A stretch of DNA of 64,000 nucleotides from Methylomonas koyamae (GTDB lineage Bacteria > Pseudomonadota > Gammaproteobacteria > Methylococcales > Methylomonadaceae). Location: NCBI RefSeq assembly GCF_019669905.1, contig NZ_AP019777.1, positions 4,402,001 through 4,466,000 of the forward strand, read 5' to 3'. Positions within the stretch are counted from its first letter, which is position 1. Each line of letters begins with the position of its first letter. The notes below the pieces were generated by a model, which worked only from the letters and a program-made list of their open reading frames with translations, was not told the DNA's origin and searched no databases. A program made the position numbers and the translations under genes. This document shows, one piece after another, positions 1 through 64,000 of this stretch.

Positions 1-1023
1 GGCACCCACGGCAAAACCACCACCACCAGCATGTTGAGCTGGATCTTGGAATTCAACGGCTTCAAACCCGGCTTTTTAATCGGCGGTATTCCCTTGAATT
101 TCGGCATCTCGGCCCGGCTGGGCGAGTCGGATTTCTTCGTCATCGAAGCCGACGAATACGACTGCGCCTTCTTCGACAAGCGCTCCAAGTTCGTCCACTA
201 CCGGCCCCGCACCGCAATCCTGAACAACCTGGAATACGACCACGCCGACATCTTCGAAAACCTGGACGCGATCAAAAAGCAGTTCCACCATTTGGTCAGA
301 ACCATACCCGGCCAGGGTTTGATTATCGCTCCCGACTGCGAGAAACACGTCGCCGAAGTGCTGGAAATGGGCTGCTGGACCCCGGTACAAATTACCGCCA
401 TCGACGCGCCGGCGCCGTGGCAAGCGCAATTGCTGGCCGACGACGGCAGCAGCTTCGCGGTGCATTTCGAAGGCCAAGAGCAAGGCACGGTCGCATGGCC
501 CCTGACCGGCAAACACAACGTCTACAACGCCCTTTCGGCTATCGCCGCCGCTCGCCACGTCGGCGTGCAAGCGGGCGACGCGATTGCCGCGTTGGCCAAA
601 TTCCAAAACGTCAAGCGGCGGATGGAAGTTATCGTCAAAAAGAACGGCATCACCGTTTACGACGACTTCGCCCACCACCCGACCGCGATCCAGACCACGC
701 TGGACGGCCTGCGCAAACAAGTCGGCAACGAAAAAATCCTGGCCATCGTCGAACCGCGCTCCAACACGATGCGCCTGGGCGTGCATACCCAATCGCTGGC
801 CGAATCGCTGAACCAAGCCGACCGCGCCATCATTTTTCAGCCGGATGGGCTGGGTTGGGATTTGAGCCAATTGTTGAAATACGCCGACAACATCGAGATT
901 TGCACCGACCTGGACGCCATCGTCGAAACCATCCGCGCCGAAGCCGACGGCGTCTGCCACGTCTTGTTGATGAGCAACGGCAGTTTCGGCGGCATCTACC
1001 AGCGGCTGCGCGACAGTTTATGA
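1..1023 (+). CDS. mpl: UDP-N-acetylmuramate:L-Ala-gamma-D-Glu-meso-DAP ligase, 3' part
   Basis: This is the C-terminal roughly 340 residues of a Mur ligase; the start lies before the window (the family is about 450 residues). The frame is open from base 1 with the ATP-binding loop GTHGKTTTT, so the ATG at 31 is internal. Further on are NNLEYDHADIF, GKHNVYNALSA, the DDFAHHPTA motif of Mpl/MurC and EPRSNTMRLGVH, which is typical of Mpl rather than MurC. Mpl reattaches the recycled tripeptide to UDP-MurNAc in cytoplasmic peptidoglycan recycling. The stop overlaps the next start as ATGA, implying translational coupling. Confidence 0.95.
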   Translation, partial: GTHGKTTTTSMLSWILEFNGFKPGFLIGGIPLNFGISARLGESDFFVIEADEYDCAFFDKRSKFVHYRPRTAILNNLEYDHADIFENLDAIKKQFHHLVRTIPGQGLIIAPDCEKHVAEVLEMGCWTPVQITAIDAPAPWQAQLLADDGSSFAVHFEGQEQGTVAWPLTGKHNVYNALSAIAAARHVGVQAGDAIAALAKFQNVKRRMEVIVKKNGITVYDDFAHHPTAIQTTLDGLRKQVGNEKILAIVEPRSNTMRLGVHTQSLAESLNQADRAIIFQPDGLGWDLSQLLKYADNIEICTDLDAIVETIRAEADGVCHVLLMSNGSFGGIYQRLRDSL

Positions 1024-1310
1024 GCCATCGCGTCGAAATCCGCTACTGCACCCAATGCCGCTGGCTGCTGCGCGCCGCCTGGATGGCGCAAGAGCTGTTG
1101 ACCACCTTCGATAGCGAATTAAGCGAACTGGCGCTGCAACCCGGCACCGGCGGCATTTTCGAAGTGTCCGCCGACGGCGTCCCGGTCTGGTCGCGTAAAG
1201 AACGCGGCCGTTTCCCCGAAATCACCGAATTGAAGCAATTGGTCAGAGACGTCATCGCGCCGGAAAGGGATTTGGGACACATCGACCGTAAACCGTCGCC
1301 GCAGTCTTAA
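1020..1310 (+). CDS. SelT/SelW/SelH family (Rdx) protein, Cys form
   Basis: This 96-residue protein begins with a beta strand running straight into a CxxC motif (VEIRYCTQC), followed by a helix containing WLLRAAWMAQELL and a strand ending in GGIFEVSADG. This is the thioredoxin-like Rdx fold of the SelW/SelT/SelH family, here with Cys instead of selenocysteine. A redox role through the CxxC pair is expected from the family; the substrate is unknown. The start overlaps the mpl stop by 4 nt (ATGA), so the two are co-translated. Confidence 0.85.
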   Translation: MSHRVEIRYCTQCRWLLRAAWMAQELLTTFDSELSELALQPGTGGIFEVSADGVPVWSRKERGRFPEITELKQLVRDVIAPERDLGHIDRKPSPQS

Positions 1311-1649
1311 GCCGGCAGAGCGGACAATGAACCAGCCCGCTCGTCTCCGGTAGCGTAAGCGCAATCCGAGCCCCCGCTGCAACTGTTGGCGGCCCGGATC
1401 GGGCATATACTCATCCCTGCCACCGGGCAAGGCCGAGCTACCGGACCAATTACCGGCCCTAACCCGGGCGGTTAATTCGCCTGCCGCTTCATAAACCTGG
1501 CTCTGCCGGAACCCAGTGCCATTTAGCCCGGCCGGGCAAACCGGTGCTGGGCAAAGCGGCAACATGGGGAGTGCATCGGATCGGTTAGTCAAATAGTTGG
1601 CGGGTTTTCTGCAGCCCGGCACTATCAATTCAATCAAAGGGGGTACAGC
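1311..1649. other. intergenic region, 339 bp
   Basis: No convincing gene, repeat or strong terminator was seen. The last 20 bases carry the ribosome binding site (AAAGGGGG) of the muramidase gene. Confidence 0.5.
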
Positions 1650-2426
1650 ATGAGTTTTCAAGGTCAAGGCCGCCCGCTAAGCGGCGCAGGTATCGAGCAG
1701 GTGTGCAGCACATTAGGTGTCGCCCAGCCGGAAGTGTGGGCGGTGCTTAGCGTGGAAACGCGCGGCTTCGGTTTTTTAAAAGACCGCCGCCCACAGATAC
1801 TGTTCGAACGCCACATTTTCCACAACCAAACCGGCGGCCGCTTCGACAACAGCGCTCCGGACATCAGCAACAGCAAGGCCGGCGGCTACATCGGCGGAGA
1901 GGCGGAATACGACCGTCTGAACACGGCAATCGGCCTGGACCAAGCCGCGGCGCTGAAAAGTGCGTCCTGGGGTATCGGGCAGGTGATGGGATTTAACTTC
2001 GCGGACGCCGGGTTTGCCAATGTGGCAGACATGGTTGCCGCATTCGTTGAAGACGAGAACGCACAACTGCTGGCGATGGCCAATTTTATCAAAGCCAACG
2101 GACTGGCCGGCGCCATGCAAAAGGGCAAGTGGGACGCGTTTGCCCGTGGCTATAACGGCCCGAGCTTCGAAAAAAACCAATACGACACCCGCCTGGCCGC
2201 CGCCCACGCCCGTTACCAGGTGATGCTGCCGGACTTGAGCTTGCGCACGGCACAAGCGGCGCTGCTATATCTCGGTTTCGACCCCGGCACTATCGACGGC
2301 GTAACCGGCAAGCGCACCCGCTCGGCAATTATTGCCTTTCAAGAAAAAGCCGGCCTGCCCGAAACCGGGGAACTGGACACCGACACGGAAAGCACGCTGC
2401 TTGGCGAGGCGTTTAAGTCTGACTAG
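1650..2426 (+). CDS. N-acetylmuramidase (DUF3380-type) with C-terminal peptidoglycan-binding domain
   Basis: The protein has 258 residues. Residues 1-190 match the muramidase family of phage-like endolysins: an early VETRGFGFL segment with the likely catalytic Glu, ILFERHIFH, SASWGIGQVMGFN, and YNGPSFEKNQYDTRLAAAH near the end. Residues 200-255 form a PG_binding_1 domain (AQAALLYLGFDPGTIDGVTG, then IIAFQEKAGLPETGELD). It should cleave the glycan backbone of peptidoglycan. No signal peptide is visible, as in phage lysins that depend on a holin or another exporter. There are no phage genes nearby. The start is set by AAAGGGGG 7 nt upstream of the ATG. Confidence 0.85.
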   Translation: MSFQGQGRPLSGAGIEQVCSTLGVAQPEVWAVLSVETRGFGFLKDRRPQILFERHIFHNQTGGRFDNSAPDISNSKAGGYIGGEAEYDRLNTAIGLDQAAALKSASWGIGQVMGFNFADAGFANVADMVAAFVEDENAQLLAMANFIKANGLAGAMQKGKWDAFARGYNGPSFEKNQYDTRLAAAHARYQVMLPDLSLRTAQAALLYLGFDPGTIDGVTGKRTRSAIIAFQEKAGLPETGELDTDTESTLLGEAFKSD

Positions 2427-2632
2427 GCGCGTCCGCGCAACAGCAATGTAGACCAACCGAATTGCTGTAGATCGAGCAGCGTCCCTGTTCTTTGGTCGCA
2501 GTCGGCGTGGATTTGCAAAAACCAGCGGCCCTGCCGATTGCGACTTACCGCCATGGCCGCTCTACGCGAAAAGTAACAGGATTTTTCACTTAACCAGCTG
2601 TTCAATTTTTCGGTGTCACCCCTGCCCAACAT
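2423..2632 (-). CDS. hypothetical small protein (69 aa)
   Basis: This open frame begins at an ATG just downstream of the PEP-CTERM gene end and overlaps the muramidase stop by 4 bases in convergent orientation. The product contains WLSEKSCYFSRRAAMAVSRN, RWFLQIHADCDQRTGTLLDL and FGWSTLLLRGRA, a composition more like a real protein than the Arg/Ala-rich shadows common in this GC-rich DNA. No family is recognised and no strong ribosome binding site is visible, so it may be spurious. Confidence 0.35.
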   Translation of the reverse strand: MLGRGDTEKLNSWLSEKSCYFSRRAAMAVSRNRQGRWFLQIHADCDQRTGTLLDLQQFGWSTLLLRGRA

Positions 2633-2640
2633 TGCGACTT

Positions 2641-5253
2641 TTACGATAGCCGCGCGCGATTGAGAATATGGTGGCGCGACTTGGCCAGCATGCCCAGCAA
2701 ACCGCCCAGGAACAGCCAAGCCGTAGTCGGCAGCGGCACGGCGGCGACCCGCAGGCTGCCGTTGGCGGCCAAGTTGGAAAAGTCGAGTAGCTTGCGGTCC
2801 ACGCCGACGACGCTGATGCGGTCCGGGTTGAAACTGCCGCTGAAGCTGCTGAAATTAAACAGGCTGAAACTGCTGCCCGCCGTGGGAGTGAAATTGCCGC
2901 CAAACACCAGCGCCAGGGTGCCGTTAAAATCCAGATGATCGATATTTAACAACTGGTCGTATTCGCTGCCGGGGCTGTTGCCAAAGATTTCCATGGTCAG
3001 CACCGTCGTTGAATTAAAGCTGGCATTGCCACCGTGAAAATCGATGGCGGCCGGGCTGTTGCCGGGTTTGTAGGCGCCATGAAAGGCAATGTCGCCGCTA
3101 AAGCCGCCGGCACCGTTGACGTCGTTCAAAAAGGTCAGCGTGCCGCCGGTGCCACCAACCTGACCGTTATTGGTGAAGTTACCCAAAATGCTGGCGTTGC
3201 CGGTGTAGTTCAAGGTTTCACCGCTGCCCAGATCGGCGCCGTTGATGGTACTGAGCTTGCCGCCATCCGCTAAAATGGTAGCCCAGCCAAGGTTAGCCTT
3301 GTCTTTATCCAACAGATTAACTTGGTTAGGGCCGACGCTCAAAATGCCACCAAAATCGAAACCATTGGCTGAATTGGTAGTGCCCAAATCCAGATTTCCG
3401 CCAACAGCTTCAATGAAATTTGCGGCGCTTCCCCCTGAGACAGCAGCAGCCACTGTGCCGAAACCGGCCAGTGTCTGGATGTTATTCATATTCAAATTGG
3501 GGGATAGCTTGGCGGCGATAGTGCCGCCGCTTAAACGCAGCATGTCCGCTTTAAGCTCGCCACCATTCAGAATCAGCAAATTCCCAGCATTGACGGCCAA
3601 GGTGGTGGCGTCGATTTTACCTCTTAGATCCAGGATACCCGCTTGAACATGGCCACCGCTTATATTGAGTAAATTCCCACTATTAACGGTCAGGGTATTC
3701 ACCACTGCCAAGGTTTTGCCGTCGGTCAAAGTGGTCGTCGCGCCGAACATCGGGTTGTTGCCCAAGCTTACCCCATTGCTGCCGGTAATATTCAGGGTGC
3801 CGGCTGTCCAGTTGAATTGCCCGCCCGCGCTGGGAGTAATGTCCGGGGTTTGGACGCTGAGCGTACCGCCATTCAGGTTCAAAATACCCTGATTGCCGAT
3901 AGTTAAGTGGTTGCCGACCGACACTTCGCCATGATTTTCGATATTCAGGGTCGCTTGGCCGTTGCCACCGACGGTCAAATTGCCGCGGTTTTCCCATAGC
4001 GAATTGGCTCCTGTAACCGTAACATTACTGCTGCCGCGCGCAAATTCGCCCATCAAGCCGTTAAGGTCGGTGACTTTACCGCCATTTTCGATGTTCAAAC
4101 TGCCTATACCGTTAACTCCAACGAATAACTCGCCGCTGTTCTCCCACAACGAATTGGTGCCCTTGACGGTAGCTACGCTCGTAGCTCCTGAATAGACCGC
4201 CAAGGATCCATAAGCATTGCTGACTTTACCGCCATTCTCGATATTCAAGATACCGTTACCGTTTCCACCCACCATCAAATAGTCGCTGACAGTCCACACC
4301 GAATCGGCGCCGCTGATCGTTGCTGTACCGATGCCTATCTGGTTTCCCAAGATACCGAAAGTACTATTTACATGGCCACCATCCTGCACGTTAAGTGTTC
4401 CGACGCCGTAAGAACCAATATCCACGGCTCCACTGTTGGCCCACAGTGAGTTTGCGCCAGTAACAGTAACAGTGGCATTGCTACTGGGAGCTAAGCCAAT
4501 AACACCGCTGCTATCGCTCACTTTGCCGCCATTTTCGATGTTCAAACTGCCTTTACCGAATTTTCCAACAAATACCTCGCCGCTGTTCTGCCACAACGAA
4601 TTGCTCCCCGTTACGGTGACGCTCCCTTGCCCGGAGTCCTGATTGCCTACAATGCCTGTTTGATTACGTAGTGTGCTACCCGATTGCAAGACCAGATTGG
4701 CCGCGCCACTGTCGCCGACGACGAAATCGACATTGCTGTTGTTGATAGCGGTTTTATTGCTCAAGCTTAGGCTCAAGCTTAGGCTATGGTCGCCAAGCGT
4801 TACCGCCCCATTGACGGCCATGCCTGCCGTGCCCCCATCCCAGGTTTGATCGACATCCACGCTGATTGGCATATTGATGGTTTGCAGGTTATTGCTGAGA
4901 TTGGTGATGTTGCCGGTGCTGGTGATGGCATTGCCGTTTAACTGAAAAGCCCCGGCACTCGGCGCAAAGCTTATCCCGCCGACCACAAAGCCCGGCACCG
5001 CGTCGTTGACGGGCGTTAATCGGGTGTTGCCGTCAAAAACCAAGCTGTCGCCTGCAGTGGGCACCACGTCGTTGTTGGTCCAGTTGGTATTGGGGTTGAA
5101 GAGATTATTGTTGGCATAAAACCAACTGTCGCTGTCGCCGCTGCCGTCCCAGACCAGTTCGTAGGCGTGAACGGTTGGCGCGAGTACTGCACTTGATAAC
5201 AGACTGCTGAGAGCAATGGCTAAAGGATGGCGCTTGAATGACGACGGTTGCAT
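2641..5253 (-). CDS. PEP-CTERM surface protein with T5SS/PEP-CTERM-associated repeats (paralog 1)
   Basis: The protein has 870 residues. A signal peptide covers about residues 1-30 (LAIALSSLLSSAVLA, then HAYELVW). From about residue 170 to 480 there are six or more repeats of 40-45 residues of the type NSLWxNSGxxxVG...GxLNIENGGKV, the repeat shared by autotransporters and PEP-CTERM proteins and expected to form a beta-helix. A Gly/Asn-rich segment follows, and the end is a PEP-CTERM-like sorting signal: VPLPTTAWLFLGGLLGML plus basic residues. Such proteins are recognised by an exosortase/archaeosortase-type enzyme, which is not in this window. CAGGAG lies 8 nt before the ATG. It is followed 58 bp upstream by its paralog in the same orientation. 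Confidence 0.85.
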   Translation of the reverse strand: MQPSSFKRHPLAIALSSLLSSAVLAPTVHAYELVWDGSGDSDSWFYANNNLFNPNTNWTNNDVVPTAGDSLVFDGNTRLTPVNDAVPGFVVGGISFAPSAGAFQLNGNAITSTGNITNLSNNLQTINMPISVDVDQTWDGGTAGMAVNGAVTLGDHSLSLSLSLSNKTAINNSNVDFVVGDSGAANLVLQSGSTLRNQTGIVGNQDSGQGSVTVTGSNSLWQNSGEVFVGKFGKGSLNIENGGKVSDSSGVIGLAPSSNATVTVTGANSLWANSGAVDIGSYGVGTLNVQDGGHVNSTFGILGNQIGIGTATISGADSVWTVSDYLMVGGNGNGILNIENGGKVSNAYGSLAVYSGATSVATVKGTNSLWENSGELFVGVNGIGSLNIENGGKVTDLNGLMGEFARGSSNVTVTGANSLWENRGNLTVGGNGQATLNIENHGEVSVGNHLTIGNQGILNLNGGTLSVQTPDITPSAGGQFNWTAGTLNITGSNGVSLGNNPMFGATTTLTDGKTLAVVNTLTVNSGNLLNISGGHVQAGILDLRGKIDATTLAVNAGNLLILNGGELKADMLRLSGGTIAAKLSPNLNMNNIQTLAGFGTVAAAVSGGSAANFIEAVGGNLDLGTTNSANGFDFGGILSVGPNQVNLLDKDKANLGWATILADGGKLSTINGADLGSGETLNYTGNASILGNFTNNGQVGGTGGTLTFLNDVNGAGGFSGDIAFHGAYKPGNSPAAIDFHGGNASFNSTTVLTMEIFGNSPGSEYDQLLNIDHLDFNGTLALVFGGNFTPTAGSSFSLFNFSSFSGSFNPDRISVVGVDRKLLDFSNLAANGSLRVAAVPLPTTAWLFLGGLLGMLAKSRHHILNRARLS

Positions 5254-5311
5254 GGGTATTCTCCTGGAAAAGTAGGTTGGTTAAAGCGTTAACAAACAAT
5301 GCGCAGGCTGC

Positions 5312-8191
5312 TTAGAAGGCTTGGCTGCCGTGGTTTTTGCGACGACTCACCAGCAAGGTGGTCATCAAGCCGGATAAAAACAGCCAGGTTGCCGCCGGTA
5401 AAGGCACCGCCGCGACTTGCAACGTGCCGGTGCTGGCCAGCTTAGTGAAATCCAGCAAATTGCGATCAAAACCGGCGACGGTAATGTGGCTTGGGTCCAA
5501 ACTGCCGCTGAAGCTGCTGAAATCGAACAGCTTGAAACTGCTGCCCGCCGTGGGCGTGAAGTTACCGCCGAACACCAGCGCCAGGGTGCCGTTAAAATCA
5601 AAATGGCCGATGTTCAACAACTGGTCGTATTCGCTGCCGGGGCTGTTGCCAAAGATTTCCATCGTCAGCACCGAGCTTGCACCAAAGCGGAGGCTACCGC
5701 CGTGGAAGTCGATGGCGGCCGGGCTGTTACCGGGATTGTAGTTGCCGCGAAAAACAACGTTGCCGCCAAACCCACCGGCGCCATTCACATCGTTCAGGAA
5801 AGTCAACCTGCCCCTCGATCCAGTCACCAGGCCGTTGTTGGTGAAGTCACCCAAAATGCTGGCGCTACCCGTGTAATTCAGCGTTTCGCCGTCGCCCAAA
5901 TCGACGCCGTTGATGCTTTCAAGTTTGCCACCCTTACCCAAACTGGTGAAGACGCCCAAATGGGCTTTATCTTTATCCTGCAACGTTACTTGATTTGAGC
6001 CGACATCGAGCTTGCCGCCAAATTCGAAACCTTGAGTGGAATTGGCGTTGCCCAGCACCAGTTTGCCGCTATTGGCGCGGATGGTGTTGGCCGCCGTGCC
6101 GCCGCTCACGGTCGTTGTCAGCGTGCCGTAACCGGACAAGGTGCCGATGTCGTTCATATCCAGATGGCTACCGTTATGGAAGACCATTTGTCCGCCGTTC
6201 AATGCCAGCGTACCGGCCTTCAGCGAGCCGCCGTTTAGCCATAATAAACTGCCGCTGTTGATGTTCAGGCTGTTGGTCACCGCCAAGGTTTTACCGCTGG
6301 TCAGGGTGGTGAACGGGCCAAAAATCTCACTGTGGCCCAAGGTCACGCCGTCGGCACCAGTGATGCTCAAGGTGCCGGCGAGCCAGTTAAACCGCCCGCC
6401 AGGCGCAGGGCGAACATCGTCTTGATTGACGACTTCGAGCGTGCCGCCGTTCAGATTCACGAGGCCGGTGCTTAAAATGCGTAAGCGTCCGCCAACCGAA
6501 ACCAGGCCCTGGTTTTCGATATTGAGCAGCCCCTTTCCACCCCGGCCGATCAACAGATCGCCTTGGTTCCGCCATTGCGAGCCGTCGCCGTTGACCATCA
6601 CCGTGCCCAAGCCGCCGAGGGCATTGCCGATGACCGCGCTGGCGCTCTCCACTTTTCCGCCATTTTCCACATTCAGCGTGCCGCTGCCTTGATTGCCTAC
6701 CATTAGTCTATCCCGGACAGTCCATGTCGACCCTTGGCCGTTGATGCTGGCTTCGCCCACACCGCCACTAACGTTGCCGATAGTTGCTCTGTCGCTTTTC
6801 ACGCTGCCGCCGTGATCGACGACTAAACTGCCGTTACCCTGATCGCCGACAAACAGCTCGTATTTGTTAAGCCATTGGGCGCCAGAACCCAGCACGCTGA
6901 CCCGGCCGATACTTCGCGAGTTGGCGCCGACGTAACCGAACTGGCTACTGACGGTGCCGCCATGGCGGACGAGTAGTTCGCCTCTACCGTCGGACAGGTA
7001 TCCAACCGACAAATCGCCCGTGCTCAGCAGGGAGCCGGAGTCCTCGATTACAACCTCGCCAATGTACCGATTGCCGATAATGGTTAAAGCGCTTTCCATG
7101 CTTCCGCCCTTGACGATATTCAATTCGCCCGAGCCTTGATCGCCGATGATACTCTCGGCGCTAATCACGGCCCCGCCGTTAGCGATTTTCAAACTGCCTT
7201 GTCCAGGCGCTCCAATAGACAGGCTCTGATTCGTCCACCGCGATCCGGCGCCGTCGATGGTGACTAAGCTGGGATGCATGGAGTTACCGCCACCTATGGA
7301 GCTTTTGCCGGAGTTCAACACACCACCATTGGTCATCCTCAGCGTGCCTTCACCAAGATAGCCAATGTGCAGATCGTCGCTATTGGTCCAACTCGATCCC
7401 TGGCCATCGATAGTCACTTGGGCTCCGTTGCCGAGAGACGCCGTCTTACTGATCACCGAGCCGGAATCGAGGATATTCAGGATGGCTTTGCCGTGCGTGC
7501 CTATATTCATGTTCCCGCTATTGGTCCATTTCGATCCCGAGCCTTGGACGGTCATTTCCGCCGTACTTCCCTGGCCGGCGCCGATGATGGCCGAGACACT
7601 GTCCAGCGTACTCCTGCCTTTCACCAGCAATTGTGCTTCTCCGGTTTCGCCGAGAATCAATGGGTTATTGCCGGCGGAAACCTTGACGTGGCGTAACAAG
7701 GTCAGGGAATGGTCGCCCAAACCGGCGAATTGATTCACTTGCAAAAAGCCGCCGGGGATATTGCCGCCGTCCCAGACCTGATCGGCGCCGATGGCGATCG
7801 GCATATTGATGGTTTGCAGATTGCGGCTGGCGTTGACGATATTGCCCGTGCTGACGATGCGATTGCCGCTTAGAGTAAACGGCATGGCGTCGGCCGCAAA
7901 GGTCATGCCATTGATGGCCAGGCCTTCCGGGCCGTCGTTAAGCGGCGTCAACCGGGTCTTGCCTTTGAAGACCAAGGTATCGCCAGCATTCGGCAGTAAT
8001 AACGGGTCGTTATTGAGCCAGTTGGTATTGGGATGAAGGAAGTCGTTGTTCGAGTAAAACCAACTGTCGTTGTCGCCGCTGCCGTCCCAAACCAGCTCGT
8101 AGGCAAGGACGGGTGAAGTCAAAAGGCCGTTGGATAGGATGCCGGCCAACGCCAGCGCTAATGGGTGAGCTTTGAAATATGGGCGGTACAT
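5312..8191 (-). CDS. PEP-CTERM surface protein with T5SS/PEP-CTERM-associated repeats (paralog 2)
   Basis: The protein has 959 residues and the same layout as its downstream neighbour: a signal peptide ending near VLAYELVW, the shared segment DGSGDNDSWFY..NPNTNW, about eight repeats of the type GSGxxWxNxGxLxxGxxGxGxLxIxNGGxV, and the end VPLPAATWLFLSGLMTTLL followed by SRRKN. The last 300 residues of the two paralogs are nearly the same (for example GNFTPTAGSSF and NSPGSEYDQLLNI), pointing to a tandem duplication with diverging repeat regions. The role is probably an extracellular or outer-surface adhesin or matrix component; this is inference. TGGAG lies upstream of the start. Confidence 0.85.
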   Translation of the reverse strand: MYRPYFKAHPLALALAGILSNGLLTSPVLAYELVWDGSGDNDSWFYSNNDFLHPNTNWLNNDPLLLPNAGDTLVFKGKTRLTPLNDGPEGLAINGMTFAADAMPFTLSGNRIVSTGNIVNASRNLQTINMPIAIGADQVWDGGNIPGGFLQVNQFAGLGDHSLTLLRHVKVSAGNNPLILGETGEAQLLVKGRSTLDSVSAIIGAGQGSTAEMTVQGSGSKWTNSGNMNIGTHGKAILNILDSGSVISKTASLGNGAQVTIDGQGSSWTNSDDLHIGYLGEGTLRMTNGGVLNSGKSSIGGGNSMHPSLVTIDGAGSRWTNQSLSIGAPGQGSLKIANGGAVISAESIIGDQGSGELNIVKGGSMESALTIIGNRYIGEVVIEDSGSLLSTGDLSVGYLSDGRGELLVRHGGTVSSQFGYVGANSRSIGRVSVLGSGAQWLNKYELFVGDQGNGSLVVDHGGSVKSDRATIGNVSGGVGEASINGQGSTWTVRDRLMVGNQGSGTLNVENGGKVESASAVIGNALGGLGTVMVNGDGSQWRNQGDLLIGRGGKGLLNIENQGLVSVGGRLRILSTGLVNLNGGTLEVVNQDDVRPAPGGRFNWLAGTLSITGADGVTLGHSEIFGPFTTLTSGKTLAVTNSLNINSGSLLWLNGGSLKAGTLALNGGQMVFHNGSHLDMNDIGTLSGYGTLTTTVSGGTAANTIRANSGKLVLGNANSTQGFEFGGKLDVGSNQVTLQDKDKAHLGVFTSLGKGGKLESINGVDLGDGETLNYTGSASILGDFTNNGLVTGSRGRLTFLNDVNGAGGFGGNVVFRGNYNPGNSPAAIDFHGGSLRFGASSVLTMEIFGNSPGSEYDQLLNIGHFDFNGTLALVFGGNFTPTAGSSFKLFDFSSFSGSLDPSHITVAGFDRNLLDFTKLASTGTLQVAAVPLPAATWLFLSGLMTTLLVSRRKNHGSQAF

Positions 8192-8542
8192 GATGCTGCT
8201 CCAGAGTAAACGATAAAAGTGTTGTCTCGGAGGCGGTTTGTCGCTAACCGATGTCCGATGGTTGGCGTTTACTTGTCATTTCTTGTGCCAATTGCCGCGT
8301 GTTTGCTGCTGTTGCCCTGTAAGCGATTGTTTTAATGTTGTTTTGGTCTTGTTGTTTAAGGCATTTCAGGTTGGCGGCGATGAGCCGGCGGGCGGAAGCG
8401 GCGACGATATGTCGCTCAATTTACGATATATCGTCTATTTTCAGGCCGATCAGGGCCTGTCGCCGGCAGGTGCATGGCCGCAAAATAGCGACAGGCGCTT
8501 CGCAATAAACGGCGCGGAGGCTGTTCAATGCCTATGGACAGG
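8192..8542. other. intergenic region upstream of the PEP-CTERM pair
   Basis: No gene was found. It should hold the promoter for the minus-strand PEP-CTERM genes. It contains a perfect 12-bp palindrome ACGATATATCGT (8423-8434) and an inverted pair GCCTGTCGC (8455-8463) / GCGACAGGC (8488-8496) that could form a 9-bp stem. Confidence 0.45.
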
Positions 8543-8575
8543 CCCGTAGGTCCGATTAGCGATAGCGTATTCGGA
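8543..8575 (+). repeat. REP-like palindromic element, copy 1
   Basis: The element reads CCCGTAGG, then TCCGATTAGC, GATAGCG and TATTCGGA, an imperfect palindrome. Copies 2 and 3 (8594-8631, 8964-9001) are the same type in the opposite orientation, so copies 1 and 2 form an inverted pair like a BIME. No RAYT transposase is in the window. Confidence 0.6.
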
Positions 8576-8593
8576 CGCATGTTTGACCTCGTT

Positions 8594-8631
8594 CCTCCGA
8601 TTACACTTCGCTAATCGGAGCTACGCGGGCT
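8594..8631 (-). repeat. REP-like palindromic element, copy 2
   Basis: The 38-bp element (CTCCGATTA, CACTTCGC, TAATCGGAG, CTACGCGGGCT) differs by one base from copy 3 at 8964-9001. It directly abuts the RHS core fragment. Confidence 0.65.
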
Positions 8632-8922
8632 GAGCGCATTCCAGAAGGCCGACTTCAGTTCGGTTTGCGAGCGGTCGATTGCGCCGCGGGCGTCGCTCCG
8701 GAAGTGGTTGAGTTGTTGGCCGGTCGCGGGAGCGCCCATCACCGTCCCCAACAATTGCTGGCTATCCGGATCGTACCGATAATCCGCCGTGCCGCCGGTA
8801 GGGCTGGCCTGCCGGGCACGGTTACCGACCGTATCGTATTGGTAGCTCTGGTTTTGCATTGGGTTGGCATGATTCAGGGCGGTTAGTTCGCCGACGGCGT
8901 CGTAGATGTAATTTTGTCGGGT
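8632..8922 (-). pseudogene. RHS core fragment (truncated duplicate)
   Basis: The minus strand encodes YD-repeat sequence (NQSYQYDTVGNRARQ, TADYRYDPDSQQLLGTVMG, ATGQQLNHFRSDARGAIDRS) that is nearly identical to the part of the large RHS gene at about 11663-11948. It has no proper start, and it ends at the neighbouring REP-like element instead of continuing into the RHS core. It is therefore a duplicated, decayed piece, flanked on both sides by REP-like copies. Confidence 0.8.
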
Positions 8923-8963
8923 AAGAAACAGGCCCGCGGTGCGAGGCCTACCCGGCTTTCGCT

Positions 8964-9001
8964 CCTCCGATTACGCTTCGCTAATCGGAGCTACGCGGGC
9001 T
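8964..9001 (-). repeat. REP-like palindromic element, copy 3
   Basis: This is a near-identical direct repeat of the element at 8594-8631; the two bracket the RHS core fragment. Confidence 0.65.
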
Positions 9002-9391
9002 ATCCCGCCCCGATTCATCGATCAACGTTAAGTCAACGGGCGAGCGATTTTTAGGCCATTGGTCGAGCAAAAAGCGTCAACGTTGAATTCAATTTCCGTC
9101 AAGTTTTACCCAACAACGGTTTTTGAACGCTAACAACGGACCGTCAACGAAATGGCAACGGAAAAGGCCGGTTGGCGACACGTTTGCGGCAGGCGCGGAC
9201 GCCATGCCGGGAATGGTTGGACAGCGGAAATGCGGGGTGGGTCAGTTGGGAACGAGGGTTTCGGGTGGTGGTACAGGCCGCCGATAAATGAGATCGGCGG
9301 CCTGGTGATAATTGAGGTTTGCGGTCACTCGACCGATGCGCCTCCTGGCGTCGGCACATCTTATCGGCGCAAGTTATCGCGTCACTGGACT
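9002..9391. other. intergenic region with strong hairpin
   Basis: No gene is supported. CAGGCCGCCGAT (9274-9285) and ATCGGCGGCCTG (9293-9304) form a perfect 12-bp stem with a 7-nt loop, about 90 bp downstream of the lipoprotein gene stop. There is no T-run after it, so it is only a possible terminator. Confidence 0.5.
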
Positions 9392-9700
9392 TTACGGCTT
9401 AGCATTTGAATAATTGATCGTTTTTTCCAATTTTCCCGTTGAGTCGTAAAAAGACCAAATACCGGTTTCTTTACCATACTCATATTGCCCCCGGATATGG
9501 ACGTAACCACCTTCCCACGCAATAAAAGTACCGTGTTTAATTTTACAAATATGCTGGACACCAGACTTCCCCCAACCAGTAAATTCCGCCACAGATGGAG
9601 AAGGACATTGAATATCTTCATCATAGAAATTTTTTAGCTCGTCGTTCTCTTGTGAACAACCAACTAAAAAAACAACAGCACAGATACGTAAGGTGATCAT
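9392..9700 (-). CDS. small lipoprotein with MORN-like (YwqK-type) repeat; candidate immunity protein
   Basis: The product has 102 residues, with a short hydrophobic leader ending in a lipobox (VVFLVGC), so it should be a lipoprotein. The rest contains HGTFIAWEGG, GQYEYGKETGIWSFYD and SNGKLEKTINY-like spacing (G-x-x-x-G-x-W-x-x-Y/F), the pattern of MORN-like YwqK-type repeat proteins. It starts 12 nt after the orphan RHS tip and is AT-richer than its surroundings. The position immediately downstream of a toxin tip suggests that it protects against that tip; this is inference from gene order. Confidence 0.6.
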   Translation of the reverse strand: MITLRICAVVFLVGCSQENDELKNFYDEDIQCPSPSVAEFTGWGKSGVQHICKIKHGTFIAWEGGYVHIRGQYEYGKETGIWSFYDSTGKLEKTINYSNAKP

Positions 9701-9712
9701 ATCGCTTTTTTC

Positions 9713-9928
9713 TCAAGGTGCTGGATAAACATTTTTATCGAATGGGTCGGGTGCAGGGGCTGTACGGGCATTTTCAATAACATGCCATGCATACGTTTGA
9801 CACTGGTTCCATGGCAGCCACCTACCCAATGGCGAACCAACCTTAAGCTGTTCATTTATTTTACTTTTATCAACATTGTTACTGCTCTTAAAATAAGCAA
9901 TGTCACTTTTGATAAAATTAAAAAACAT
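9713..9928 (-). CDS. orphan RHS-tip-like toxin fragment
   Basis: The 71-residue product has the segment VGSPLGRWLPWNQCQTYAWHV, resembling the short C-terminal end of some RHS effectors (G-x-W-x-x-x-N-x-C-x-x-x-A). It lies in the same frame as the RHS core-end relic upstream (10092 to 9950) but is separated from it by three in-frame stop codons. A displaced C-terminal tip that lost its RHS carrier is the simplest reading. The start ATG lacks a good ribosome binding site. Confidence 0.45.
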   Translation of the reverse strand: MFFNFIKSDIAYFKSSNNVDKSKINEQLKVGSPLGRWLPWNQCQTYAWHVIENARTAPAPDPFDKNVYPAP

Positions 9929-9949
9929 TTAATATCAATGCTTTAAAAT

Positions 9950-10092
9950 TTAACGCATTATGACATTACATTCTAAAAGAGCAGTAATTTCTAGACCTGA
10001 CCCCGTTCTGCATTCGAGTAGACCGGTAGGATCAATATTTCTTAGAGGGTTATTTAAAGCATAGGTGTAAGTATTAATGCCCCCAACTAGCC
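9950..10092 (-). pseudogene. relic of an RHS core end
   Basis: The minus strand reads GLVGGINTYTYALNNPLRN, IDPTGLL and then 20 unrelated residues before TAA. The first part is almost identical to the core end of the large RHS gene (about 11092-11162), including the DPTGLL cleavage-type motif. It begins directly at the stop codon of the upstream small membrane gene. It marks the insertion point of an older C-terminal tip. Confidence 0.75.
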
Positions 10093-10521
10093 CTAATATT
10101 TTCTAATTATTAGATCAAGCATTGCCCACCCAGCTATTATCCATAGCAACAAGGTTGAGTAGCGAGGAAACCTTATAGTAATTGGTAGCGAAACTATCAT
10201 TACAAAAGCACCTATGCAATCAATAATATTACGAATATTAAACCCAAACTTATCTATACCTTCAACTGACACCTCGAAAGCAGATAGTCCATATAGTGAT
10301 AACAAAACAAACAAAACCATTTTTACCGAAATCCTATTCAACATCAGCTTACTTTCCATCAATAACGGTAAAAGTACCAAACATTTTGATGCTTTCATTG
10401 CGAGCGGGGCCAAAACGATACCTGATTACTTACAAGCCTCAGCTAAATCAAGTGACGACTGAATGCTATCTGCCTTGGTTTTCATGGCCTTAGGTAAAAA
10501 ACCGGATGGAGTCAGGTCTAG
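9991..10521. repeat. 14-bp inverted repeat pair flanking the membrane gene
   Basis: CTAGACCTGACCCC at 9991-10004 and GGAGTCAGGTCTAG at 10508-10521 are inverted copies with one mismatch. They enclose the RHS core-end relic and the small membrane gene. They could be the ends of a lost mobile element or arise from element-associated sequence; no transposase lies between them. Confidence 0.5.
10093..10344 (-). CDS. small integral membrane protein, candidate immunity to the RHS tip
   Basis: The chosen start (MLNRISVKMVLF) gives 83 residues; a longer frame to 10413 has no ribosome binding site. Three hydrophobic segments are visible: VLFVLLSLYGLSAF, IIDCIGAFVMIVSLPI and TLLLWIIAGWAMLDLII. It lies downstream of the RHS gene with its L,D-transpeptidase-like tip, in the same orientation, 250 bp away. 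A membrane protein is a plausible protector against a periplasmic cell-wall toxin, but only position supports this. The DNA is AT-rich compared with the RHS core. Confidence 0.5.
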   Translation of the reverse strand: MLNRISVKMVLFVLLSLYGLSAFEVSVEGIDKFGFNIRNIIDCIGAFVMIVSLPITIRFPRYSTLLLWIIAGWAMLDLIIRKY

Positions 10522-10594
10522 TCTCATGGTTAATTCCATGAATTCAGTGCAGCACCCCATATGTTGCTACTGAAAGCTATTCATAACCCATTGT

Positions 10595-13363
10595 TTAACT
10601 TGACTTATATCTGAACGGTTTTTTCTGAGGCTCATACGTAATCAGGAAACGATATGGATACGGATCATCTGATCGACCTGGTAGCTGATTTGTGCTGAAT
10701 TGAGGCGCTAAATCAAGGACATCAACAGTTTTTGTAGATTGAATCAATTTTGATATTTGACTGTAAGCATCTGAGTTCCCAACAGTCACACATCCCAAGC
10801 TAACTGAACCAGGATGAAGTCGATAGGACCCAGGAGATCCCCTTCCAGATCGAAAATCATCAATATCGTTACGAGGTGACGAATCTTGTCTATCAAGACG
10901 AAACCAATTCTGATGATTTGAAGATTGATAATCCAGAATGTCGTATTGCCCAACTGGTATAGGATCACTTCTTACGCGACCATTGATGTCTACCCCAGAA
11001 AAAGCGTTAACCGAAGCGGTTGTAAGTGGATTGTCTCGATCTACAACTACAAGGGAGCCAGTTGAGAGATTGAATACGGCATCTACGAGTAGACCGGTAG
11101 GATCAATATTTCTTAGAGGGCTATTTAAAGCATAGGCATAAGTATTAATCCCTCCCGCCAACCCAATCGGGTCCGATTGCAGATAGCGGCCGAGTTCGGG
11201 CGAGTAATAACGAGCCATATTGTAGTGCAGGCCGGATTCGGCGTCGAAGTACTGGCCGGGGAAGCGCAGGTTCTGGCTGATGGCGTTCGTGGTGGTCTGC
11301 ATCAGGCCGAAGGGTTGGAGCTGGGCGGCCCAGACGGTTTGCCCGGCGGCGTTGCTGGCTTTCAGCGGTACGCCCAGCGGGTGGTTGTGGAAGTAGTAGA
11401 TCGGGCTGTTGGCGGCGCTGCCGTCGATGCGGGCCAGCGGTTCGCCGTCCAGGTAGGCGTAGTGGCTGGGGGTGCCGGCGATTTCCGCCAGTAGCTGGCT
11501 ACCGGCGTAGGCGAAGGTGTGCAGCGGCTTGCCCGGCCAGGTTTTGCCGACCCGGCGGCCAAAGGCGTCGTAGGCATAGCCGGCCAGCAGGCTGCTACCG
11601 CTGTTGATTTGCACCAAGCGCTGGTCTGCGGCATAAACGTAATTGATCGGCGTGCTGAGCACATTCCAGAAGGCCGACTTCAGTTCGGTTTGCGAGCGGT
11701 CGATTGCGCCGCGAGCGTCGCTCCGGAAGTGGTTGAGTTGTTGGCCGGTCGCGGGAACGCCCATCACCGTCCCCAACAATTGCTGGCTGTCCGGATCGTA
11801 CCGATAATCCGCCGTGCCGCCGCTAGGGCTGGACAGCTGGGTACGGTTACCTACCGCATCGTATTGGTAATTCTGGTTTTGCAGCGGATTGGCATGGTTC
11901 AGAGCGGTTAATTCGCCGACGGCGTCGTAGGTGTAATTTTGTTGGGCCAAGCTGGCGGTTTCGTCGTTGCTCAACGTCATGTTGCCAAGGTTGTCGTAGC
12001 CGTACTGCTGGCGGAACAGGTTACCGACGGTCTGCCGGGTCAAGCGGTAATCCTGGTCGAATTGGCGGCTGTCGCTCAGGCCGTTGCCGTAGGTCAGGCC
12101 GGCGACCGGGCCGAACGGCAGGTGGACGATATTGTCCGCCAGCAGCCGGGTGGTGGTGGCGCCGGACACGGTGTCGGCGACTTGGATGCGCCGGACTTGG
12201 CCGGTGGCGTCGTATTCGTATTGCAGGCGGCGGCCGCTGCCGGGCTGGGTTTGCACGATACGGTCGTCGACATCGTAACCAAAAGCCAGCTCACTGAGTA
12301 CGCTGTTATTGGAAGGTTTGCGCACCGTGGCGGTAAGCAGGTTGCCGCGCAGGTCGAATTGGTGGCGGGTGGCGATATCGCCGCGGCGGGCATCAGTCAA
12401 CCGGCCCTGTTGGCCGGCGATATTGCCGGCGCTACCGTCGTAACCGTATTCGGCGTCGGCCTCGCTGCCGGGATAATCGATACCGAGCAGGCGGTTCAGG
12501 GCGTCGTAGCGGTAGGTGGCCGTGACGTCGGCGGCGTCGGTGGTTTGGGCCAGGTTGCCGGCGGCGTCGTAGGCGTATTGCGTCGCGCCGGTGTTGGGGC
12601 TGTCGAGGCGGGTCAGGTCGCCCAGGCCGTTGTAGCGGTATTCGGTGTTGTGGCCGGCGGCGTCGGTGATTTGGGTCAAGCGGTCCTGCGCGTCGTAGTA
12701 GTAATCGGTCTGGCCGTTCAACGCGTCGGTGCTGCGGATCAGCCGGTCCAGGCTGTCGTATTGGCGCTGGCTGACGTTGCCGGCGGCATCGGTGGTTTGA
12801 GTCAGGTTGCCGTTGGCGTCGTAGGCGTAGCTAGTGGTTTGGTTGTAGGCGCCGATGTCCTGGGCCAGGCGATTAAGAGCATCGTAGACGCGGCGATGGC
12901 TTTTTACCACAGTACCGCTGCTGTCGAGTATCTGTTCCTGGGTACGGTTGCCCATGGCATCCAGCGTGTAGTGGATCTTGCCGCCCAGGGCGTCGGTAAT
13001 GTCGGTCAGGCGGTGGGCGGCGTCGTAGGTGTAGCTGAAAAACACGCCGCTGGGCTGGGTCACTTTCGTCAAATTGCCGACCGGATCGTAGTCATAGCGG
13101 GTGATGTTGCCGCCGACATTTTTTTGCGTCAGCCGACCGCGGGCATCGTAGCTGAATCCAACCGCCAAACCGTTGGGGCCGGTCAGGCCGAGCAGGCGGC
13201 CGTTGGCATCGTAGCTGTTAAAGCTGGTGGTGTGGCCGAGGGCATTGGTGATTTGCCACAGGTCGCCGACATGGTGGCCGGCTGCGGTATCGGTGTAATA
13301 GCGGTAGGCGGTGACGTCGTTAACGTCGGTGCGCGGGCCGTCCTGGCTCAGGATTTGGCCCAA
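10595..13363 (-). CDS. RHS repeat protein, C-terminal part, with Tlde1-like L,D-transpeptidase tip
   Basis: About 922 residues continue the RHS protein started at 14993 in another frame. The frame opens at LGQILSQDGP (a TTG at 13363). It contains more than fifteen YD repeats and then the conserved core end: GLHYNMARYYSPELGRYLQ, SDPIGLAGGINTYAYALN and NIDPTGLL. The 190-residue tip that follows has PIPVGQYDI, WFRLDRQD, GSYRLHPGSVSLGCVTV and AYSQISKLI. This is the signature of DUF2778/Tlde1 L,D-transpeptidase-like effectors, with His and Cys of RLHPG...LGC as catalytic residues. Such toxins act on peptidoglycan tetrapeptides in the periplasm. Tip DNA is AT-rich compared with the core. Confidence 0.85.
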   Translation of the reverse strand: MGQILSQDGPRTDVNDVTAYRYYTDTAAGHHVGDLWQITNALGHTTSFNSYDANGRLLGLTGPNGLAVGFSYDARGRLTQKNVGGNITRYDYDPVGNLTKVTQPSGVFFSYTYDAAHRLTDITDALGGKIHYTLDAMGNRTQEQILDSSGTVVKSHRRVYDALNRLAQDIGAYNQTTSYAYDANGNLTQTTDAAGNVSQRQYDSLDRLIRSTDALNGQTDYYYDAQDRLTQITDAAGHNTEYRYNGLGDLTRLDSPNTGATQYAYDAAGNLAQTTDAADVTATYRYDALNRLLGIDYPGSEADAEYGYDGSAGNIAGQQGRLTDARRGDIATRHQFDLRGNLLTATVRKPSNNSVLSELAFGYDVDDRIVQTQPGSGRRLQYEYDATGQVRRIQVADTVSGATTTRLLADNIVHLPFGPVAGLTYGNGLSDSRQFDQDYRLTRQTVGNLFRQQYGYDNLGNMTLSNDETASLAQQNYTYDAVGELTALNHANPLQNQNYQYDAVGNRTQLSSPSGGTADYRYDPDSQQLLGTVMGVPATGQQLNHFRSDARGAIDRSQTELKSAFWNVLSTPINYVYAADQRLVQINSGSSLLAGYAYDAFGRRVGKTWPGKPLHTFAYAGSQLLAEIAGTPSHYAYLDGEPLARIDGSAANSPIYYFHNHPLGVPLKASNAAGQTVWAAQLQPFGLMQTTTNAISQNLRFPGQYFDAESGLHYNMARYYSPELGRYLQSDPIGLAGGINTYAYALNSPLRNIDPTGLLVDAVFNLSTGSLVVVDRDNPLTTASVNAFSGVDINGRVRSDPIPVGQYDILDYQSSNHQNWFRLDRQDSSPRNDIDDFRSGRGSPGSYRLHPGSVSLGCVTVGNSDAYSQISKLIQSTKTVDVLDLAPQFSTNQLPGRSDDPYPYRFLITYEPQKKPFRYKSS

Positions 13364-14993
13364 TGTTGTAGGTATAGGTCCAAGTCCGGCTTTGCTGGGT
13401 CGAGGTATCGGTGACGGTTTTGCTCAGCAGGTTGCCGCCGGCGTCGTAACTGAAGGTTGTGCGGCGGCCGGCTTCGTCGATTTGGGTGGGCAGCCGGTAA
13501 TTGGCGTGCCATTGGCTGCCGATTTTGTGGACATTGCTGCCGGCGGCCGGAGTATAGCCGGCCAGGTTGGCCGGACAGCTCGAGCCCGGCGGCAAACCTC
13601 CGAGGCGCACGGTCTCCAGATTGCGACTCAGGTCGTAAGCGTAACAGCTCAGGTTGCCGTTGAAGTCGGTTTGGCTGGCAAGGTTGCCGTTGGCGTCGTA
13701 GCTACGGGTTTGGGTCGTCGTACCGCCGCCGGTCGAGCCGGGCTGGCTGAGGCCGGTGAGTTTCCAGACGTTCAGCACGTTTTGGAAGGTGTAATGCCGA
13801 GTCGTGTTCAGACTGTCGGTGACATCGGTACTGCTGTCGCTGTTGTAGACCAGATTCACTTGCTCAGCGCCGTCGGCATGCTGCGACAGGTTGGCCCGGC
13901 CTTGGCCGTCGTAACTCCAGGTGGCGAAGCGGACGCCGTTTTCGTCGGTGATGCCGGTCAGCGCGTGCGGAAAAGTGGCGTTTTCGTAATGGTAGCGGCG
14001 CACGCTGCCGTCCTGGTGGACAACCTGGCTCAGGTTGCCCTGGGCGTCGTATTGGTACTGGCTAAATAATCCGTCGGGATAGGTCACGCGGGAGATGCGG
14101 TTGGCGCTGTCGTAGCTTAATTGCAGGGTATGGCCGAACGGGCCAGTGACGCTACTGAGCCGTTGCGAGGCGTCGTAGGCAAAAGCGGTAACGCGGCCGT
14201 TGGTTTCGGTACTGGACTGGATACGACCGCCGTTGTCGTAACGCTCGACAGTGCCGGCGGCGTCGGTCAGCGTGTAACCGCCCGCGTCCTGTGTCAGGCG
14301 CAAACGGCTGTCGGCATCGCCGCCCCAGGTGCCGTTGGTCAGCGTGAACCATTCGGCGCGGCCGTCCGAGCTCATCACTTGTATTTGGTCGTAGCTAACC
14401 CCTAAAGCCAATGAATAATTATGGCTCCAACCGAAACCAAAGGAGCTACTACTGTCAGAAGCACCACTGTTATAGTATCGGACCAGATTTATGCCAACAG
14501 CACCTGAGTCTAAATCAGTTTCCGCTTGAAATTTATTGCCGGTAGCCGTGTCGCAAGGGTTGCCTGCAGAGCACCGTGGTTCCCCTTGATTTTTTGGAAA
14601 TACAAATGACTTGAGCGGTAAGCGGCATGACCAGGACACCCTATCGGCAACAAACGGTGACTTACAAGCCAATTCAGAGCCGACATACGTTAAATTTCTG
14701 TATATTCCACCGTCGTAAGTCAATACACAAGTTCCTTGCAAACCAGTAACTATTTGCCCATGGGGAGGGAGGTGCCACAAAGTGTTATAGCAATAGTTGC
14801 GGACATTGTTAATGTAAGTGCATATTGAAGATGTCGCTCCTGTGAGATTAAGCGTGATATCGCTTCGGTTACAGTAATAAGGTTCATAGATCGAGTACTG
14901 ATCAGGTTGGGCCGAATATACAGAGAAATGAATTGCAATAAGCAAAATAAAACCGCTAATTCCGCGGCAGTGGATAAAACGAAAGCAAGACAT
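13320..14993 (-). CDS. RHS repeat protein, N-terminal part (frameshifted)
   Basis: 557 residues begin with a signal-peptide-like segment (GFILLIAIHFSVYSA) and a Cys-rich N-terminal domain. A DUF6531-type region follows (GNPCDTATGNKFQAETDLDS, then SFGFGWSHNYSLAL) and then YD repeats. Near 13363 the frame runs into about ten unrelated residues (PNPEPGRPAHRR) while the next frame resumes with LGQILSQD. The combined gene is 4399 nt, which is not a multiple of three, consistent with a 2-nt loss or 1-nt gain. No PAAR domain is present at the N-terminus. AGGAG lies 10 nt before the ATG. The first 500 bp are visibly AT-rich. Confidence 0.85.
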   Translation of the reverse strand: MSCFRFIHCRGISGFILLIAIHFSVYSAQPDQYSIYEPYYCNRSDITLNLTGATSSICTYINNVRNYCYNTLWHLPPHGQIVTGLQGTCVLTYDGGIYRNLTYVGSELACKSPFVADRVSWSCRLPLKSFVFPKNQGEPRCSAGNPCDTATGNKFQAETDLDSGAVGINLVRYYNSGASDSSSSFGFGWSHNYSLALGVSYDQIQVMSSDGRAEWFTLTNGTWGGDADSRLRLTQDAGGYTLTDAAGTVERYDNGGRIQSSTETNGRVTAFAYDASQRLSSVTGPFGHTLQLSYDSANRISRVTYPDGLFSQYQYDAQGNLSQVVHQDGSVRRYHYENATFPHALTGITDENGVRFATWSYDGQGRANLSQHADGAEQVNLVYNSDSSTDVTDSLNTTRHYTFQNVLNVWKLTGLSQPGSTGGGTTTQTRSYDANGNLASQTDFNGNLSCYAYDLSRNLETVRLGGLPPGSSCPANLAGYTPAAGSNVHKIGSQWHANYRLPTQIDEAGRRTTFSYDAGGNLLSKTVTDTSTQQSRTWTYTYNIGPNPEPGRPAHRR

Positions 14994-15364
14994 CTTGAGA
15001 AACTCCTAATCCGTATCAATTGGGCGGAATGTTTGAACCTAACGGATTGATACGGCCGTGGTTGGGCTTTGCATCAAAACTCTAGTAAGCAAATTTAGCC
15101 GCCAAATCACGAACTTCAACGACGATCTGACTTGGATCCCCTGTTTTTATTGAATTCGAATGAAAAGTGCTAACCAATCGACTTAAATTGTATGTAGCCT
15201 AGCTGCGTGAATTTCTATCTGGAAGAACTACAGCTACTGAACATAGCCCGGATTTATGAGCACACATTTAAGTAGGCATATTAGAACTGTAAACCATCCC
15301 TGATAGAAGCGCCGTTGGCGGAGCTGCCTATACTTGCCAAGTCAAAATTTTGCAAAGCGCGACC
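14994..15364. other. divergent intergenic region
   Basis: This separates the RHS gene (minus) from the Ser/Thr kinase gene (plus). It contains a 10-bp inverted repeat CCGTATCAAT (15011-15020) / ATTGATACGG (15046-15055) just upstream of the RHS start, a possible operator or structured leader. No gene was seen. Confidence 0.45.
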
Positions 15365-17314
15365 ATGGCTACTGAAGACGATATCACCCGTATGCTGCCG
15401 CTGGACGACGTCACCATTATCCAAACCCGTCGGCAAAACCGGCCTTTGGGCGACGCTCCGGAAGCGGACGACCTGTATGGCGGCGATTATTCGTTGCGCG
15501 GCGCGGTCGGTGCCGGCGGCGTCGGCCGGGTGTTGCTGGGCTTCGACCAGCGTATCGGCCGGGAAGTGGCGATCAAGGAGATGCTGGACCAGGCCGCCAA
15601 CGAAGACATGGCCTTGAATGCGCGCTTTCTGCGCGAAGCCCGCATTACCGGCCGGCTGGAGCATCCGAGCATCGTCCCGGTCTACGATCTCGGCGTCAAA
15701 CAAAGCGGCGCGCCGTATTACGTGATGCGACTGGTGCGCGGCGATACGCTGGCCAAGGCCCTGAAAGAATGCAACAACGAGCCGTTGGCCGAACACGCGC
15801 TGTCCAAACGCCTGGCCCTGCTGGACCGGCTGATCGATGTCTGCGAGGCCCTGGCCTATGCCCATTCCAAGGGCGTCGTGCACCGCGATATCAAACCCGG
15901 CAATATTGTGCTGGGGCCTTTCGGCGAAACCATCGTGCTGGACTGGGGCTTGGCCAAAGTCGAAAACGAAGCGGAAACCCCGCTGCCGACGCCGCACCAG
16001 CAAGGCGGCGACGCCGAGCTGACCCAATTCGGCGACATTCTCGGCACACCGGCCTACATGGCGCCGGAACAGGCCGATCCGGAGTTCGGCCCGATAGATG
16101 CCCGCTCCGACGTATTCGCTCTCGGCTGCATTCTGTATTACCTGCTGAACGGCCGGCCGCCGCTGCAAGGCAACGCCGACCAGATCATGTCGCAGTTGGT
16201 TGCGGCGGCGCCGATGCCGGATGCGCGCAATCCCAAACTGGCCGCCCCGGCCGAATTGATCGCGATCTGCAACAAGGCCCTGTCCAAACGGCAAAGCCTG
16301 CGTTTCAAGGACGCCGGCGCGCTGGCCGACGAGCTGCGCGCGTTTCGCGACGGCCGCCTGGTCAATGCTTACGCCTATACCCGCGGCGAATTGCTGCGCC
16401 GCTTCATTGCCCGCAATAAAGTCGCCTTGGCCGCATCCGCCGCGGTACTGGTTTCGATCCTGGCCGGCGCCGGATTGGCGTTTAAATTCGGCGTCGAAGC
16501 GCATCAAGCCCGGCAATTGGCCGAAGCCGAGGGCGAGATCGCCAAACAGCAGCAGCAACGCGCGGAACTGGCCCTGGCCGACGTGACCCGGATTTCCAAC
16601 GCCAACCTGGCCACCGCAGACTCGATTGCCGCTAAAATCGGCGCCGAATTCGAGAATACCCGGGCAGGCTTGGCGCAAACCGCCGCGCGTTTCAAATCCG
16701 CCGCCGAACTGGCCGGTTCCACGCCGTTACTGAACAGCTTGCTGAGCCGGCTGCCGCACCTGACCAGCGTTGCCGCCACCCGCGCACCGGGGACTATCGT
16801 CGCGGTCGCGCCGGCGCAATACCGGCAAGCGATCGGCAGCGATACCTCGCAACTGGAACACAACCGCTTGACGCTGCAAACCGCGGCCCCGGCCTTGAGC
16901 CGAGTCTATCCGGCTCCCGAGGGCTACCAGGCCATCACATTGGTGGTACCGGTCAAAACCGGCACGACAGTACCCGGTTTCATCTCCGGCCGTTTCAAGG
17001 CCGCCGAACTGTTGGGAGCCCTGTTGGCGCCGGAATTGCAAACCGCGAACCGAACCATTTGGGTGATCCAGGACGACGGCTTGATTTTGTTCGATACCGA
17101 TAGCGACGAAATCGGCTTGAACCTGTTCCGCGAGGAGCGTTACGCCGAACTGCCGGAATTGCGCGAGCTGGCCCGGCATATCTCCGCGCAGGACGCCGGC
17201 GTCGGCTACTACCAAAACCCGGCCGCTTACAGCGGACGCCGCATCGCGTCTTGGGTTAGTCTGCATCCGATTGCCAACCGGGAATGGAAAGTCGTGGTTT
17301 TGGAAGCCTGGTAG
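15365..17314 (+). CDS. membrane Ser/Thr protein kinase with periplasmic Cache-like sensor
   Basis: The protein has 649 residues. The kinase domain spans about 45-300, with glycine loop GAVGAGGVGRVLLG, VAIKE, REARITGRLEHPSIVPVYDLG, catalytic HRDIKPGNIVL (about 171), DWG in place of DFG (about 192) and YMAPEQ. A membrane helix lies at about 352-376 (VALAASAAVLVSILAGAGLA), followed by a short Gln/Glu-rich linker and a 230-residue C-terminal domain resembling a Cache sensor (WVIQDDGLILFDTDSDEIG). The likely topology is a cytoplasmic kinase with a periplasmic sensor. An upstream TTG at 15350 is possible, but the ATG at 15365 is preferred. The NlpC/P60 gene follows 77 bp later. Confidence 0.9.
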   Translation: MATEDDITRMLPLDDVTIIQTRRQNRPLGDAPEADDLYGGDYSLRGAVGAGGVGRVLLGFDQRIGREVAIKEMLDQAANEDMALNARFLREARITGRLEHPSIVPVYDLGVKQSGAPYYVMRLVRGDTLAKALKECNNEPLAEHALSKRLALLDRLIDVCEALAYAHSKGVVHRDIKPGNIVLGPFGETIVLDWGLAKVENEAETPLPTPHQQGGDAELTQFGDILGTPAYMAPEQADPEFGPIDARSDVFALGCILYYLLNGRPPLQGNADQIMSQLVAAAPMPDARNPKLAAPAELIAICNKALSKRQSLRFKDAGALADELRAFRDGRLVNAYAYTRGELLRRFIARNKVALAASAAVLVSILAGAGLAFKFGVEAHQARQLAEAEGEIAKQQQQRAELALADVTRISNANLATADSIAAKIGAEFENTRAGLAQTAARFKSAAELAGSTPLLNSLLSRLPHLTSVAATRAPGTIVAVAPAQYRQAIGSDTSQLEHNRLTLQTAAPALSRVYPAPEGYQAITLVVPVKTGTTVPGFISGRFKAAELLGALLAPELQTANRTIWVIQDDGLILFDTDSDEIGLNLFREERYAELPELRELARHISAQDAGVGYYQNPAAYSGRRIASWVSLHPIANREWKVVVLEAW

Positions 17315-17391
17315 GCCAGGACGGATCGAATCGGCGAGCACGCGGCGTCCGGACCCACTATACTAAGCGCGCTTCGCTTACGCCGTTGACC

Positions 17392-17952
17392 ATGCCGATG
17401 TTCAGTTCTTGTTCGAATTACCGGATTTGCCGCTTAGCCGCCCCATGGCTGCTGGCGCTCGCGCTCGGCCAACTGGCCGGTTGCGCCAGCACCGAAAAGG
17501 CGCCGCCGATTTATTTGCCGCAAACCGAAGGCGGCAACCGGATGGCGGTGGCCGAGGCGCTGCAGTTGCAGGGCGCCCCTTACGTTTACGGCGGCGAATC
17601 GCCCAGCGAAGGCTTCGACTGCAGCGGTCTGGTGTATTACGTTTACTATCGGCAGGGATTGCGTCTGCCGCGCGACACCCAATCGTTGGCCCGGCAATTG
17701 CCGGCCGTGGCGCCGGAACAGCGCCTGCCCGGCGACCTGTTGTTTTTCAATACCGAACGGCCCTATTCCCACGTCGGCATCTATATCGGCGGCGAACAAT
17801 TCGTCCACGCCCCCAGCGCCCGCACCGGCCGGGTCATGGTCTCCGACCTGCGCCAGCCCTATTGGCGCGAGCGCTTCATCGGCGTGCGCCGCCCGCTTAA
17901 CCGCCAAGCCTTGTCCTTTAACAGCCTCGACGCCGGCTGCGGCGTCAACTAA
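17392..17952 (+). CDS. NlpC/P60 family lipoprotein peptidase
   Basis: The product has 186 residues, starting at the ATG that gives a lipoprotein leader (WLLALALGQLAGC). The NlpC/P60 domain follows with catalytic Cys in EGFDCSGLVYYVY, His in YSHVGIYIGG and the third polar position in FVHAPS. It resembles Spr/NlpC endopeptidases that cut peptide stems of peptidoglycan between D-Glu and DAP. It probably sits at the inner face of the outer membrane. Confidence 0.9.
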   Translation: MPMFSSCSNYRICRLAAPWLLALALGQLAGCASTEKAPPIYLPQTEGGNRMAVAEALQLQGAPYVYGGESPSEGFDCSGLVYYVYYRQGLRLPRDTQSLARQLPAVAPEQRLPGDLLFFNTERPYSHVGIYIGGEQFVHAPSARTGRVMVSDLRQPYWRERFIGVRRPLNRQALSFNSLDAGCGVN

Positions 17953-17980
17953 GCCCGGCAGCATAAGGCTCGGGAAGCTG

Positions 17981-20900
17981 TCATAGCCCGTCCCGACCGC
18001 TGCCGCCGATGAATGCCGAAAACTCCTCCGCCGGCATCGGTTTGCCGAACAGATAGCCTTGCCCCTGTTTGCAATGGTTTTGCCGCAAATAGCTGGCCTG
18101 CTCCGCGGTTTCCACGCCCTCGGCAATCACCTCGAACTTTAAAATCCCGGCGATCGAAATGATCACCCGCACGATCGCCGCGGCATCGGCGTCGTGCATG
18201 ATGTTGGCGACGAAGGATTTGTCGATTTTCAGTTTGTCGAATACGAAATGTTTCAGTTGGTTCAGACTGGAATAACCGGTGCCGAAATCGTCGATCGATA
18301 TCTGCATGCCGGCGGCTTTCAAGCGCGCCAGAATTTCGCGTTTCTGCTCCGGGTGGCGGATGAACAGGCTTTCGGTCAATTCCAATTCCAGATATTCGGC
18401 CGCCAGCCCGGACTCGTGCAGAATGGCAATCACCTGTTCGGCAAAGCCGTCCCTGTCCAACTGTTTGGCCGACACGTTGACCGCGACGACGAAAGGCGGG
18501 TGGCCGTTTTGTTGCCACAGCCGGTTCTGCCGGCAAGCCTCGCGCAACACCCAGGCGCCGATCTCGTCGATCAAGCCGATTTCCTCGGCCACCGGGATAA
18601 ACTGGTCGGGCGAGATCATGCCCAATTCCGGATGCCGCCACCGGATCAAAGCCTCGGCGCCGATGACGCGGCCGGAGTCCAAATCGATCTGCGGTTGGTA
18701 ATGCAGAAAGAACTCCCGCCGCTGCAAGGCCCGGCGCAAATCGCTCTCCAGCCGCAATTTGCTGGACACCGCATATTCCATGCTCTGTTCGTAAAAACAA
18801 AAGGTATTGCCCTGCTCCTTGGCCCGGTACATCGCGGTGTCGGCGTGCTTGACCAGCAGGCCGCTGTCCTTGCCGTCGTACGGGTACAAGGAAATGCCGA
18901 TACTGGAGCTGATGTAAAACTCCTGCCCCATCAACGCGAACGGTTTGGCAATGGCATTACAGATTTTTTGCGCCACCGCCGCCGCAGCCTGCGGATTGCC
19001 GACATGCTCCAGCAACAGGATGAACTCGTCGCCGCCGAAGCGCGACACCATGTCTTCGCGGCGGACGCAAGCCTGAATCCGCTCGGCGGCGGCCTTTAAC
19101 ATCATGTCGCCGACGTCGTGGCCCATCGTGTCGTTGGTCAGTTTGAAACGGTCCAGATCCAAAAACAACACCGCATGCGCTTGCGGCTGCGCTGCCGGTT
19201 TTGCCAGCACCCGGTTCAAGCGCTCCATAAACTGCACCCGGTTGGGCAAATTGGTCAAGGTATCGTGGTAGGCGAGCTGGTTCAGGCTGCGCTGGCTTTG
19301 GCTGGCTTTCAACAGATGGGCGATGCGCTTGCGCAACACCGTGAAATGAATCGGCTTCGGGACAAAATCGTTCGCGCCGGTGGCGAAGGCCAATTCGACC
19401 GAATGTTCGTTTTCCAGTGAGGTGATCATCAGAATCGGCACCTCCGCTCCGTGCGGTAAGGCGCGAATGGCTTTGCAAGCGGCGAAACCGTCCATTTCCG
19501 GCATCATCGCGTCCATCAAAATCAGATCGGCCATTTGCCGGGCGCACAAGGCCACGGCCTGCCGGCCGGTAACGGCCAGATCGACGCTATAACCGTCCTG
19601 CTGCAGGATGTCCTGCAAAGCCACCCGCAAAACCCTGTCGTCGTCGGCCACCAACACCCGCGGCCCGAGCGGGGCCAACGCACTGTCCGCGGCCGGCTCG
19701 GCTTCGATTTCCGCCCGCAGCAGCGGTTCGAGTGCGCGAAATTCGGCAAGCAAGCCCTCGGCCAACGTGGCGGAACCCTCGGCCAAAGCGCCGGTTTCGG
19801 CCGCCAATTCCAATTGCCGGGCCATGGCCGCCAGTTTTTCCGCACCCACATTTCGGGCGGCGCCTTTCAGACTGTGCGCCAACTCGCGCAAGCGGCTCAG
19901 GTCCATGTCCCGCAGGGCCGGAGCGATTTGCTCGATTTGCGCCGGCGCATCCTCCAAAAAGAAACTGAGCATTTTGCCGTATGCACCGCCGATTTCGGCG
20001 CGCAGTTGCGCCAGTTTGTCGGGGTCCAGAGTAGCCGGCCCGGCAGCGGCAGGCGCGGCATCGCTGGCCGCAGCAAGCGGCAGCGGCCGGTTTTCGAGGC
20101 GGCCGATTAATTTTTGCCGCAACGCCTGCAACTTGATCGGTTTCGGCAGAAAATCGTCCATGCCGGCAGCGCGGCATAGTTCTTCGTCGCCGCGCAGGGC
20201 GTTGGCCGTCATCGCGATGATCGGTATCCGGCCCAACGGTTCCGGCCACGCCCGGATCCGGCGCGTGGCTTCGAAACCGTCGACGCCGGGCATATGGCAA
20301 TCCATCAACACCACGTCGAACGCGCCGGATGCCAAGCGCTGCAGCGCTTCCGCACCGGAAGCGGCAATTTGGTAACGGCAGCCCAAGCGCTCCAGCATGC
20401 CGGCCGCCACCATTTGTCCGGCACGGTTATCCTCCACCACCAGCACATCGAGCGCCAACGCCGGCAGCACGGCTACCGGTGGCGCCGCGACGCCGTCCGC
20501 CGCATTCCGGCCGCAACCGACATTCAAAATCAGACCGTATAAATCGGTTGGATTTACCGGTTTGGCCAAGCGTGCGGCGAGATTGGCCAAATCGCCGAGC
20601 CGGGATTCGTACTCGGAATCGTGCAACAGAATGATTTTCGCGTTCACCTCAGCCGCGGCAGCGGCGACGGCATCGAGCCGTTTCCAATCGGCTTCGGTGT
20701 CGATATCGGCCACGATCAAGCGGTAGGTTTCGCCTTGGCTGGGCACCGGGTCGAAAACTTGGTTCATGCGGCCGGTAAAACCGGAATGACGGTACTCGAC
20801 TTGCCACTCGTCGAAATGGCTCGCCAGCACGCTACGGGTTTGCTCGTTGTCGGTAACCAGCAAAATGCGCAGTTCGGCGAAACATTCCCGCCGCGCGGCG

Positions 20901-22420
20901 GCCAGGGCGGCGCTGCCGCGCGGGGTGGCGAACGGCACGCTAAACCAGAACCGGCTGCCGTGGCCGAGCCGGCTGTCGACGCCGATGCGCCCGCCCATCA
21001 ACTGCACCAATTGCCGGCATATGGCCAGCCCCAAGCCGGCGCCTTCGTAATGCCGAGTGCTGGAACCGTCGGCTTGCACGAAAGCATCGAAAATCCGGTC
21101 TTGGACCGTTGCCGGGATGCCCAAGCCGGTATCGGCCACGCTGAAGCGCAACACCAGTGGATCTTGGCCGGCCGCATCCGCTTCGACGCCAAGCTCGATA
21201 GCCCCCTGCTCGGTGAATTTCAGCGCGTTGCCGACCAGATTGATCAGTACCTGGCGCACGCGGCCGGCTTCGCCGTGCAACACGGCGGGGACGCGCTCGC
21301 CGATGGTATAGCTTAAGCGCAGGTTCTTGCGTCTGGCCTGAGCCGCCATCAGTTCGACGACTTCGTCCAAGGTTTCGTGCAACACAAAATCGCTCGGTTG
21401 GCACTTCAACATGCCCGCCTCGATCCGCGAAAAATCCAGAATATCCTCGATCAACTTCAGCAGCGCCTCGCCGGCATTGCGCGCCACCGTCGAATATTCC
21501 AATTGCTTGGGCGTCAGCCCCATGTCTTGCAGCAATTCCAGCATGCCGAGTACCGCATTCAGCGGCGTGCGCAGCTCGTGGCTGACGTTGGCGGCAAATT
21601 CGCCTTTCAAACGGGCCGACTCCAGGGCTTTGTCTCTGGCCTGCTCCAACAATTCCTCGCGGGTTTCCAACACCTGCATCATGGCGTTGAATGCCGCCCC
21701 CATGTCGGTAATATCGCGCGGCCCGGCCAATTTAGCCCTGACCTTCTTTTCGCCGGCCGAGGCCCGGCCCATCCGTTTCGCCAATTGCTGGATCGGCAAT
21801 GTCAACCGCCGGGCCATGGCCAGCAAAAACACGAAAAACACCAATGCCGCACCGCCCGATACCAGCAACGTCACGAATTGGATCTGCCGCTTCATCGCCA
21901 GCAACGATTGCTTGCCGATCGCCAACCTGACGTAGCCGATCAATTCGGGGCTGGGGGTTTGCGCTTCGAACGGCGATGCCTGTTCGCCGCCGCTACGGGC
22001 AAAAACCGGCGCGGCAAAAAACCAGGCCTGCTCGGTTTCCTCCACTAACTGCAGCGCTTCGGGCCAAACCGAAGCGGCCGAGCCGGCCGGCTGGGTCGAT
22101 TCGCCCAGCTCGAGCAAGGCCTCGCGGTTAGCGTTGTAAATCGCGACGCCCCGCACGTCGGGCGAGGACAGAAACCGCTTGGCCGGCTCTTCGGCATTTT
22201 CCCGGCTGGCGTAGAGCAAGGCCAATGCGCTTTGCGCGGCGAAGGCTTCGGTCGACTGCCGGCCCTGTGCCAGCCATTTATCGCGGACCACGCCGTAAGA
22301 CAAGGCCGATATGCCGAACGAGGACAATAACGAGATTACCAGCAGACCGCAGGTAAAAGTCACGGTCAGTTGCTGCAGAAAACTCGTCCGCCCTAGGCGG
22401 AATAGCGGTAGCGACGCCAT
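17981..22420 (-). CDS. hybrid histidine kinase / response regulator with HPt, GGDEF and EAL domains
   Basis: The 1479-residue signalling protein has, in order: TM helix at about 17-40, periplasmic sensor, second TM at about 180-204, HAMP, HisKA with NVSHELRTPLNAV, HATPase (GRVRQVLINLVGNALKFTEQ), a degenerate receiver, a receiver with VVLMDCHMPGVDGFE, an HPt domain (AHSLKGAARNVGAEKL), a third receiver (LILMDAMMPEMDGF), GGDEF with intact FGGDEF (about 1150) and EAL with GAEALIRW. It therefore links phosphorelay to c-di-GMP synthesis and breakdown. Its start lies 5 nt after the periplasmic binding protein stop, so it is the last gene of the TonB operon and is probably driven by that binding protein's ligand. 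Confidence 0.92.
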   Translation of the reverse strand: MASLPLFRLGRTSFLQQLTVTFTCGLLVISLLSSFGISALSYGVVRDKWLAQGRQSTEAFAAQSALALLYASRENAEEPAKRFLSSPDVRGVAIYNANREALLELGESTQPAGSAASVWPEALQLVEETEQAWFFAAPVFARSGGEQASPFEAQTPSPELIGYVRLAIGKQSLLAMKRQIQFVTLLVSGGAALVFFVFLLAMARRLTLPIQQLAKRMGRASAGEKKVRAKLAGPRDITDMGAAFNAMMQVLETREELLEQARDKALESARLKGEFAANVSHELRTPLNAVLGMLELLQDMGLTPKQLEYSTVARNAGEALLKLIEDILDFSRIEAGMLKCQPSDFVLHETLDEVVELMAAQARRKNLRLSYTIGERVPAVLHGEAGRVRQVLINLVGNALKFTEQGAIELGVEADAAGQDPLVLRFSVADTGLGIPATVQDRIFDAFVQADGSSTRHYEGAGLGLAICRQLVQLMGGRIGVDSRLGHGSRFWFSVPFATPRGSAALAAARRECFAELRILLVTDNEQTRSVLASHFDEWQVEYRHSGFTGRMNQVFDPVPSQGETYRLIVADIDTEADWKRLDAVAAAAAEVNAKIILLHDSEYESRLGDLANLAARLAKPVNPTDLYGLILNVGCGRNAADGVAAPPVAVLPALALDVLVVEDNRAGQMVAAGMLERLGCRYQIAASGAEALQRLASGAFDVVLMDCHMPGVDGFEATRRIRAWPEPLGRIPIIAMTANALRGDEELCRAAGMDDFLPKPIKLQALRQKLIGRLENRPLPLAAASDAAPAAAGPATLDPDKLAQLRAEIGGAYGKMLSFFLEDAPAQIEQIAPALRDMDLSRLRELAHSLKGAARNVGAEKLAAMARQLELAAETGALAEGSATLAEGLLAEFRALEPLLRAEIEAEPAADSALAPLGPRVLVADDDRVLRVALQDILQQDGYSVDLAVTGRQAVALCARQMADLILMDAMMPEMDGFAACKAIRALPHGAEVPILMITSLENEHSVELAFATGANDFVPKPIHFTVLRKRIAHLLKASQSQRSLNQLAYHDTLTNLPNRVQFMERLNRVLAKPAAQPQAHAVLFLDLDRFKLTNDTMGHDVGDMMLKAAAERIQACVRREDMVSRFGGDEFILLLEHVGNPQAAAAVAQKICNAIAKPFALMGQEFYISSSIGISLYPYDGKDSGLLVKHADTAMYRAKEQGNTFCFYEQSMEYAVSSKLRLESDLRRALQRREFFLHYQPQIDLDSGRVIGAEALIRWRHPELGMISPDQFIPVAEEIGLIDEIGAWVLREACRQNRLWQQNGHPPFVVAVNVSAKQLDRDGFAEQVIAILHESGLAAEYLELELTESLFIRHPEQKREILARLKAAGMQISIDDFGTGYSSLNQLKHFVFDKLKIDKSFVANIMHDADAAAIVRVIISIAGILKFEVIAEGVETAEQASYLRQNHCKQGQGYLFGKPMPAEEFSAFIGGSGRDGL

Positions 22421-22425
22421 CGGCC

Positions 22426-23391
22426 TTACGGGGAGGGGAAAACCATCGCGAATTCCCGCCGCGTTTGATTCGAGAATTGCAACCCCAGATGCTCGGCGGT
22501 GCGTAAATTGACGGCCACCAGCAAATCGCGCAGTAATTTGATCGGCTCCAGCTTGCCGCCCGGTTGCATTTGTTGCATGGCCAGATTCGCCAGACTGCGG
22601 CCCATGCCGAAGTTATCCGGGTATAACGAAAATAGCGCGCCCTTACGGACGTGGTCCAGGTTGCTGGAAAACACCACGAAGTTCTTTTCCCAGGCCTCGC
22701 GCAGCACTTCCGGAAACAAGGCTTGCTCGTCCAGCGCGGCATTTTCCCGCGGCAGCCACAATGCAATCGAATTGTCCTTAATATCGATCATAATCTGCCG
22801 GAACGAATCCGACGCATCGCGCAAGCTGGCGGTGGGCTGCGCCTGCAACACCAGGCCGCGTTCCTGCGCGGCGCGTTCGGCCTGCCCGATCTCCCAGGCG
22901 GTTTGGCGAGGATCGTAAATCACCGTGATTTTCTTCACATTCGGCACCAGTTTTTTCAGTTGGTCGAACATCGCTTCCGGTGCCGGCGTCAGGCTGATAC
23001 CGGTCAAGCCCTGCGGCGCCTCCTCCGGCCGGACGATGGTGGCGCCGATCACCACCGGCAACACGCCGACCAAGCCCTTGGCCATGGCCAGCCCGGCCCG
23101 GCCCAGCGTCACTACCACGTCGATACGGTCGTTCTTCAAGTCGGCGATCAATCGGTCCGGCGAGGTATCGCGCTCGCTCAGTAAATAATGGGCGACCGGC
23201 CGGCCCAGTTCCTGCTCCATGCCGCGGGCGATTTCCAAGAACACCGAACGGTAGGGCTCGCGCACTTCCGGGTACACGATGCCCACCGCCGGCGTTTGCG
23301 CCAACGCATTCGTGAAGCTGCACGCCAAAACCAGCGCCAGCCAAATCGGTAACATTACTCGGTCCAACAAAATCACTCCTGGGTTATGCAT
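22426..23391 (-). CDS. ABC-type substrate-binding protein (TrpX-like, PF04392 type)
   Basis: About 310-321 residues with a signal peptide (LPIWLALVLACSFTNALA) and a periplasmic-binding fold: VGIVYPEVREPYRSVFLEI, LIADLKNDRIDVVVTLGRAG, LPVVIGATIVRPEEAP, KITVIYDPRQTAWEI and LSLYPDNFGMGRSLANLA. No ABC permease or ATPase is nearby, so it probably serves as a ligand sensor for the adjacent hybrid kinase. The start is ambiguous: AGGAG lies just upstream of in-frame TTG codons at about 23367, while the ATG used here has no clear ribosome binding site. Confidence 0.88.
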   Translation of the reverse strand: MHNPGVILLDRVMLPIWLALVLACSFTNALAQTPAVGIVYPEVREPYRSVFLEIARGMEQELGRPVAHYLLSERDTSPDRLIADLKNDRIDVVVTLGRAGLAMAKGLVGVLPVVIGATIVRPEEAPQGLTGISLTPAPEAMFDQLKKLVPNVKKITVIYDPRQTAWEIGQAERAAQERGLVLQAQPTASLRDASDSFRQIMIDIKDNSIALWLPRENAALDEQALFPEVLREAWEKNFVVFSSNLDHVRKGALFSLYPDNFGMGRSLANLAMQQMQPGGKLEPIKLLRDLLVAVNLRTAEHLGLQFSNQTRREFAMVFPSP

Positions 23392-23418
23392 TCGGGCGGT
23401 CGGGATAGGTGCGGCCGC

Positions 23419-25569
23419 TCAAAAATTCACGCTGATTTCGCCATAGAAACTGCGCGGCGCCAACGGCAAGTCGTTGGGGATGCCGGGCTGCGGGCTGCCG
23501 GCCAAACTCGGTTCGCGGGCGCCGACGTCGAATAAATTGCGCACCGAGAACGCCAGTTCCACATGCTTAGCCAAGTTTTGCCGGCGCAAGGTCAAATCGA
23601 CCCAGGTATAGTCGGCCACCGGCTCGCGGGTATCGCCGAAACTGCGGCTGCGGCCGACGATCCATTTAGCTTGCGGGCTGAAGCTCCAATCGGGCAAAAA
23701 CTGCCAGTTCGCCCGCAGATAAAGTTGATGCTGCGGTGCGTAACCGGCATCGTGGTGCAGGGTTTCGTCGCGGCTGCGCTGGTAGGCATAGTTGCCGATT
23801 AGTTTCAAACTATCGGCCGCCTGCCATTCCGCTTCGAATTCGCCGCCGTAACCCTGTTGTGCGCCCCGGTTTTGGGCGGTGGCGGTAGTGGCATTGCTAT
23901 CCGGCACGAAGCGAATGATGTCCTTCCACCAATAACCGAAAAAATTCAGACCCAAGCGCAAGCCGTCGGCCGGGCGGTAATCGAAGCCCAATTCCAGATT
24001 CTCCATGGTCTCGGGCTTTAGTTGCGGATTGCCGATCTGGGCCGGATTGTTCAGGATATACATTTCCTGAAACGACGGCGCCCGAAAGGCCGAGCCGTAC
24101 ATCAGCTTGGCGGTCAAGTCGTAATCGGCCTGCCAAATCAAGGCCGCCCTGGGATTGAAGGTGTTGCCGAAATCGGAATAGCGGTCGTAGCGGGCACCGG
24201 CGGTCAGGGTCCAGTCGTTAGCAAAATTCCACTGGTCCTGAAAAAACAGGTAGGCGATTTTACGGTCGACTTCCGGGATGAAGGTGGACGCGGTGCCGGA
24301 CACGTCGATCAGCGGAATCCCCGGCAACGACGGTATCGGCAGTCCGGAGCCCGGATCGATGCCGAAGTTCTGGCTGACGCGGGCCTGGAACAGGCTGTCG
24401 TAGTTGAAGCCGACGCCGCTGCGGATTTGGTGCCGGCTAAAACCGTTGTAGGCTAGCATCTGGCTGATGCGGACGTGGCGTTCCCAGACTTCCGGATTGC
24501 CGATGTAACCGTTGGGAAAGGTCACCGGCGCGCCGGCGCCGATTTGGCCGTTGCCGCCTATCGGTAAGGTAGTGCCGGGCGGGAACAAGGTCAGATTGCG
24601 TTCGATTTCCTGGCTGGTTTCGAAATAACTGGCCTGGCTGGTCAATTCCCAATTTTCGATATCGGTATTTTGGTAAGTGATATCGGCGTTCCAGCGGTCG
24701 CTGCCGTAGCGGGCAGTCGAATCCAGCGCCTGGGCCACGCCGGAACCGATCCCGAAATTGCCGCGGTGTTGCAGACCGCCGCGAAAACGCCAACGGCCGC
24801 GCGCCAAATCGACCCGGGCGTCCAGGTTCTCGCGCGATAGGCTCAGCGGCCCCGGCGCCAGCGAGGCGCCGGTACCGAACAGCCGATCGAACTGGCTCTG
24901 CAAATCGGCATCGACCACCGCGTTTTGGCCGGCGGTATTGTGGTATTCCAGGGCCAGGGCCACGTCGAAACCGGCCCACTCGGCCCCGTGCAAGGCCCAG
25001 CCGTCGTAGGTATCGAAACTGCCGACGCGGCCGCCGATTTCGCTACCGTCGATGTCCTGCCGGGTTTTGGTGATGACGTTGATTACGCCGGCAAAGGCGT
25101 CGGCGCCGTAAACCGCGGAGCCCGGCCCGCGCACCACCTCGATCCGGGCGATATCGCGGAGCGGCATGCCGCCCCAGACTTCGCTGCGGCTGCCGGTATA
25201 GGAATTGGTGATCGGGATACCGTTGACCATCATCAACACCTGTTGATTGAACTGCGAGAAGATACCGCGAAAGGTATAGATCGGATTGTAGCCGATGGTG
25301 TTGCGTTGCACGTGCAAGCCGGGCACGGTTTCCAAGACTTCGTCGATGTCGGTGGCGCCGATGGCCTTGATATCGGCGGCGCTGATCACCGTGGCGATAG
25401 ACGGCGCTTGCGAAATCCGCTGTTTGTAGCCGGAGGCGATGCTGACCATTTCCTCGCCGCCGTATATTTGCGACAGCGCCCGCTCTTCCTCTTCGGACGA
25501 CACCGGTTGCGCCTTGGCAGTCGAGCCAAGGCAAGCGGCGCACGCAGCGAAAAGCAGAAAGCGGGACAT
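23419..25569 (-). CDS. TonB-dependent outer membrane receptor
   Basis: 716 residues with a signal peptide (FLLFAACAACLGSTAKA), a plug domain (SIATVISAADIKAIGATDID, VPGLHVQR, VRGPGSAVYGADAFAGVINV) and a long beta-barrel ending in aromatic FYGEISVNF. The plug residues and final Phe are typical of TonB-gated transporters. The substrate is not evident; AT- and GC-content resemble the neighbours. AGGAG lies 7 nt before the ATG. It heads an operon with the binding protein (27 bp gap) and the hybrid kinase. Confidence 0.92.
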   Translation of the reverse strand: MSRFLLFAACAACLGSTAKAQPVSSEEEERALSQIYGGEEMVSIASGYKQRISQAPSIATVISAADIKAIGATDIDEVLETVPGLHVQRNTIGYNPIYTFRGIFSQFNQQVLMMVNGIPITNSYTGSRSEVWGGMPLRDIARIEVVRGPGSAVYGADAFAGVINVITKTRQDIDGSEIGGRVGSFDTYDGWALHGAEWAGFDVALALEYHNTAGQNAVVDADLQSQFDRLFGTGASLAPGPLSLSRENLDARVDLARGRWRFRGGLQHRGNFGIGSGVAQALDSTARYGSDRWNADITYQNTDIENWELTSQASYFETSQEIERNLTLFPPGTTLPIGGNGQIGAGAPVTFPNGYIGNPEVWERHVRISQMLAYNGFSRHQIRSGVGFNYDSLFQARVSQNFGIDPGSGLPIPSLPGIPLIDVSGTASTFIPEVDRKIAYLFFQDQWNFANDWTLTAGARYDRYSDFGNTFNPRAALIWQADYDLTAKLMYGSAFRAPSFQEMYILNNPAQIGNPQLKPETMENLELGFDYRPADGLRLGLNFFGYWWKDIIRFVPDSNATTATAQNRGAQQGYGGEFEAEWQAADSLKLIGNYAYQRSRDETLHHDAGYAPQHQLYLRANWQFLPDWSFSPQAKWIVGRSRSFGDTREPVADYTWVDLTLRRQNLAKHVELAFSVRNLFDVGAREPSLAGSPQPGIPNDLPLAPRSFYGEISVNF

Positions 25570-25679
25570 GGCTAACTCCTGGGTGAAATCTTTTTTGAAT
25601 TAATTGTTATCGATCACCACGGCAAGCGAGGATACAACAAAGATCCCGCCGATTGTACGTTCGGCCAATTTTAGACTAA

Positions 25680-25700
25680 ATCGGCCGGGTGCCGGCCGAT
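25680..25700 (-). terminator. hairpin, possible terminator of the nitroreductase operon
   Basis: ATCGGCCGG and CCGGCCGAT form a perfect 9-bp stem with a 3-nt loop; on the minus strand it is followed by TTTAG. It lies 120 bp after the nitroreductase stop and before the TonB receptor start. The T-run is short, so termination is uncertain. Confidence 0.4.
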
Positions 25701-25822
25701 ATCGGAGAACTGGTGGCGGTTTGGCCGGGATGCGCCGCCAGCGGCGGCGCTGGCGGCGAATTAGACGCCGGACGGAACGGTCGGCCGCCGGGCGGGAAAG
25801 GTGCGGGCGCAGCCGGGGCGGC

Positions 25823-26494
25823 TTATTCGAGCCACTCCACCACTTGCGCCAAGCTTTGCCGGGTTTTCGGCCGCGGCGGCGGATTTTTGCGGTAGCCGAA
25901 AGCCACCATGTAAGCCGCCGCCCAGCGTTCGAGATCGACGCCGGCCTGTTCGGCCAGAATCCGCTCGATTTCGGCGCGTTCGAAACCTTCTATCGGACAG
26001 GAATCGATGCCGATCATCGCTGCTGCCGTCATCATATTCGCCAGCGGCAGATAGGTTTGCCGGGTGGCCCAGTCGGTCAGCGTGCGTTCCGATCCGAGCA
26101 GATCGAAATCGCTGCGCTGGAATTTTTCGATCAGGCCGCTGCGCAACTGAATGATGTCTTCCGGATAGTGCTGAACTTCGCGCATCATGTATTGCAAATA
26201 AGCGCTGTCGTAACGCATGAAATGGCTCTTGCGCACTAGGGTCAGCACCACGTGGCTGGCTGTCGGCAATTGCTTTTGCCCGCCCCAGGTAAACTGGCGC
26301 AGCGTTTCGCGCAATTGCGGATTTTGTACGACCAGAAACCGCCACGGCTCCAGTCCGAACGAACTCGGCGACAGCCGGGCCGTTTCCAGAATAAACTCGA
26401 AATCGGCGCCGGCGATTTTGCGCTCGGCGTCGAATTCTTTACAGGCGTGGCGGAATTGGAAGGCGTCGAGAATGGCCTGTTTGGCTATCGTCAT
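25823..26494 (-). CDS. nitroreductase family NAD(P)H-dependent oxidoreductase (NfsB-like)
   Basis: 223 residues with the FMN-binding nitroreductase pattern: RHACKEFDAERKI, ARLSPSSFGLEPWRFLVV, the mid segment YLPLANMMTAAAMIGIDSCP, and C-terminal VAFGYRKNPPPRPKTR. It should use FMN to reduce nitro- or quinone-type compounds in the cytoplasm. It follows the membrane protein gene upstream by 3 bp, so they form one transcription unit. Confidence 0.92.
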   Translation of the reverse strand: MTIAKQAILDAFQFRHACKEFDAERKIAGADFEFILETARLSPSSFGLEPWRFLVVQNPQLRETLRQFTWGGQKQLPTASHVVLTLVRKSHFMRYDSAYLQYMMREVQHYPEDIIQLRSGLIEKFQRSDFDLLGSERTLTDWATRQTYLPLANMMTAAAMIGIDSCPIEGFERAEIERILAEQAGVDLERWAAAYMVAFGYRKNPPPRPKTRQSLAQVVEWLE

Positions 26495-26497
26495 GGC

Positions 26498-27250
26498 TTA
26501 CAAGCTATCGCCGACTTCGCGTTGGTAAAACGGCCACTTGGTGACGTGCAGATGTTTGCGGATCGGCGTCTTGATTACCGACACGCACAGCGCAATCGAA
26601 AACAAACACCAGACCGCGCAATACTCGTTCGGATCGTCGGTGGTGATGTCGGAAATCCACGGCCCGATCAAATAATGGAAGGCGACGAAGCGCCAGGAGC
26701 CGTAAATAATCGGCAAATAAAACGCCGCCAGAATATAAGCAAAGGCGTGCAAACCCCAGTTAAAGCCGAGCAGCCATTCCACCGGCTGCGACATCAGCCC
26801 GTTCAACGGCATTTGCCAGGCGATATGCCAAGCGCCGGAAACGGAGCAAGTTTGGGTGCCGCAAAAGCCTTCGGTACCCGGTACGCAATCGCCGGCCCAG
26901 GCGAACGGGTACATTTTGATCAGCATCGCCAGCGAACTGATCGCGCACAGCGTATAGACCGTGGTTTTGATCTTTAACTTGACGCTTTCCGGCACGAAAT
27001 ACATCGCCACCATATTGACGAAAAACGGCTGAAACGCGATATGCAGATAGCCGAGCAAGGTCAACACCTGGTTATTCGGGTTATCACATAAATCGATATA
27101 AACGTACGTCGCCGCTTGCAGCAGCTCCATCAACGCAAAATAAGTCAACGGAATCCACAGCTCTTTGGATTCGCCCTTGTACGCCACGTAAACGGCGGTT
27201 GCCAAACCCGCGGCAGCCAAAACGCCTGACGCCTCTCCACTCCAGCACAT
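26498..27250 (-). CDS. multi-pass membrane protein (DUF5765-like)
   Basis: 250 residues starting at MCWSGEASGVLAAAGL, chosen because AGGGG precedes this ATG and the upstream extension looks non-coding. About seven hydrophobic segments are visible (for example WIPLTYFALMELLQAATYVY, FVNMVAMYFV, FAYILAAFYLPIIYG). Conserved Cys, Trp and His residues occur, and the opening MCWSGEAS is, as far as I recall, shared by the DUF5765 family. The function is unknown. It lies directly upstream of the nitroreductase. Confidence 0.75.
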   Translation of the reverse strand: MCWSGEASGVLAAAGLATAVYVAYKGESKELWIPLTYFALMELLQAATYVYIDLCDNPNNQVLTLLGYLHIAFQPFFVNMVAMYFVPESVKLKIKTTVYTLCAISSLAMLIKMYPFAWAGDCVPGTEGFCGTQTCSVSGAWHIAWQMPLNGLMSQPVEWLLGFNWGLHAFAYILAAFYLPIIYGSWRFVAFHYLIGPWISDITTDDPNEYCAVWCLFSIALCVSVIKTPIRKHLHVTKWPFYQREVGDSL

Positions 27251-27423
27251 CGGAAAACACCCCTTTTTATACTTTATAGTTATAGGTATGGATACCTGTT
27301 CCAACTCGGCGCCGCGCGGCGCCGAAACGGCCAAGATAGCCATGGCTTTAATTGTGAACGGGTCACAAAGGGGCGAAATTATTACATAAAACCGTAGCCG
27401 TTAAGCCGGATTTTGCCGGCGGC

Positions 27424-29625
27424 TCAGTACAGATCCAGCGGGTCGACGTCCAGCGACCAACGCACTTTTTTAACCTCCGGCAACAGGTAAATCCGAGGCA
27501 GCACAAGGTCCAACAAGCGATGCAAATCCTGGCGCCGCGGACTTTGCAGCAGCAATTGGTAACGGTAAGCGCCGGCGCGGCGCGCCATCGGCGCCGCCAC
27601 CGGCCCCAAGACTTGGGTGCTGCCGGCACCCAGCTCGGCAATCGCCGCGCAAACGGCTTGCAGAAATCGGCGCGGCGCATCGCTGCCGCCGGCTTGCGCC
27701 CGTAACAGGGCCTGATAGCTGTACGGCGGCAAGCCGGCCTGGCGCCGCTCCTGCAATGCACTGTCGGCAAAGGCGCGGTAACCTTGCCGCAACAACGTGT
27801 TCAGCAACGGATGTTGCGGCTGGCGGGTCTGCAAAATCACCCGGCCCGGCCGTTCGGCCCGGCCGGCGCGGCCGGCCACCTGCACGATCAACTGCGCCAG
27901 GCGCTCGGCACCGTGAAAATCGATGCTGAACAGGCCGCTGTCGATGTCCAAAATCGCCACCAGCGTCACGCCCGGAAAATGGTGGCCCTTGGCCAGCATC
28001 TGCGTGCCGAGGATGATGTCGGCCCGGCCGTCGTGGATTTGCTCCAGATAACCTTCCAACGCGCCTTTACGTTGCGTCGTATCCTTGTCCAGCCGCACCA
28101 CGCTCCGCTGCGGAAACAATTCGGCCAGGGTCTGTTCGATGCGTTCGGTACCGAGCCCCAGCGCCTGCAATTCGCCGGTGCTGCAAGCCGGGCACAGTTT
28201 GATCAACGGATGTTCGGCGCCGCAATGGTGGCAGCGCAACAGACGCTCGGCGGCATGGATCACCAGATTGGCGTCGCAGCGGCGGCAACGCGACACCCAG
28301 CCGCAACCGTGGCAGATTTGTACCGGGGCGTAACCGCGCCGGTTCAGGAACAGCAATACCTGTTGCCCGTTGTCCAGTGCGGCGCGGATTTCCGCCAACA
28401 GCGGTTCGGACAACCCGGATTGCAGGCGCTTGTTGCGGATATCCAGCAATTGAAAGCTCGGCGCTACCGCCGCGCCGGCCCGGTTCGGCAAATGCAGCAG
28501 GCGGTAGCGGCCTTCGCCGACATTGGCCAGACTTTCCAGCGACGGCGTGGCCGAACCCAGCAACACCGGAATATCCAGCATCTTGGCGCGGGCCACGGCC
28601 ACGTCGCGCGCCGAGAAGCGGAAGCCCTCCTGCTGTTTGAAGGAGCTGTCGTGCTCTTCGTCGAGAATGATCAGGCCCGGCCGTTGCAACGGCGTGAACA
28701 ACGCGGAACGGGTGCCGAGCATGATCGCCGCCCGCCCCTGCTGCATGCTCAACCAGGCTTGCAGGCGCTGATTGTCGGTGAGCTTGGAGTGGGTCGCCAC
28801 CATTGCCACGGCGAAGCGGCGGCGGAAACGCTGTTCCAATTGCGGCGTCAGGCTGATTTCCGGCAGCAGCACCAACACCTGTTTGCCTTGCGCCAGGACG
28901 CTGGCAATGACCTGCATATACACCTCGGTCTTGCCGCTGCCGGTCACGCCCTCCAACAGCGACACCGAAAACCGGCCGAGCCCGGCGGCGACACTGGCTA
29001 TCGCCGCCTGCTGCTCGGCGTTGGCGGCCAAGGCCGGTTCGGCTTCCGTTACCGCAGCGCTTGGCGGCAGCTCGCAGCGTTCGGCCAGACCTTTGTCCAA
29101 CAAGGCCTTCAACGCCGGCCGGCAGTCGGCCAGATCCGCCTCCGCCAAGATCCCGGCCTGTAAGCGCGCAAGCAATGCCCGTTGCTTCGGCGCACGGCTT
29201 AATTGCTGCAAATCGGTTTGCCGGCCGGCCGAAGTCAGCTCGTAAGCCTTGGGCAGCTCCAACACGGCCGGCCGGCCTTGGCGCAACGCGACCGGAAACG
29301 CGGCGGCCAGCACTTCGCCGAGCGGATGATGGTAATAGCGGGCAGCCCAATGCAGCAGCTTCAGATCGGTTGCGGACAACAGCGGCGCCGGGTCCAGAAC
29401 CGCAATCGCCGGTTTCAAGCGCTCGACGGCCACATCCGAGTCGGATGCCACCGCCAACAGCACGCCGACCTGGCGCCGCCTGCCGAACGGCACCAGGACT
29501 CTGCTGCCCGGACGCAAATCGGCAGCGTCGCAACCTTCCGGAGGCAGGTAATCGAAAATGCGTTCTAACGGAACGGGGGTTGCAACTTTCAGAATTAATT
29601 TGCCGGAAACGTCACAGTTGGACAT
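27424..29625 (-). CDS. priA: primosomal protein N' (replication restart helicase)
   Basis: 733 residues. The N-terminal 3'-OH binding domain (VPLERIFDYLPPEG) is followed by a superfamily 2 helicase core with GVTGSGKTEVYMQVI, DEEHDSSFKQQEG and GSATPSLES. The zinc region follows (CHGCGWVSRCRRCD, then CHHCGAEH and CPAC), then GTQMLAKGHHFP and VAGRAGRAERPGRVILQT. PriA reloads the replisome at stalled forks. The gene ends at LDVDPLDLY, which is full length for the family. Confidence 0.97.
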   Translation of the reverse strand: MSNCDVSGKLILKVATPVPLERIFDYLPPEGCDAADLRPGSRVLVPFGRRRQVGVLLAVASDSDVAVERLKPAIAVLDPAPLLSATDLKLLHWAARYYHHPLGEVLAAAFPVALRQGRPAVLELPKAYELTSAGRQTDLQQLSRAPKQRALLARLQAGILAEADLADCRPALKALLDKGLAERCELPPSAAVTEAEPALAANAEQQAAIASVAAGLGRFSVSLLEGVTGSGKTEVYMQVIASVLAQGKQVLVLLPEISLTPQLEQRFRRRFAVAMVATHSKLTDNQRLQAWLSMQQGRAAIMLGTRSALFTPLQRPGLIILDEEHDSSFKQQEGFRFSARDVAVARAKMLDIPVLLGSATPSLESLANVGEGRYRLLHLPNRAGAAVAPSFQLLDIRNKRLQSGLSEPLLAEIRAALDNGQQVLLFLNRRGYAPVQICHGCGWVSRCRRCDANLVIHAAERLLRCHHCGAEHPLIKLCPACSTGELQALGLGTERIEQTLAELFPQRSVVRLDKDTTQRKGALEGYLEQIHDGRADIILGTQMLAKGHHFPGVTLVAILDIDSGLFSIDFHGAERLAQLIVQVAGRAGRAERPGRVILQTRQPQHPLLNTLLRQGYRAFADSALQERRQAGLPPYSYQALLRAQAGGSDAPRRFLQAVCAAIAELGAGSTQVLGPVAAPMARRAGAYRYQLLLQSPRRQDLHRLLDLVLPRIYLLPEVKKVRWSLDVDPLDLY

Positions 29626-29687
29626 ATTTGATGAGGCGTTTTTGATATTGCACCGCTAAGTGTTTAACGGCATTGGAAAATCCCGAG

Positions 29688-29899
29688 TTACCCACAAAAT
29701 CTGTGGATAACTCTGTGGATTAGGCGTATCCGCTGCCGCTTAGTGTCGGTTTTTATTACAGATTCTTTAAATTGGGCAAATTTCAGCCAGCTTTATTTGC
29801 CAGTTAAAATCAATAACTTACACCACAAATTAATCTGTGTTATTTCTCGGCGGCCGCGAAAACCGGCGGCTGCGGCGCTTGCTCCGTTTTTGTGCATAA
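29688..29899. promoter_or_regulatory. cluster of DnaA-box-like sites in an AT-rich intergenic region
   Basis: Between priA and dsbB there are two perfect matches to TGTGNATAA (the reverse of TTATNCACA) at 29702-29710 and 29891-29899, plus near matches TTACCCACA (29688-29696) and TGTGGATTA (29714-29722). The intervening 29750-29845 is markedly AT-rich. The first three sites lie within 35 bp. Confidence 0.55.
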
Positions 29900-29978
29900 C
29901 CTGTTGAGGAACAGTATCGATACGACGCGATCAAGCAACACCTGCCGTTTGTCGCGGCGGCAACGCCCGGCGCGGCAT

Positions 29979-30485
29979 TTATTCCCTGTCCGGCTGCCCG
30001 CCGCCGTTAACGAATTGCAATCCGCCCCAGGCCGCCAACAGCAAAAACGCCAGCAAGGTCCAGGCCGGGATACTGAAGCCCAACAGCGTCCAATCCACTT
30101 TCGCGCATTCGCCGGTTCCGGTCAGCATCAGTTTGATCGTGTCGGCCAGCGGAAAATGCTGAAACACGTATTCCAAACCGGGACTGCATTCCGGCACCTC
30201 CTCCGGCGGCAAATGCTGCAGCCAGACATGCCTGGCGGAAATGCTGGCACCGACCAGCGCCACCGCGGCAGCGGCTACGGCATATATGCGGCGGCCGCGA
30301 TTGTGCAGGCCGGCCAACAGGAACACGACGCCGGTCGCCAAGATTGCCAATCGCTGGGAAATGCACAGCGGGCAAGGCTCCAGCTCTTCGACGAATTGCA
30401 AATACGCGCCGATGCCCAGTAACCCGGCGCAAGCGGCAAAGCCCAGTAAAAAACCCAGGCGGGGGCTTAGTCTTTCAAAATTCAT
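29979..30485 (-). CDS. dsbB: disulfide bond formation protein B
   Basis: 168 residues with four membrane helices. The first redox pair is in EPCPLCISQR and the second Cys pair is in VPECSPGLEY and GTGECAKVDW, as in DsbB. It reoxidises DsbA and passes electrons to quinones in the inner membrane. The start at MNFERLSPRLGFLLG is preferred over a longer frame because family members begin there. Confidence 0.95.
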   Translation of the reverse strand: MNFERLSPRLGFLLGFAACAGLLGIGAYLQFVEELEPCPLCISQRLAILATGVVFLLAGLHNRGRRIYAVAAAAVALVGASISARHVWLQHLPPEEVPECSPGLEYVFQHFPLADTIKLMLTGTGECAKVDWTLLGFSIPAWTLLAFLLLAAWGGLQFVNGGGQPDRE

Positions 30486-30784
30486 ACTCAAAATTATTCC
30501 AATAAAGTGAACGAATCGGTTAAGGTGCGGCCTGGCCGGTTTGCCCCCGGCAGCCCAATGCCGTTTTGAAGCCCCCGGTGCGAGAAGCACGGTTGCCGTT
30601 TAAAACTTAATGGCAATGCCCGGGCGCCGAAACCATTTTCCGCAATCCGGCCGGCGCCCATTTCGCCGCCCGAGCCAGGAAGTACGGCTCCGAACGCGAA
30701 TTGCGGATAACATTATCCGCCAATTACCCCGGCTTATTGGCCGCGTTTTATTCGTCAGAGCACCCGAAATACAGGATACCACCG

Positions 30785-32005
30785 ATGCCGTCAGTTGAAT
30801 TAGCCAGTCTGATTGGCGCCTGTTTGTTGTTAATCAGCGTTTTTTCCAGCAAGTTGGCGTCCAAGGTCGGCATTCCGTCCTTACTGTTCTTTCTGTTGAT
30901 CGGCTGGCTGATCGGCGAATTCGGCGGCCCGGAATTGCGCAGCCCGGAAATTGCCAAGTTTATCGGCGATTTCGCGCTGATATTTATTCTGTTCACCGGC
31001 GGCCTGGATTCGCATTGGCCCAACATTCGGCCGGTGTTGTGGCAGGGGCTGTGCCTATCGACGTTTGGCGTTTTTATCACGATGCTGTTGCTGGGCAGTT
31101 TTGCCTGGTTCATTTTGGGTTCGTTCAGCACCTTTTCGCTGGGGGTGCACGGCATCAGCCTGCAGCAGGGCTTGTTACTGGCAGCTATCGTCTCGTCCAC
31201 CGACGCGGCGGCGGTATTTTCGGTGCTACGCTCCAGCCACATTGCCCTGAAAGGCAAATTGCAACCGCTGCTGGAACTCGAATCCAGCAGCAACGACCCG
31301 ATGGCGGTATTGCAGACGGTCAGCTTGCTCAATTATTCCACCGGCGGCGAGGCATCGCTGCTGCAGGGAGGCAGCTTTTTGGCGATCCAATTGACTATCG
31401 GCGTCGCCGCGGGTTACGGCGCCGGTCGCTTCATGGTCTGGCTGCTCAATCGCTTGGGTTTGAGCTCGGCCGGGCTGTATGCCATCGCCTCGATAGCCCT
31501 GGTATTGCTGACTTACGCGGTCGCCACTTTTATGCACGGCAACGGCTTTTTGGCGGTTTACGTCGCCGGCATCGTCGCCGGTAACCGCAAGGTCATCCAC
31601 CAGCATTACATCAATGCCTTTCACGACAGCTTCGCCTGGCTAATGCAAATCATCATGTTTTTAACGCTGGGCATGCTGTCGGTGCCTTATCGTGCCGAAC
31701 TGCCGGCCTTAGCCAGCGTCGCCGTGGCGATCAGCTTGTTTTTGATGTTTGTGGCGCGCCCGGCCAGCGTATTCATCAGCCTGTTCTGGGCCAAAGTCAG
31801 CTTCAAGGAAAAACTGCTGGTGTCTTGGGTCGGCCTGCGCGGCTCGGTGCCGATCGTGCTCGCGACTTTTCCGCTGGCGGCCGGCACAGACGAAGCCGGA
31901 GAAATCTTTGTGTTGATCAGCTTTATCGTGGTGATGTCGGTGCTGATCCAGGGCTTTTCGCTGGCCGCGTTTGCGCGGTGGCTGGGCTTGGCCGAGAAGC
32001 GCTAA
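30785..32005 (+). CDS. cation/proton antiporter (NhaP2/CvrA-like), without RCK tail
   Basis: 406 residues with 12 or so membrane segments. Motifs of the CPA family include LLFFLLIGWLIGEFGGPE, FALIFILFTGGLD, VSSTDAAAVFSVLR and LVSWVGLRGSVPIVLATFPL. E. coli CvrA/NhaP2 carries a cytoplasmic TrkA-C tail that is missing here. A TrkA-like gene lies convergently just downstream. AGGATA precedes the chosen ATG by 7 nt. Confidence 0.88.
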   Translation: MPSVELASLIGACLLLISVFSSKLASKVGIPSLLFFLLIGWLIGEFGGPELRSPEIAKFIGDFALIFILFTGGLDSHWPNIRPVLWQGLCLSTFGVFITMLLLGSFAWFILGSFSTFSLGVHGISLQQGLLLAAIVSSTDAAAVFSVLRSSHIALKGKLQPLLELESSSNDPMAVLQTVSLLNYSTGGEASLLQGGSFLAIQLTIGVAAGYGAGRFMVWLLNRLGLSSAGLYAIASIALVLLTYAVATFMHGNGFLAVYVAGIVAGNRKVIHQHYINAFHDSFAWLMQIIMFLTLGMLSVPYRAELPALASVAVAISLFLMFVARPASVFISLFWAKVSFKEKLLVSWVGLRGSVPIVLATFPLAAGTDEAGEIFVLISFIVVMSVLIQGFSLAAFARWLGLAEKR

Positions 32006-32020
32006 CCGCAGGGCCGCTGG

Positions 32021-32734
32021 CTACTTGGGACTCAGGTGGCAATACTCGTTTTCGACGTCTTGCTTGAAGGCTCTAATTTCCCGCGAAGGCCCCAAAATCA
32101 CCAAAATGTCGCCGACGTTGAGCCGGCGGTCGATGTCCTCGCCGACAAAATGCAAGCGGTCGCCGATCCGATTATTGACGATGCCGATCAGCAGCAAATT
32201 GTATTGCGAACCCAGTTCCAACTGGCTGGCGTGCATGTTTTCCAGAAAGCTGTTCTCCGGAATCGCCACTTCGGCCAGGTGCAAATCGTGGCGACCGAAC
32301 ACGGTATGGTCGAAAAGTTCGGCAATATCCGGCCTCCTCAACATGTCGTGTATCTTGCGGCCGCAAATTTCGTAAGGGTCGATGATTTTGTTGGCGCCGG
32401 CCGCAATCAGCTTTTCGGCCGATTCCGGGCTATCGACGATGGCGACGATGTTCAGATTCGGGTCCAGCGCCCGCGCCGACAGCGTCAAGAACACGTTTTC
32501 CGAATCGGTATCGAAAAAACAGAACAAGGTATCGATATGCCCGCCGATGCCGGCCAACCGCAGATCGTCGTCGCTGCGAAAATCGATATTGGCGGTCTCG
32601 AAGCCGTTTTCCCGCGCCAACGCGGCCTTGGCCGGGTCGTGGTCTATGACGACGATCCCGTAAAACTCCTTATCCAGCCGGCTGATAGCTTCGAACGACA
32701 ACCGGTTGTAACCGAACACGGCAATCTGTTTCAT
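32021..32734 (-). CDS. TrkA-like NAD-binding (RCK) protein
   Basis: 237 residues with a Rossmann N-terminal half (IAVFGYNRLSFEAISRLD, IVVIDHDPAKAALA, VVAIVDSPESAEKLIAAGA) and a TrkA-C-like C-terminal half (VGEDIDRRLNVGDILVILGP). It is expected to be a cytoplasmic regulatory partner of the channel encoded by the gene that overlaps it by 4 nt upstream. Confidence 0.85.
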   Translation of the reverse strand: MKQIAVFGYNRLSFEAISRLDKEFYGIVVIDHDPAKAALARENGFETANIDFRSDDDLRLAGIGGHIDTLFCFFDTDSENVFLTLSARALDPNLNIVAIVDSPESAEKLIAAGANKIIDPYEICGRKIHDMLRRPDIAELFDHTVFGRHDLHLAEVAIPENSFLENMHASQLELGSQYNLLLIGIVNNRIGDRLHFVGEDIDRRLNVGDILVILGPSREIRAFKQDVENEYCHLSPK

Positions 32735-34332
32735 GCCGGCTTCCTGGCGAATAACCGGCGTCGTTCGACCTGGTCGCGAAAATGGTCGATGCCGAATTTG
32801 CGCCCCAGCAACACCAGAATATCGCCGTGGCGCAAGATGAACTGTTCGGCCGGGTTGAAATAAAAATGCTGCTGGTTCACTTGGTATTTGTTCTTGTGTT
32901 TCAAATGAATCGGGTTGGCGCTGATCACGCCGAGCAGGGTTAATTTGCGTTGTTCCAGATCGAGCTGGCCGATATTTTGATCCTCCAGCGGCGACTTTTC
33001 GCTAACCAATACCGACTCCATGACGATATCGCTCTGACTTTGCAGAATGCCGGAAATGGCCTCGAACGCCACCGGCTGGCCGACGAACTCGGCGGCCAGC
33101 ATGCCGGCGATTTCGAAAGGCCGGATTACCTGGTTGGCACCGGCCTGGTACAACTTGTTGACGTTGTCGTGGCGGTTGGCGCGGGAAATGATGCGCAGCC
33201 CCTTATTCAAGTGCCGGCTGGTCAGCGTGATGTAAACGTTGACCACGTCGTCGCCGGTAATGCACAAAATGACCGAAGCCCCGCGGCAAATGCCGGCATT
33301 CAACAGGACGGCGTTATTACTGGCATCGTTTTCTATCGCCAGGTAACCGCGCAATTTCGCCAAAGCCACTTTCTCCGGCGATTTGTCGATGACCACGAAC
33401 CGGTTTTGCTCTTCGTGCAAATGGCGGGCGATTTCCTGGCCGACTCGGCCGAAACCGCAAATGATGATGAAGTTGTCGAAATGCTCCAATGCGGCATAGG
33501 TGCGGCTCTCCCGTACCGACAACATTTTCTCGCTGAAGGCGGCGATCAGAATCGAGGTGAAGAACGACAGCACGCCCAAACTGGCCAGAATCAGAAAAAT
33601 CGTCACCCAGCGCCCGCCGGCGGTTTGCGGGGTAATGTCGCCGAATCCGACCGTGGCCAGCGTGACGATGGTCCAATAAAACGCATCGAACAAGGTGTTG
33701 ACGCCGGCGTTGTTTCGGTACTCGAACATATAGATCGACACGCTGGCGATGAATACCAAAAAGCAGGTAAAGATCAGCAGCGTAGTCAGTTCGAAGCGTT
33801 TGCTGGCCAAGGCGTCGGCGAACAATTTGGCGCTGTCGGAATAGCGGAACAGCTTGAACAAACGGAAGATGATGAAAATCCGCAGAATGTCCAATGGCCG
33901 GTAGCTGGGCAGAATCGCCAACACATCGATCACGGCAAAGGCCGAGCTGACGTACTCCAGATCCTTGGCGACCAGTTTTTTGTAAATCCCGGACAGCTTG
34001 AACGGCAGGTTCAGATACAGGGCTTTTTCGTATTCTTCGATCACGATCTTGTAGGTGTCGGAATAAATCCAACCCCTGACCAGGTATTCCACGATGAACA
34101 CCATCAAAATCGCCAGTTCGAAATAGCCGCCCATCTTGCTGTCGGCATGTTCGATGTCGTAGATCAAAAAGATTACGCTCAATACCAGCAACAAAATCAT
34201 CGTCGCATCGAAGTATTTTTTGCGGTGGCTCTGCCGGTTTTCCAATAGCTCGAAAAAGAAGGCTTTGCTGGCCTTGTACCAGTGCGCCGCTTTCAGGTAA
34301 TACGCGCAATAAACGACGAGTTTGGCGAACAT
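32731..34332 (-). CDS. voltage-gated-type K+ channel with cytoplasmic RCK domain
   Basis: 533 residues. A six-helix ion transport region includes charged helix IFIIFRLFKLFRYSD and the pore YWTIVTLATVGFGDITP, with the K+ selectivity filter TVGFG. A TrkA-N domain (IIICGFGRVGQEIARHL) and TrkA-C region (FYFNPAEQFILRHGDILVLLG) follow. It should conduct K+ in the inner membrane under nucleotide control. It overlaps the next TrkA-like gene by ATGA and starts 2 nt after the SDR stop. Confidence 0.92.
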   Translation of the reverse strand: MFAKLVVYCAYYLKAAHWYKASKAFFFELLENRQSHRKKYFDATMILLLVLSVIFLIYDIEHADSKMGGYFELAILMVFIVEYLVRGWIYSDTYKIVIEEYEKALYLNLPFKLSGIYKKLVAKDLEYVSSAFAVIDVLAILPSYRPLDILRIFIIFRLFKLFRYSDSAKLFADALASKRFELTTLLIFTCFLVFIASVSIYMFEYRNNAGVNTLFDAFYWTIVTLATVGFGDITPQTAGGRWVTIFLILASLGVLSFFTSILIAAFSEKMLSVRESRTYAALEHFDNFIIICGFGRVGQEIARHLHEEQNRFVVIDKSPEKVALAKLRGYLAIENDASNNAVLLNAGICRGASVILCITGDDVVNVYITLTSRHLNKGLRIISRANRHDNVNKLYQAGANQVIRPFEIAGMLAAEFVGQPVAFEAISGILQSQSDIVMESVLVSEKSPLEDQNIGQLDLEQRKLTLLGVISANPIHLKHKNKYQVNQQHFYFNPAEQFILRHGDILVLLGRKFGIDHFRDQVERRRLFARKPA

Positions 34333-34334
34333 GC

Positions 34335-35048
34335 TTATTTTTTAAATTCGATGACTTTGCTGGCGGGATTCAGATTGATTTCGTCGATGACGCAATGCGG
34401 CCCGGCCTGCAGGATGTATAGCACGGCATCGGCCACGTCGTCGGCTCGCAGGGCTTGGCCGGCCTGCTTGCCGGGCATGAAGCCCAAACGCTCGAAGAAC
34501 TCGGTATCGACCATGCCCGGGTTGACCAGCGACACCCGCACCGGACTCTTGCTGCATTCGTCGCGCAAGGCCTGGCTGAAGCCGCGCAACGCGAATTTGC
34601 TGGCGCAGTAAATACTGCCGTTACGGCTGCCTTTCAGGGCCGCTTCGGAACCGATGTAGACCAAATTGGCGAACGGCCGCCGTTTCAGATTCGGCAACAG
34701 CAACCGCGTCAGACAGGCCTGGGCCGTGAAGTTGACCGTCATCAGCCGTTCGATCTGCGCGGCGGAAAATTGCTCCAAGCCGCCGAACTGGCCGTAGCCG
34801 GCGGCAAATATCGCCGTGTCCAGTTCCGGCGCCTGCAACTGTATTTGTTTGGCGGCGGCCGGTAGCCGTCCCAGTTCGGCCAAATCCAGTTCGACCGAGG
34901 AAAAACCGGGGTGCTCGGTCGCAAACCGCCGGCAATCGCGCGATACGCCGACCACGCTATGGCCTTGCTCCAATAGCCGCCTCGCCAGCGCGCGGCCGAT
35001 GCCGGAGCTGGCGCCGGTGACCAGCACGCTGCGCTTTACGGGCTGCAT
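34335..35048 (-). CDS. short-chain dehydrogenase/reductase
   Basis: 237 residues with the NAD(P) motif TGASSGIGRALARRLLEQ, the motif after beta-4 IFAAGYGQFGG, and the catalytic Ser and Tyr-x-x-x-Lys in YIGSEAALKG and YCASKFALRG. It overlaps the radical SAM gene by 13 nt and precedes the K+ channel by 2 nt. The substrate is unknown. Confidence 0.93.
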   Translation of the reverse strand: MQPVKRSVLVTGASSGIGRALARRLLEQGHSVVGVSRDCRRFATEHPGFSSVELDLAELGRLPAAAKQIQLQAPELDTAIFAAGYGQFGGLEQFSAAQIERLMTVNFTAQACLTRLLLPNLKRRPFANLVYIGSEAALKGSRNGSIYCASKFALRGFSQALRDECSKSPVRVSLVNPGMVDTEFFERLGFMPGKQAGQALRADDVADAVLYILQAGPHCVIDEINLNPASKVIEFKK

Positions 35049-36028
35049 GGAAAAAACCGTTCTTGCGGCATGTATTCGAGCAGCATCCGGCTGCAGTCCG
35101 CCATCATCGCCTGCTCCAGATCGGCCCGGTAGCTCACCATGCCGGCGGCGGTTTGAAACGGGCTGGCAAACAATTTTTCGTCCGGGTACAGCTTATGGAT
35201 TTTCTTGAAGTAGTGCTCCGGCAAGCGGAACAGGCCCAGACTGGCAGAATGCAGCTTGGACGCATCGAGCTCGGCAAACACCCGGTCGAATAACTCCCGG
35301 TAAAGCCGCCGGTAGTCGTGTTGGTAGATCACCGGATCGAAACGCAAACCGATAGGCCAGCCCTGCCGCTGCAATTTCGCTGCCGCCTCGATACGTTTGG
35401 CGACCGGCGGCGCCTTGGCTTCGACTTTGCCGGCCACGGCATCCGGCGCCAGACTGAACGCCACCACGCAACGCGCCAACGGTTGCCGATGCAGCAATGT
35501 CCTGATCTGGGTGCTCTTGGTGCGCAGTTCCAACCAGGCGTTCGGCAATTCGGCGAATGCCGGCAAGAACTGTTCGGCAAAACCGGTGACCGGCTCGAAG
35601 GCCAGGCTGTCGCAATCGTAGCCGGAGAAAAAATACACGTCTTCATCCGGCGTCTCGGCGCAAATCTCGCGAATCCGCGCCTGAAAATCCTCGTAATTGA
35701 CGAACAACACGTAATTGGCCGACTGGTACATGCCCTGCAGAAAGCAATAGCGGCAGTCGTACAGGCAATTCAGCATGTGGGAGAAATAGTAATTGCGCCG
35801 GCCGCCGATGCCGTAGCCGGCTGGCGCCGGCAACACAAACTTCTGGAATTTCTCGGCCAAAATCAGCGCCGGACGTTGTTTTTGCAACCGAAAATTCTGC
35901 GCCTTGGGATTGAACACCTCGCCGAAGCGCTCGCAATATACGGTTCGCGCCTTCGGAAAACGGGCCCGAATTGCCTGAGTACGCGGATGAAGTTCGACAG
36001 CGGATTCGATGTACAAGGTGTCTATCAT
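35036..36028 (-). CDS. SPL-like radical SAM protein
   Basis: 330 residues, starting at MIDTLYIES. The CxxxCxxC cluster motif is C-L-Y-D-C-R-Y-C in HMLNCLYDCRYCFLQG, flanked by RNYYFSHM as in the spore photoproduct lyase family. Later parts include AFSLAPDAVAGKVEAKAPPV and GLRFDPVIYQ. Spore photoproduct lyases repair thymine dimers in Bacillus spores; this organism is not expected to sporulate, so the substrate is uncertain. It heads a four-gene operon. Confidence 0.85.
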   Translation of the reverse strand: MIDTLYIESAVELHPRTQAIRARFPKARTVYCERFGEVFNPKAQNFRLQKQRPALILAEKFQKFVLPAPAGYGIGGRRNYYFSHMLNCLYDCRYCFLQGMYQSANYVLFVNYEDFQARIREICAETPDEDVYFFSGYDCDSLAFEPVTGFAEQFLPAFAELPNAWLELRTKSTQIRTLLHRQPLARCVVAFSLAPDAVAGKVEAKAPPVAKRIEAAAKLQRQGWPIGLRFDPVIYQHDYRRLYRELFDRVFAELDASKLHSASLGLFRLPEHYFKKIHKLYPDEKLFASPFQTAAGMVSYRADLEQAMMADCSRMLLEYMPQERFFPCSP

Positions 36029-36462
36029 CGGCAACGGCAAGCATGCGGGATTGGCAGGACATTATAAAGGATGCGCGGCCTGCCGGTTACGGCCGACGGC
36101 CGGGAACGAACTTAGCGGTCGGCAGCGCCGGCGACAATAGCGCATGCCATAGAGTCGTGTTCTATCCGGGCGGCAATACGTTATCGATCCATCGAAAAAA
36201 ACCGAGGCTGGAGAAAAACCGATGCGTTGCCGGATTCAAGCCGCCGGCAAACGGCAAACACGACGAAAACGTTGCAACTGAGCAGAACGGGTGCCGGCTA
36301 ATTTTTGAATCTTACTCCAAATAACCGGATCTGCAACATCGGACTTGTTTCACCAAAAGAAATAATAAATGAATTTTTTGCAGCATTGTAAACCGAACAG
36401 TCAAGACATATAGTTAACCCAACGCCGACATTAACCGATCCAGCCGATCGAAGGAGCCAAAA
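36029..36462. other. intergenic region, 434 bp
   Basis: This lies between the divergent radical SAM gene and the small membrane gene. The second half (36290-36420) is AT-rich and is probably a promoter region. No gene or repeat was seen. Confidence 0.4.
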
Positions 36463-36621
36463 ATGAATACCCCGACGTTCTATCGCGATATTGCCACCGG
36501 CTTGTTCTTTATCGGCGGCGTGCTGAGTTTCGTTTCCGGACAATTCATCTTGTCCACCATGCTGTTCGGTACCGCGTCGTTGACAGCCAACCTGCACCCG
36601 GCCAAACCGGTACGCATCTGA
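36463..36621 (+). CDS. small membrane protein (52 aa)
   Basis: AAGGAG lies 7 nt before an ATG opening a 53-codon frame. The product starts MNTPTFYRDIATGLFFIGGV and contains one long hydrophobic stretch (GLFFIGGVLSFVSGQFIL, then STMLFGTASLTANL), ending in HPAKPVRI. A single-pass or hairpin membrane protein is expected. The strong ribosome binding site, sensible membrane helix and a good terminator 40 bp downstream support expression. No family is recognised. Confidence 0.7.
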   Translation: MNTPTFYRDIATGLFFIGGVLSFVSGQFILSTMLFGTASLTANLHPAKPVRI

Positions 36622-36661
36622 TTTTGTTGTGCCTCCTCGTTGTGAAGAAGTAAGCTCTATG

Positions 36662-36695
36662 GCCCCCACTTTTGCTCGGAGTGGGGGCTCTTTTT
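36662..36695 (+). terminator. rho-independent terminator
   Basis: GCCCCCACT (36662-36670) and AGTGGGGGC (36680-36688) pair perfectly around a 9-nt loop and are followed by TCTTTTT. It terminates the small membrane gene and probably the convergent hydrogenase operon as well. Confidence 0.88.
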
Positions 36696-36788
36696 GGCCG
36701 TTTCGCCACATCCTATCGAAAGCCATTCCCGGTTCGAATTCCTATCCGGCAATTGACGGTTGCGTCGGCCGCACCGCCGCCATCGCGC

Positions 36789-39413
36789 TCAAACGAATAT
36801 CAAGCCGCCGAAACTCGCCGCATCCAGCGGCCGGCTGAAGTAATAGCCTTGCACCTCGTCGCAGGCCAGTTCCCGCAAAAATGCCAGTTGTTCGGCGGTT
36901 TCGACGCCTTCCGCCAATACGGTCAGCCGCAGGCTGTGGCCCAGGGCCAGTATCGAGCGGGTGATGGCGCTATCGTTGGCGTCTTGCGGAATGTCCATGA
37001 CAAAGGACCGGTCGATTTTCAATTTGTCGACCGGCAAGCGTTTCAAATAGCTCAACGACGACTGGCCGGTACCGAAATCGTCGATAGCCAGCGTCAGGCC
37101 GAGGTCGCGCAGGGCTTCCATGACCTGAATATTGCGCTCGGCCTGGCGCATGATGTAGGTCTCGGTTATTTCCAGCTCCAGATGCTGCGGTGCCAGGCCG
37201 GTTTCCGCCAAAATCCGCCCGACCGCAGCCAACACGTCGCTACGCTCGATCTGCGCTCCAGACAGATTGACCGCCATCCGCTGAAAGCCTTTGCCGGCTT
37301 CCGCCCAAATCCTGGCCTGGCGGCAGGCCGTGCGCAACACCCATTCGCCGATCGGTACGATCAAACCGGAATCTTCGGCGATTGCGATGAATTTGTCCGG
37401 CGGTATCATGCCTCTGTCCGGATGGCGCCAGCGCAGCAACGCCTCGGCTCCGATCAAGCGGCCGTCCGCCAGCGAATACTGGGGTTGGTAGTGGACTTGC
37501 AATTCGCCCCGGTTCAGCGCCTCGCGCAATTCGCCCTCCAAAAACAGGCGCTCCCTGGCCCGCTCGGTCAAGTGCGCTTCGAAAAACTGAAAATTGCCGC
37601 GGCCACGTTCTTTGGCTTGGTACATCGCCAGATCGGCGTGCTTGATCAGCGTCGTGTAATCCTCGCCGTCGTCGGGATAAAGGCTGATACCGATCGAAGT
37701 GCCGATTTCCAGCTTATGTCCTTGTACCTGAAACGGCCAGGCCAAGGCCTGCAAAATCTTGGCGGCGACTTTTTCGGTATCGCTGATGCTGGGATGGCTT
37801 TCCAGCAGGATGATGAACTCGTCGCCGCCCAGGCGCGCCACAGTGTCGCCCTGGCGCAAGCTGTCCTTCAAGCGTTGCCCGGCCATCCGCAGCAGTTCGT
37901 CGCCGACCGGATGCCCTAGGCTGTCGTTGACGTGTTTGAACCGGTCCAGGTCCAGAAACAGCAAGGCCAGCGTTTGCCGGTCGCGCCGGGCCCGTTCCAG
38001 ACTGTGCTCGCAACGTTCTTGAAAATGCTGCCGGTTCGGCAGATCGGTCAAGGCGTCGTAATACGCCAGATAATGGATGTGTTCGGCGCTTTGTTTTTGC
38101 TCGCTCAGATCGTAAAACACGCTGATATAGCAAATCACCCGGCCCTCGCTGTCGCGCACCGACGATATGTTCTGCCACAGCGGAATCAGTTCGCCGTCCT
38201 TGCGCCGGTCCCAGATCTCGCCTTGCCATTTGCCCTCGCGTTTCAGCGAGCTCCATAACTCCTGGTAGAAGCGTTTGCCGTGGTGGCCGGACTTGAACAG
38301 ATTGGGCTTGCGGCCGACCACCTCGTCCGGCTTGTAGCCCATCACCTCGCTGAACACCCGGTTGACTTTCAAAATATGGGCCTTGGCGTCGGTGATCAAA
38401 ATCGCGTTCAGGCTGTTGTCGAACACACTGGCAGCCAAGCGCAGTTGTTCGTCAACAATGTGTTGCTCGGTAATGTCCTGCACCGTGCCGACCGAACGCA
38501 GCGGTCGGCCGTCGGCCGCGTAATAATTCTGCGAGCGCTCGTGCACCCATTTGATGCTGCCGTCGGCGAATTGCAGGCGGTGTTGGATATCGTAAGGCTG
38601 GCTGTTGGCGAGCGAAGCTTGGTAGGCGCGATCGACCTGCTCCCGGTCCTCCGGATGCACCAACGCCAGAAACGCTTGGTAGCTGTGCGGCGGCTCGGTC
38701 CGGGTCAATTCGAAAATCCGGTAGACCTGCTCGGACCAGGTCAGGCGGCCGCTGGCCAAATCCAGCTCCCAATGGCCCAATTGGGCGATGTGCTGGGCCT
38801 CTTTCAACAGGCTTTCGCTGCGGCGCAAGCGCTCCTGCTGTTGCTTCAACACCGTGATATCGGTGGCGCAGATCACGGCGCCTTCTTCCTTACCCTGCGG
38901 GTTATGCTGCACGCTGCCCTTGAGCCAATAATGCCGGTAACGCCCGTCGCGGCCGCGCAAACGGTGCTCGGCCGCATAATCGCCCCGGCAGCGCACCGTC
39001 TCGAATAACGGCGAATGCACCGGCCAAGGCAGGCTACCCAGCTCTGCGGCCAGGCTTTGGCGTTCCGCCGGATGCAGCCAAGCATCGGCAACGGCCGGTT
39101 CCGGCTCCGCGCCTACAGCAGCCAGTTCCTGCGCACATTGCTGATTGATCCGAAGTAAGCGCCCGTCCGGGCCGAGTACGATCATCAAGGCGCCGGTGCT
39201 GTCCATCACCCGTTGGATGAAATTGCTTTGGCTCTGGTAACGCTGGTTGGCTTCGCGTAACGCATTGCCGTGCGATTCCAGCGCCCGCAGCATCTCGTCG
39301 GTACGCTCGGCATCCCGGCTCATTTGCCGTTCCAACGCGGCGTTGGCCAGGCGCAAGGCTTCCACTTCGGTCCGCAACCGCGCCAGTTCCTGCTGCAATG
39401 CCGCTTCATTCAT
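36789..39413 (-). CDS. PAS-PAS-PAS-GGDEF-EAL protein linked to the hydrogenase
   Basis: 874 residues. A coiled coil lies at about 1-65, followed by three PAS domains (about 68-190, 200-320, 325-445; for example LGHWELDLASGRLTW and ILITDAKAHILKVNRVFSEV). A GGDEF domain with intact LGGDEF and an EAL domain with GAEALLRW, NLSGAQ and AIDDFGTGQSSL follow. Both c-di-GMP synthesis and hydrolysis look possible. There is no membrane segment, so it is cytoplasmic. Its start overlaps the hydrogenase protease stop by 8 nt, so it is translated with the hydrogenase and is a candidate receiver of its signal. Confidence 0.93.
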   Translation of the reverse strand: MNEAALQQELARLRTEVEALRLANAALERQMSRDAERTDEMLRALESHGNALREANQRYQSQSNFIQRVMDSTGALMIVLGPDGRLLRINQQCAQELAAVGAEPEPAVADAWLHPAERQSLAAELGSLPWPVHSPLFETVRCRGDYAAEHRLRGRDGRYRHYWLKGSVQHNPQGKEEGAVICATDITVLKQQQERLRRSESLLKEAQHIAQLGHWELDLASGRLTWSEQVYRIFELTRTEPPHSYQAFLALVHPEDREQVDRAYQASLANSQPYDIQHRLQFADGSIKWVHERSQNYYAADGRPLRSVGTVQDITEQHIVDEQLRLAASVFDNSLNAILITDAKAHILKVNRVFSEVMGYKPDEVVGRKPNLFKSGHHGKRFYQELWSSLKREGKWQGEIWDRRKDGELIPLWQNISSVRDSEGRVICYISVFYDLSEQKQSAEHIHYLAYYDALTDLPNRQHFQERCEHSLERARRDRQTLALLFLDLDRFKHVNDSLGHPVGDELLRMAGQRLKDSLRQGDTVARLGGDEFIILLESHPSISDTEKVAAKILQALAWPFQVQGHKLEIGTSIGISLYPDDGEDYTTLIKHADLAMYQAKERGRGNFQFFEAHLTERARERLFLEGELREALNRGELQVHYQPQYSLADGRLIGAEALLRWRHPDRGMIPPDKFIAIAEDSGLIVPIGEWVLRTACRQARIWAEAGKGFQRMAVNLSGAQIERSDVLAAVGRILAETGLAPQHLELEITETYIMRQAERNIQVMEALRDLGLTLAIDDFGTGQSSLSYLKRLPVDKLKIDRSFVMDIPQDANDSAITRSILALGHSLRLTVLAEGVETAEQLAFLRELACDEVQGYYFSRPLDAASFGGLIFV

Positions 39414-39864
39414 GGTGTTGCGGAGCGAAATAAACGCTGAGCAAAGCCACCGCGCGTTCCACGGCCGCGGCGACCGGTGCCGACAAGCCCGGCCGGAAAG
39501 GCTCCACGGCGGCGGCTTCGACGCCGACGATGCGCACCGTCGGCGCCGGTTCCGGCATTACCGCCAACGCCGCCAGCAGATAGCCGACACCGTGGCCGTG
39601 GCCGGCCGCCGCCGACTCCAGCGGAATGGCTTCCGCCGCCAGCTCCAACAACCTGCCGGGGTGGCCGGCCGGAGCCAGCGCATCGACGACGACGACCTCG
39701 GCGCAATCCCGGAACAGCGCCAGCGCGGCAAGGCCGGGCGTACCGGCATCGAACAGGCGCACGTCCGCCGCCAACGGCAACTGGGACAAGCGCTGGTAAA
39801 CGGCCGGCCCGAAGCCGTCGTCGCCATGCAAGGGATTACCGAAACACAGAATGTGGCGCATCAT
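39406..39864 (-). CDS. hydrogenase maturation endopeptidase (HupD/HycI family)
   Basis: 152 residues with the family opening ILCFGNPLHGDDGFGP, the Asp in VVVVDALAPAG and the His cluster in GHGHGVGYLLA; these three positions bind nickel in HybD-type proteases. It cleaves the C-terminal tail of the nickel-loaded large subunit. It lies 18 nt after the large-subunit gene and overlaps the PAS-GGDEF-EAL gene by 8 nt. Confidence 0.92.
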   Translation of the reverse strand: MMRHILCFGNPLHGDDGFGPAVYQRLSQLPLAADVRLFDAGTPGLAALALFRDCAEVVVVDALAPAGHPGRLLELAAEAIPLESAAAGHGHGVGYLLAALAVMPEPAPTVRIVGVEAAAVEPFRPGLSAPVAAAVERAVALLSVYFAPQHHE

Positions 39865-39882
39865 CGCGGCAATAGGCGGGAA

Positions 39883-41400
39883 TCAAGGCGCGAAACGCAA
39901 CTTTTTTCCGCTGTCCAACATATGCACGGTACAGACCAGGCAGGGATCGTGCGAGCGGATGATATGGCCGATTTCTATCGGATCGTCGGGGTCCTGCACC
40001 GCCACGCCGACCAGACTCTGCTCCCAGTGGCCGGGCAGGCCGTTACTGTCGCGCGGCGACGCGTTCCAGGCGGTGGGGGTGACGATTTGGTATTGGGCGA
40101 TGACGCCGTCTTCGATTTTCAGCCAGTGGCCCAACGCGCCGCGGGCAGCCATGATCAGGCCGAAACCTTCGCCGTCGATTTCGGCGGATTTGGCCGGATT
40201 CAGGATATGCGGCTGACCGATGTCGGCAGCCAATTCTTCCAACATGCGCCGGGCTCCCGCCAATTCGTAAGCGATGCGGCGCACTCTGGCGAACTGGCGC
40301 AGCCAGGCATTGCCGCCTTCCGCCGCATGCAGCGACCGAATCAGCGCATCGCCGCCGATCAGCAGTTCCGCCAGGGGCCCGGTCTGCACCGCCTTGTCGC
40401 CGTAGCGCGGCGCCTTGGCCCAGGTATAGCGGTCGCTGTTGGGCTGAAAATCCGGCACCGTTTCGCCGTTCAGCGGATGCCGGCCGCCCGGGTAAGGCCG
40501 AAACCAGGAGTGGCGCACGTGTTCGTTGACCAATTGCTGGTCGAAGGGGCTCAGCGTGGCACTGTCGCCGTCGTAGAAGCCGCCCGGCAGCAGCCGGCCC
40601 GACGCCTGCTGCGGATCGCACCACGCGCCGAAACTCAACATGTGCCGGGTCCCGGCCGCCATGCCGTGCAACCCGAGCGAGCGGGCGCAACGGCTCAACA
40701 AGCCGAGCGCACTATCGGCATGGGCCGGCGTTTCCAGCCATTCGAAATAGGCATCGGCACTGTCCAACGCCAACCATTCGTCGAGCGGCGCACCGACGAT
40801 AACCTGTTCGTACCAATGCTGGATATCGTCCAACACCGCGCGGCAGGCCAAAATCCGCCGCAAATCGGGCGGTATCGTGACGCCGCCCGGCAGCATGTAG
40901 GAGGAATGCGGCCATTGCCCGCCGAATTGGGCGACGACCTCGACCGCCTTGCGGCTTTGGGCCAGAGTCTGCCGATAAATCGAGCCGCGGAACGGTTCGA
41001 AACGCTCGGTCAACTCGGCAAACCAGGCCTGGTCCCGGTAACGCGGATTGCAAAAATCCGGCGCGAAAAACAGAAAGGTCTGGCGCAGGTCGTTTTGTAT
41101 GCCCTCGGCGATCAGGCACAGGTTGCGGATTCGCACCGCATTCGGCGGCACCGGCACCTGCCAGATTTGCTCCAGCGCCAGCACCGCCGAATAAAGATGC
41201 GCGGTACCGCAAATGCCGCAAACCCGCGGCGTGATCACCAAGCTGTCGCGCGGCGCCCGGCCCAGCATGATTTGTTCGAAACCGCGGTACAGCGTGCCGA
41301 CGGTGCGGGCTTCCGCGACGACGCCGTCCTCCAACACCACGGCAATTTCCAGATCGCCTTCGACCCGGTTCAGACTCAGATTGAGCTCGACTCTAGCCAT
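39883..41400 (-). CDS. [NiFe] hydrogenase large subunit (group 2-like)
   Basis: 505 residues. The N-terminal nickel ligands are in RVCGICGTAH (Cys61, Cys64) and the C-terminal ones in SHDPCLVCTVH (Cys487, Cys490, His493). Twelve residues follow His493 (MLDSGKKLRFAP), the tail a maturation protease would remove. The sequence around the motifs (EIGHIIRSHDPCLVCTVH) resembles group 2 enzymes (uptake and H2-sensing types). The start shares one base with the small-subunit stop (TGATG), so the two are translationally coupled. It should be cytoplasmic, since the small subunit has no Tat signal. Confidence 0.95.
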   Translation of the reverse strand: MARVELNLSLNRVEGDLEIAVVLEDGVVAEARTVGTLYRGFEQIMLGRAPRDSLVITPRVCGICGTAHLYSAVLALEQIWQVPVPPNAVRIRNLCLIAEGIQNDLRQTFLFFAPDFCNPRYRDQAWFAELTERFEPFRGSIYRQTLAQSRKAVEVVAQFGGQWPHSSYMLPGGVTIPPDLRRILACRAVLDDIQHWYEQVIVGAPLDEWLALDSADAYFEWLETPAHADSALGLLSRCARSLGLHGMAAGTRHMLSFGAWCDPQQASGRLLPGGFYDGDSATLSPFDQQLVNEHVRHSWFRPYPGGRHPLNGETVPDFQPNSDRYTWAKAPRYGDKAVQTGPLAELLIGGDALIRSLHAAEGGNAWLRQFARVRRIAYELAGARRMLEELAADIGQPHILNPAKSAEIDGEGFGLIMAARGALGHWLKIEDGVIAQYQIVTPTAWNASPRDSNGLPGHWEQSLVGVAVQDPDDPIEIGHIIRSHDPCLVCTVHMLDSGKKLRFAP

Positions 41401-42341
41401 CAGACGTCCATCTCTTTATCGCGCACCCGAGCCGGCGCCGCGGCCCGCGCCAGATTTTTGTAGGCCATGTAGCGGGCGCGCTCGACTCCGAGCGGGAGCC
41501 GCACCGGAATATCGCCGATTTTCGGGGTACTGAACAAATCGGCTTCGCGCGGAAAGGTCGGCGACGTACAACCGAAGCACGGCACGCCGGCCCGGGTCTT
41601 GCTGCTGACGCCGTTCCACAGGTCGCTGTTGCAAACCGCTTGCGTCATCGGCCCCTGGCAACCCAAATTGAAAAACAGACAGGCGCGGCCGCCGGGCTCC
41701 AGTTCCTCGATGTCGTATTCGTGGTATTCGTTGCGGGTGCAGCCTTGATGGACGATGGTGTTGAAAAACGCCTGCGGCCGGTTCAAACCGTCCAACGGCA
41801 GCGGCCATCCGGCGGCCAGACCGGCCAGGGTTTGCGTCATCGTATGCGGATGGGCCGGGCAGCCGGCAACGTTGACTACCGGTAAACCGCGCCGGGAGCG
41901 CCATTCCGGCGGCAGCAAACCGCCCGGCCGGTCGCGGTCGAATTGCAGGCCGATACAGTCGCTGGGATTGGGCGCCGCCGCATGCACGCCGCCGAACGCG
42001 GCGCAGGTGCCCATCGCCACCACGACGCCGGCCTGTTGCGCCAATTCGCGCACCATCTCCATTTTCGCCCGGCCGCGGTAGCTGTCGTACAGTCCGGTAC
42101 CGCGCGGCGCCGTGACGATACTGCCTTCCACACATAAAATATCCAGCGTTTGCTCGCCGCTGACGATGCGCTGGTAGATCGCATCGTGCTGGCTCATCGG
42201 CTGGTGGGATAGCGAGGGGTGCCAGAGGAGTTCGACGCCGTGGTCGGTCAACAACTGCTCCAAGCTCGGCGTTTCGGCCGACAAAATAGCCAAAGAATCG
42301 CCGCCGCAGGCGCCGGTCTGCAACCAGAATAATGTAGCCAT
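41400..42341 (-). CDS. [NiFe] hydrogenase small subunit (group 2-like)
   Basis: 313 residues, starting at MATLFWLQTGACGGDSL, where GGAGG precedes the ATG by 5 nt. There is no Tat signal peptide and no C-terminal membrane anchor, so it is soluble. Iron-sulfur ligands lie in MGTCAAFGG, VNVAGCPAHPHT, HQGCTRNEYHEYD, LFFNLGCQGP and VPCFGCTSP. The usual second Cys of the N-terminal CxxC is Asp15 (CGGD). It is the first gene of the hydrogenase/c-di-GMP operon. Confidence 0.95.
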   Translation of the reverse strand: MATLFWLQTGACGGDSLAILSAETPSLEQLLTDHGVELLWHPSLSHQPMSQHDAIYQRIVSGEQTLDILCVEGSIVTAPRGTGLYDSYRGRAKMEMVRELAQQAGVVVAMGTCAAFGGVHAAAPNPSDCIGLQFDRDRPGGLLPPEWRSRRGLPVVNVAGCPAHPHTMTQTLAGLAAGWPLPLDGLNRPQAFFNTIVHQGCTRNEYHEYDIEELEPGGRACLFFNLGCQGPMTQAVCNSDLWNGVSSKTRAGVPCFGCTSPTFPREADLFSTPKIGDIPVRLPLGVERARYMAYKNLARAAAPARVRDKEMDV

Positions 42342-42572
42342 CGTTCGCCTCCAGCCCGATTTCAAAGACCCATCTTAATAAATCGGGCATTTGAGCGCCA
42401 ACGGAAACGCAACCCTCCGACGAGCGGGCCTACAAAAAGCGCTCGCGGCCTTGGCCGGCACTATCCGAACCTTGCCGGGGCCGCTATCGTGCTTAAGAAT
42501 TTTGCCGGCGGTGACAAAACGCAGCGGCGCCCGCCGGAAAGACGGCTTAATTTGCCGGCATGGCTGCCGGCG

Positions 42573-43190
42573 CTAGCCCTTCAGGACCCAAGGAAAATAA
42601 GTCAGCACCAGTTCGGCGATGGTTTTGTTCAATTCGGTATTCTGGGCGTTGACGTATTCCACTTTCTCGTACAGTTTCAACGAGTCGCCAACCGCCGGCA
42701 TACTGAATTCGCACATCGTAAACAGCGAATAACACCAGGCGTAAATCACCGGGATATTGGACTTCAGGTGTTTTTGGGTTTCTTCTTGCAGCCATTTAGC
42801 CTGACCGGTTTTGCTTTGCTGGGTATCGATGATATCGACCGTGATATCGGTAAACTCTTTCAGCGCCTTGGCCCTGACCCGGTTGTCCTCGTCGATATGC
42901 TCTTTGGCAAAAACGTTCAGCGTCATACCCTTTCTATCGACGATATTCGGGATGTCGCCGTGGCGCCCGGAAAACACTTTGAAATTTTTATGGCCTTGAG
43001 AGCGCAACAACGCAACAAGCGGCAGCCAGGAGTTTTCGCCGGTTATCGTCACCGACAGGTATAGCTGGCCGACCTGAACCCAGGGGCAATCTTCGTCTTT
43101 GACGTCACCCGATAACAGATTCTTACTGATCACGCTCGGCTTGGCGGTCGAGTTGTGGTTGTACAAGGTATTGGTCGGTTTGGTAGCCAT
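42573..43190 (-). CDS. hypothetical protein, 205 aa
   Basis: The cytoplasmic-looking protein has no signal peptide and no obvious membrane segment. Visible parts include GDVKDEDCPWVQVGQLYLSV, LVALLRSQGHKNFKVFSGRH, TVDIIDTQQSKTGQAKWLQE and IAELVLTYFPWVLKG. A purine-rich GGGGG lies upstream of the ATG. It lies 231 bp upstream of the hydrogenase small subunit in the same orientation, so it could belong to that regulon, but its role is unknown. Confidence 0.7.
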   Translation of the reverse strand: MATKPTNTLYNHNSTAKPSVISKNLLSGDVKDEDCPWVQVGQLYLSVTITGENSWLPLVALLRSQGHKNFKVFSGRHGDIPNIVDRKGMTLNVFAKEHIDEDNRVRAKALKEFTDITVDIIDTQQSKTGQAKWLQEETQKHLKSNIPVIYAWCYSLFTMCEFSMPAVGDSLKLYEKVEYVNAQNTELNKTIAELVLTYFPWVLKG

Positions 43191-43355
43191 ACTGAGCCCC
43201 CGGAAATTGGTTAAGGTGGTCCAAGTCTAGCCGCAAGCCTCCGAAAAGCCAGCGCGGCGCAAACCGCTGCCGTTGCAGGCAGACAAGCGGCGCTAGCGAG
43301 ATAGGCCGGCACCGGTGCATGCTGGTAGAATAGGCCTTTTGACTCGTTAGCGATC

Positions 43356-44282
43356 ATGCGTCTAATCCGTGGGCTGAACCATCTCGACCCGTTGCGCAAC
43401 GGCTGTGTCTTGACGATCGGCAATTTCGACGGCCTGCATTTGGGCCACCGCCTGGTGATCGAAAAACTGGCCGAGCACGGCCGCCGGCTGCAACTGCCGA
43501 CCGTGGCGATGGTGTTCGAACCGCAACCGCTGGAATATTTTTTGGCCGACCACGCGCCTTCCCGCTTGACCCGCTTACGCGAGAAAGCCATCCAATTCGC
43601 CAAACTGCCGATCGACGAATTATTGGTGATGCCGTTCAAGCGTAGCCTGGCCGATTGCGACGCCGAGCAATTCATCGCCGACATCCTGGTCCGCCGGCTG
43701 AACGTCAAGCATTTGGTGGTCGGCGACGACTTCCATTTCGGCAAGGCCCGCCGCGGCAATTTCGCGTTATTGCAGCATCGCGGCGAAACGTACGGCTTTA
43801 GCGTGGAAGATAGCCATTCCTTCGAGCTGGCCGGGCTACGAGTCAGCAGCACCTTGATCCGCGACGCGCTGGGCGAAGGCGATCTGGCCCAGGCCAAACT
43901 AATGCTGGGCCGTGATTATTCGGTCTGCGGCCGGGTCGCCCACGGCGACAAGCGCGGCCGCGAGCTGGGTTTTCCAACCGCCAACGTGCGCATGCAACGC
44001 AAGAATACCCCCATCGTCGGCGTCTACGCAGTGACGATGACCGGACTGGACGGCAAGGAATACCAGGGCGTCGCCAACGTCGGCTCGCGGCCGACCGTGG
44101 ACGGCGGCGCCAAAGTGGTACTGGAGACGCATTTGTTCAACTTCAATAAGGACATCTACGGCCATTACGTCGAAGTGCATTTCAAGCACAAGCTGCGCGA
44201 CGAAATCCGCTTCGACTCGCTGGACGCACTGAAGCGGCAAATCGGCCTGGATGTGGCGCAAGCCCAGCGGTTTTTCGGATGA
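43356..44282 (+). CDS. ribF: bifunctional riboflavin kinase / FAD synthetase
   Basis: 308 residues. The adenylyltransferase half has TIGNFDGLHLGHRLVIEKL and VVGDDFHFGKARRGNF, and the kinase half has RVAHGDKRGRELGFPTANV and GVANVGSRPTVDGG. It makes FMN and then FAD in the cytoplasm. Its stop overlaps the DUF1289 start as ATGA. Confidence 0.97.
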   Translation: MRLIRGLNHLDPLRNGCVLTIGNFDGLHLGHRLVIEKLAEHGRRLQLPTVAMVFEPQPLEYFLADHAPSRLTRLREKAIQFAKLPIDELLVMPFKRSLADCDAEQFIADILVRRLNVKHLVVGDDFHFGKARRGNFALLQHRGETYGFSVEDSHSFELAGLRVSSTLIRDALGEGDLAQAKLMLGRDYSVCGRVAHGDKRGRELGFPTANVRMQRKNTPIVGVYAVTMTGLDGKEYQGVANVGSRPTVDGGAKVVLETHLFNFNKDIYGHYVEVHFKHKLRDEIRFDSLDALKRQIGLDVAQAQRFFG

Positions 44283-44512
44283 AGGCTGAGACGATGCTCG
44301 ACAATACCCCCGTTCCGTCCCCTTGCGTCCGAAATTGCTGCCTGGACGACAGCGACATCTGTCTGGGCTGTTTCCGCTCGCTGGACGAGATCCGCAACTG
44401 GAGCAACGCCGATAACGCCAGCCGCGAGCAAATACTGCACCGGGCGGCAGCGCGGCGCCAATCCCGCCCCTCCCCGCTTTTTTTAACGAACAAGGACTCA
44501 TCGCCGCAATGA
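44279..44512 (+). CDS. DUF1289 Cys-rich protein
   Basis: 77 residues with four Cys in the pattern SPCVRNCCLDDSDICLGCFRS followed by LDEIRNWSNAD, the signature of DUF1289, probably a small iron-sulfur or zinc protein. It overlaps ribF and the following HDOD gene by 4 nt each (ATGA). An alternative start at 44294 has a better-spaced AAGG. Confidence 0.88.
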   Translation: MKAETMLDNTPVPSPCVRNCCLDDSDICLGCFRSLDEIRNWSNADNASREQILHRAAARRQSRPSPLFLTNKDSSPQ

Positions 44513-45372
44513 CAGAGGATGCCGAAGACGAACTGGTCCGCAAAGCTTTAAAAAACATCAAAATCCCGCCGGCGCCGCACGTTTTGGATAAGCTGCACAA
44601 GGAATTGCAGAAAGACGAGCCCGAGCTGGAGACGGTCGCCGAGATACTGGCGCAGGACATCGGCTTGTCGGCGCTGGTATTGCGCAGCGTCAATTCGCCG
44701 TATTTCGGCTTACGCACCAAAGCCGTGTCGATCCAACACGCCACCTCGCTATTCGGCCTGCGCAATATCGTCAATATCGTGGCCGGTCTGGCGTTGCGGC
44801 GGGTGTTCGAAGAGACAGAAGGCGCCAACCCGCCCAATTTTTGGGATTCGCCGCTGAACGTGGCGATGGCCGCGGCCGCGATAGCCCGCGCGGTGTTTTA
44901 TTCGCGGCCTGACGAGGCCTACATGCTCGGCTTGTTCCATAACGCCGGCCACCCTTTGCTGACCCAGCACTTTGCCGGCTATGCCGAGTTCATGTCGCAA
45001 CACATCAACGCGGCGGACCAGTCGATCTGCGCCGCCGAAGACCGCCAATACCAGGTCGAGCACGCCGTACTCGGTTATTACCTGGCCCGAGCCTGGGGCC
45101 TGGATAAACGCATCGCCAATGTGATCCGCGACCACCACCAGGTCAAGGAACGCTTCGCCGCACGCGACCGCGGCGACCCCAGCGAATTGAGCCTGCTGGC
45201 GATCCTGAAAATGGCCGAACATATCGATAAGTTGTTTTGGGGCTACCAGCCCGATTACGAATGGCTGGAAATCCAAGACCTGATCCTGAACTTCGTCGGC
45301 CTTAGCGAGCAAGACTTCGCCGAACTGCACCAGGACATCGCCGACAACGTCCTCGGCGGCTTGACCCGCTAG
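44509..45372 (+). CDS. HDOD domain signalling protein
   Basis: 287 residues of HDOD type: IPPAPHVLDKLHKELQ, ILAQDIGLSALVLRSVNSPY, SIQHATSLFGLRNIVNIV and an HD-like region with MLGLFHNAGHPLL and VIRDHHQVKERF. Such domains act in stress and c-di-GMP-linked signalling in many gammaproteobacteria. It is the last gene of the ribF operon and overlaps the convergent flippase gene by 4 bp. Confidence 0.9.
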   Translation: MTEDAEDELVRKALKNIKIPPAPHVLDKLHKELQKDEPELETVAEILAQDIGLSALVLRSVNSPYFGLRTKAVSIQHATSLFGLRNIVNIVAGLALRRVFEETEGANPPNFWDSPLNVAMAAAAIARAVFYSRPDEAYMLGLFHNAGHPLLTQHFAGYAEFMSQHINAADQSICAAEDRQYQVEHAVLGYYLARAWGLDKRIANVIRDHHQVKERFAARDRGDPSELSLLAILKMAEHIDKLFWGYQPDYEWLEIQDLILNFVGLSEQDFAELHQDIADNVLGGLTR

Positions 45373-46844
45373 TTACGCCGCTTGCGCAGCACCGGCTGCA
45401 GATCCAGCCGGTAGGCTAGCGCCAGATAAATCAGCATGCCGAAACTGCCGCAGAGCCAGACGTCCCATCGATACTGCGCCACCGCGTAACGGTCGGCGAA
45501 ATACAGGCTCAAACCCAACGCGAAGTAAAACCCGATCTTGGCCAGAGGATAGTCGACCGGATAGTAAATCCGGCCCAAGCCCCAGGACAGCAGTACCATA
45601 AACCCGTAGCAAACCAGCGTGGCCCAGGCGGCGCCGATATAGCCGTACTGCGGAATCAGCAGGATATTCAACGCCACGGTGACGCCGGCGCCGGCCAACG
45701 ACACCCAGGCGCCCAGCCCGGTGCGGTCGCTGAGTTTGTACCAAACCGATAGATTGACGTAGATGCCGAGCAACAAATTCGCGATCAATAAAATCGGCAC
45801 GACGACCAAGCCCTCGCGAAATTCGGCGCCGATAAAATATTTAAACAGGTCGATGAATAAGGCCACCAATAAAAAAATCGACACGCCGGCGATGACGAAA
45901 TACTGCATCACCAACGCATAAGCACGTTTGGCGTCGGCCCGGCCGGCGTAAGAGAAGAAAAAAGGTTCGCCGGCATAGCGAAAGGCTTGCACGAACAGCG
46001 TCATCAGGATCGATAACTTGTAACAGGCGCCGTAGATGCCCAACTGCTGCAGATTGGTTTGCAGATCGTACGGCAACAGTTGCTTCAATATCGCCCGGTC
46101 CAACATCTCGTTGACCATACCGGCCAGACCGATCACGATCATCGGCAGCGAATAGCGCAGCACCGGCGCCAGCACCGCCCACTCCAGGCCGAACGGCACG
46201 GCACGGAATTGCGGCAACAACATCAGCAACTTAGCGGCACTGGCCGCCAGATTGGCGATAAAGATATAACCGACGCCGACTTGCGGGTCGTAGTACCCGG
46301 CAATCGCGCTATCCGGCCATAGTGCCGCGAGTTTCGGCCACAGCAGTAACAACAGCAAATTCAGGCCGATGGCGACCAAAATCTCGGCCATTTTAATCCC
46401 GGCAAAACGCCAAGCCCGGTTCTCGGCGCGCAGTTTGGCGAACGGCAAGGCCGACAACGCATCCAGCGCCAGTATCCAGGTAAACCAGACCGCATATTCC
46501 GGATGCTGCGGGTATTGCAACCAAGCCGCCAACGTCTCTTGCCAGTACCAGACGGCCCCGACCAAAGCCAAATTGGCGAGCAGCAACAGACTCAACGCAT
46601 TGCGGTAAACCCGCTCGCCGTCGAACTCCGGCCGCTGCCGAAAGCGGAAATAGCCGGTCTCCAGCCCCAATACCAGCAACACCGCAAAAAATCCGGCATA
46701 GGCGTAAAACTCGGAGACGACGCCGTATTCGCCGGTGCCGAAGGTATAGGTGTAAAGCGGCACCAGCAGGTAATTCAGGAACCGGCCAACAATACTGCTC
46801 AGGCCGTAGACCGCGGTTTGGGAAACGAGTTGGCGTAAAGACAT
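45369..46844 (-). CDS. polysaccharide flippase (Wzx/MATE-like)
   Basis: 491 residues with about 12-14 membrane helices of the oligosaccharide flippase family, opening with LRQLVSQTAVYGLSSIVGRF and including FGTGEYGVVSEFYAYAGFFA and FYFALGLSLYFADRYAVAQY. It should translocate lipid-linked sugar chains across the inner membrane for exopolysaccharide or O-antigen. It stands alone, not in a polysaccharide gene cluster. Confidence 0.9.
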   Translation of the reverse strand: MSLRQLVSQTAVYGLSSIVGRFLNYLLVPLYTYTFGTGEYGVVSEFYAYAGFFAVLLVLGLETGYFRFRQRPEFDGERVYRNALSLLLLANLALVGAVWYWQETLAAWLQYPQHPEYAVWFTWILALDALSALPFAKLRAENRAWRFAGIKMAEILVAIGLNLLLLLLWPKLAALWPDSAIAGYYDPQVGVGYIFIANLAASAAKLLMLLPQFRAVPFGLEWAVLAPVLRYSLPMIVIGLAGMVNEMLDRAILKQLLPYDLQTNLQQLGIYGACYKLSILMTLFVQAFRYAGEPFFFSYAGRADAKRAYALVMQYFVIAGVSIFLLVALFIDLFKYFIGAEFREGLVVVPILLIANLLLGIYVNLSVWYKLSDRTGLGAWVSLAGAGVTVALNILLIPQYGYIGAAWATLVCYGFMVLLSWGLGRIYYPVDYPLAKIGFYFALGLSLYFADRYAVAQYRWDVWLCGSFGMLIYLALAYRLDLQPVLRKRRN

Positions 46845-46899
46845 TGATCGATTGTGTCGACGAAGGCCGCGGCGCGGCCGGTGGGATTATTGTATGCGT

Positions 46900-47487
46900 T
46901 TAGGCCGGTTCGGCGGGACCGGACGGCGCACAGGCATGGCCGATCAAAACTTCGGCGGCCTCGCGGGCCGAGCGCATCGGCGCCGAGCCGCGCTGCATCT
47001 GCTCCCGCACCAGCGCGCCGGCAATCAGCATCGATAAATGCTTGGCCAGACTGTCGGGGTCGCGGGCGCCGGCCTCGGCGGCCAGCGTCGCCAACAAGCG
47101 GCGAAAGCCTTCGGAAAAATCGGCCGCCGCCTGCTGCACCGGGCTGCCGGCGTCGGCGAATTCGGCCGAGGCGTTGATGAACGGGCAACCGCGAAACGCC
47201 GGGCTGGCTTGCAGCCGTTCGAACACATCGAATACGGCCAGCAATTTCCGCCGCGGATCGGCGCCGGATTGGGCCAATTCCGCCTCGATGATGCCCTGCA
47301 ACTTGACACGGCTCTTACTCAAATGCGCGACCACCAAATCATCCTTGGACGGAAAGTATTTATACAGGCTCATCTTGGTCGTGCCGGCGGCCTTGACGAT
47401 GGCGTCGACGCCGGTGGCCTTAATCCCTTGGCTGTAAAACAGCTCCGAAGCGACGTCGAGGATATGTTGCTGAAGATTTCGGGCCAT
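46900..47487 (-). CDS. TetR family transcriptional regulator
   Basis: 195 residues. The N-terminal helix-turn-helix reads QHILDVASELFYSQGIKATG, then DAIVKAAGTTKMSLYKYFPS and KDDLV, as in TetR regulators; the C-terminal part is the ligand domain. It is divergent from the GST gene with the operator-like palindromes between them, so it probably represses both. Confidence 0.93.
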   Translation of the reverse strand: MARNLQQHILDVASELFYSQGIKATGVDAIVKAAGTTKMSLYKYFPSKDDLVVAHLSKSRVKLQGIIEAELAQSGADPRRKLLAVFDVFERLQASPAFRGCPFINASAEFADAGSPVQQAAADFSEGFRRLLATLAAEAGARDPDSLAKHLSMLIAGALVREQMQRGSAPMRSAREAAEVLIGHACAPSGPAEPA

Positions 47488-47521
47488 ACGCGGATATTTG
47501 CAAAAACGGAGTTGAAACTAT

Positions 47522-47565
47522 ACCGACCGGTCTGTATTATTGCAACAGACTGACCGGTCTGTTTT
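47522..47565. promoter_or_regulatory. TetR-type operator palindromes
   Basis: Two palindromic GACCGGTC cores occur, at 47525-47532 and 47552-47559, each with flanking TCTGT; the second sits in ACAGAC-TGACCGG-TCTGT. They lie between the divergent TetR and GST starts, 27 bp apart. Confidence 0.75.
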
Positions 47566-47595
47566 AAAGCACTTTTACTTGATGGAGATAATTCG

Positions 47596-48246
47596 ATGAT
47601 CACTTTATACGGCATAGCAATCAGCAACTATTACAACAAAGTCAAACTGGCCTTGATGGAAAAGGAAATCGCCTTCGTCGAAGAAGCGGTGCGCCCGAGC
47701 CAAAACGAAGCGGTGTTGAAACGGTCGCCGCTGGGCAAAGTTCCGTTCATCAAAACCCCGGAAGGCTATTTGTCCGAATCGCAAGCGATATTGGAATACC
47801 TGGAAGACGCGTTTCCTGAACATTCGCTGTTTCCTGCCAACGCTTTCGAACGCGGTAAATGCCGCGAGTTTATCCAGCATATCGAACTGAACGTGGAGCT
47901 GATTGCCCGCCGCCTGTATGCCGAAGCGCTTTTCGGCGGCAGCGTGTCGCAAGAAACCAAGGACGAAGTCCGGCAAAAACTCGACACCGGTTTGACCGGC
48001 TTGGCCAAATTGTTGAAGCTGGCGCCTTACGCGCTGGGCGATTCGTTTACCGCCGCCGACGTCGTCGCCTGGCCGCATCTGCAACTGGTCGGTTTCGCCA
48101 CCCAAAAAATTTACGGCGAAAACTTGGTTAACAGCCATATCCCCGGCATCGAAAGTTATATGCAACTGATCGAAAGCCGGCCTCATGCGCAAACCGTAGC
48201 CGCCGACCGCGCTACGGCGCTGGCAGCGTTTTTCGCCAACCAGTAA
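47596..48246 (+). CDS. glutathione S-transferase family protein
   Basis: 216 residues with the GST N-terminal fold (SNYYNKVKLALMEKEIAFVE, LGKVPFIKTPEGYLSESQAI) and the C-terminal helical domain (LGDSFTAADVVAWPHLQLVG). GGAGA precedes the ATG. It is probably induced by a compound sensed by the TetR regulator and acts in detoxification. Confidence 0.92.
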   Translation: MITLYGIAISNYYNKVKLALMEKEIAFVEEAVRPSQNEAVLKRSPLGKVPFIKTPEGYLSESQAILEYLEDAFPEHSLFPANAFERGKCREFIQHIELNVELIARRLYAEALFGGSVSQETKDEVRQKLDTGLTGLAKLLKLAPYALGDSFTAADVVAWPHLQLVGFATQKIYGENLVNSHIPGIESYMQLIESRPHAQTVAADRATALAAFFANQ

Positions 48247-48699
48247 CCGTTCCGCAGCCGCCGGACTCGAGCAATTCGAAGCCGGCGGCGTATGCCTTAG
48301 CGCGAATCTGGTGCGGAAATTGGCGTTTATTTTTCGCCGGATTGGCTATCTCGAATCGTGGCAAGACGGCTTCACCGTCGCGCTTATTCCCGCCGATGAA
48401 AAGGCGGGAGCCGCACGCCCTGAATTAAATCTTTCATTTACCGCTGCGTCTGCCCGTTCGTCGATATCAAACTGGTGGCACAACGCTTGTTGTTTTTGAC
48501 CGAGAAAGCCCTGCGGCCGGACGATTTTTTACAGACCAGTTTGGAGAAAGTTTGGCTGAAGCGGTAAGCCGAAACCAGGACCGACGCTAGTCGTCCGGCT
48601 TGAGAAAGGTTATGGAAGGGAAATTTGGCTCCGGTAAACCGGGCTCGAGGGTCGACGCGGGCGGGCCTGTGAGGACGCCGGTCCGCGCCGGGTTAAAGC
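48247..48699. other. intergenic region with gene remnant and hairpin
   Basis: It contains a short stem (TCCCGCC/GGCGGGA at about 48388-48408) and the gene remnant listed separately at 48424-48567. No intact gene was found. Confidence 0.45.
48424..48567 (+). pseudogene. C-terminal remnant of a decayed gene
   Basis: A 47-codon open frame encodes FIYRCVCPFVDIKLVAQRLL, then LTEKALRPDDFLQTSLEKVW and LKR before TAA. It reads like the natural end of a protein but has a stop (TGA) just before it and no start. No parent family was identified, so it may be chance. Confidence 0.3.
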
Positions 48700-49281
48700 T
48701 TAGGCTTCGTAGTTGGCGCTGGCGAATTCCCAGTTAACCAAGGCCCAGAACGCTTCCAAGTATTTCGGGCGCAGGTTGCGGAAATCGATGTAATAGGCGT
48801 GCTCCCAAACGTCGCAGGTCAAAATCGGAGTTTTGCCGTCGGTCAATGGGCAACCGGCATTGCTGGTGCTGACCAGTTCCAGACCGCCCTTGTCGTTTTT
48901 CACCAGCCATGCCCAGCCTGAACCGAACGTGGTGACGGCGCATTTGGTGAATTCTTCTTTGAATTTCTCGAACGAACCGAAGCTTCTTTCGATCGCGTTT
49001 GCCAAGCCGCCGGTAGGTTCGCCGCCGCCGTTGGGAGACAGGCAGTTCCAGTAGAAAGTGTGGTTCCAGACTTGCGCTGCGTTGTTAAACACGCCGCCAG
49101 ACGATTTTTTGACGATTTCTTCCAGAGACAAACCTTCGAACTCGGTACCCGGAACCAGATTGTTCAGGTTGGTCACGTAGGTTTGGTGGTGTTTGCCGTA
49201 GTGGTATTCGATGGTTTCGGCGGAAATGTGCGGCGCCAAAGCATCTTTGGCGTACGGTAATGCAGGTAATTCAAAACTCAT
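48700..49281 (-). CDS. sodB: superoxide dismutase [Fe]
   Basis: 193 residues. Metal ligands are seen in [23 protein letters not shown], and [11 protein letters not shown]; the sequence around [11 protein letters not shown] is of the iron type. It disproportionates superoxide in the cytoplasm. GGAGAATTAAAG precedes the start. Confidence 0.97.
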
Positions 49282-49531
49282 CTTTAATTCTCCAGATTGA
49301 TTGAACAGCAGCAGTGACTAGGTGCGGACCGGGTCCAACCTAATTACCTAGCATTATAATAAAGAATTATTCCGAATTTAAAAGCACATTTAATTCAATG
49401 GCTTAGTATTTTTTGCCGGGACGCGGCCGCATCGCGGCGCCCGACTGCGCCAAGCAAGCCAAAAACCTTAAAAAATCAAAGCATTATAAGATCGCAACCA
49501 ATAGGCTAAAACCGGCGTCGGAAGTGGTGCG

Positions 49532-51526
49532 TCAGTTGATCATGACCACACCGCCCTTCAGCGTCAACGTGCCGTCGCCGTTGACGGAAGTCTGCAAGCC
49601 TTTCAATTCCGCTTGAGTATCGGCTTGGATTTTGACGGTCATGCCTTTGATCGTCACGCCGCTTTGATCGAGCTTGATACTGCTCGACCCGACTCTGAGT
49701 TCTATCGATTGCTCGGCTTCTTCGAGAATGGCGCCTTTATCCAGCTTTACCGTCAGATTGCCCGATCCTAAACTAACTGTACGGTTACCGGAGCTGACGG
49801 TCAATTCGTCATTACCTCGTTTGATCTCGACGGTACGGTTGCCGGTCTTGACCGTCAACTTGTCGTTACCCTGATCCAGCGTCACGGTGCGGTGGTTATA
49901 AATATCTATGGTTTGGTCGCCGGGATCTGCCCTCTCGAAACCTATTTTCTGTACGTCGTTGTTCTTGACGATGCGGGTAAAGTTCTTTTCCGCTTGCATA
50001 TAGATTTCTTCTTCGTCTTTTTTATCTTCGAAGCGTAATTCGTTGAAGTTCCCGGCCTCACCGTTTGGCGTGCTGCGCGTCTTGATACCGCTTTGGGTCT
50101 TGTTGGCATCCAGCCCGTAAGGCGGCATGTTGACGCTGTTATAGACCCGGCCGGTGATGATCGGATTGTCCGGGTTGCCTTCCAGAAAATCGACGACAAC
50201 CTCCTGCCCGACTCGGGGTATGAACATGCTGCCCCAATTTTTACCGGCCCAAATCTGCGCAACCCGAACCCAGCAGGAGCTATTCTCGTTTTTAGTTCCG
50301 AGCCGGTCCCAATGGAACTGGACTTTGACTCGGCCATATTGGTCGGTCAGGATCTCGTCGCCCTCCGCTCCTACCACGACAGCGGTTTGCACGCCCTGCA
50401 CCACCGGGACCCTGGTCAACCGCGGCGGCCGGTAAACATACGCAGTTTTGATCACCGAATAGGTACACAGGTACTCTTCTTCGCCGCCGACGCCGGAATC
50501 GAAACCGTTGTTGCGGATACTGATATCGGTCGACAACACCATGTATTGGCAATTTTGGTCGGCGCGGGGATATTCGGCTAGAGTAAAGGTCAGACCGGTT
50601 GCCAATCCTCTGACATTGCCGCCGGCAAATATCTGTTCGTGCTCGGAGCGAACCTGCTCCATGCGCAAGCGGGCGTAGCGCTCGCCCTGCGTGGCGGTTT
50701 TATATTCGCCCGGATAATCGTAAATTTCCTTGCCGGATTCCGCGTGCTCGCCGTCAATCAACGACGCCACCTTCAAGTCAGACGTGACTGCTTCGAAATC
50801 GTATTCGTTCAAATAGTAACCGCCGGACTGAATTTGCCGGCTGAAAGTCCAGTCGAAAATATGCTCTTCGTCGCGGACACCCTGGTTATCGGGCGGGTAA
50901 TACTTGACCGTGGCATTGCCGGCAAGCGCTTGGTGCGCCTGCATGTTGTCGCACAACACCATGGTGTGGCTGCCGTTCTGGTGCTGGAAGTAGTAGTAGA
51001 TACCCTCCTCTTCCATCAATCGGCTGACCAGATTGAAGTCGGTTTCCCGGTATTGCACGCAAAATTCGCGTTCCGGGTAGGTTTCGTTCAGATTCAAGGT
51101 CGGCACGATGCCGTAATTGCCGAGTATGCTCTTGACGATCTCGGAAGCGGTAGTAGGTGCCGCTTGGTTGTTTTCGCCGACAGAAGGCGACAAAACTCGG
51201 CAATTACTGGATCGGGTCATTAGCCAAGCCTTCGGATGCAGCCAGACCCGATAGTTGTACAAATCTCCGAGCATACCAAGTTGATTGACCCGGGTAACAA
51301 TGCCGTTAAACCAACGGCTGCCGCCGTTCTCCAACGCCAATTCCACGGTCAGGCCGGTGCCGAGCAAGGCTTTCAAGTCGACGGTTCCGCTTTCGCTCAA
51401 CAATTCCAATTGGTATTCGAACAAACTGCTGACGGCCTCGCTACCGGTCATCCGATACAGCACGAAAACACCGTCACCCAGTGCCGTGGTCACCTTAGCT
51501 ACCCGCTGATCTTGAGAGAGGGACAT
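49532..51526 (-). CDS. vgrG: type VI secretion spike protein VgrG
   Basis: 664 residues. The gp27-like part includes FEYQLELLSESGTVDLKALL and REFCVQYRETDFNLVSRLME; the gp5-like OB domain includes TDQYGRVKVQFHWDR and WVRVAQIWAGKNWGSMFIPR. The C-terminus is a beta-prism with repeats of GNRTV/GNDxLTV and ends at GVVMIN, with no extra toxin domain. It forms the needle tip and pairs with the PAAR gene upstream. AGGA lies 7 nt before the ATG. Confidence 0.97.
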   Translation of the reverse strand: MSLSQDQRVAKVTTALGDGVFVLYRMTGSEAVSSLFEYQLELLSESGTVDLKALLGTGLTVELALENGGSRWFNGIVTRVNQLGMLGDLYNYRVWLHPKAWLMTRSSNCRVLSPSVGENNQAAPTTASEIVKSILGNYGIVPTLNLNETYPEREFCVQYRETDFNLVSRLMEEEGIYYYFQHQNGSHTMVLCDNMQAHQALAGNATVKYYPPDNQGVRDEEHIFDWTFSRQIQSGGYYLNEYDFEAVTSDLKVASLIDGEHAESGKEIYDYPGEYKTATQGERYARLRMEQVRSEHEQIFAGGNVRGLATGLTFTLAEYPRADQNCQYMVLSTDISIRNNGFDSGVGGEEEYLCTYSVIKTAYVYRPPRLTRVPVVQGVQTAVVVGAEGDEILTDQYGRVKVQFHWDRLGTKNENSSCWVRVAQIWAGKNWGSMFIPRVGQEVVVDFLEGNPDNPIITGRVYNSVNMPPYGLDANKTQSGIKTRSTPNGEAGNFNELRFEDKKDEEEIYMQAEKNFTRIVKNNDVQKIGFERADPGDQTIDIYNHRTVTLDQGNDKLTVKTGNRTVEIKRGNDELTVSSGNRTVSLGSGNLTVKLDKGAILEEAEQSIELRVGSSSIKLDQSGVTIKGMTVKIQADTQAELKGLQTSVNGDGTLTLKGGVVMIN

Positions 51527-51570
51527 GTCGAAATCCTAAATGAAACTGTTGAATAACTAAGCCAGGCGGC

Positions 51571-51861
51571 TCAACCGATCAATACCGTCGGATAGCCGAC
51601 AATAATGGTGCCGCCATGGGCGCAACTGTCGCCCATCCGGGCCGCGGGCATATTGCCGATCAATACCGTCGCCGACCCCATCGCGATGGTATCGGGCGGC
51701 CCGACGCAGACGGCCATGTCGGTGGCTCTTGCGGCAGGCATACTGCCGATCAAAACCGTTGCCGCACCCGGACCTGAAATCGGCCCACCGACGTGAGGTA
51801 CCGGTCCGTTGAACATCGGGCAAACATGCATGTCGGTCAAGCGTGCAGCAGGCTGTCCCAT
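51571..51861 (-). CDS. PAAR domain protein (spike tip)
   Basis: 96 residues opening with GQPAARLTDMHVCPMF and containing repeats of TVLIGSMPAARATDMAVC and TVLIGNMPAARMGDSCAHGG, the PAAR-repeat signature. It caps VgrG and may carry cargo. The short form has no toxin extension, so the effectors are probably loaded separately. It lies between the DUF6931-like gene and vgrG. Confidence 0.92.
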   Translation of the reverse strand: MGQPAARLTDMHVCPMFNGPVPHVGGPISGPGAATVLIGSMPAARATDMAVCVGPPDTIAMGSATVLIGNMPAARMGDSCAHGGTIIVGYPTVLIG

Positions 51862-51869
51862 TCCCCCCC

Positions 51870-52466
51870 CTAAGCCGCTTGCCAGACGCGGCCGTTACCG
51901 CCGTTGGCGATATCGATGCCTTGCTCCAGAAAGAACTGGTATTTGTCCTGGGATTTGTCCGGCTGCGTCAGTACCGCGGCCAGCATCACGGCCCCGGCCA
52001 CAGCCTTACCGGTCAAATTGTCGGCCGGCGGCACGGCCGGCACGTTTTCCGGTGCCATACTGCCTTCACTCCAGAACGCCGCCATCGCCGCCCAGGCCGC
52101 CGGATTTTCGAACGACGCATCGTGGGCGGCGCTATTCGCCAAGCGGCGATTGGGTTCGGTAGGTTTGAATACCCATAACTCGGCTGCCTCCAAGGCTTTC
52201 ACCACTTCCGGCTTGGTATCCGGTCCGACCACACTGCGGGCGCTGATGCAGGCCCACCAGGTTGCTTCCCGCTTGGGTAAGGCTCTTGCCAGAAACCGAA
52301 CGGCATCTGGGAACAGTTTGAGTTCGATCAAGTTGCGCAAAAATGCCGCCGGCGCCAAGTCGTCGGCCAAACAACGTAACGCTTCTGGCTCCAACTGAAT
52401 GTCCCGGCAAATTTGCGCCGCCGTAGGCATCGTCACTTTGCGTAAACTTACCGCAGTTGTCATGCT
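51870..52466 (-). CDS. DUF6931-like T6SS-associated protein
   Basis: 198 residues starting at MTTAVSLRKV, chosen because GGGAG lies just upstream. It contains MPTAAQICRDIQLEPEA, LPKREATWWACISAR and LANSAAHDASFENPAAWAAM, a family often found next to PAAR genes, which I recall as DUF6931. It may be an adaptor between effector and PAAR. Only context supports a function. Confidence 0.65.
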   Translation of the reverse strand, partial: SMTTAVSLRKVTMPTAAQICRDIQLEPEALRCLADDLAPAAFLRNLIELKLFPDAVRFLARALPKREATWWACISARSVVGPDTKPEVVKALEAAELWVFKPTEPNRRLANSAAHDASFENPAAWAAMAAFWSEGSMAPENVPAVPPADNLTGKAVAGAVMLAAVLTQPDKSQDKYQFFLEQGIDIANGGNGRVWQAA

Positions 52467-52568
52467 GTCTCCCATCTCCAACGTGTCTGATTTCAGATTT
52501 TCTCTGTCGCGATTACGAATCTGCCAAGTAAAAATCTTAACCGTTGCACGCCGAGTTAGCTACCCGAT

Positions 52569-53270
52569 TCACAACGCTTCGAATGGGTCTATATTGGCCC
52601 AGTCCGTTTGCAAAACCGCCTGCCAACAATTGCCTTTTCCGTGCGCACCGCCGCCGGTGGCATTCGGCAAATCCACAACCATGCCGACATGGTCGCCCGC
52701 CACCCCCTCGACACTGACCAAATCGCCGGCGATTCGGAAATTGACGCCGGGGCAATCGGATGCGCTTTTCGATTTCCAGGTCCGCAGCATCATTTGCGGC
52801 TTGAAGATATTGACATGGGCTGCTTTGATAACCTGGGCCATCGCCGGCGCGTTAAAGGTGACGAACGGCACGCCTTCCCAAACGCCGACCACTTGCGCCA
52901 AGCCGCCGCCTAACGAATGCCCGGTCACCGATATTCTTCTGCCGTTGGCAATTTGTTTGGCGGCCTTCAGCATTTGCCGCGCCGACGAAGATTGGTTGGG
53001 TAGAATACGCAAACCGATTCTCAGGTCGGCCCCGATATCCGAAAATAGCTTTCCCGCTTGCCCCGGATTCGTGCCACAACAACCGACCACGACGTCCGAG
53101 CTGTTGCACCATATACCGCCTTGAAAACCGTCTCCGTACCAGGTCCCCGATTCCCACTTCTGCACCTGCCAATCGTCGACCATATGGCCGGGAGGATCGG
53201 CGTAATACTGGTTGGCGCGTTTGTAATAAGCAGCTATTGCGATTTTTGCGTAGTCTAGGCAGGTAGCCAT
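52569..53270 (-). CDS. class 3 lipase-like protein, candidate T6SS effector
   Basis: 233 residues starting at MATCLDYAKIA, with GAGGA upstream. The nucleophile elbow GHSLGGGLAQ contains the catalytic Ser; GDLVSVEGVAGDHVGMVV probably supplies Asp and His, completing a lipase class 3 triad. Phospholipase effectors (Tle) are common T6SS cargo. It lies between the DUF6931-like gene and the unknown cargo genes. No signal peptide is present, as expected for T6SS cargo. Confidence 0.75.
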   Translation of the reverse strand: MATCLDYAKIAIAAYYKRANQYYADPPGHMVDDWQVQKWESGTWYGDGFQGGIWCNSSDVVVGCCGTNPGQAGKLFSDIGADLRIGLRILPNQSSSARQMLKAAKQIANGRRISVTGHSLGGGLAQVVGVWEGVPFVTFNAPAMAQVIKAAHVNIFKPQMMLRTWKSKSASDCPGVNFRIAGDLVSVEGVAGDHVGMVVDLPNATGGGAHGKGNCWQAVLQTDWANIDPFEAL

Positions 53271-53319
53271 TGTGACAGTCCTCAATGCGTGACGTTTACA
53301 ACCAATAAAGTCGAATAAG

Positions 53320-53988
53320 CTAAGGTGTTTTGTTCGTTGCAGCTTTGTTCAAACAAAATCGTTGTATCTGAGTCTTCGCTTTATTCGGCGGAGAAGGCGT
53401 ACCTGTCCGATTTTCGACACGGCAAGCCAGCCAATGTACAACGCAAGTATCATTGGTGTTTCCCGCTATTTCGGCAGCGAATTTAAGTATTTCGTCCAAC
53501 GCCATCTCATCTTTATCCGAACCAAACTTCCGGTCGGCGATTTTTTTGTCAGAACCGTCCCAGCCACTGGTTGCAAAACATCCAAAGCTGTACTTTAGCG
53601 GATCATCTTTTTGGCCGGGGCCGTGTACAACGTAATCGAACAAAAACGTGTCAGCGGCTTTTCCGCCGGTAATCAGGGACGGCCAATCTGTGCCGAAACT
53701 GGGCATCAAATGACTGTAGTTGGTAAGAGGAGTAATTTTCTCGATAGGCTTCATGCCGAGCTTTCCGCGCAGTCGTAACAGTCCGCCTTCGAGATCTGAT
53801 TTGTTCTGGAAATTTTTCTTCATAATTTCATCTTTTAGCGTCGTTGCTAAATCGGCACTAATTTCTTGTCCCGGCGGTACATAAAAGACCACCCAAACAT
53901 TATTGGGCAAGTTTAATGTGTCGGGATCGTCCGTCCCGTCAACAAGAATCCCCCCATGGCCAATCGCGCAAAAATGCTGCATACCCAT
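53320..53988 (-). CDS. hypothetical T6SS cargo protein (222 aa)
   Basis: No confident family. The opening is HFCAIGHGGILVDG followed by NNVWVVFYVPPGQEISADLA, reminiscent of Stv-type domains (GHG...F-x-x-P-G). Later parts include YSFGCFATSGWDGSD and TCVVHWLACRVENRTGTPS. It lies between the lipase and the papain-like cargo gene in the same orientation and may be a cargo or an immunity protein. Confidence 0.55.
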   Translation of the reverse strand: MGMQHFCAIGHGGILVDGTDDPDTLNLPNNVWVVFYVPPGQEISADLATTLKDEIMKKNFQNKSDLEGGLLRLRGKLGMKPIEKITPLTNYSHLMPSFGTDWPSLITGGKAADTFLFDYVVHGPGQKDDPLKYSFGCFATSGWDGSDKKIADRKFGSDKDEMALDEILKFAAEIAGNTNDTCVVHWLACRVENRTGTPSPPNKAKTQIQRFCLNKAATNKTP

Positions 53989-54103
53989 GATCGATTACCC
54001 CCAATGAAATCAAAAATGCCAAAAAACCGGTGTACGTGTTACAGCAAAATGGCGGCGCGATATTTTTATCGAGCCTGCGGGATATTCAACATCCGGCTCC
54101 AAT

Positions 54104-54784
54104 TCAACCGATAGTTTGGGTCGTCGTTCGGACATTTTGATTACTCTTCAAGTAAACCCGATAAATGGCTTCAAAATCCCAGGGCTTAATATCTTTGATC
54201 GAATCAAAGCCATCGCCCCATGTGTAGTATTTACCTCGGCCACCATAAATCCAGTGACCGAGACCGCCGTATTTGGAATTACCTTTAGCATGAGGTGACT
54301 TGACGCCGATTATTCCGGTTGCTGTCTGGCTCACCGTGGCTTCAAATGCCGCGTCCACGGAATACATTGTGTTCAAGAAATGCACGATGGCTTCGGGCGG
54401 CAGCGGTAGGTTGATTTCCAATCCAGCCAATTTGTCTTCGGTCACCTGCGATTTGTCGCCAGTTAACAGTTTGGTGATCTGGTCTTTGGTTTTATGATAA
54501 TCCCAGACCAGCTGTTTTCCGTCGGGCATACCGAAATCGGCAGCAAAATCGATGATTTTTTGTTTGATCGGATCACCGCTTTGCTCGATCTTTTGCAGCC
54601 AATTGCTCATCGCAATCAACACCGTATGGAATTGGGTATGGTCGATCAATTCGCGTCGTCGCGGCCCTGCTCTAAAATCGAATAACAACATCATGCAAGC
54701 GTTGATACCGCAGATTCCCCACTTCTTATTCGTCGCGCTCAGTCCCGAAATCGTGCTCAAGACTCGTGTCTTACTCATTGACAT
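54104..54784 (-). CDS. hypothetical cargo protein with papain-like Cys/His pattern
   Basis: 226 residues; the start at MSMSKTRVLS follows a purine-rich GGGGTGG. Near the N-terminus is NKKWGICGINACMMLLFDFR, where W-G-x-C-G-x-N-A resembles the active-site helix of papain-like peptidases, and near the C-terminus GGLGHWIYGGRGKYYTWGDG supplies a Gly-His-Trp and an Asp. It could be a cysteine peptidase or amidase effector. Only motif spacing and context support this. Confidence 0.55.
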   Translation of the reverse strand: MSMSKTRVLSTISGLSATNKKWGICGINACMMLLFDFRAGPRRRELIDHTQFHTVLIAMSNWLQKIEQSGDPIKQKIIDFAADFGMPDGKQLVWDYHKTKDQITKLLTGDKSQVTEDKLAGLEINLPLPPEAIVHFLNTMYSVDAAFEATVSQTATGIIGVKSPHAKGNSKYGGLGHWIYGGRGKYYTWGDGFDSIKDIKPWDFEAIYRVYLKSNQNVRTTTQTIG

Positions 54785-54895
54785 CGTATCCACCCCGGTT
54801 AATTGTTAAAGTTTTCGAGTGCTTGGTTGATTCGTTGCTTAAAGGCGTTCCGGATTGCCGGTTTTTTCCTCTGTCGCTGCGGTTTCTAATCGCTA

Positions 54896-55495
54896 TCAGC
54901 CGGTCAACATAGTGGTCTTAAACGGAAATAAACCTAGATGCTTGATCTGGCCGGGGCCCAGGATTTCGTACTTCTGATAGAAGAAGTTCCAGGTGCCGTT
55001 GATACGGATACCGAACGTCGTCAGATTTTTTCGAGTCTCGTCCGCAGATTTTCGGGCATACATGTGCGGAGTAATGTATAGGGTGCCGCTGCCCATCAGC
55101 GAATCGACCGCTTCGCCGTACTCTTCGCCCAGACCGGACGAATTCATGTTGCCGTGGGTAACCATCACCGTACCGTCGTCCGCTTGCGAACCGATGCCGA
55201 AGGTGCAACCGTTCATGGTCACGGTAAAACAGTAGTCCGCTTCCTGGTCCAAAATTTGATAATGCACTTTGTCCGGTGTGTAGTCGCAGATATACGACTT
55301 GAAACCCGCCATGGCGTTGGCCGTCTGTTTCAAGTTGTAAACGGGCACAGCGGCGCCTTTGTCGTTGACGCCTTTAAATTGCTGGTCAGGCGATAGTGCG
55401 ACCAATTCGGCACGCCCGTAGACACTGGTGTTACGCAGAAAACCGGTCTTGATGATGCTCGATTCCATCAGATTCAATAATTCGCTGGGCGTCAT
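54896..55495 (-). CDS. hypothetical cargo protein with CNF-like Cys...HGN pattern
   Basis: 199 residues. The central part reads MNGCTFGIGSQADDGTVMVT and then HGN, placing a Cys and a His 17 residues apart, followed by Gly-Asn. The same order occurs in CNF1-type glutamine deamidases (Cys and His 15 apart, each on adjacent strands). The rest (AELVALSPDQQFKGVNDKGA, YITPHMYARKSADETRKN, RINGTWNFFYQKYEILG) is not recognised. It is flanked by cargo candidates in the same orientation. Alternatives are an immunity or structural protein. Confidence 0.55.
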   Translation of the reverse strand: MTPSELLNLMESSIIKTGFLRNTSVYGRAELVALSPDQQFKGVNDKGAAVPVYNLKQTANAMAGFKSYICDYTPDKVHYQILDQEADYCFTVTMNGCTFGIGSQADDGTVMVTHGNMNSSGLGEEYGEAVDSLMGSGTLYITPHMYARKSADETRKNLTTFGIRINGTWNFFYQKYEILGPGQIKHLGLFPFKTTMLTG

Positions 55496-55580
55496 GGTTT
55501 AGCTCGATTCGCGGTGATGTTTCACGGGAAGGCGATTGCCTTAGGTCTGCTCGTAGTAAAGCCGGTACCGAACCCGGACC

Positions 55581-56003
55581 TCACCCCAACGCAGGGAAAT
55601 CCTCGACATAGGACTTCTTGATGGTCTTCTCTATCGTCGTATAGATGCTGACCTGTTCGAGATGGAAGATTTGCCGAACATTCCTTTGACTGGCCCATCC
55701 CCAGATGTATTTGAACTTTACGTCCTTATAGACGGTAACCTGATCATTGCGACGGTCGGCGACAATGCCGTAGCTAACGGTATTGGCGATTTCAACCACG
55801 GTTTCACGGGTGCTGATGGCCAAGGAATCGCAGTGGGCGAGGATCTGTTGTGCCTCCGACGAACTGACCACTAAGGTCGAATTGGCGCGGACGCTACGAT
55901 CGTTCAGGCGCTTGACCGCCTCGTCAATCAACTTTTCCTTGTTATCGCTGGGCGCAAAGACGCGGATATGATTGGTCTGAAACCCGTTTGTAAATTTGGC
56001 CAT
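55581..56003 (-). CDS. hypothetical T6SS-associated protein (140 aa)
   Basis: The start at MAKFTNGFQTNHIRVFAPSD is set by GAGGAATTGACA. The protein is Lys/Asn-rich, with KYIWGWASQRNVRQIFHLEQ and KTIKKSYVEDFPALG. No family is recognised. It is the first gene after clpV, 210 bp downstream, in the same orientation as the cargo genes. Its base composition is less GC-rich than the structural genes. Confidence 0.6.
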   Translation of the reverse strand: MAKFTNGFQTNHIRVFAPSDNKEKLIDEAVKRLNDRSVRANSTLVVSSSEAQQILAHCDSLAISTRETVVEIANTVSYGIVADRRNDQVTVYKDVKFKYIWGWASQRNVRQIFHLEQVSIYTTIEKTIKKSYVEDFPALG

Positions 56004-56213
56004 TGTCAATTCCTCTTTTTATTGAATATTTTTTATCCGTGCCTTAGGTAAGCGCTAATCGCAGGTGTATGCGTCATAAAACTACCATCGAAGCGCAGGC
56101 TTAGACTGCAAGCTCAGGGCAACACACCGGCTTTTCAGCCGGAGGCTAATAACCGTGGCGGCGCGGTCTCGTCGGGCACAATGCTCATGCATAGGGTGTC
56201 CCTCAGCATTACG

Positions 56214-58907
56214 CTAATCGAAGCCGTATTGAAAATCCCCGTCCGACGCGCTCACGTTCACTCGTTCGACCGGCGCACCCTGCATCATCCGGGTCAAAAA
56301 CTCCTCGCTGATTTTGGGCAGAACGGTGTTGGTCAGGATGGCATCGATCATCCGGCCGCCGCTTTCCAACTCGGTACAGCGGCTGGCGATCAGTTTGATC
56401 ACGTCGTCGTCGTAGTTGAACGGGACTTTGTGGGTTTCTTCGACGCGTTTTTTGATTCTGTTCAATTGCAAGCGGGCAATCGCGCCTATCATTTCGTCGT
56501 TTAACGGATAGTAAGGAATCACGACCAGACGGCCGAGCAGCGCCGGCGGAAATACTTTCAGCAACGGCTCGCGCAAGGCTTTGGATATGCCTTCCGGTTC
56601 CGGCATCAGATCCGGGTCCTTGCACAGATTGGCGATCAAGTCGGTACCGGCGTTGGTAGTCAACAAAATCAGCGTGTTTTTGAAGTCGATGACCCGGCCT
56701 TCGCCGTCTTCCATCCAACCCTTGTCGAACACCTGGAAAAAGATTTCGTGCACGTCGGGATGGGCTTTTTCGACCTCGTCCAGCAACACGACGCTGTAAG
56801 GCCGGCGCCGCACGGCTTCGGTCAATACGCCGCCCTCGCCATAACCGACATAGCCGGGAGGCGCGCCTTTCAGCGTCGACACGGTATGCGCTTCCTGGTA
56901 CTCGCTCATGTTGATGGTAATGACGTTCTGCTCGCCGCCGTACAAGGCTTCGGCCAAGGCCAGAGCGGTTTCGGTCTTACCGACGCCGGATGTACCGGCC
57001 AACATGAACACGCCAATCGGTTTATTCGGATTGTCGAGACCTGCGCGCGAGGTCTGAATCCGTTTGGCGATCATTTCCAGCGCGTGGCGTTGGCCGATGA
57101 TGCGCTGCTCCAGATTGTCGGCCAATTTCAGCACGGTTTCGATTTCGTTTCTGACCATCCGCCCGACCGGAATGCCGGTCCAATCCTGTACCACCGCAGC
57201 GACGGCCTGATGGTCGACGGTCGGCAGGATCAGCGGCGATTCGCCTTGTTGTTCGTGCAATTGCGTTTGCAGCGATTTAAGTTCGGTCAGCATGGCATCG
57301 CGATCCTCGTGTTCCGCTGCCGATTCGTCAGCCGTAGCGTTCGCGCCATCCACGGCATGGCCGGCCGAGCGCAATTTACCCCGAAGCGCCAGAATTTTGC
57401 CGACCAATTCTTTCTCGGCGTTCCAGCGCTCCTCCAGACCCAGCAAGCGCTCGCGTTCGGCCGCCAATTTTTCGTTGGCCAACTCTTCGCGGCCGGCCAC
57501 TTCGACACCGACAGCTTTTTCGCGGCCGATGATGGCGAGTTCGGTTTCCAAGGCTTCGATACGCTTACGACAATCGTCGACTTCGGCCGGCACCGCGTGC
57601 TGGCTGACGCCGACCCGGGCACAGGCGGTATCCAACAGACTGACCGCCTTGTCCGGCAGTTGCCGGGCCGGAATATAGCGGTGCGACAGTTTTACCGCGG
57701 CTTCCAGCGCCTCATCCAGAATCAGCACTTGGTGGTGTTTTTCCTGTACCGAAACCACGCCGCGCATCATCCGGATCGCCTTGGCTTCGTCCGGTTCGTG
57801 GACTTGCACGACTTGAAAGCGGCGGGTCAAGGCCGGGTCTTTCTCGATATGTTTTTTATACTCGGCCCAGGTCGTTGCGGCGACGGTACGCAATTGGCCG
57901 CGCGCCAACGCCGGCTTCAACAGATTGGCCGCATCGCCGGTGCCGGCCGCACCGCCGGCGCCGACCAGGGTGTGGGCTTCGTCGATGAACAAAATGATGG
58001 GTTTCGGCGACGCTTGGACTTCTTCGATGACCTGACGCAGGCGGTTTTCGAATTCGCCCTTCATGCTGGCACCTGCCTGCAGCAAACCGACGTCCAAGGT
58101 GCGCAAACTGACGTCGCGCAAGGACGGCGGTACGTCGCCGGCGACGATTTTCAAAGCGAAGCCTTCGACCACGGCGGTCTTGCCAACGCCGGCCTCGCCG
58201 GTCAAAATCGGATTATTCTGGCGGCGGCGCATCAGGATGTCGATTACCTGGCGGATTTCCTCGTCGCGGCCGACGATAGGATCGATCTTGCCTTGGCGGG
58301 CCTGTTCGGTCAGGTCGACGGTGAACTGTTTCAGGGCCTCCTGCTTGCCCATCGCCGCCGGCGCCATCGCGCCGCTGGCCTCGCCCGGCGTCGCAGCAAT
58401 GTGGCTACCGTCGGTTGCCGCCAAACCGTCTTCCGGCGAACCGGCAATTACGCTTGGCAACTCGTCCGATAGGCTATCCGGTTTAAATTTTTCGAATTCG
58501 CGGGAAATGCCGATTAGCTCGTTGCGCAGGCCTTTGGTTTTCAGCATGCCGACCAGCAAATGGCCGCTACGCACCTGGTTTTCGCCGAATAACAGCGTGC
58601 CGTAAACCCAACCGCGTTCGACGCTGTCTTCGATGTGCGGCGAGAAATCGGAAATCGAGGTCGAGCCGCGCGGCAATTTGTCCAGCGCTTCTGTGACTTC
58701 TTTGGCGATCCGCGACATGTCCAGGCCGTAATGCTTGATTGCCCGGTGCAGGTCGGAATCGGGCAATTGCAGCAATTGGCTCAGCCAATGCACCAATTCG
58801 ACATAAGGGTTGCCCCGCAGCTTACAAAACACCGTTGCGCTTTCGACGGCTTTGTAACAAACCCGGTTTAATTTCCCAAACAGCTTGACTCGGCTAATTT
58901 CTGCCAT
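56214..58907 (-). CDS. clpV: T6SS ATPase ClpV (TssH)
   Basis: 897 residues with a Clp N-domain, first AAA module with Walker A in GEAGVGKTAVVEG, coiled-coil middle domain (ERERLLGLEERWNAEKELVG) and second AAA module with Walker A GTSGVGKTETALALAEAL. The C-terminal region ends near RVNVSASDGDFQYGFD. It disassembles contracted sheath after firing. AGGAA precedes the start; it lies 33 bp after tssG. Confidence 0.97.
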   Translation of the reverse strand: MAEISRVKLFGKLNRVCYKAVESATVFCKLRGNPYVELVHWLSQLLQLPDSDLHRAIKHYGLDMSRIAKEVTEALDKLPRGSTSISDFSPHIEDSVERGWVYGTLLFGENQVRSGHLLVGMLKTKGLRNELIGISREFEKFKPDSLSDELPSVIAGSPEDGLAATDGSHIAATPGEASGAMAPAAMGKQEALKQFTVDLTEQARQGKIDPIVGRDEEIRQVIDILMRRRQNNPILTGEAGVGKTAVVEGFALKIVAGDVPPSLRDVSLRTLDVGLLQAGASMKGEFENRLRQVIEEVQASPKPIILFIDEAHTLVGAGGAAGTGDAANLLKPALARGQLRTVAATTWAEYKKHIEKDPALTRRFQVVQVHEPDEAKAIRMMRGVVSVQEKHHQVLILDEALEAAVKLSHRYIPARQLPDKAVSLLDTACARVGVSQHAVPAEVDDCRKRIEALETELAIIGREKAVGVEVAGREELANEKLAAERERLLGLEERWNAEKELVGKILALRGKLRSAGHAVDGANATADESAAEHEDRDAMLTELKSLQTQLHEQQGESPLILPTVDHQAVAAVVQDWTGIPVGRMVRNEIETVLKLADNLEQRIIGQRHALEMIAKRIQTSRAGLDNPNKPIGVFMLAGTSGVGKTETALALAEALYGGEQNVITINMSEYQEAHTVSTLKGAPPGYVGYGEGGVLTEAVRRRPYSVVLLDEVEKAHPDVHEIFFQVFDKGWMEDGEGRVIDFKNTLILLTTNAGTDLIANLCKDPDLMPEPEGISKALREPLLKVFPPALLGRLVVIPYYPLNDEMIGAIARLQLNRIKKRVEETHKVPFNYDDDVIKLIASRCTELESGGRMIDAILTNTVLPKISEEFLTRMMQGAPVERVNVSASDGDFQYGFD

Positions 58908-58940
58908 CGCTACATTTCCTGTTCAAAAGTTAAGGTTGGT

Positions 58941-59996
58941 TTAACAGTTCGCCCCAACGGCGATAAATGGGTCGAGCAATAAATCGTCGGCATCGCGTTC
59001 GCTGTGGCGCGGCCCCAGCCACATACTCCAGCCCAGTTGCGCATAGCCATTCATACTGCGTTTATCCTGTTGCTGCGGCACACCCAACGCCAATTCCGGC
59101 GGCACTTCGGAGTGTTTCAAAACCAATTGTGCGTCCCAGACATATTCGTCGCCGACGTAATTGCGCACACTGGCTTTCAGTTGTTCGAACAACACCGCGC
59201 CCGGTAACAGCGCCAGATAATCGGTCAGCGCCATCGGCCCCAACACGACCTTGAATTTGTGCTGGCAGCCCCATACCGAAGCGCCCAATAACGCGGTTTG
59301 GCCCAAGCTGGCTATATCTGCACTGGCACCCAATCGAGTTTGTTCCGACGGCTGAATATCCATCCATTCGCCGACGAATTCTTCGATTCTGACCCCCAGT
59401 CCCAGCACATCGGCGATCACGGCGCGCAATCCGTCCGGATGCTTGGTTTGGGCGGAAAAGTGGCCGGCGTAAAACAGTTTCGCCCGATCCGCCAGCGCAT
59501 CGCGCTGCTGAAAAGCCTCTCCGGCAACGCCCAACAAGCTACCGACGTAAAAAGCGAAGCGGTCGGTTTGCGGCCGATCGTAATGCACTTCCGGCCGAGC
59601 GTTGGCCCAAGCCCGGTAAAACAGGCTGATCATGCGATGGTGAAACACATCGGCAAACCGGGCCAGGGTCGGATCGTGGTGGTGGCGCGCACGTTGTCGG
59701 GCATATTCGGTCAAATGCAACGGCAACGGGCCGTGCGGGCCGAACAGCCCCATAAAGTTCACGGCCAGCCGCGGCGTTGCGGATTTGCCTCCCGCCGCAA
59801 CGTAGGCCGAAACGGCGGACGCCGGAAACTCCAGCTCGGGCTCCTGCGACAAGCGAATCGCATCGTCCCCTGCCTTTAGGCTTTCGCCCAGACGCGGTTT
59901 GTCCGGATGCAGGGTTTCGATCAAGCGCAAGGCTTCGAAAAAATCGAAGCGGTAAGCGGCTTGTTGCAATTCGTCGATCAGAACGTGTGCCGACAT
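58941..59996 (-). CDS. tssG: T6SS baseplate protein TssG
   Basis: 351 residues starting at MSAHVLIDELQQAAYRFDFF, a typical TssG opening, with GAGG 5 nt upstream. Further parts are LAVNFMGLFGPHGPLPLHLT and EWMDIQPSEQTRLGASADIA. It is part of the baseplate with TssE, TssF and TssK. Its start overlaps tssF by 19 nt. A longer frame to 60383 is not used because it would overlap tssF further. Confidence 0.95.
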   Translation of the reverse strand: MSAHVLIDELQQAAYRFDFFEALRLIETLHPDKPRLGESLKAGDDAIRLSQEPELEFPASAVSAYVAAGGKSATPRLAVNFMGLFGPHGPLPLHLTEYARQRARHHHDPTLARFADVFHHRMISLFYRAWANARPEVHYDRPQTDRFAFYVGSLLGVAGEAFQQRDALADRAKLFYAGHFSAQTKHPDGLRAVIADVLGLGVRIEEFVGEWMDIQPSEQTRLGASADIASLGQTALLGASVWGCQHKFKVVLGPMALTDYLALLPGAVLFEQLKASVRNYVGDEYVWDAQLVLKHSEVPPELALGVPQQQDKRSMNGYAQLGWSMWLGPRHSERDADDLLLDPFIAVGANC

Positions 59997-61864
59997 CCCA
60001 TCCTCACCGGCCATCTGGCCACTTCGCCGCGATCGGTAGTACGAATCGCGGTTTCGACGAAGGAATTGATCGATACGTAGCGGGCAAAAAATTGCTCCAG
60101 CACGGTACCCATCAAAAAGTAACCGCCACCCTCGAATGCCGACTCGTCGAGCAATACCGAAATTTCCAGACCGCGGCCGAACACCATCGGTCCTTTCGAA
60201 TCGATGCGCCGGACCACATTTTTCGACGCGACCGAAATCACGCCCTCGATTTGTTTTTTGATCGCCGGCTCCCTGCCTTCCGCATAAAGCCCCAACAATT
60301 CGCGCAACGCGGCGGCACCTGCTTTCTGGTCGCTGTCGATCAAGGACAAATAATTCAGCGATAAATGGTTGATCAGACGCCACACCGTATCCGACTCATA
60401 GGCTGCCGGTAACGGCCGGGTCGGTCCGGCAATGCAACGGATCGATTTGACCGGGGCGCTGATCTGGAGCGTAAAGTCGGTCTCGCCCAAGCCGACCGGC
60501 ATTACCAACGGCAAATCGCGGTTGGTACATAACGTCTCTATGCCCAACTGCGCCAATTTAGTGGAATACGGGGCCTCGGCCGCGTCGACCAAAGCGATAA
60601 ACACTTCGCTGCCGATGTAGCTGGAGCGCACGCCTTTACGCCGCTGTTTGGACGACAACACCCGCTTGGTCCGGCGGAGGGCGTAAAACGCGGTTTCCGT
60701 TTGGTTCTGGTAAGCCGACTTGGAACCGTAGAACGGTAGAAATGCCTGTTCGCCGGCCTGGTCGTTGCCGTAACCGCAAACCTCGTTAACGCTGTACACC
60801 TCATAGTCCATCGGCCGGCTGCGGTCGACTACCAAATGGTATTCGGACTGGCGGTGGTCGACGTGGATCCGGTCGGCGCGCTTCGGGAACAAATTGATGG
60901 CCGGCGCGCAAAACAGCGCCAAATTGTTCTGGTCCAGCGCGTTGACCAGTTGCAAATCGCTGCGGTCCAATAGCACGAACAGTTCCAGTTCCTCGCTGTC
61001 GCAAACCGCCGTCAACTGGTTCAGCCGCTCCAGCTCGACGAACAGGTAGCGCTCCGGAAAGGCGAAATATTCCTGCAAGATCCGGTAACCGTCGAACGAG
61101 CGCGGCGTTTGCCTGAGTAGCGCCTCGTCCTGATTGAAGCCCATGCCGTGCGCCACCCGACCGTTAGCATATTCGAAAACATGGGATGCACCGACTTTGA
61201 ACTTGCCGGCCAAACCGACCGCGTTGGCCAGAAACTGCTCGTACAAGCGGTAAGGAATATTGCCGGAACCGCGCAAAAACAACGGCAAACTTTGCAGCGG
61301 CATCTTGCTGAATTTAATTCCGCCGACCGTACGCAACACGATACGGAATGCCGCCTTGACCGTCGGCGGATACCGTCCCGGCGCCAAGCCGCTGCTGGAA
61401 ATGGCCGCCAAACTGGGCAGATATTCCAATTGCGCCAGTTGCAGTGGCCAAAGTTGCACCGCTTGCGAAGTCCTGTATTCGCATGCGGTTTGTTCGCCTT
61501 TAGCGATCAAACTGCGCAGCACCGTATCCCGCGGAATGGTCAAGCCTTCCGCCAACGCCGCTTCGGCGAAATCCGGCTTGAATTCCACCACTGCCATCGA
61601 CGGCGTCGCCGACAAATAATGCGGATAAACGATTTGCAGCAGTTGCTGGGTGAAATTCGGAAATTCGGCGTCGACTTTGAGCTGTACCCGTGCCGCCATG
61701 AAGGCAAAGCCTTCGAACAACCGCTCGACGTAAGGATCGGAACACTCGAAGGTATCCAGGCCCAGCCGGCCGGCGATCTTCGGAAATTCGGCAGCGAACT
61801 CGGCGCCGACTTCCCGGACGTATTGCAATTCGCGGTTGTAATATTTCAGCAGTTTCGGATCCAT
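59978..61864 (-). CDS. tssF: T6SS baseplate protein TssF
   Basis: 628 residues opening with LKYYNRELQYVREVGAEFAA and FPKIAGRLGL, with VERLFEGFAFMAARVQLKVD and later DRIHVDHRQSEYHLVVDRSRP, all typical of TssF. It is the large wedge protein of the baseplate. It starts 6 nt after the tssE stop and overlaps tssG. Confidence 0.96.
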   Translation of the reverse strand: MDPKLLKYYNRELQYVREVGAEFAAEFPKIAGRLGLDTFECSDPYVERLFEGFAFMAARVQLKVDAEFPNFTQQLLQIVYPHYLSATPSMAVVEFKPDFAEAALAEGLTIPRDTVLRSLIAKGEQTACEYRTSQAVQLWPLQLAQLEYLPSLAAISSSGLAPGRYPPTVKAAFRIVLRTVGGIKFSKMPLQSLPLFLRGSGNIPYRLYEQFLANAVGLAGKFKVGASHVFEYANGRVAHGMGFNQDEALLRQTPRSFDGYRILQEYFAFPERYLFVELERLNQLTAVCDSEELELFVLLDRSDLQLVNALDQNNLALFCAPAINLFPKRADRIHVDHRQSEYHLVVDRSRPMDYEVYSVNEVCGYGNDQAGEQAFLPFYGSKSAYQNQTETAFYALRRTKRVLSSKQRRKGVRSSYIGSEVFIALVDAAEAPYSTKLAQLGIETLCTNRDLPLVMPVGLGETDFTLQISAPVKSIRCIAGPTRPLPAAYESDTVWRLINHLSLNYLSLIDSDQKAGAAALRELLGLYAEGREPAIKKQIEGVISVASKNVVRRIDSKGPMVFGRGLEISVLLDESAFEGGGYFLMGTVLEQFFARYVSINSFVETAIRTTDRGEVARWPVRMGCRHTF

Positions 61865-61870
61865 GGCCGC

Positions 61871-62371
61871 TCAATCCAATTCCTGAATGGTCATTTCCCC
61901 AGTCTCCAGATCGAGGTCGCTGCGGATAAACAAATGAATCGGCAACGGCTGCGCCCATAGATCGCCTTCGATGGTAAAAGACAGGGCTTTGTTACTCATC
62001 TGCTCGTCGTCCTTCACCAGCTCCACCGACAGCGAATCCGGCAAGATGCGCGGTTCGAAACTGGCTATCGCCTGCTTAACCTTTCTCTGGATCTGTTTGG
62101 CATCGATGCCGGTTACCGAAACGCCGGAAAACACCGGCGAGCCGAAGTTCAACACCGAATTCGCCACGAACGGGTAATCGGCAAGATCGGTCATGCTTTC
62201 CAAAGCCGCCGTGTTCAGCAGCCAGCTTAAATCGCGTAGTACGCTTTGCCGGAGTTGACGCATCGACATGACGCGTTGTTCGCGGCTTTCTTTTTGATTT
62301 TCCGGCGCATCGTCGGTCAGCCGGTCCAATAAGGACGGCTGCAAGCGCTCGGAGTGAAGCAAATCGGCCAT
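61871..62371 (-). CDS. tssE: T6SS baseplate protein TssE (gp25-like)
   Basis: 166 residues with LQPSLLDRLTDDAP, SVLRDLSWLLNT and IASFEPRILPDSLSVELV, the gp25-like signature around the central E-P-R. It forms part of the sheath nucleation site. Its start overlaps the tagJ stop by 1 nt (TAATG), so they are coupled. Confidence 0.95.
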   Translation of the reverse strand: MADLLHSERLQPSLLDRLTDDAPENQKESREQRVMSMRQLRQSVLRDLSWLLNTAALESMTDLADYPFVANSVLNFGSPVFSGVSVTGIDAKQIQRKVKQAIASFEPRILPDSLSVELVKDDEQMSNKALSFTIEGDLWAQPLPIHLFIRSDLDLETGEMTIQELD

Positions 62372-63177
62372 TACTGCGGTTCCGCTGCGCCGGCCAGTTC
62401 GATGCTGCGCACATCCAACAGCGCATAATCGTCGACATCGGTTGCCAATAAACGCTGACCAAGGCCGTGAGCGGTATCTGCCGCCACCGGCTGCCAGTCG
62501 GTCAGCCGCGACAGGCGAATCCGCGCATCGTCGGCCAGTTCCGAACCGGGATAACGCGACGGAATAAAGCCTTCAGCTTCGCCGCCGTTAATCCAGGTGA
62601 AATGAGCGGGAAGCCAGACCAAATCGCGCAAGTCGGTCGGCTTTTCCAACTGAATCTTGCTGATTTGCATGAAGGGAATCCAATAATAACGGCCATTGAT
62701 AATGGCTTCCAGACAGGGGCCGAGCCGAACGTCGGCGTCCGCGATCCAGGCGAACGGAGTACCGTCGATGGAACCGGGCGTCGCCGGCGCCTGATTCATG
62801 GCGAGATTGCGCAATTCCGCTGCCTGCGGGTGGTTGCCGTCGCTTTCCAGTTTCAAAGCCTCCAGCATCAGGGCCATCCATTCCTGCGGCTGGCCGAAAA
62901 CCAGCGGCGTCTTACGGCCGGCAAACACTTCCTTGCGTAAGGCCTCGCACTGTAAGACCTGTTCGTAGGTACTGACCATCAGCAGAGTGGATGCATCCAG
63001 ATCGCGCAACACGTTGAGTTGATTGAGGGCTTTGTCCCACAGGCCCGATATGCAATACAACTGGAACAATAAAACCCGCAGTTTGGCGTCCGCCGGATTC
63101 TGCCGAATCTGTTGCTGAGTTTGCTGCAAAGCGGGCTCCAATTCTCCGTTTGCGATCAGTTGCGAAACAGTGAGCAT
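62371..63177 (-). CDS. tagJ: T6SS accessory protein TagJ (ImpE-like)
   Basis: 268 residues. The first part has TPR-like helical repeats (LQQTQQQIRQNPADAKLRVL and LFQLYCISGLWDKALNQL), followed by an ImpE-type C-terminal domain (LGPCLEAIINGRYYWIPFMQ, LVWLPAHFTWINGGEAEGFI). TagJ binds the sheath and ClpV in systems with ImpE. GGAGAAGTC precedes the ATG. The gene lies between hcp and tssE. Confidence 0.93.
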   Translation of the reverse strand: MLTVSQLIANGELEPALQQTQQQIRQNPADAKLRVLLFQLYCISGLWDKALNQLNVLRDLDASTLLMVSTYEQVLQCEALRKEVFAGRKTPLVFGQPQEWMALMLEALKLESDGNHPQAAELRNLAMNQAPATPGSIDGTPFAWIADADVRLGPCLEAIINGRYYWIPFMQISKIQLEKPTDLRDLVWLPAHFTWINGGEAEGFIPSRYPGSELADDARIRLSRLTDWQPVAADTAHGLGQRLLATDVDDYALLDVRSIELAGAAEPQ

Positions 63178-63237
63178 GACTTCTCCAATAGGTCAGAAAG
63201 ATATCCCCGGCAGCGTGCACGCCACCGGGGACGGCGA

Positions 63238-63720
63238 TTAAAGCGCTTGGTTTTTCTTCAAATCCCAGCCTTTGAATGCACCGGCGGTGGCCGACTTGCC
63301 TTCGCCGAAGGTGCTGTACTTCATTTTGGCCTGGTTGAAGTTGATGGAAAGCGATTCAGAGGGACGTTCGCCGCCGCTGCTTTGGCTGTAGCCACTGACG
63401 ATGGCTTCCGACAGCTCGATTTCCAAATAGACTTGCTGTTTGGTATCGGCGCCTGCGGTTTGAATGAAATGAATCGTCGCAGTGCCCAAGCTCTTGCCGC
63501 AAATGGCCTGCATCCACAAGTCCACGGACGCAACGTCCATGCTTTTGGTCAGGGTCACTTCCGAAAAAGACGGATTGCTGGTATCCCGGTCTTTACCGGC
63601 ACCGCTGGTGCTGATCGCACGGCCGACGCCCCATTGCAGCGAATCGATCGTGATCCAATCGGCGTGGCCCTCGACGGTGCTATCGCCTTTAATTTCGGTT
63701 GCAAATTTCAATAAAATCAT
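63238..63720 (-). CDS. hcp: T6SS tube protein Hcp (TssD)
   Basis: 160 residues of Hcp type: KGDSTVEGHADWITIDSLQW, GVGRAISTSGAGKDRDTSNP and VSGYSQSSGGERPSESLSIN. Hexamers stack to form the inner tube. GGAGAGCAGT precedes the ATG. It lies 165 bp after tssC. Confidence 0.96.
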   Translation of the reverse strand: MILLKFATEIKGDSTVEGHADWITIDSLQWGVGRAISTSGAGKDRDTSNPSFSEVTLTKSMDVASVDLWMQAICGKSLGTATIHFIQTAGADTKQQVYLEIELSEAIVSGYSQSSGGERPSESLSINFNQAKMKYSTFGEGKSATAGAFKGWDLKKNQAL

Positions 63721-63885
63721 ACTGCTCTCCTTTCCACTTTGGTCATTAAAACAAACGGGTATGCCACCCGGGATTTATAGGTCCCGGCGATCCGGGATTT
63801 ATAAAATTTCTTGCCGCTAGCCGCGGCGGGCCGAATGCCCGGCATTGCCAACCGAACGGCATCCGGCGTGATCGAATAACGCTAT

Positions 63886-64000
63886 TTATCCTTTCTGCGA
63901 CGGCAATTTGGAGGTCAGACGCAAAGACACCGTCAAACCTTCCAATTGGTAATGCGGCCGCAGGAAAAACTTGGATTGGTAATAACCGGGATTGCCTTCC
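63886..64000 (-). CDS. tssC: T6SS sheath protein TssC, 3' end
   Basis: The reverse strand from the window end reads EGNPGYYQSKFFLRPHYQLE, then GLTVSLRLTSKLPSQKG and stop. This is the conserved C-terminus of TssC (GYY-x-x-x-x-FLRPH-x-Q-L-x-x-LTVSLRL). Only 37 codons are inside; the rest lies beyond the end. Confidence 0.93.
   Translation of the reverse strand, partial: EGNPGYYQSKFFLRPHYQLEGLTVSLRLTSKLPSQKG

Follow-up and report, generated by a model that had tools for sequence, protein, structure and literature searches.

Does the [NiFe]-hydrogenase encoded at this locus pass an H2 signal to the c-di-GMP protein encoded directly behind it? We investigated a 64,000-nt stretch of DNA (the window) from Methylomonas koyamae, a member of a methane-oxidizing genus (GCF_019669905.1, contig NZ_AP019777.1, forward-strand positions 4,402,001–4,466,000). 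The four-gene operon lies on the minus strand at window positions 36789–42341, about 4.44 Mb into the genome. It encodes the hydrogenase small subunit (41400–42341, 313 aa; Pfam Oxidored_q6 and NiFe_hyd_SSU_C), a large subunit placed by tree in group 2c (39883–41400, 505 aa; NiFeSe_Hases), a maturation protease of the HycI/HupD family (39406–39864, 152 aa; HycI), and a PAS-PAS-PAS-GGDEF-EAL protein, the predicted sensor output (36789–39413, 874 aa; PAS_3, PAS_4, GGDEF, and EAL). The Pfam matches of all four proteins are above cut-offs. A preliminary description of this DNA gave the spacing, in this order, as a 1-nt overlap, an 18-nt gap, and an 8-nt overlap, which was confirmed. It also reported neither a Tat signal nor a membrane anchor. 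Indeed, the first 35 residues of all four proteins lack a twin-arginine pair, and the Kyte-Doolittle mean never exceeds 1.65 over any 19-residue stretch. From its sequence, the hydrogenase is predicted to be cytosolic.

The large subunit carries the L1 motif RVCGIC and the L2 motif DPCLVCTVH. Phylogeny had been suggested earlier as a check on its class, and the tree places it inside a group 2c clade of 78 rows (SH-aLRT 99), separate from 2a and 2b; the clade is named through the anchor Methylobacter tundripaludum SV96 (L035) rather than the HydDB classifier. The first tree was built without L023, L033, L081, and L082, and the second without eight near-duplicates. According to the available text of PMC4853749, a gene classed there as 2c had M. 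tundripaludum as its top match, and the 2c L2 consensus is SFDxCLVCTVH, with an SHD variant accepted as consistent. The window sequence, SHDPCLVCTVH, agrees with this consensus through the SHD variant. The enzyme does not belong with group 2b, as its large subunit lies outside that clade and has a C-terminal extension, and its partner is a GGDEF-EAL protein, not a kinase. Nor does it belong with group 2a, as it lies outside that clade too and the operon has no HucE (NifU-Rieske) gene.

The C-terminal extension comprises 12 residues past the last L2 histidine (39886–39921, minus strand) and is the predicted protease target. It is present in 78/78 group 2c large subunits (the window included, with the genome loci being the best 80 of 591) and in 6/6 group 2a rows, but in 0/5 group 2b rows. 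The DDG pattern of the protease was found in 77/77 sequences; of two loose patterns written for the remaining metal ligands, one missed 6 and the other 20 of these sequences. HypA, HypD, and a CobW/HypB-domain gene are encoded in the same genome. The gas-channel positions of the window large subunit are Ile/Phe, as in HoxC. The second of these is Phe in the window and 2b and Leu or Ile in 2a, with Met or Tyr in place of Phe in 14 of 77 relatives. Residue 15 of the small subunit is Asp, compared with Cys in all four aligned 2b rows and the one 1d row. Asp or Glu occupies a proximal-cluster position in 79/79 group 2c small subunits (genome loci again the best 80 of 591), and the NiFe motifs and nine small-subunit cysteines are conserved in the group.

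The partner protein begins with a 64-residue helix and a PAS fold (residues 8–207, 38793–39392), which we treat as the candidate hydrogenase-binding part. Pfam finds two PAS domains, at residues 224–311 (PAS_3, 38481–38744) and 331–440 (PAS_4/PAS_9, 38094–38423), while the first PAS domain, at about residues 76–185, is seen in the family module and in the AlphaFold2 model. Among the entries of the closest-fold list are PAS proteins with flavin or heme, such as NifL, DosP, and FixL. The GGDEF domain (residues 450–606, 37596–38066) and the EAL domain (residues 628–862, 36828–37532), all on the minus strand, were both described earlier as intact, and residue checks bear this out: the GGDEF motif, the RxxD I-site, and the EAL catalytic residues are all present. 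The corresponding count across loci leaves out L042, where the start pattern was not found. NCBIfam models for DibA and DosP score 729.6 and 416.1 bits on the partner, both below their curated cut-offs. With neither domain impaired and DibA as the top NCBIfam match, albeit below cut-off, we lean towards net phosphodiesterase control.

Next, we compared 81 group 2c loci; the 80 genome loci are the best of 591 candidates, a sample in which distant members are under-represented. The gene after the protease is readable in 74 of the 81; the other seven stop at a contig edge. Among these 74 fourth genes (genome loci from the best 80 of 591), 39 encode a GGDEF protein, 30 have a histidine-kinase motif, and five are cut or short (truncated in L016 and L026, divided between two frames in L040, and short in L057 and L069), although these five still match the window's partner at 48–486 bits. 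The proposed link of group 2c to diguanylate cyclases holds for 39/69 relatives classed by motif, but the other 30 have a histidine kinase instead. Ten loci, again among the best 80 of 591, encode a protease-kinase fusion; of the 64 unfused partner genes, only 42 have a mechanically called start no more than 20 nt from where the protease ends. The operon order holds across alpha-, beta-, and gammaproteobacteria as well as a SAR324 contig (classes judged from organism names), and its repetition across many other bacteria indicates that the arrangement is not due to chance. Within the genus, the operon is patchy (11/37 genomes). A phylum search matched 33/398 genomes at E ≤ 1e-80, and nine stretches were taken from eight of these. 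Seven of them lie in or beside the 2c clade (L104–L110), all with a kinase or GGDEF partner; L111 and L112 are 2a- and 2b-like and lack a 2c-type partner after their protease.

One N-terminal helix-PAS module is common to 69/70 classified partners (window included, genome loci the best 80 of 591). A model of this ~195-residue module derived from 31 GGDEF partners finds 29/30 kinases at 114–191 bits, and one derived from 26 kinases finds 40/40 GGDEF partners at 129–194 bits, while no other PAS domain of the same proteins exceeds 30.3 bits. Run on the window's genome, the profile of this module gives 267 bits on the partner, itself a profile row, and no more than 43.8 bits on 85 other matches; by this measure the module is present once. 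HoxJ reaches 44.8 bits, barely above the 43.8-bit PAS background of this one genome, and three HupT-type kinases reach 72.9, 49.4, and 39.5 bits, the last below that background. A profile comparison with HoxJ/HupT gave 98.8% probability over 169 columns, as run without an unrelated-PAS control. The module resembles HoxJ/HupT weakly. In six sister-clade partners it is barely recognizable (27–38 bits). Module and large-subunit identities correlate over 67 loci (Spearman 0.69; GGDEF 0.91, kinase 0.56, mixed pairs 0.42), a correlation that cannot tell contact from joint inheritance and that carries no weight in our reading.

Many relatives carry a further domain. A Rieske-type motif opens the partner in 29/74 loci and forms a separate gene in one more (genome loci the best 80 of 591); the M. 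tundripaludum partner is among the Rieske-bearing proteins. The motif is absent from the window's GGDEF-EAL protein, and there is no Rieske gene near its operon; a genome-wide Pfam search gave two matches, at 1.91 and 0.15 Mb. A both-strand motif scan also found Rieske matches in other frames of seven Rieske-free loci (L010, L011, L014, L051, L061, L074, and L087), which we take as chance or unrelated frames. We considered and rejected a kinship of the 2c-partner domain with HucE, as five HucE stretches score only 13–26 bits with its profile; the genome's own Rieske ferredoxin-like protein scores 39 bits and a stand-alone SAR324 Rieske protein 78 bits. Searched against the PDB, a profile built from the Rieske-part sequences matches Rieske ferredoxins and oxygenases (best E of 1.5e-6). 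The 50 matches listed in a fold search with a Rieske-helix-PAS model were PAS domains, and thus that search did not probe the Rieske part.

Taken together, the gene content and conservation make it reasonably probable that the operon encodes a soluble group 2c H2-responsive complex that controls c-di-GMP through the helix-PAS module. From what is known of the family, Hyp proteins encoded elsewhere would load the NiFe site, and cleavage of the C-terminal extension by the protease of this operon would follow, so that only the finished enzyme could close up. The mature hydrogenase could then dock on the N-terminal helix-PAS module. Reduction by H2 would cause a redox or shape change that passes through the module to the PAS chain, where it would alter how c-di-GMP synthesis is balanced against breakdown. 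More tentatively, and with somewhat less than even confidence, we propose that group 2c and its sister clade form a general H2-sensing cassette of hydrogenase, protease, and helix-PAS receiver with a swappable output. In many members, electrons would enter the receiver's Rieske cluster, so that direct electron transfer rather than shape alone would carry the signal, and the window would represent a Rieske-free branch. The outputs seen are GGDEF-EAL, GGDEF, or histidine kinase.

Other explanations are less probable. The hydrogenase could be mainly a Huc-like (2a) uptake enzyme that delivers electrons to an acceptor or quinone, with the GGDEF-EAL protein only tuning it or co-localizing. The closest solved structures are indeed Huc, which match along almost the whole large subunit, 2a enzymes share the extension and have a protease gene in their operons, and many 2c relatives have a Rieske-type domain, as does HucE, which is required for Huc H2 consumption in M. 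smegmatis (PMC6883350, from the text available). However, the large subunit sits in a separate clade, its second gas-channel position is the 2b-like Phe, the match of the 2c Rieske profile to HucE is weak, and the fourth genes seen encode signalling proteins rather than cytochromes or HucE. We therefore regard this reading as unlikely. A complex that reports redox state, O2, or another PAS ligand, with the hydrogenase as a redox gauge, is about equally unlikely. Three PAS domains leave room for other ligands, the fold list contains flavin and heme PAS proteins, and the invariant Asp/Glu at the proximal cluster would suit such a role, but it is not evident why a mere gauge would require a functional NiFe site, and the NiFe motifs, nine cysteines, and extension are all conserved.

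Control could also run in reverse, with c-di-GMP or the PAS protein regulating hydrogenase activity or assembly. The partner gene is last in the operon and is joined to the maturation protease in the 10 fusion loci, yet the hydrogenase and module stay constant while the outputs vary, which better fits one input with swappable outputs and makes reverse control quite improbable. Least probable is a shared transcript with no working partnership: patchiness in the genus would allow it, but the order persists from proteobacteria to SAR324, and the output differences and fusions occur inside the partner.

If the sensor reading is true, H2 would be a direct input to c-di-GMP signalling. The host may make H2 itself: a strong NifH-family match and HoxF/U/Y/H-like genes are both present in its genome. 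Our comparison turns a placeholder annotation from 2016 into a testable design with a defined candidate docking module, adding a proteolytic checkpoint that the classic sensor lacks and natural differences in output. Furthermore, the Rieske-type domain of relatives is a visible candidate electron acceptor that suits spectroscopy.

The core H2-to-c-di-GMP idea is already published and hence less new: HydDB lists group 2c as "diguanylate cyclase-linked (putative)," which may sense H2 and act via c-di-GMP (PMC5037454, available text). The window shares with that group its clade (via the anchor), the L2 ending, and the link to a diguanylate cyclase/phosphodiesterase gene. The kinase link (30/69 relatives) and the Rieske-type partners were not found in the available parts of the HydDB descriptions. 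Like HoxBC/HupUV (2b), the window enzyme has no Tat signal, has Ile/Phe in the gas channel, and has a partner that aligns over helix and PAS; HoxJ forms a complex with the regulatory hydrogenase (PMC10073562, in the portion available). Unlike HoxBC/HupUV with HoxJ/HupT, it sits in a separate clade, has a C-terminal extension and its own protease, has Asp for Cys at small-subunit position 15, and has a GGDEF-EAL output. Huc (2a) of Mycobacterium smegmatis provides the nearest solved structures, the only ones matching about the full large subunit. Huc and its relatives share the extension (6/6 rows) and a nearby protease gene. They differ in that Huc is respiratory, that 5/6 of their stretches have a NifU-family gene bearing a Rieske motif, with none seen in Runella, and that no signalling partner follows the protease. 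Finally, the PAS-GGDEF-EAL phosphodiesterases DosP and DibA have the same C-terminal architecture as the window's partner, which is set apart by its N-terminal helix-PAS module, a module that scores highly on this protein alone in the genome.

The four genes lie on the minus strand and were assigned by Pfam as hydrogenase small subunit (41400-42341), hydrogenase large subunit (39883-41400), HycI-type protease (39406-39864) and a PAS/GGDEF/EAL protein (36789-39413), here called the partner. Their coordinates reproduce the spacing given in the preliminary description: the first two genes overlap by 1 nt, 18 nt separate the second from the third, and the last two overlap by 8 nt. Its statements that there is no Tat signal and no membrane anchor also hold, as a twin-arginine pair is absent near the start of all four proteins and a strongly hydrophobic stretch is absent from each. 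Immediately upstream is a 205-aa reading frame (42573-43190), for which neither Pfam nor NCBIfam gave a match at E 0.001.

A PDB search returned Huc (group 2a) as the best match of both subunits and as the only PDB match covering nearly the full large subunit. For the phylogeny check proposed earlier, a maximum-likelihood tree of 91 large subunits, including six group 2a and five group 2b rows, placed the window large subunit inside a 78-row clade (SH-aLRT 99), apart from the 2a and 2b rows. This clade includes Methylobacter tundripaludum SV96, and M. tundripaludum is the top match of a gene classed as 2c in an earlier paper (PMC4853749, excerpt). The nearest named large subunit among the matches listed is from Methylomonas sp. 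SURF-1 (93%). The four-gene operon is real and conserved, and it is an expected member of the catalogued, putative group 2c. In the excerpted HydDB paper, 2c is tabulated as diguanylate cyclase-linked (putative), role undetermined, and is said possibly to sense H2 and regulate processes via cyclic di-GMP production; the H2-to-c-di-GMP idea was therefore already published as a prediction (PMC5037454).

Next, we compared 81 group 2c loci (L-numbers), the best 80 of 591 genome-contig candidates plus one plasmid; 74 have a readable gene following or fused to the protease. The link of 2c to diguanylate cyclases stood for 39 of these 74 partners, which carry GGDEF (37 of them with an EAL pattern), but not for the 30 with a histidine-kinase motif. 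The five that motifs left unclassed score 48 to 486 bits against the window's partner. Pfam, applied to 20 of the 74, found GGDEF and EAL in eight, a kinase ATPase domain in 12 (six with a receiver domain) and PAS in all but L045 (19/20). In 10 loci, all with a kinase, protease and partner are encoded as one fused protein, which amounts to one change on the tree. Output type requires at least three changes on the large-subunit tree and likewise on the module tree. The modules of kinases L028 and L072 fall within a starred set holding 19 GGDEF modules, the pattern that a change of output on a retained module would give. A sister clade (SH-aLRT 99) holds six more loci, whose partners are four hybrid kinases and two GGDEF-only proteins, with a protease match in all except L110 (5/6).

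The module takes up the partner's N-terminal ~200 residues and consists of a long helix followed by a PAS fold (AlphaFold2 mean pLDDT 86 for the window's module). Cross-class profile searches find it in 40/40 GGDEF proteins and 29/30 kinases; the remaining kinase, L048, is split across two frames and scores 41 bits. The window's partner scores 267 bits with a profile that includes that sequence itself, and 85 other matches in its genome reach at most 43.8 bits. For HoxJ and HupT-type kinases the profile gives 39.5-72.9 bits, with the alignment beginning inside the helix. HoxJ is described in complex with its hydrogenase (PMC10073562, excerpt). The module, common to both classes and aligning with HoxJ/HupT, is therefore the leading candidate for docking, although the HoxJ match only just clears PAS background.

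Ahead of the module, 29 of 74 partners carry ~110 residues with CxH...CxxH. Across 24 aligned sequences none of the four ligands varies, a result that is partly circular since the sequences were picked by the motif. Of ten motif-bearing partners run, Pfam called Rieske in seven (L080, L035, L030, L049, L083, L052 and L082) and made no such call in L020, L024 and L068; the L104 partner was likewise called Rieske. A profile of this part matches Rieske ferredoxins in the PDB, and at a SAR324 locus this part is encoded on its own, in a frame lying between those of the protease and the kinase. Rieske presence requires at least six changes on the tree (29/71 rows). In the L066 partner kinase (L066:9971-12058), the N-terminal part shows a 33-bit resemblance to the 2c Rieske profile, with CxxxC in place of the CxxH found in others. 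Two loci have, immediately upstream of the small subunit, a frame of 372-376 aa that contains a Rieske-like motif (L010:5751-6866, L011:5774-6901). According to excerpts of PMC6883350, Huc needs HucE, the group 2a Rieske protein, to consume H2, and HucE is the proposed immediate electron acceptor. By analogy, the hydrogenase could pass electrons to the Rieske domain within the sensor complex. As the window's partner has no Rieske domain, this route is ruled out there unless another carrier serves.

GGDEF and EAL are intact in the window's partner, as had been claimed. In a 39-row alignment (38 of 39 relatives plus the window), conservation of the checked GGDEF and EAL catalytic residues ranges from 37 to 39 rows; 36 rows retain the I-site Arg, 38 the I-site Asp and 28 a further position, T839. 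The best NCBIfam match is the DibA phosphodiesterase, under cut-off, and net phosphodiesterase action is our guess. One Methylomonas partner (L060:9656-12589) has SGDEF instead of GGDEF, and its cyclase may differ.

The genome is 5.1 Mb. Its second [NiFe]-hydrogenase adjoins HoxF/U/Y-like genes, the setting one would expect of group 3d, and no [FeFe]-hydrogenase match was found in it. A NifH-family match scores 441 bits, which makes nitrogenase a possible internal H2 source. HypA, HypD and a CobW/HypB-domain gene are located ~200 kb from the operon. Another PAS-GGDEF-EAL protein, of 1258 aa (G000:C1:3796010-3799786 of this genome; L102:11-3787), is encoded some 2.5 kb upstream of the HoxF/U/Y/H-like hydrogenase genes, placing the second hydrogenase near a c-di-GMP protein. 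The operon is patchy in the genus, with a large-subunit relative at E <= 1e-60 in only 11/37 genomes. Elsewhere in the window are a giant 1479-aa hybrid protein joining HAMP, HisKA, HATPase, receivers, Hpt, GGDEF and EAL in a single chain (17981-22420), type VI secretion genes (VgrG-like, ClpV-like, TssG, TssF, gp25 and ImpE; 49532-63177) and RHS-repeat genes (10595-14993), of which one has a Tlde1-like domain at its end.

Among the matches listed from the open-licence literature, in the excerpts they offer, no paper tests whether H2 controls c-di-GMP through a hydrogenase, and none reports that group 2c operons encode kinases or Rieske domains. Excerpts of a 2025 neighbourhood study report clusters of EAL/GGDEF/PAS proteins, and also of kinases and NifU/Rieske proteins, near [NiFe]-hydrogenases (PMC12727194). 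Another 2025 paper, also in excerpt, reports 2c enzymes in Methylobacter and is aware of no evidence that axenic Methylobacter uses H2 (PMC12810054). The excerpted PMC6978683, PMC12319191, PMC4257681 and PMC10734462 treat group 2b or other hydrogenases.

The DDG motif is kept in 77/77 protease sequences examined; our patterns for ligands other than DDG were too strict to judge by. All 78 group 2c large subunits, the window's included, retain 12-16 residues past the L2 histidine, whereas the group 2b large subunits have none (5/5 rows). Different outputs, a common module, Rieske-bearing receivers and the retained extension and protease make a sharper hypothesis, now testable.

We take the HoxC I62 and F110 positions to be the narrowing of the regulatory hydrogenase's gas channel. 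The window has Ile and Phe there, and the 77 other group 2c rows have Ile in every case at the former and Phe (63), Met (12) or Tyr (2) at the latter, whereas group 2a has Ile, then Leu/Ile, and group 1d has Val, then Leu. At small-subunit position 15, all 79 group 2c rows have Asp (69) or Glu (10), a signature of the group as judged by alignment, and possibly one of an oxygen-ligated proximal cluster. In contrast, this position is Asn in group 2a (6/6 rows) and Cys in group 2b (four aligned rows) and in the one 1d row.
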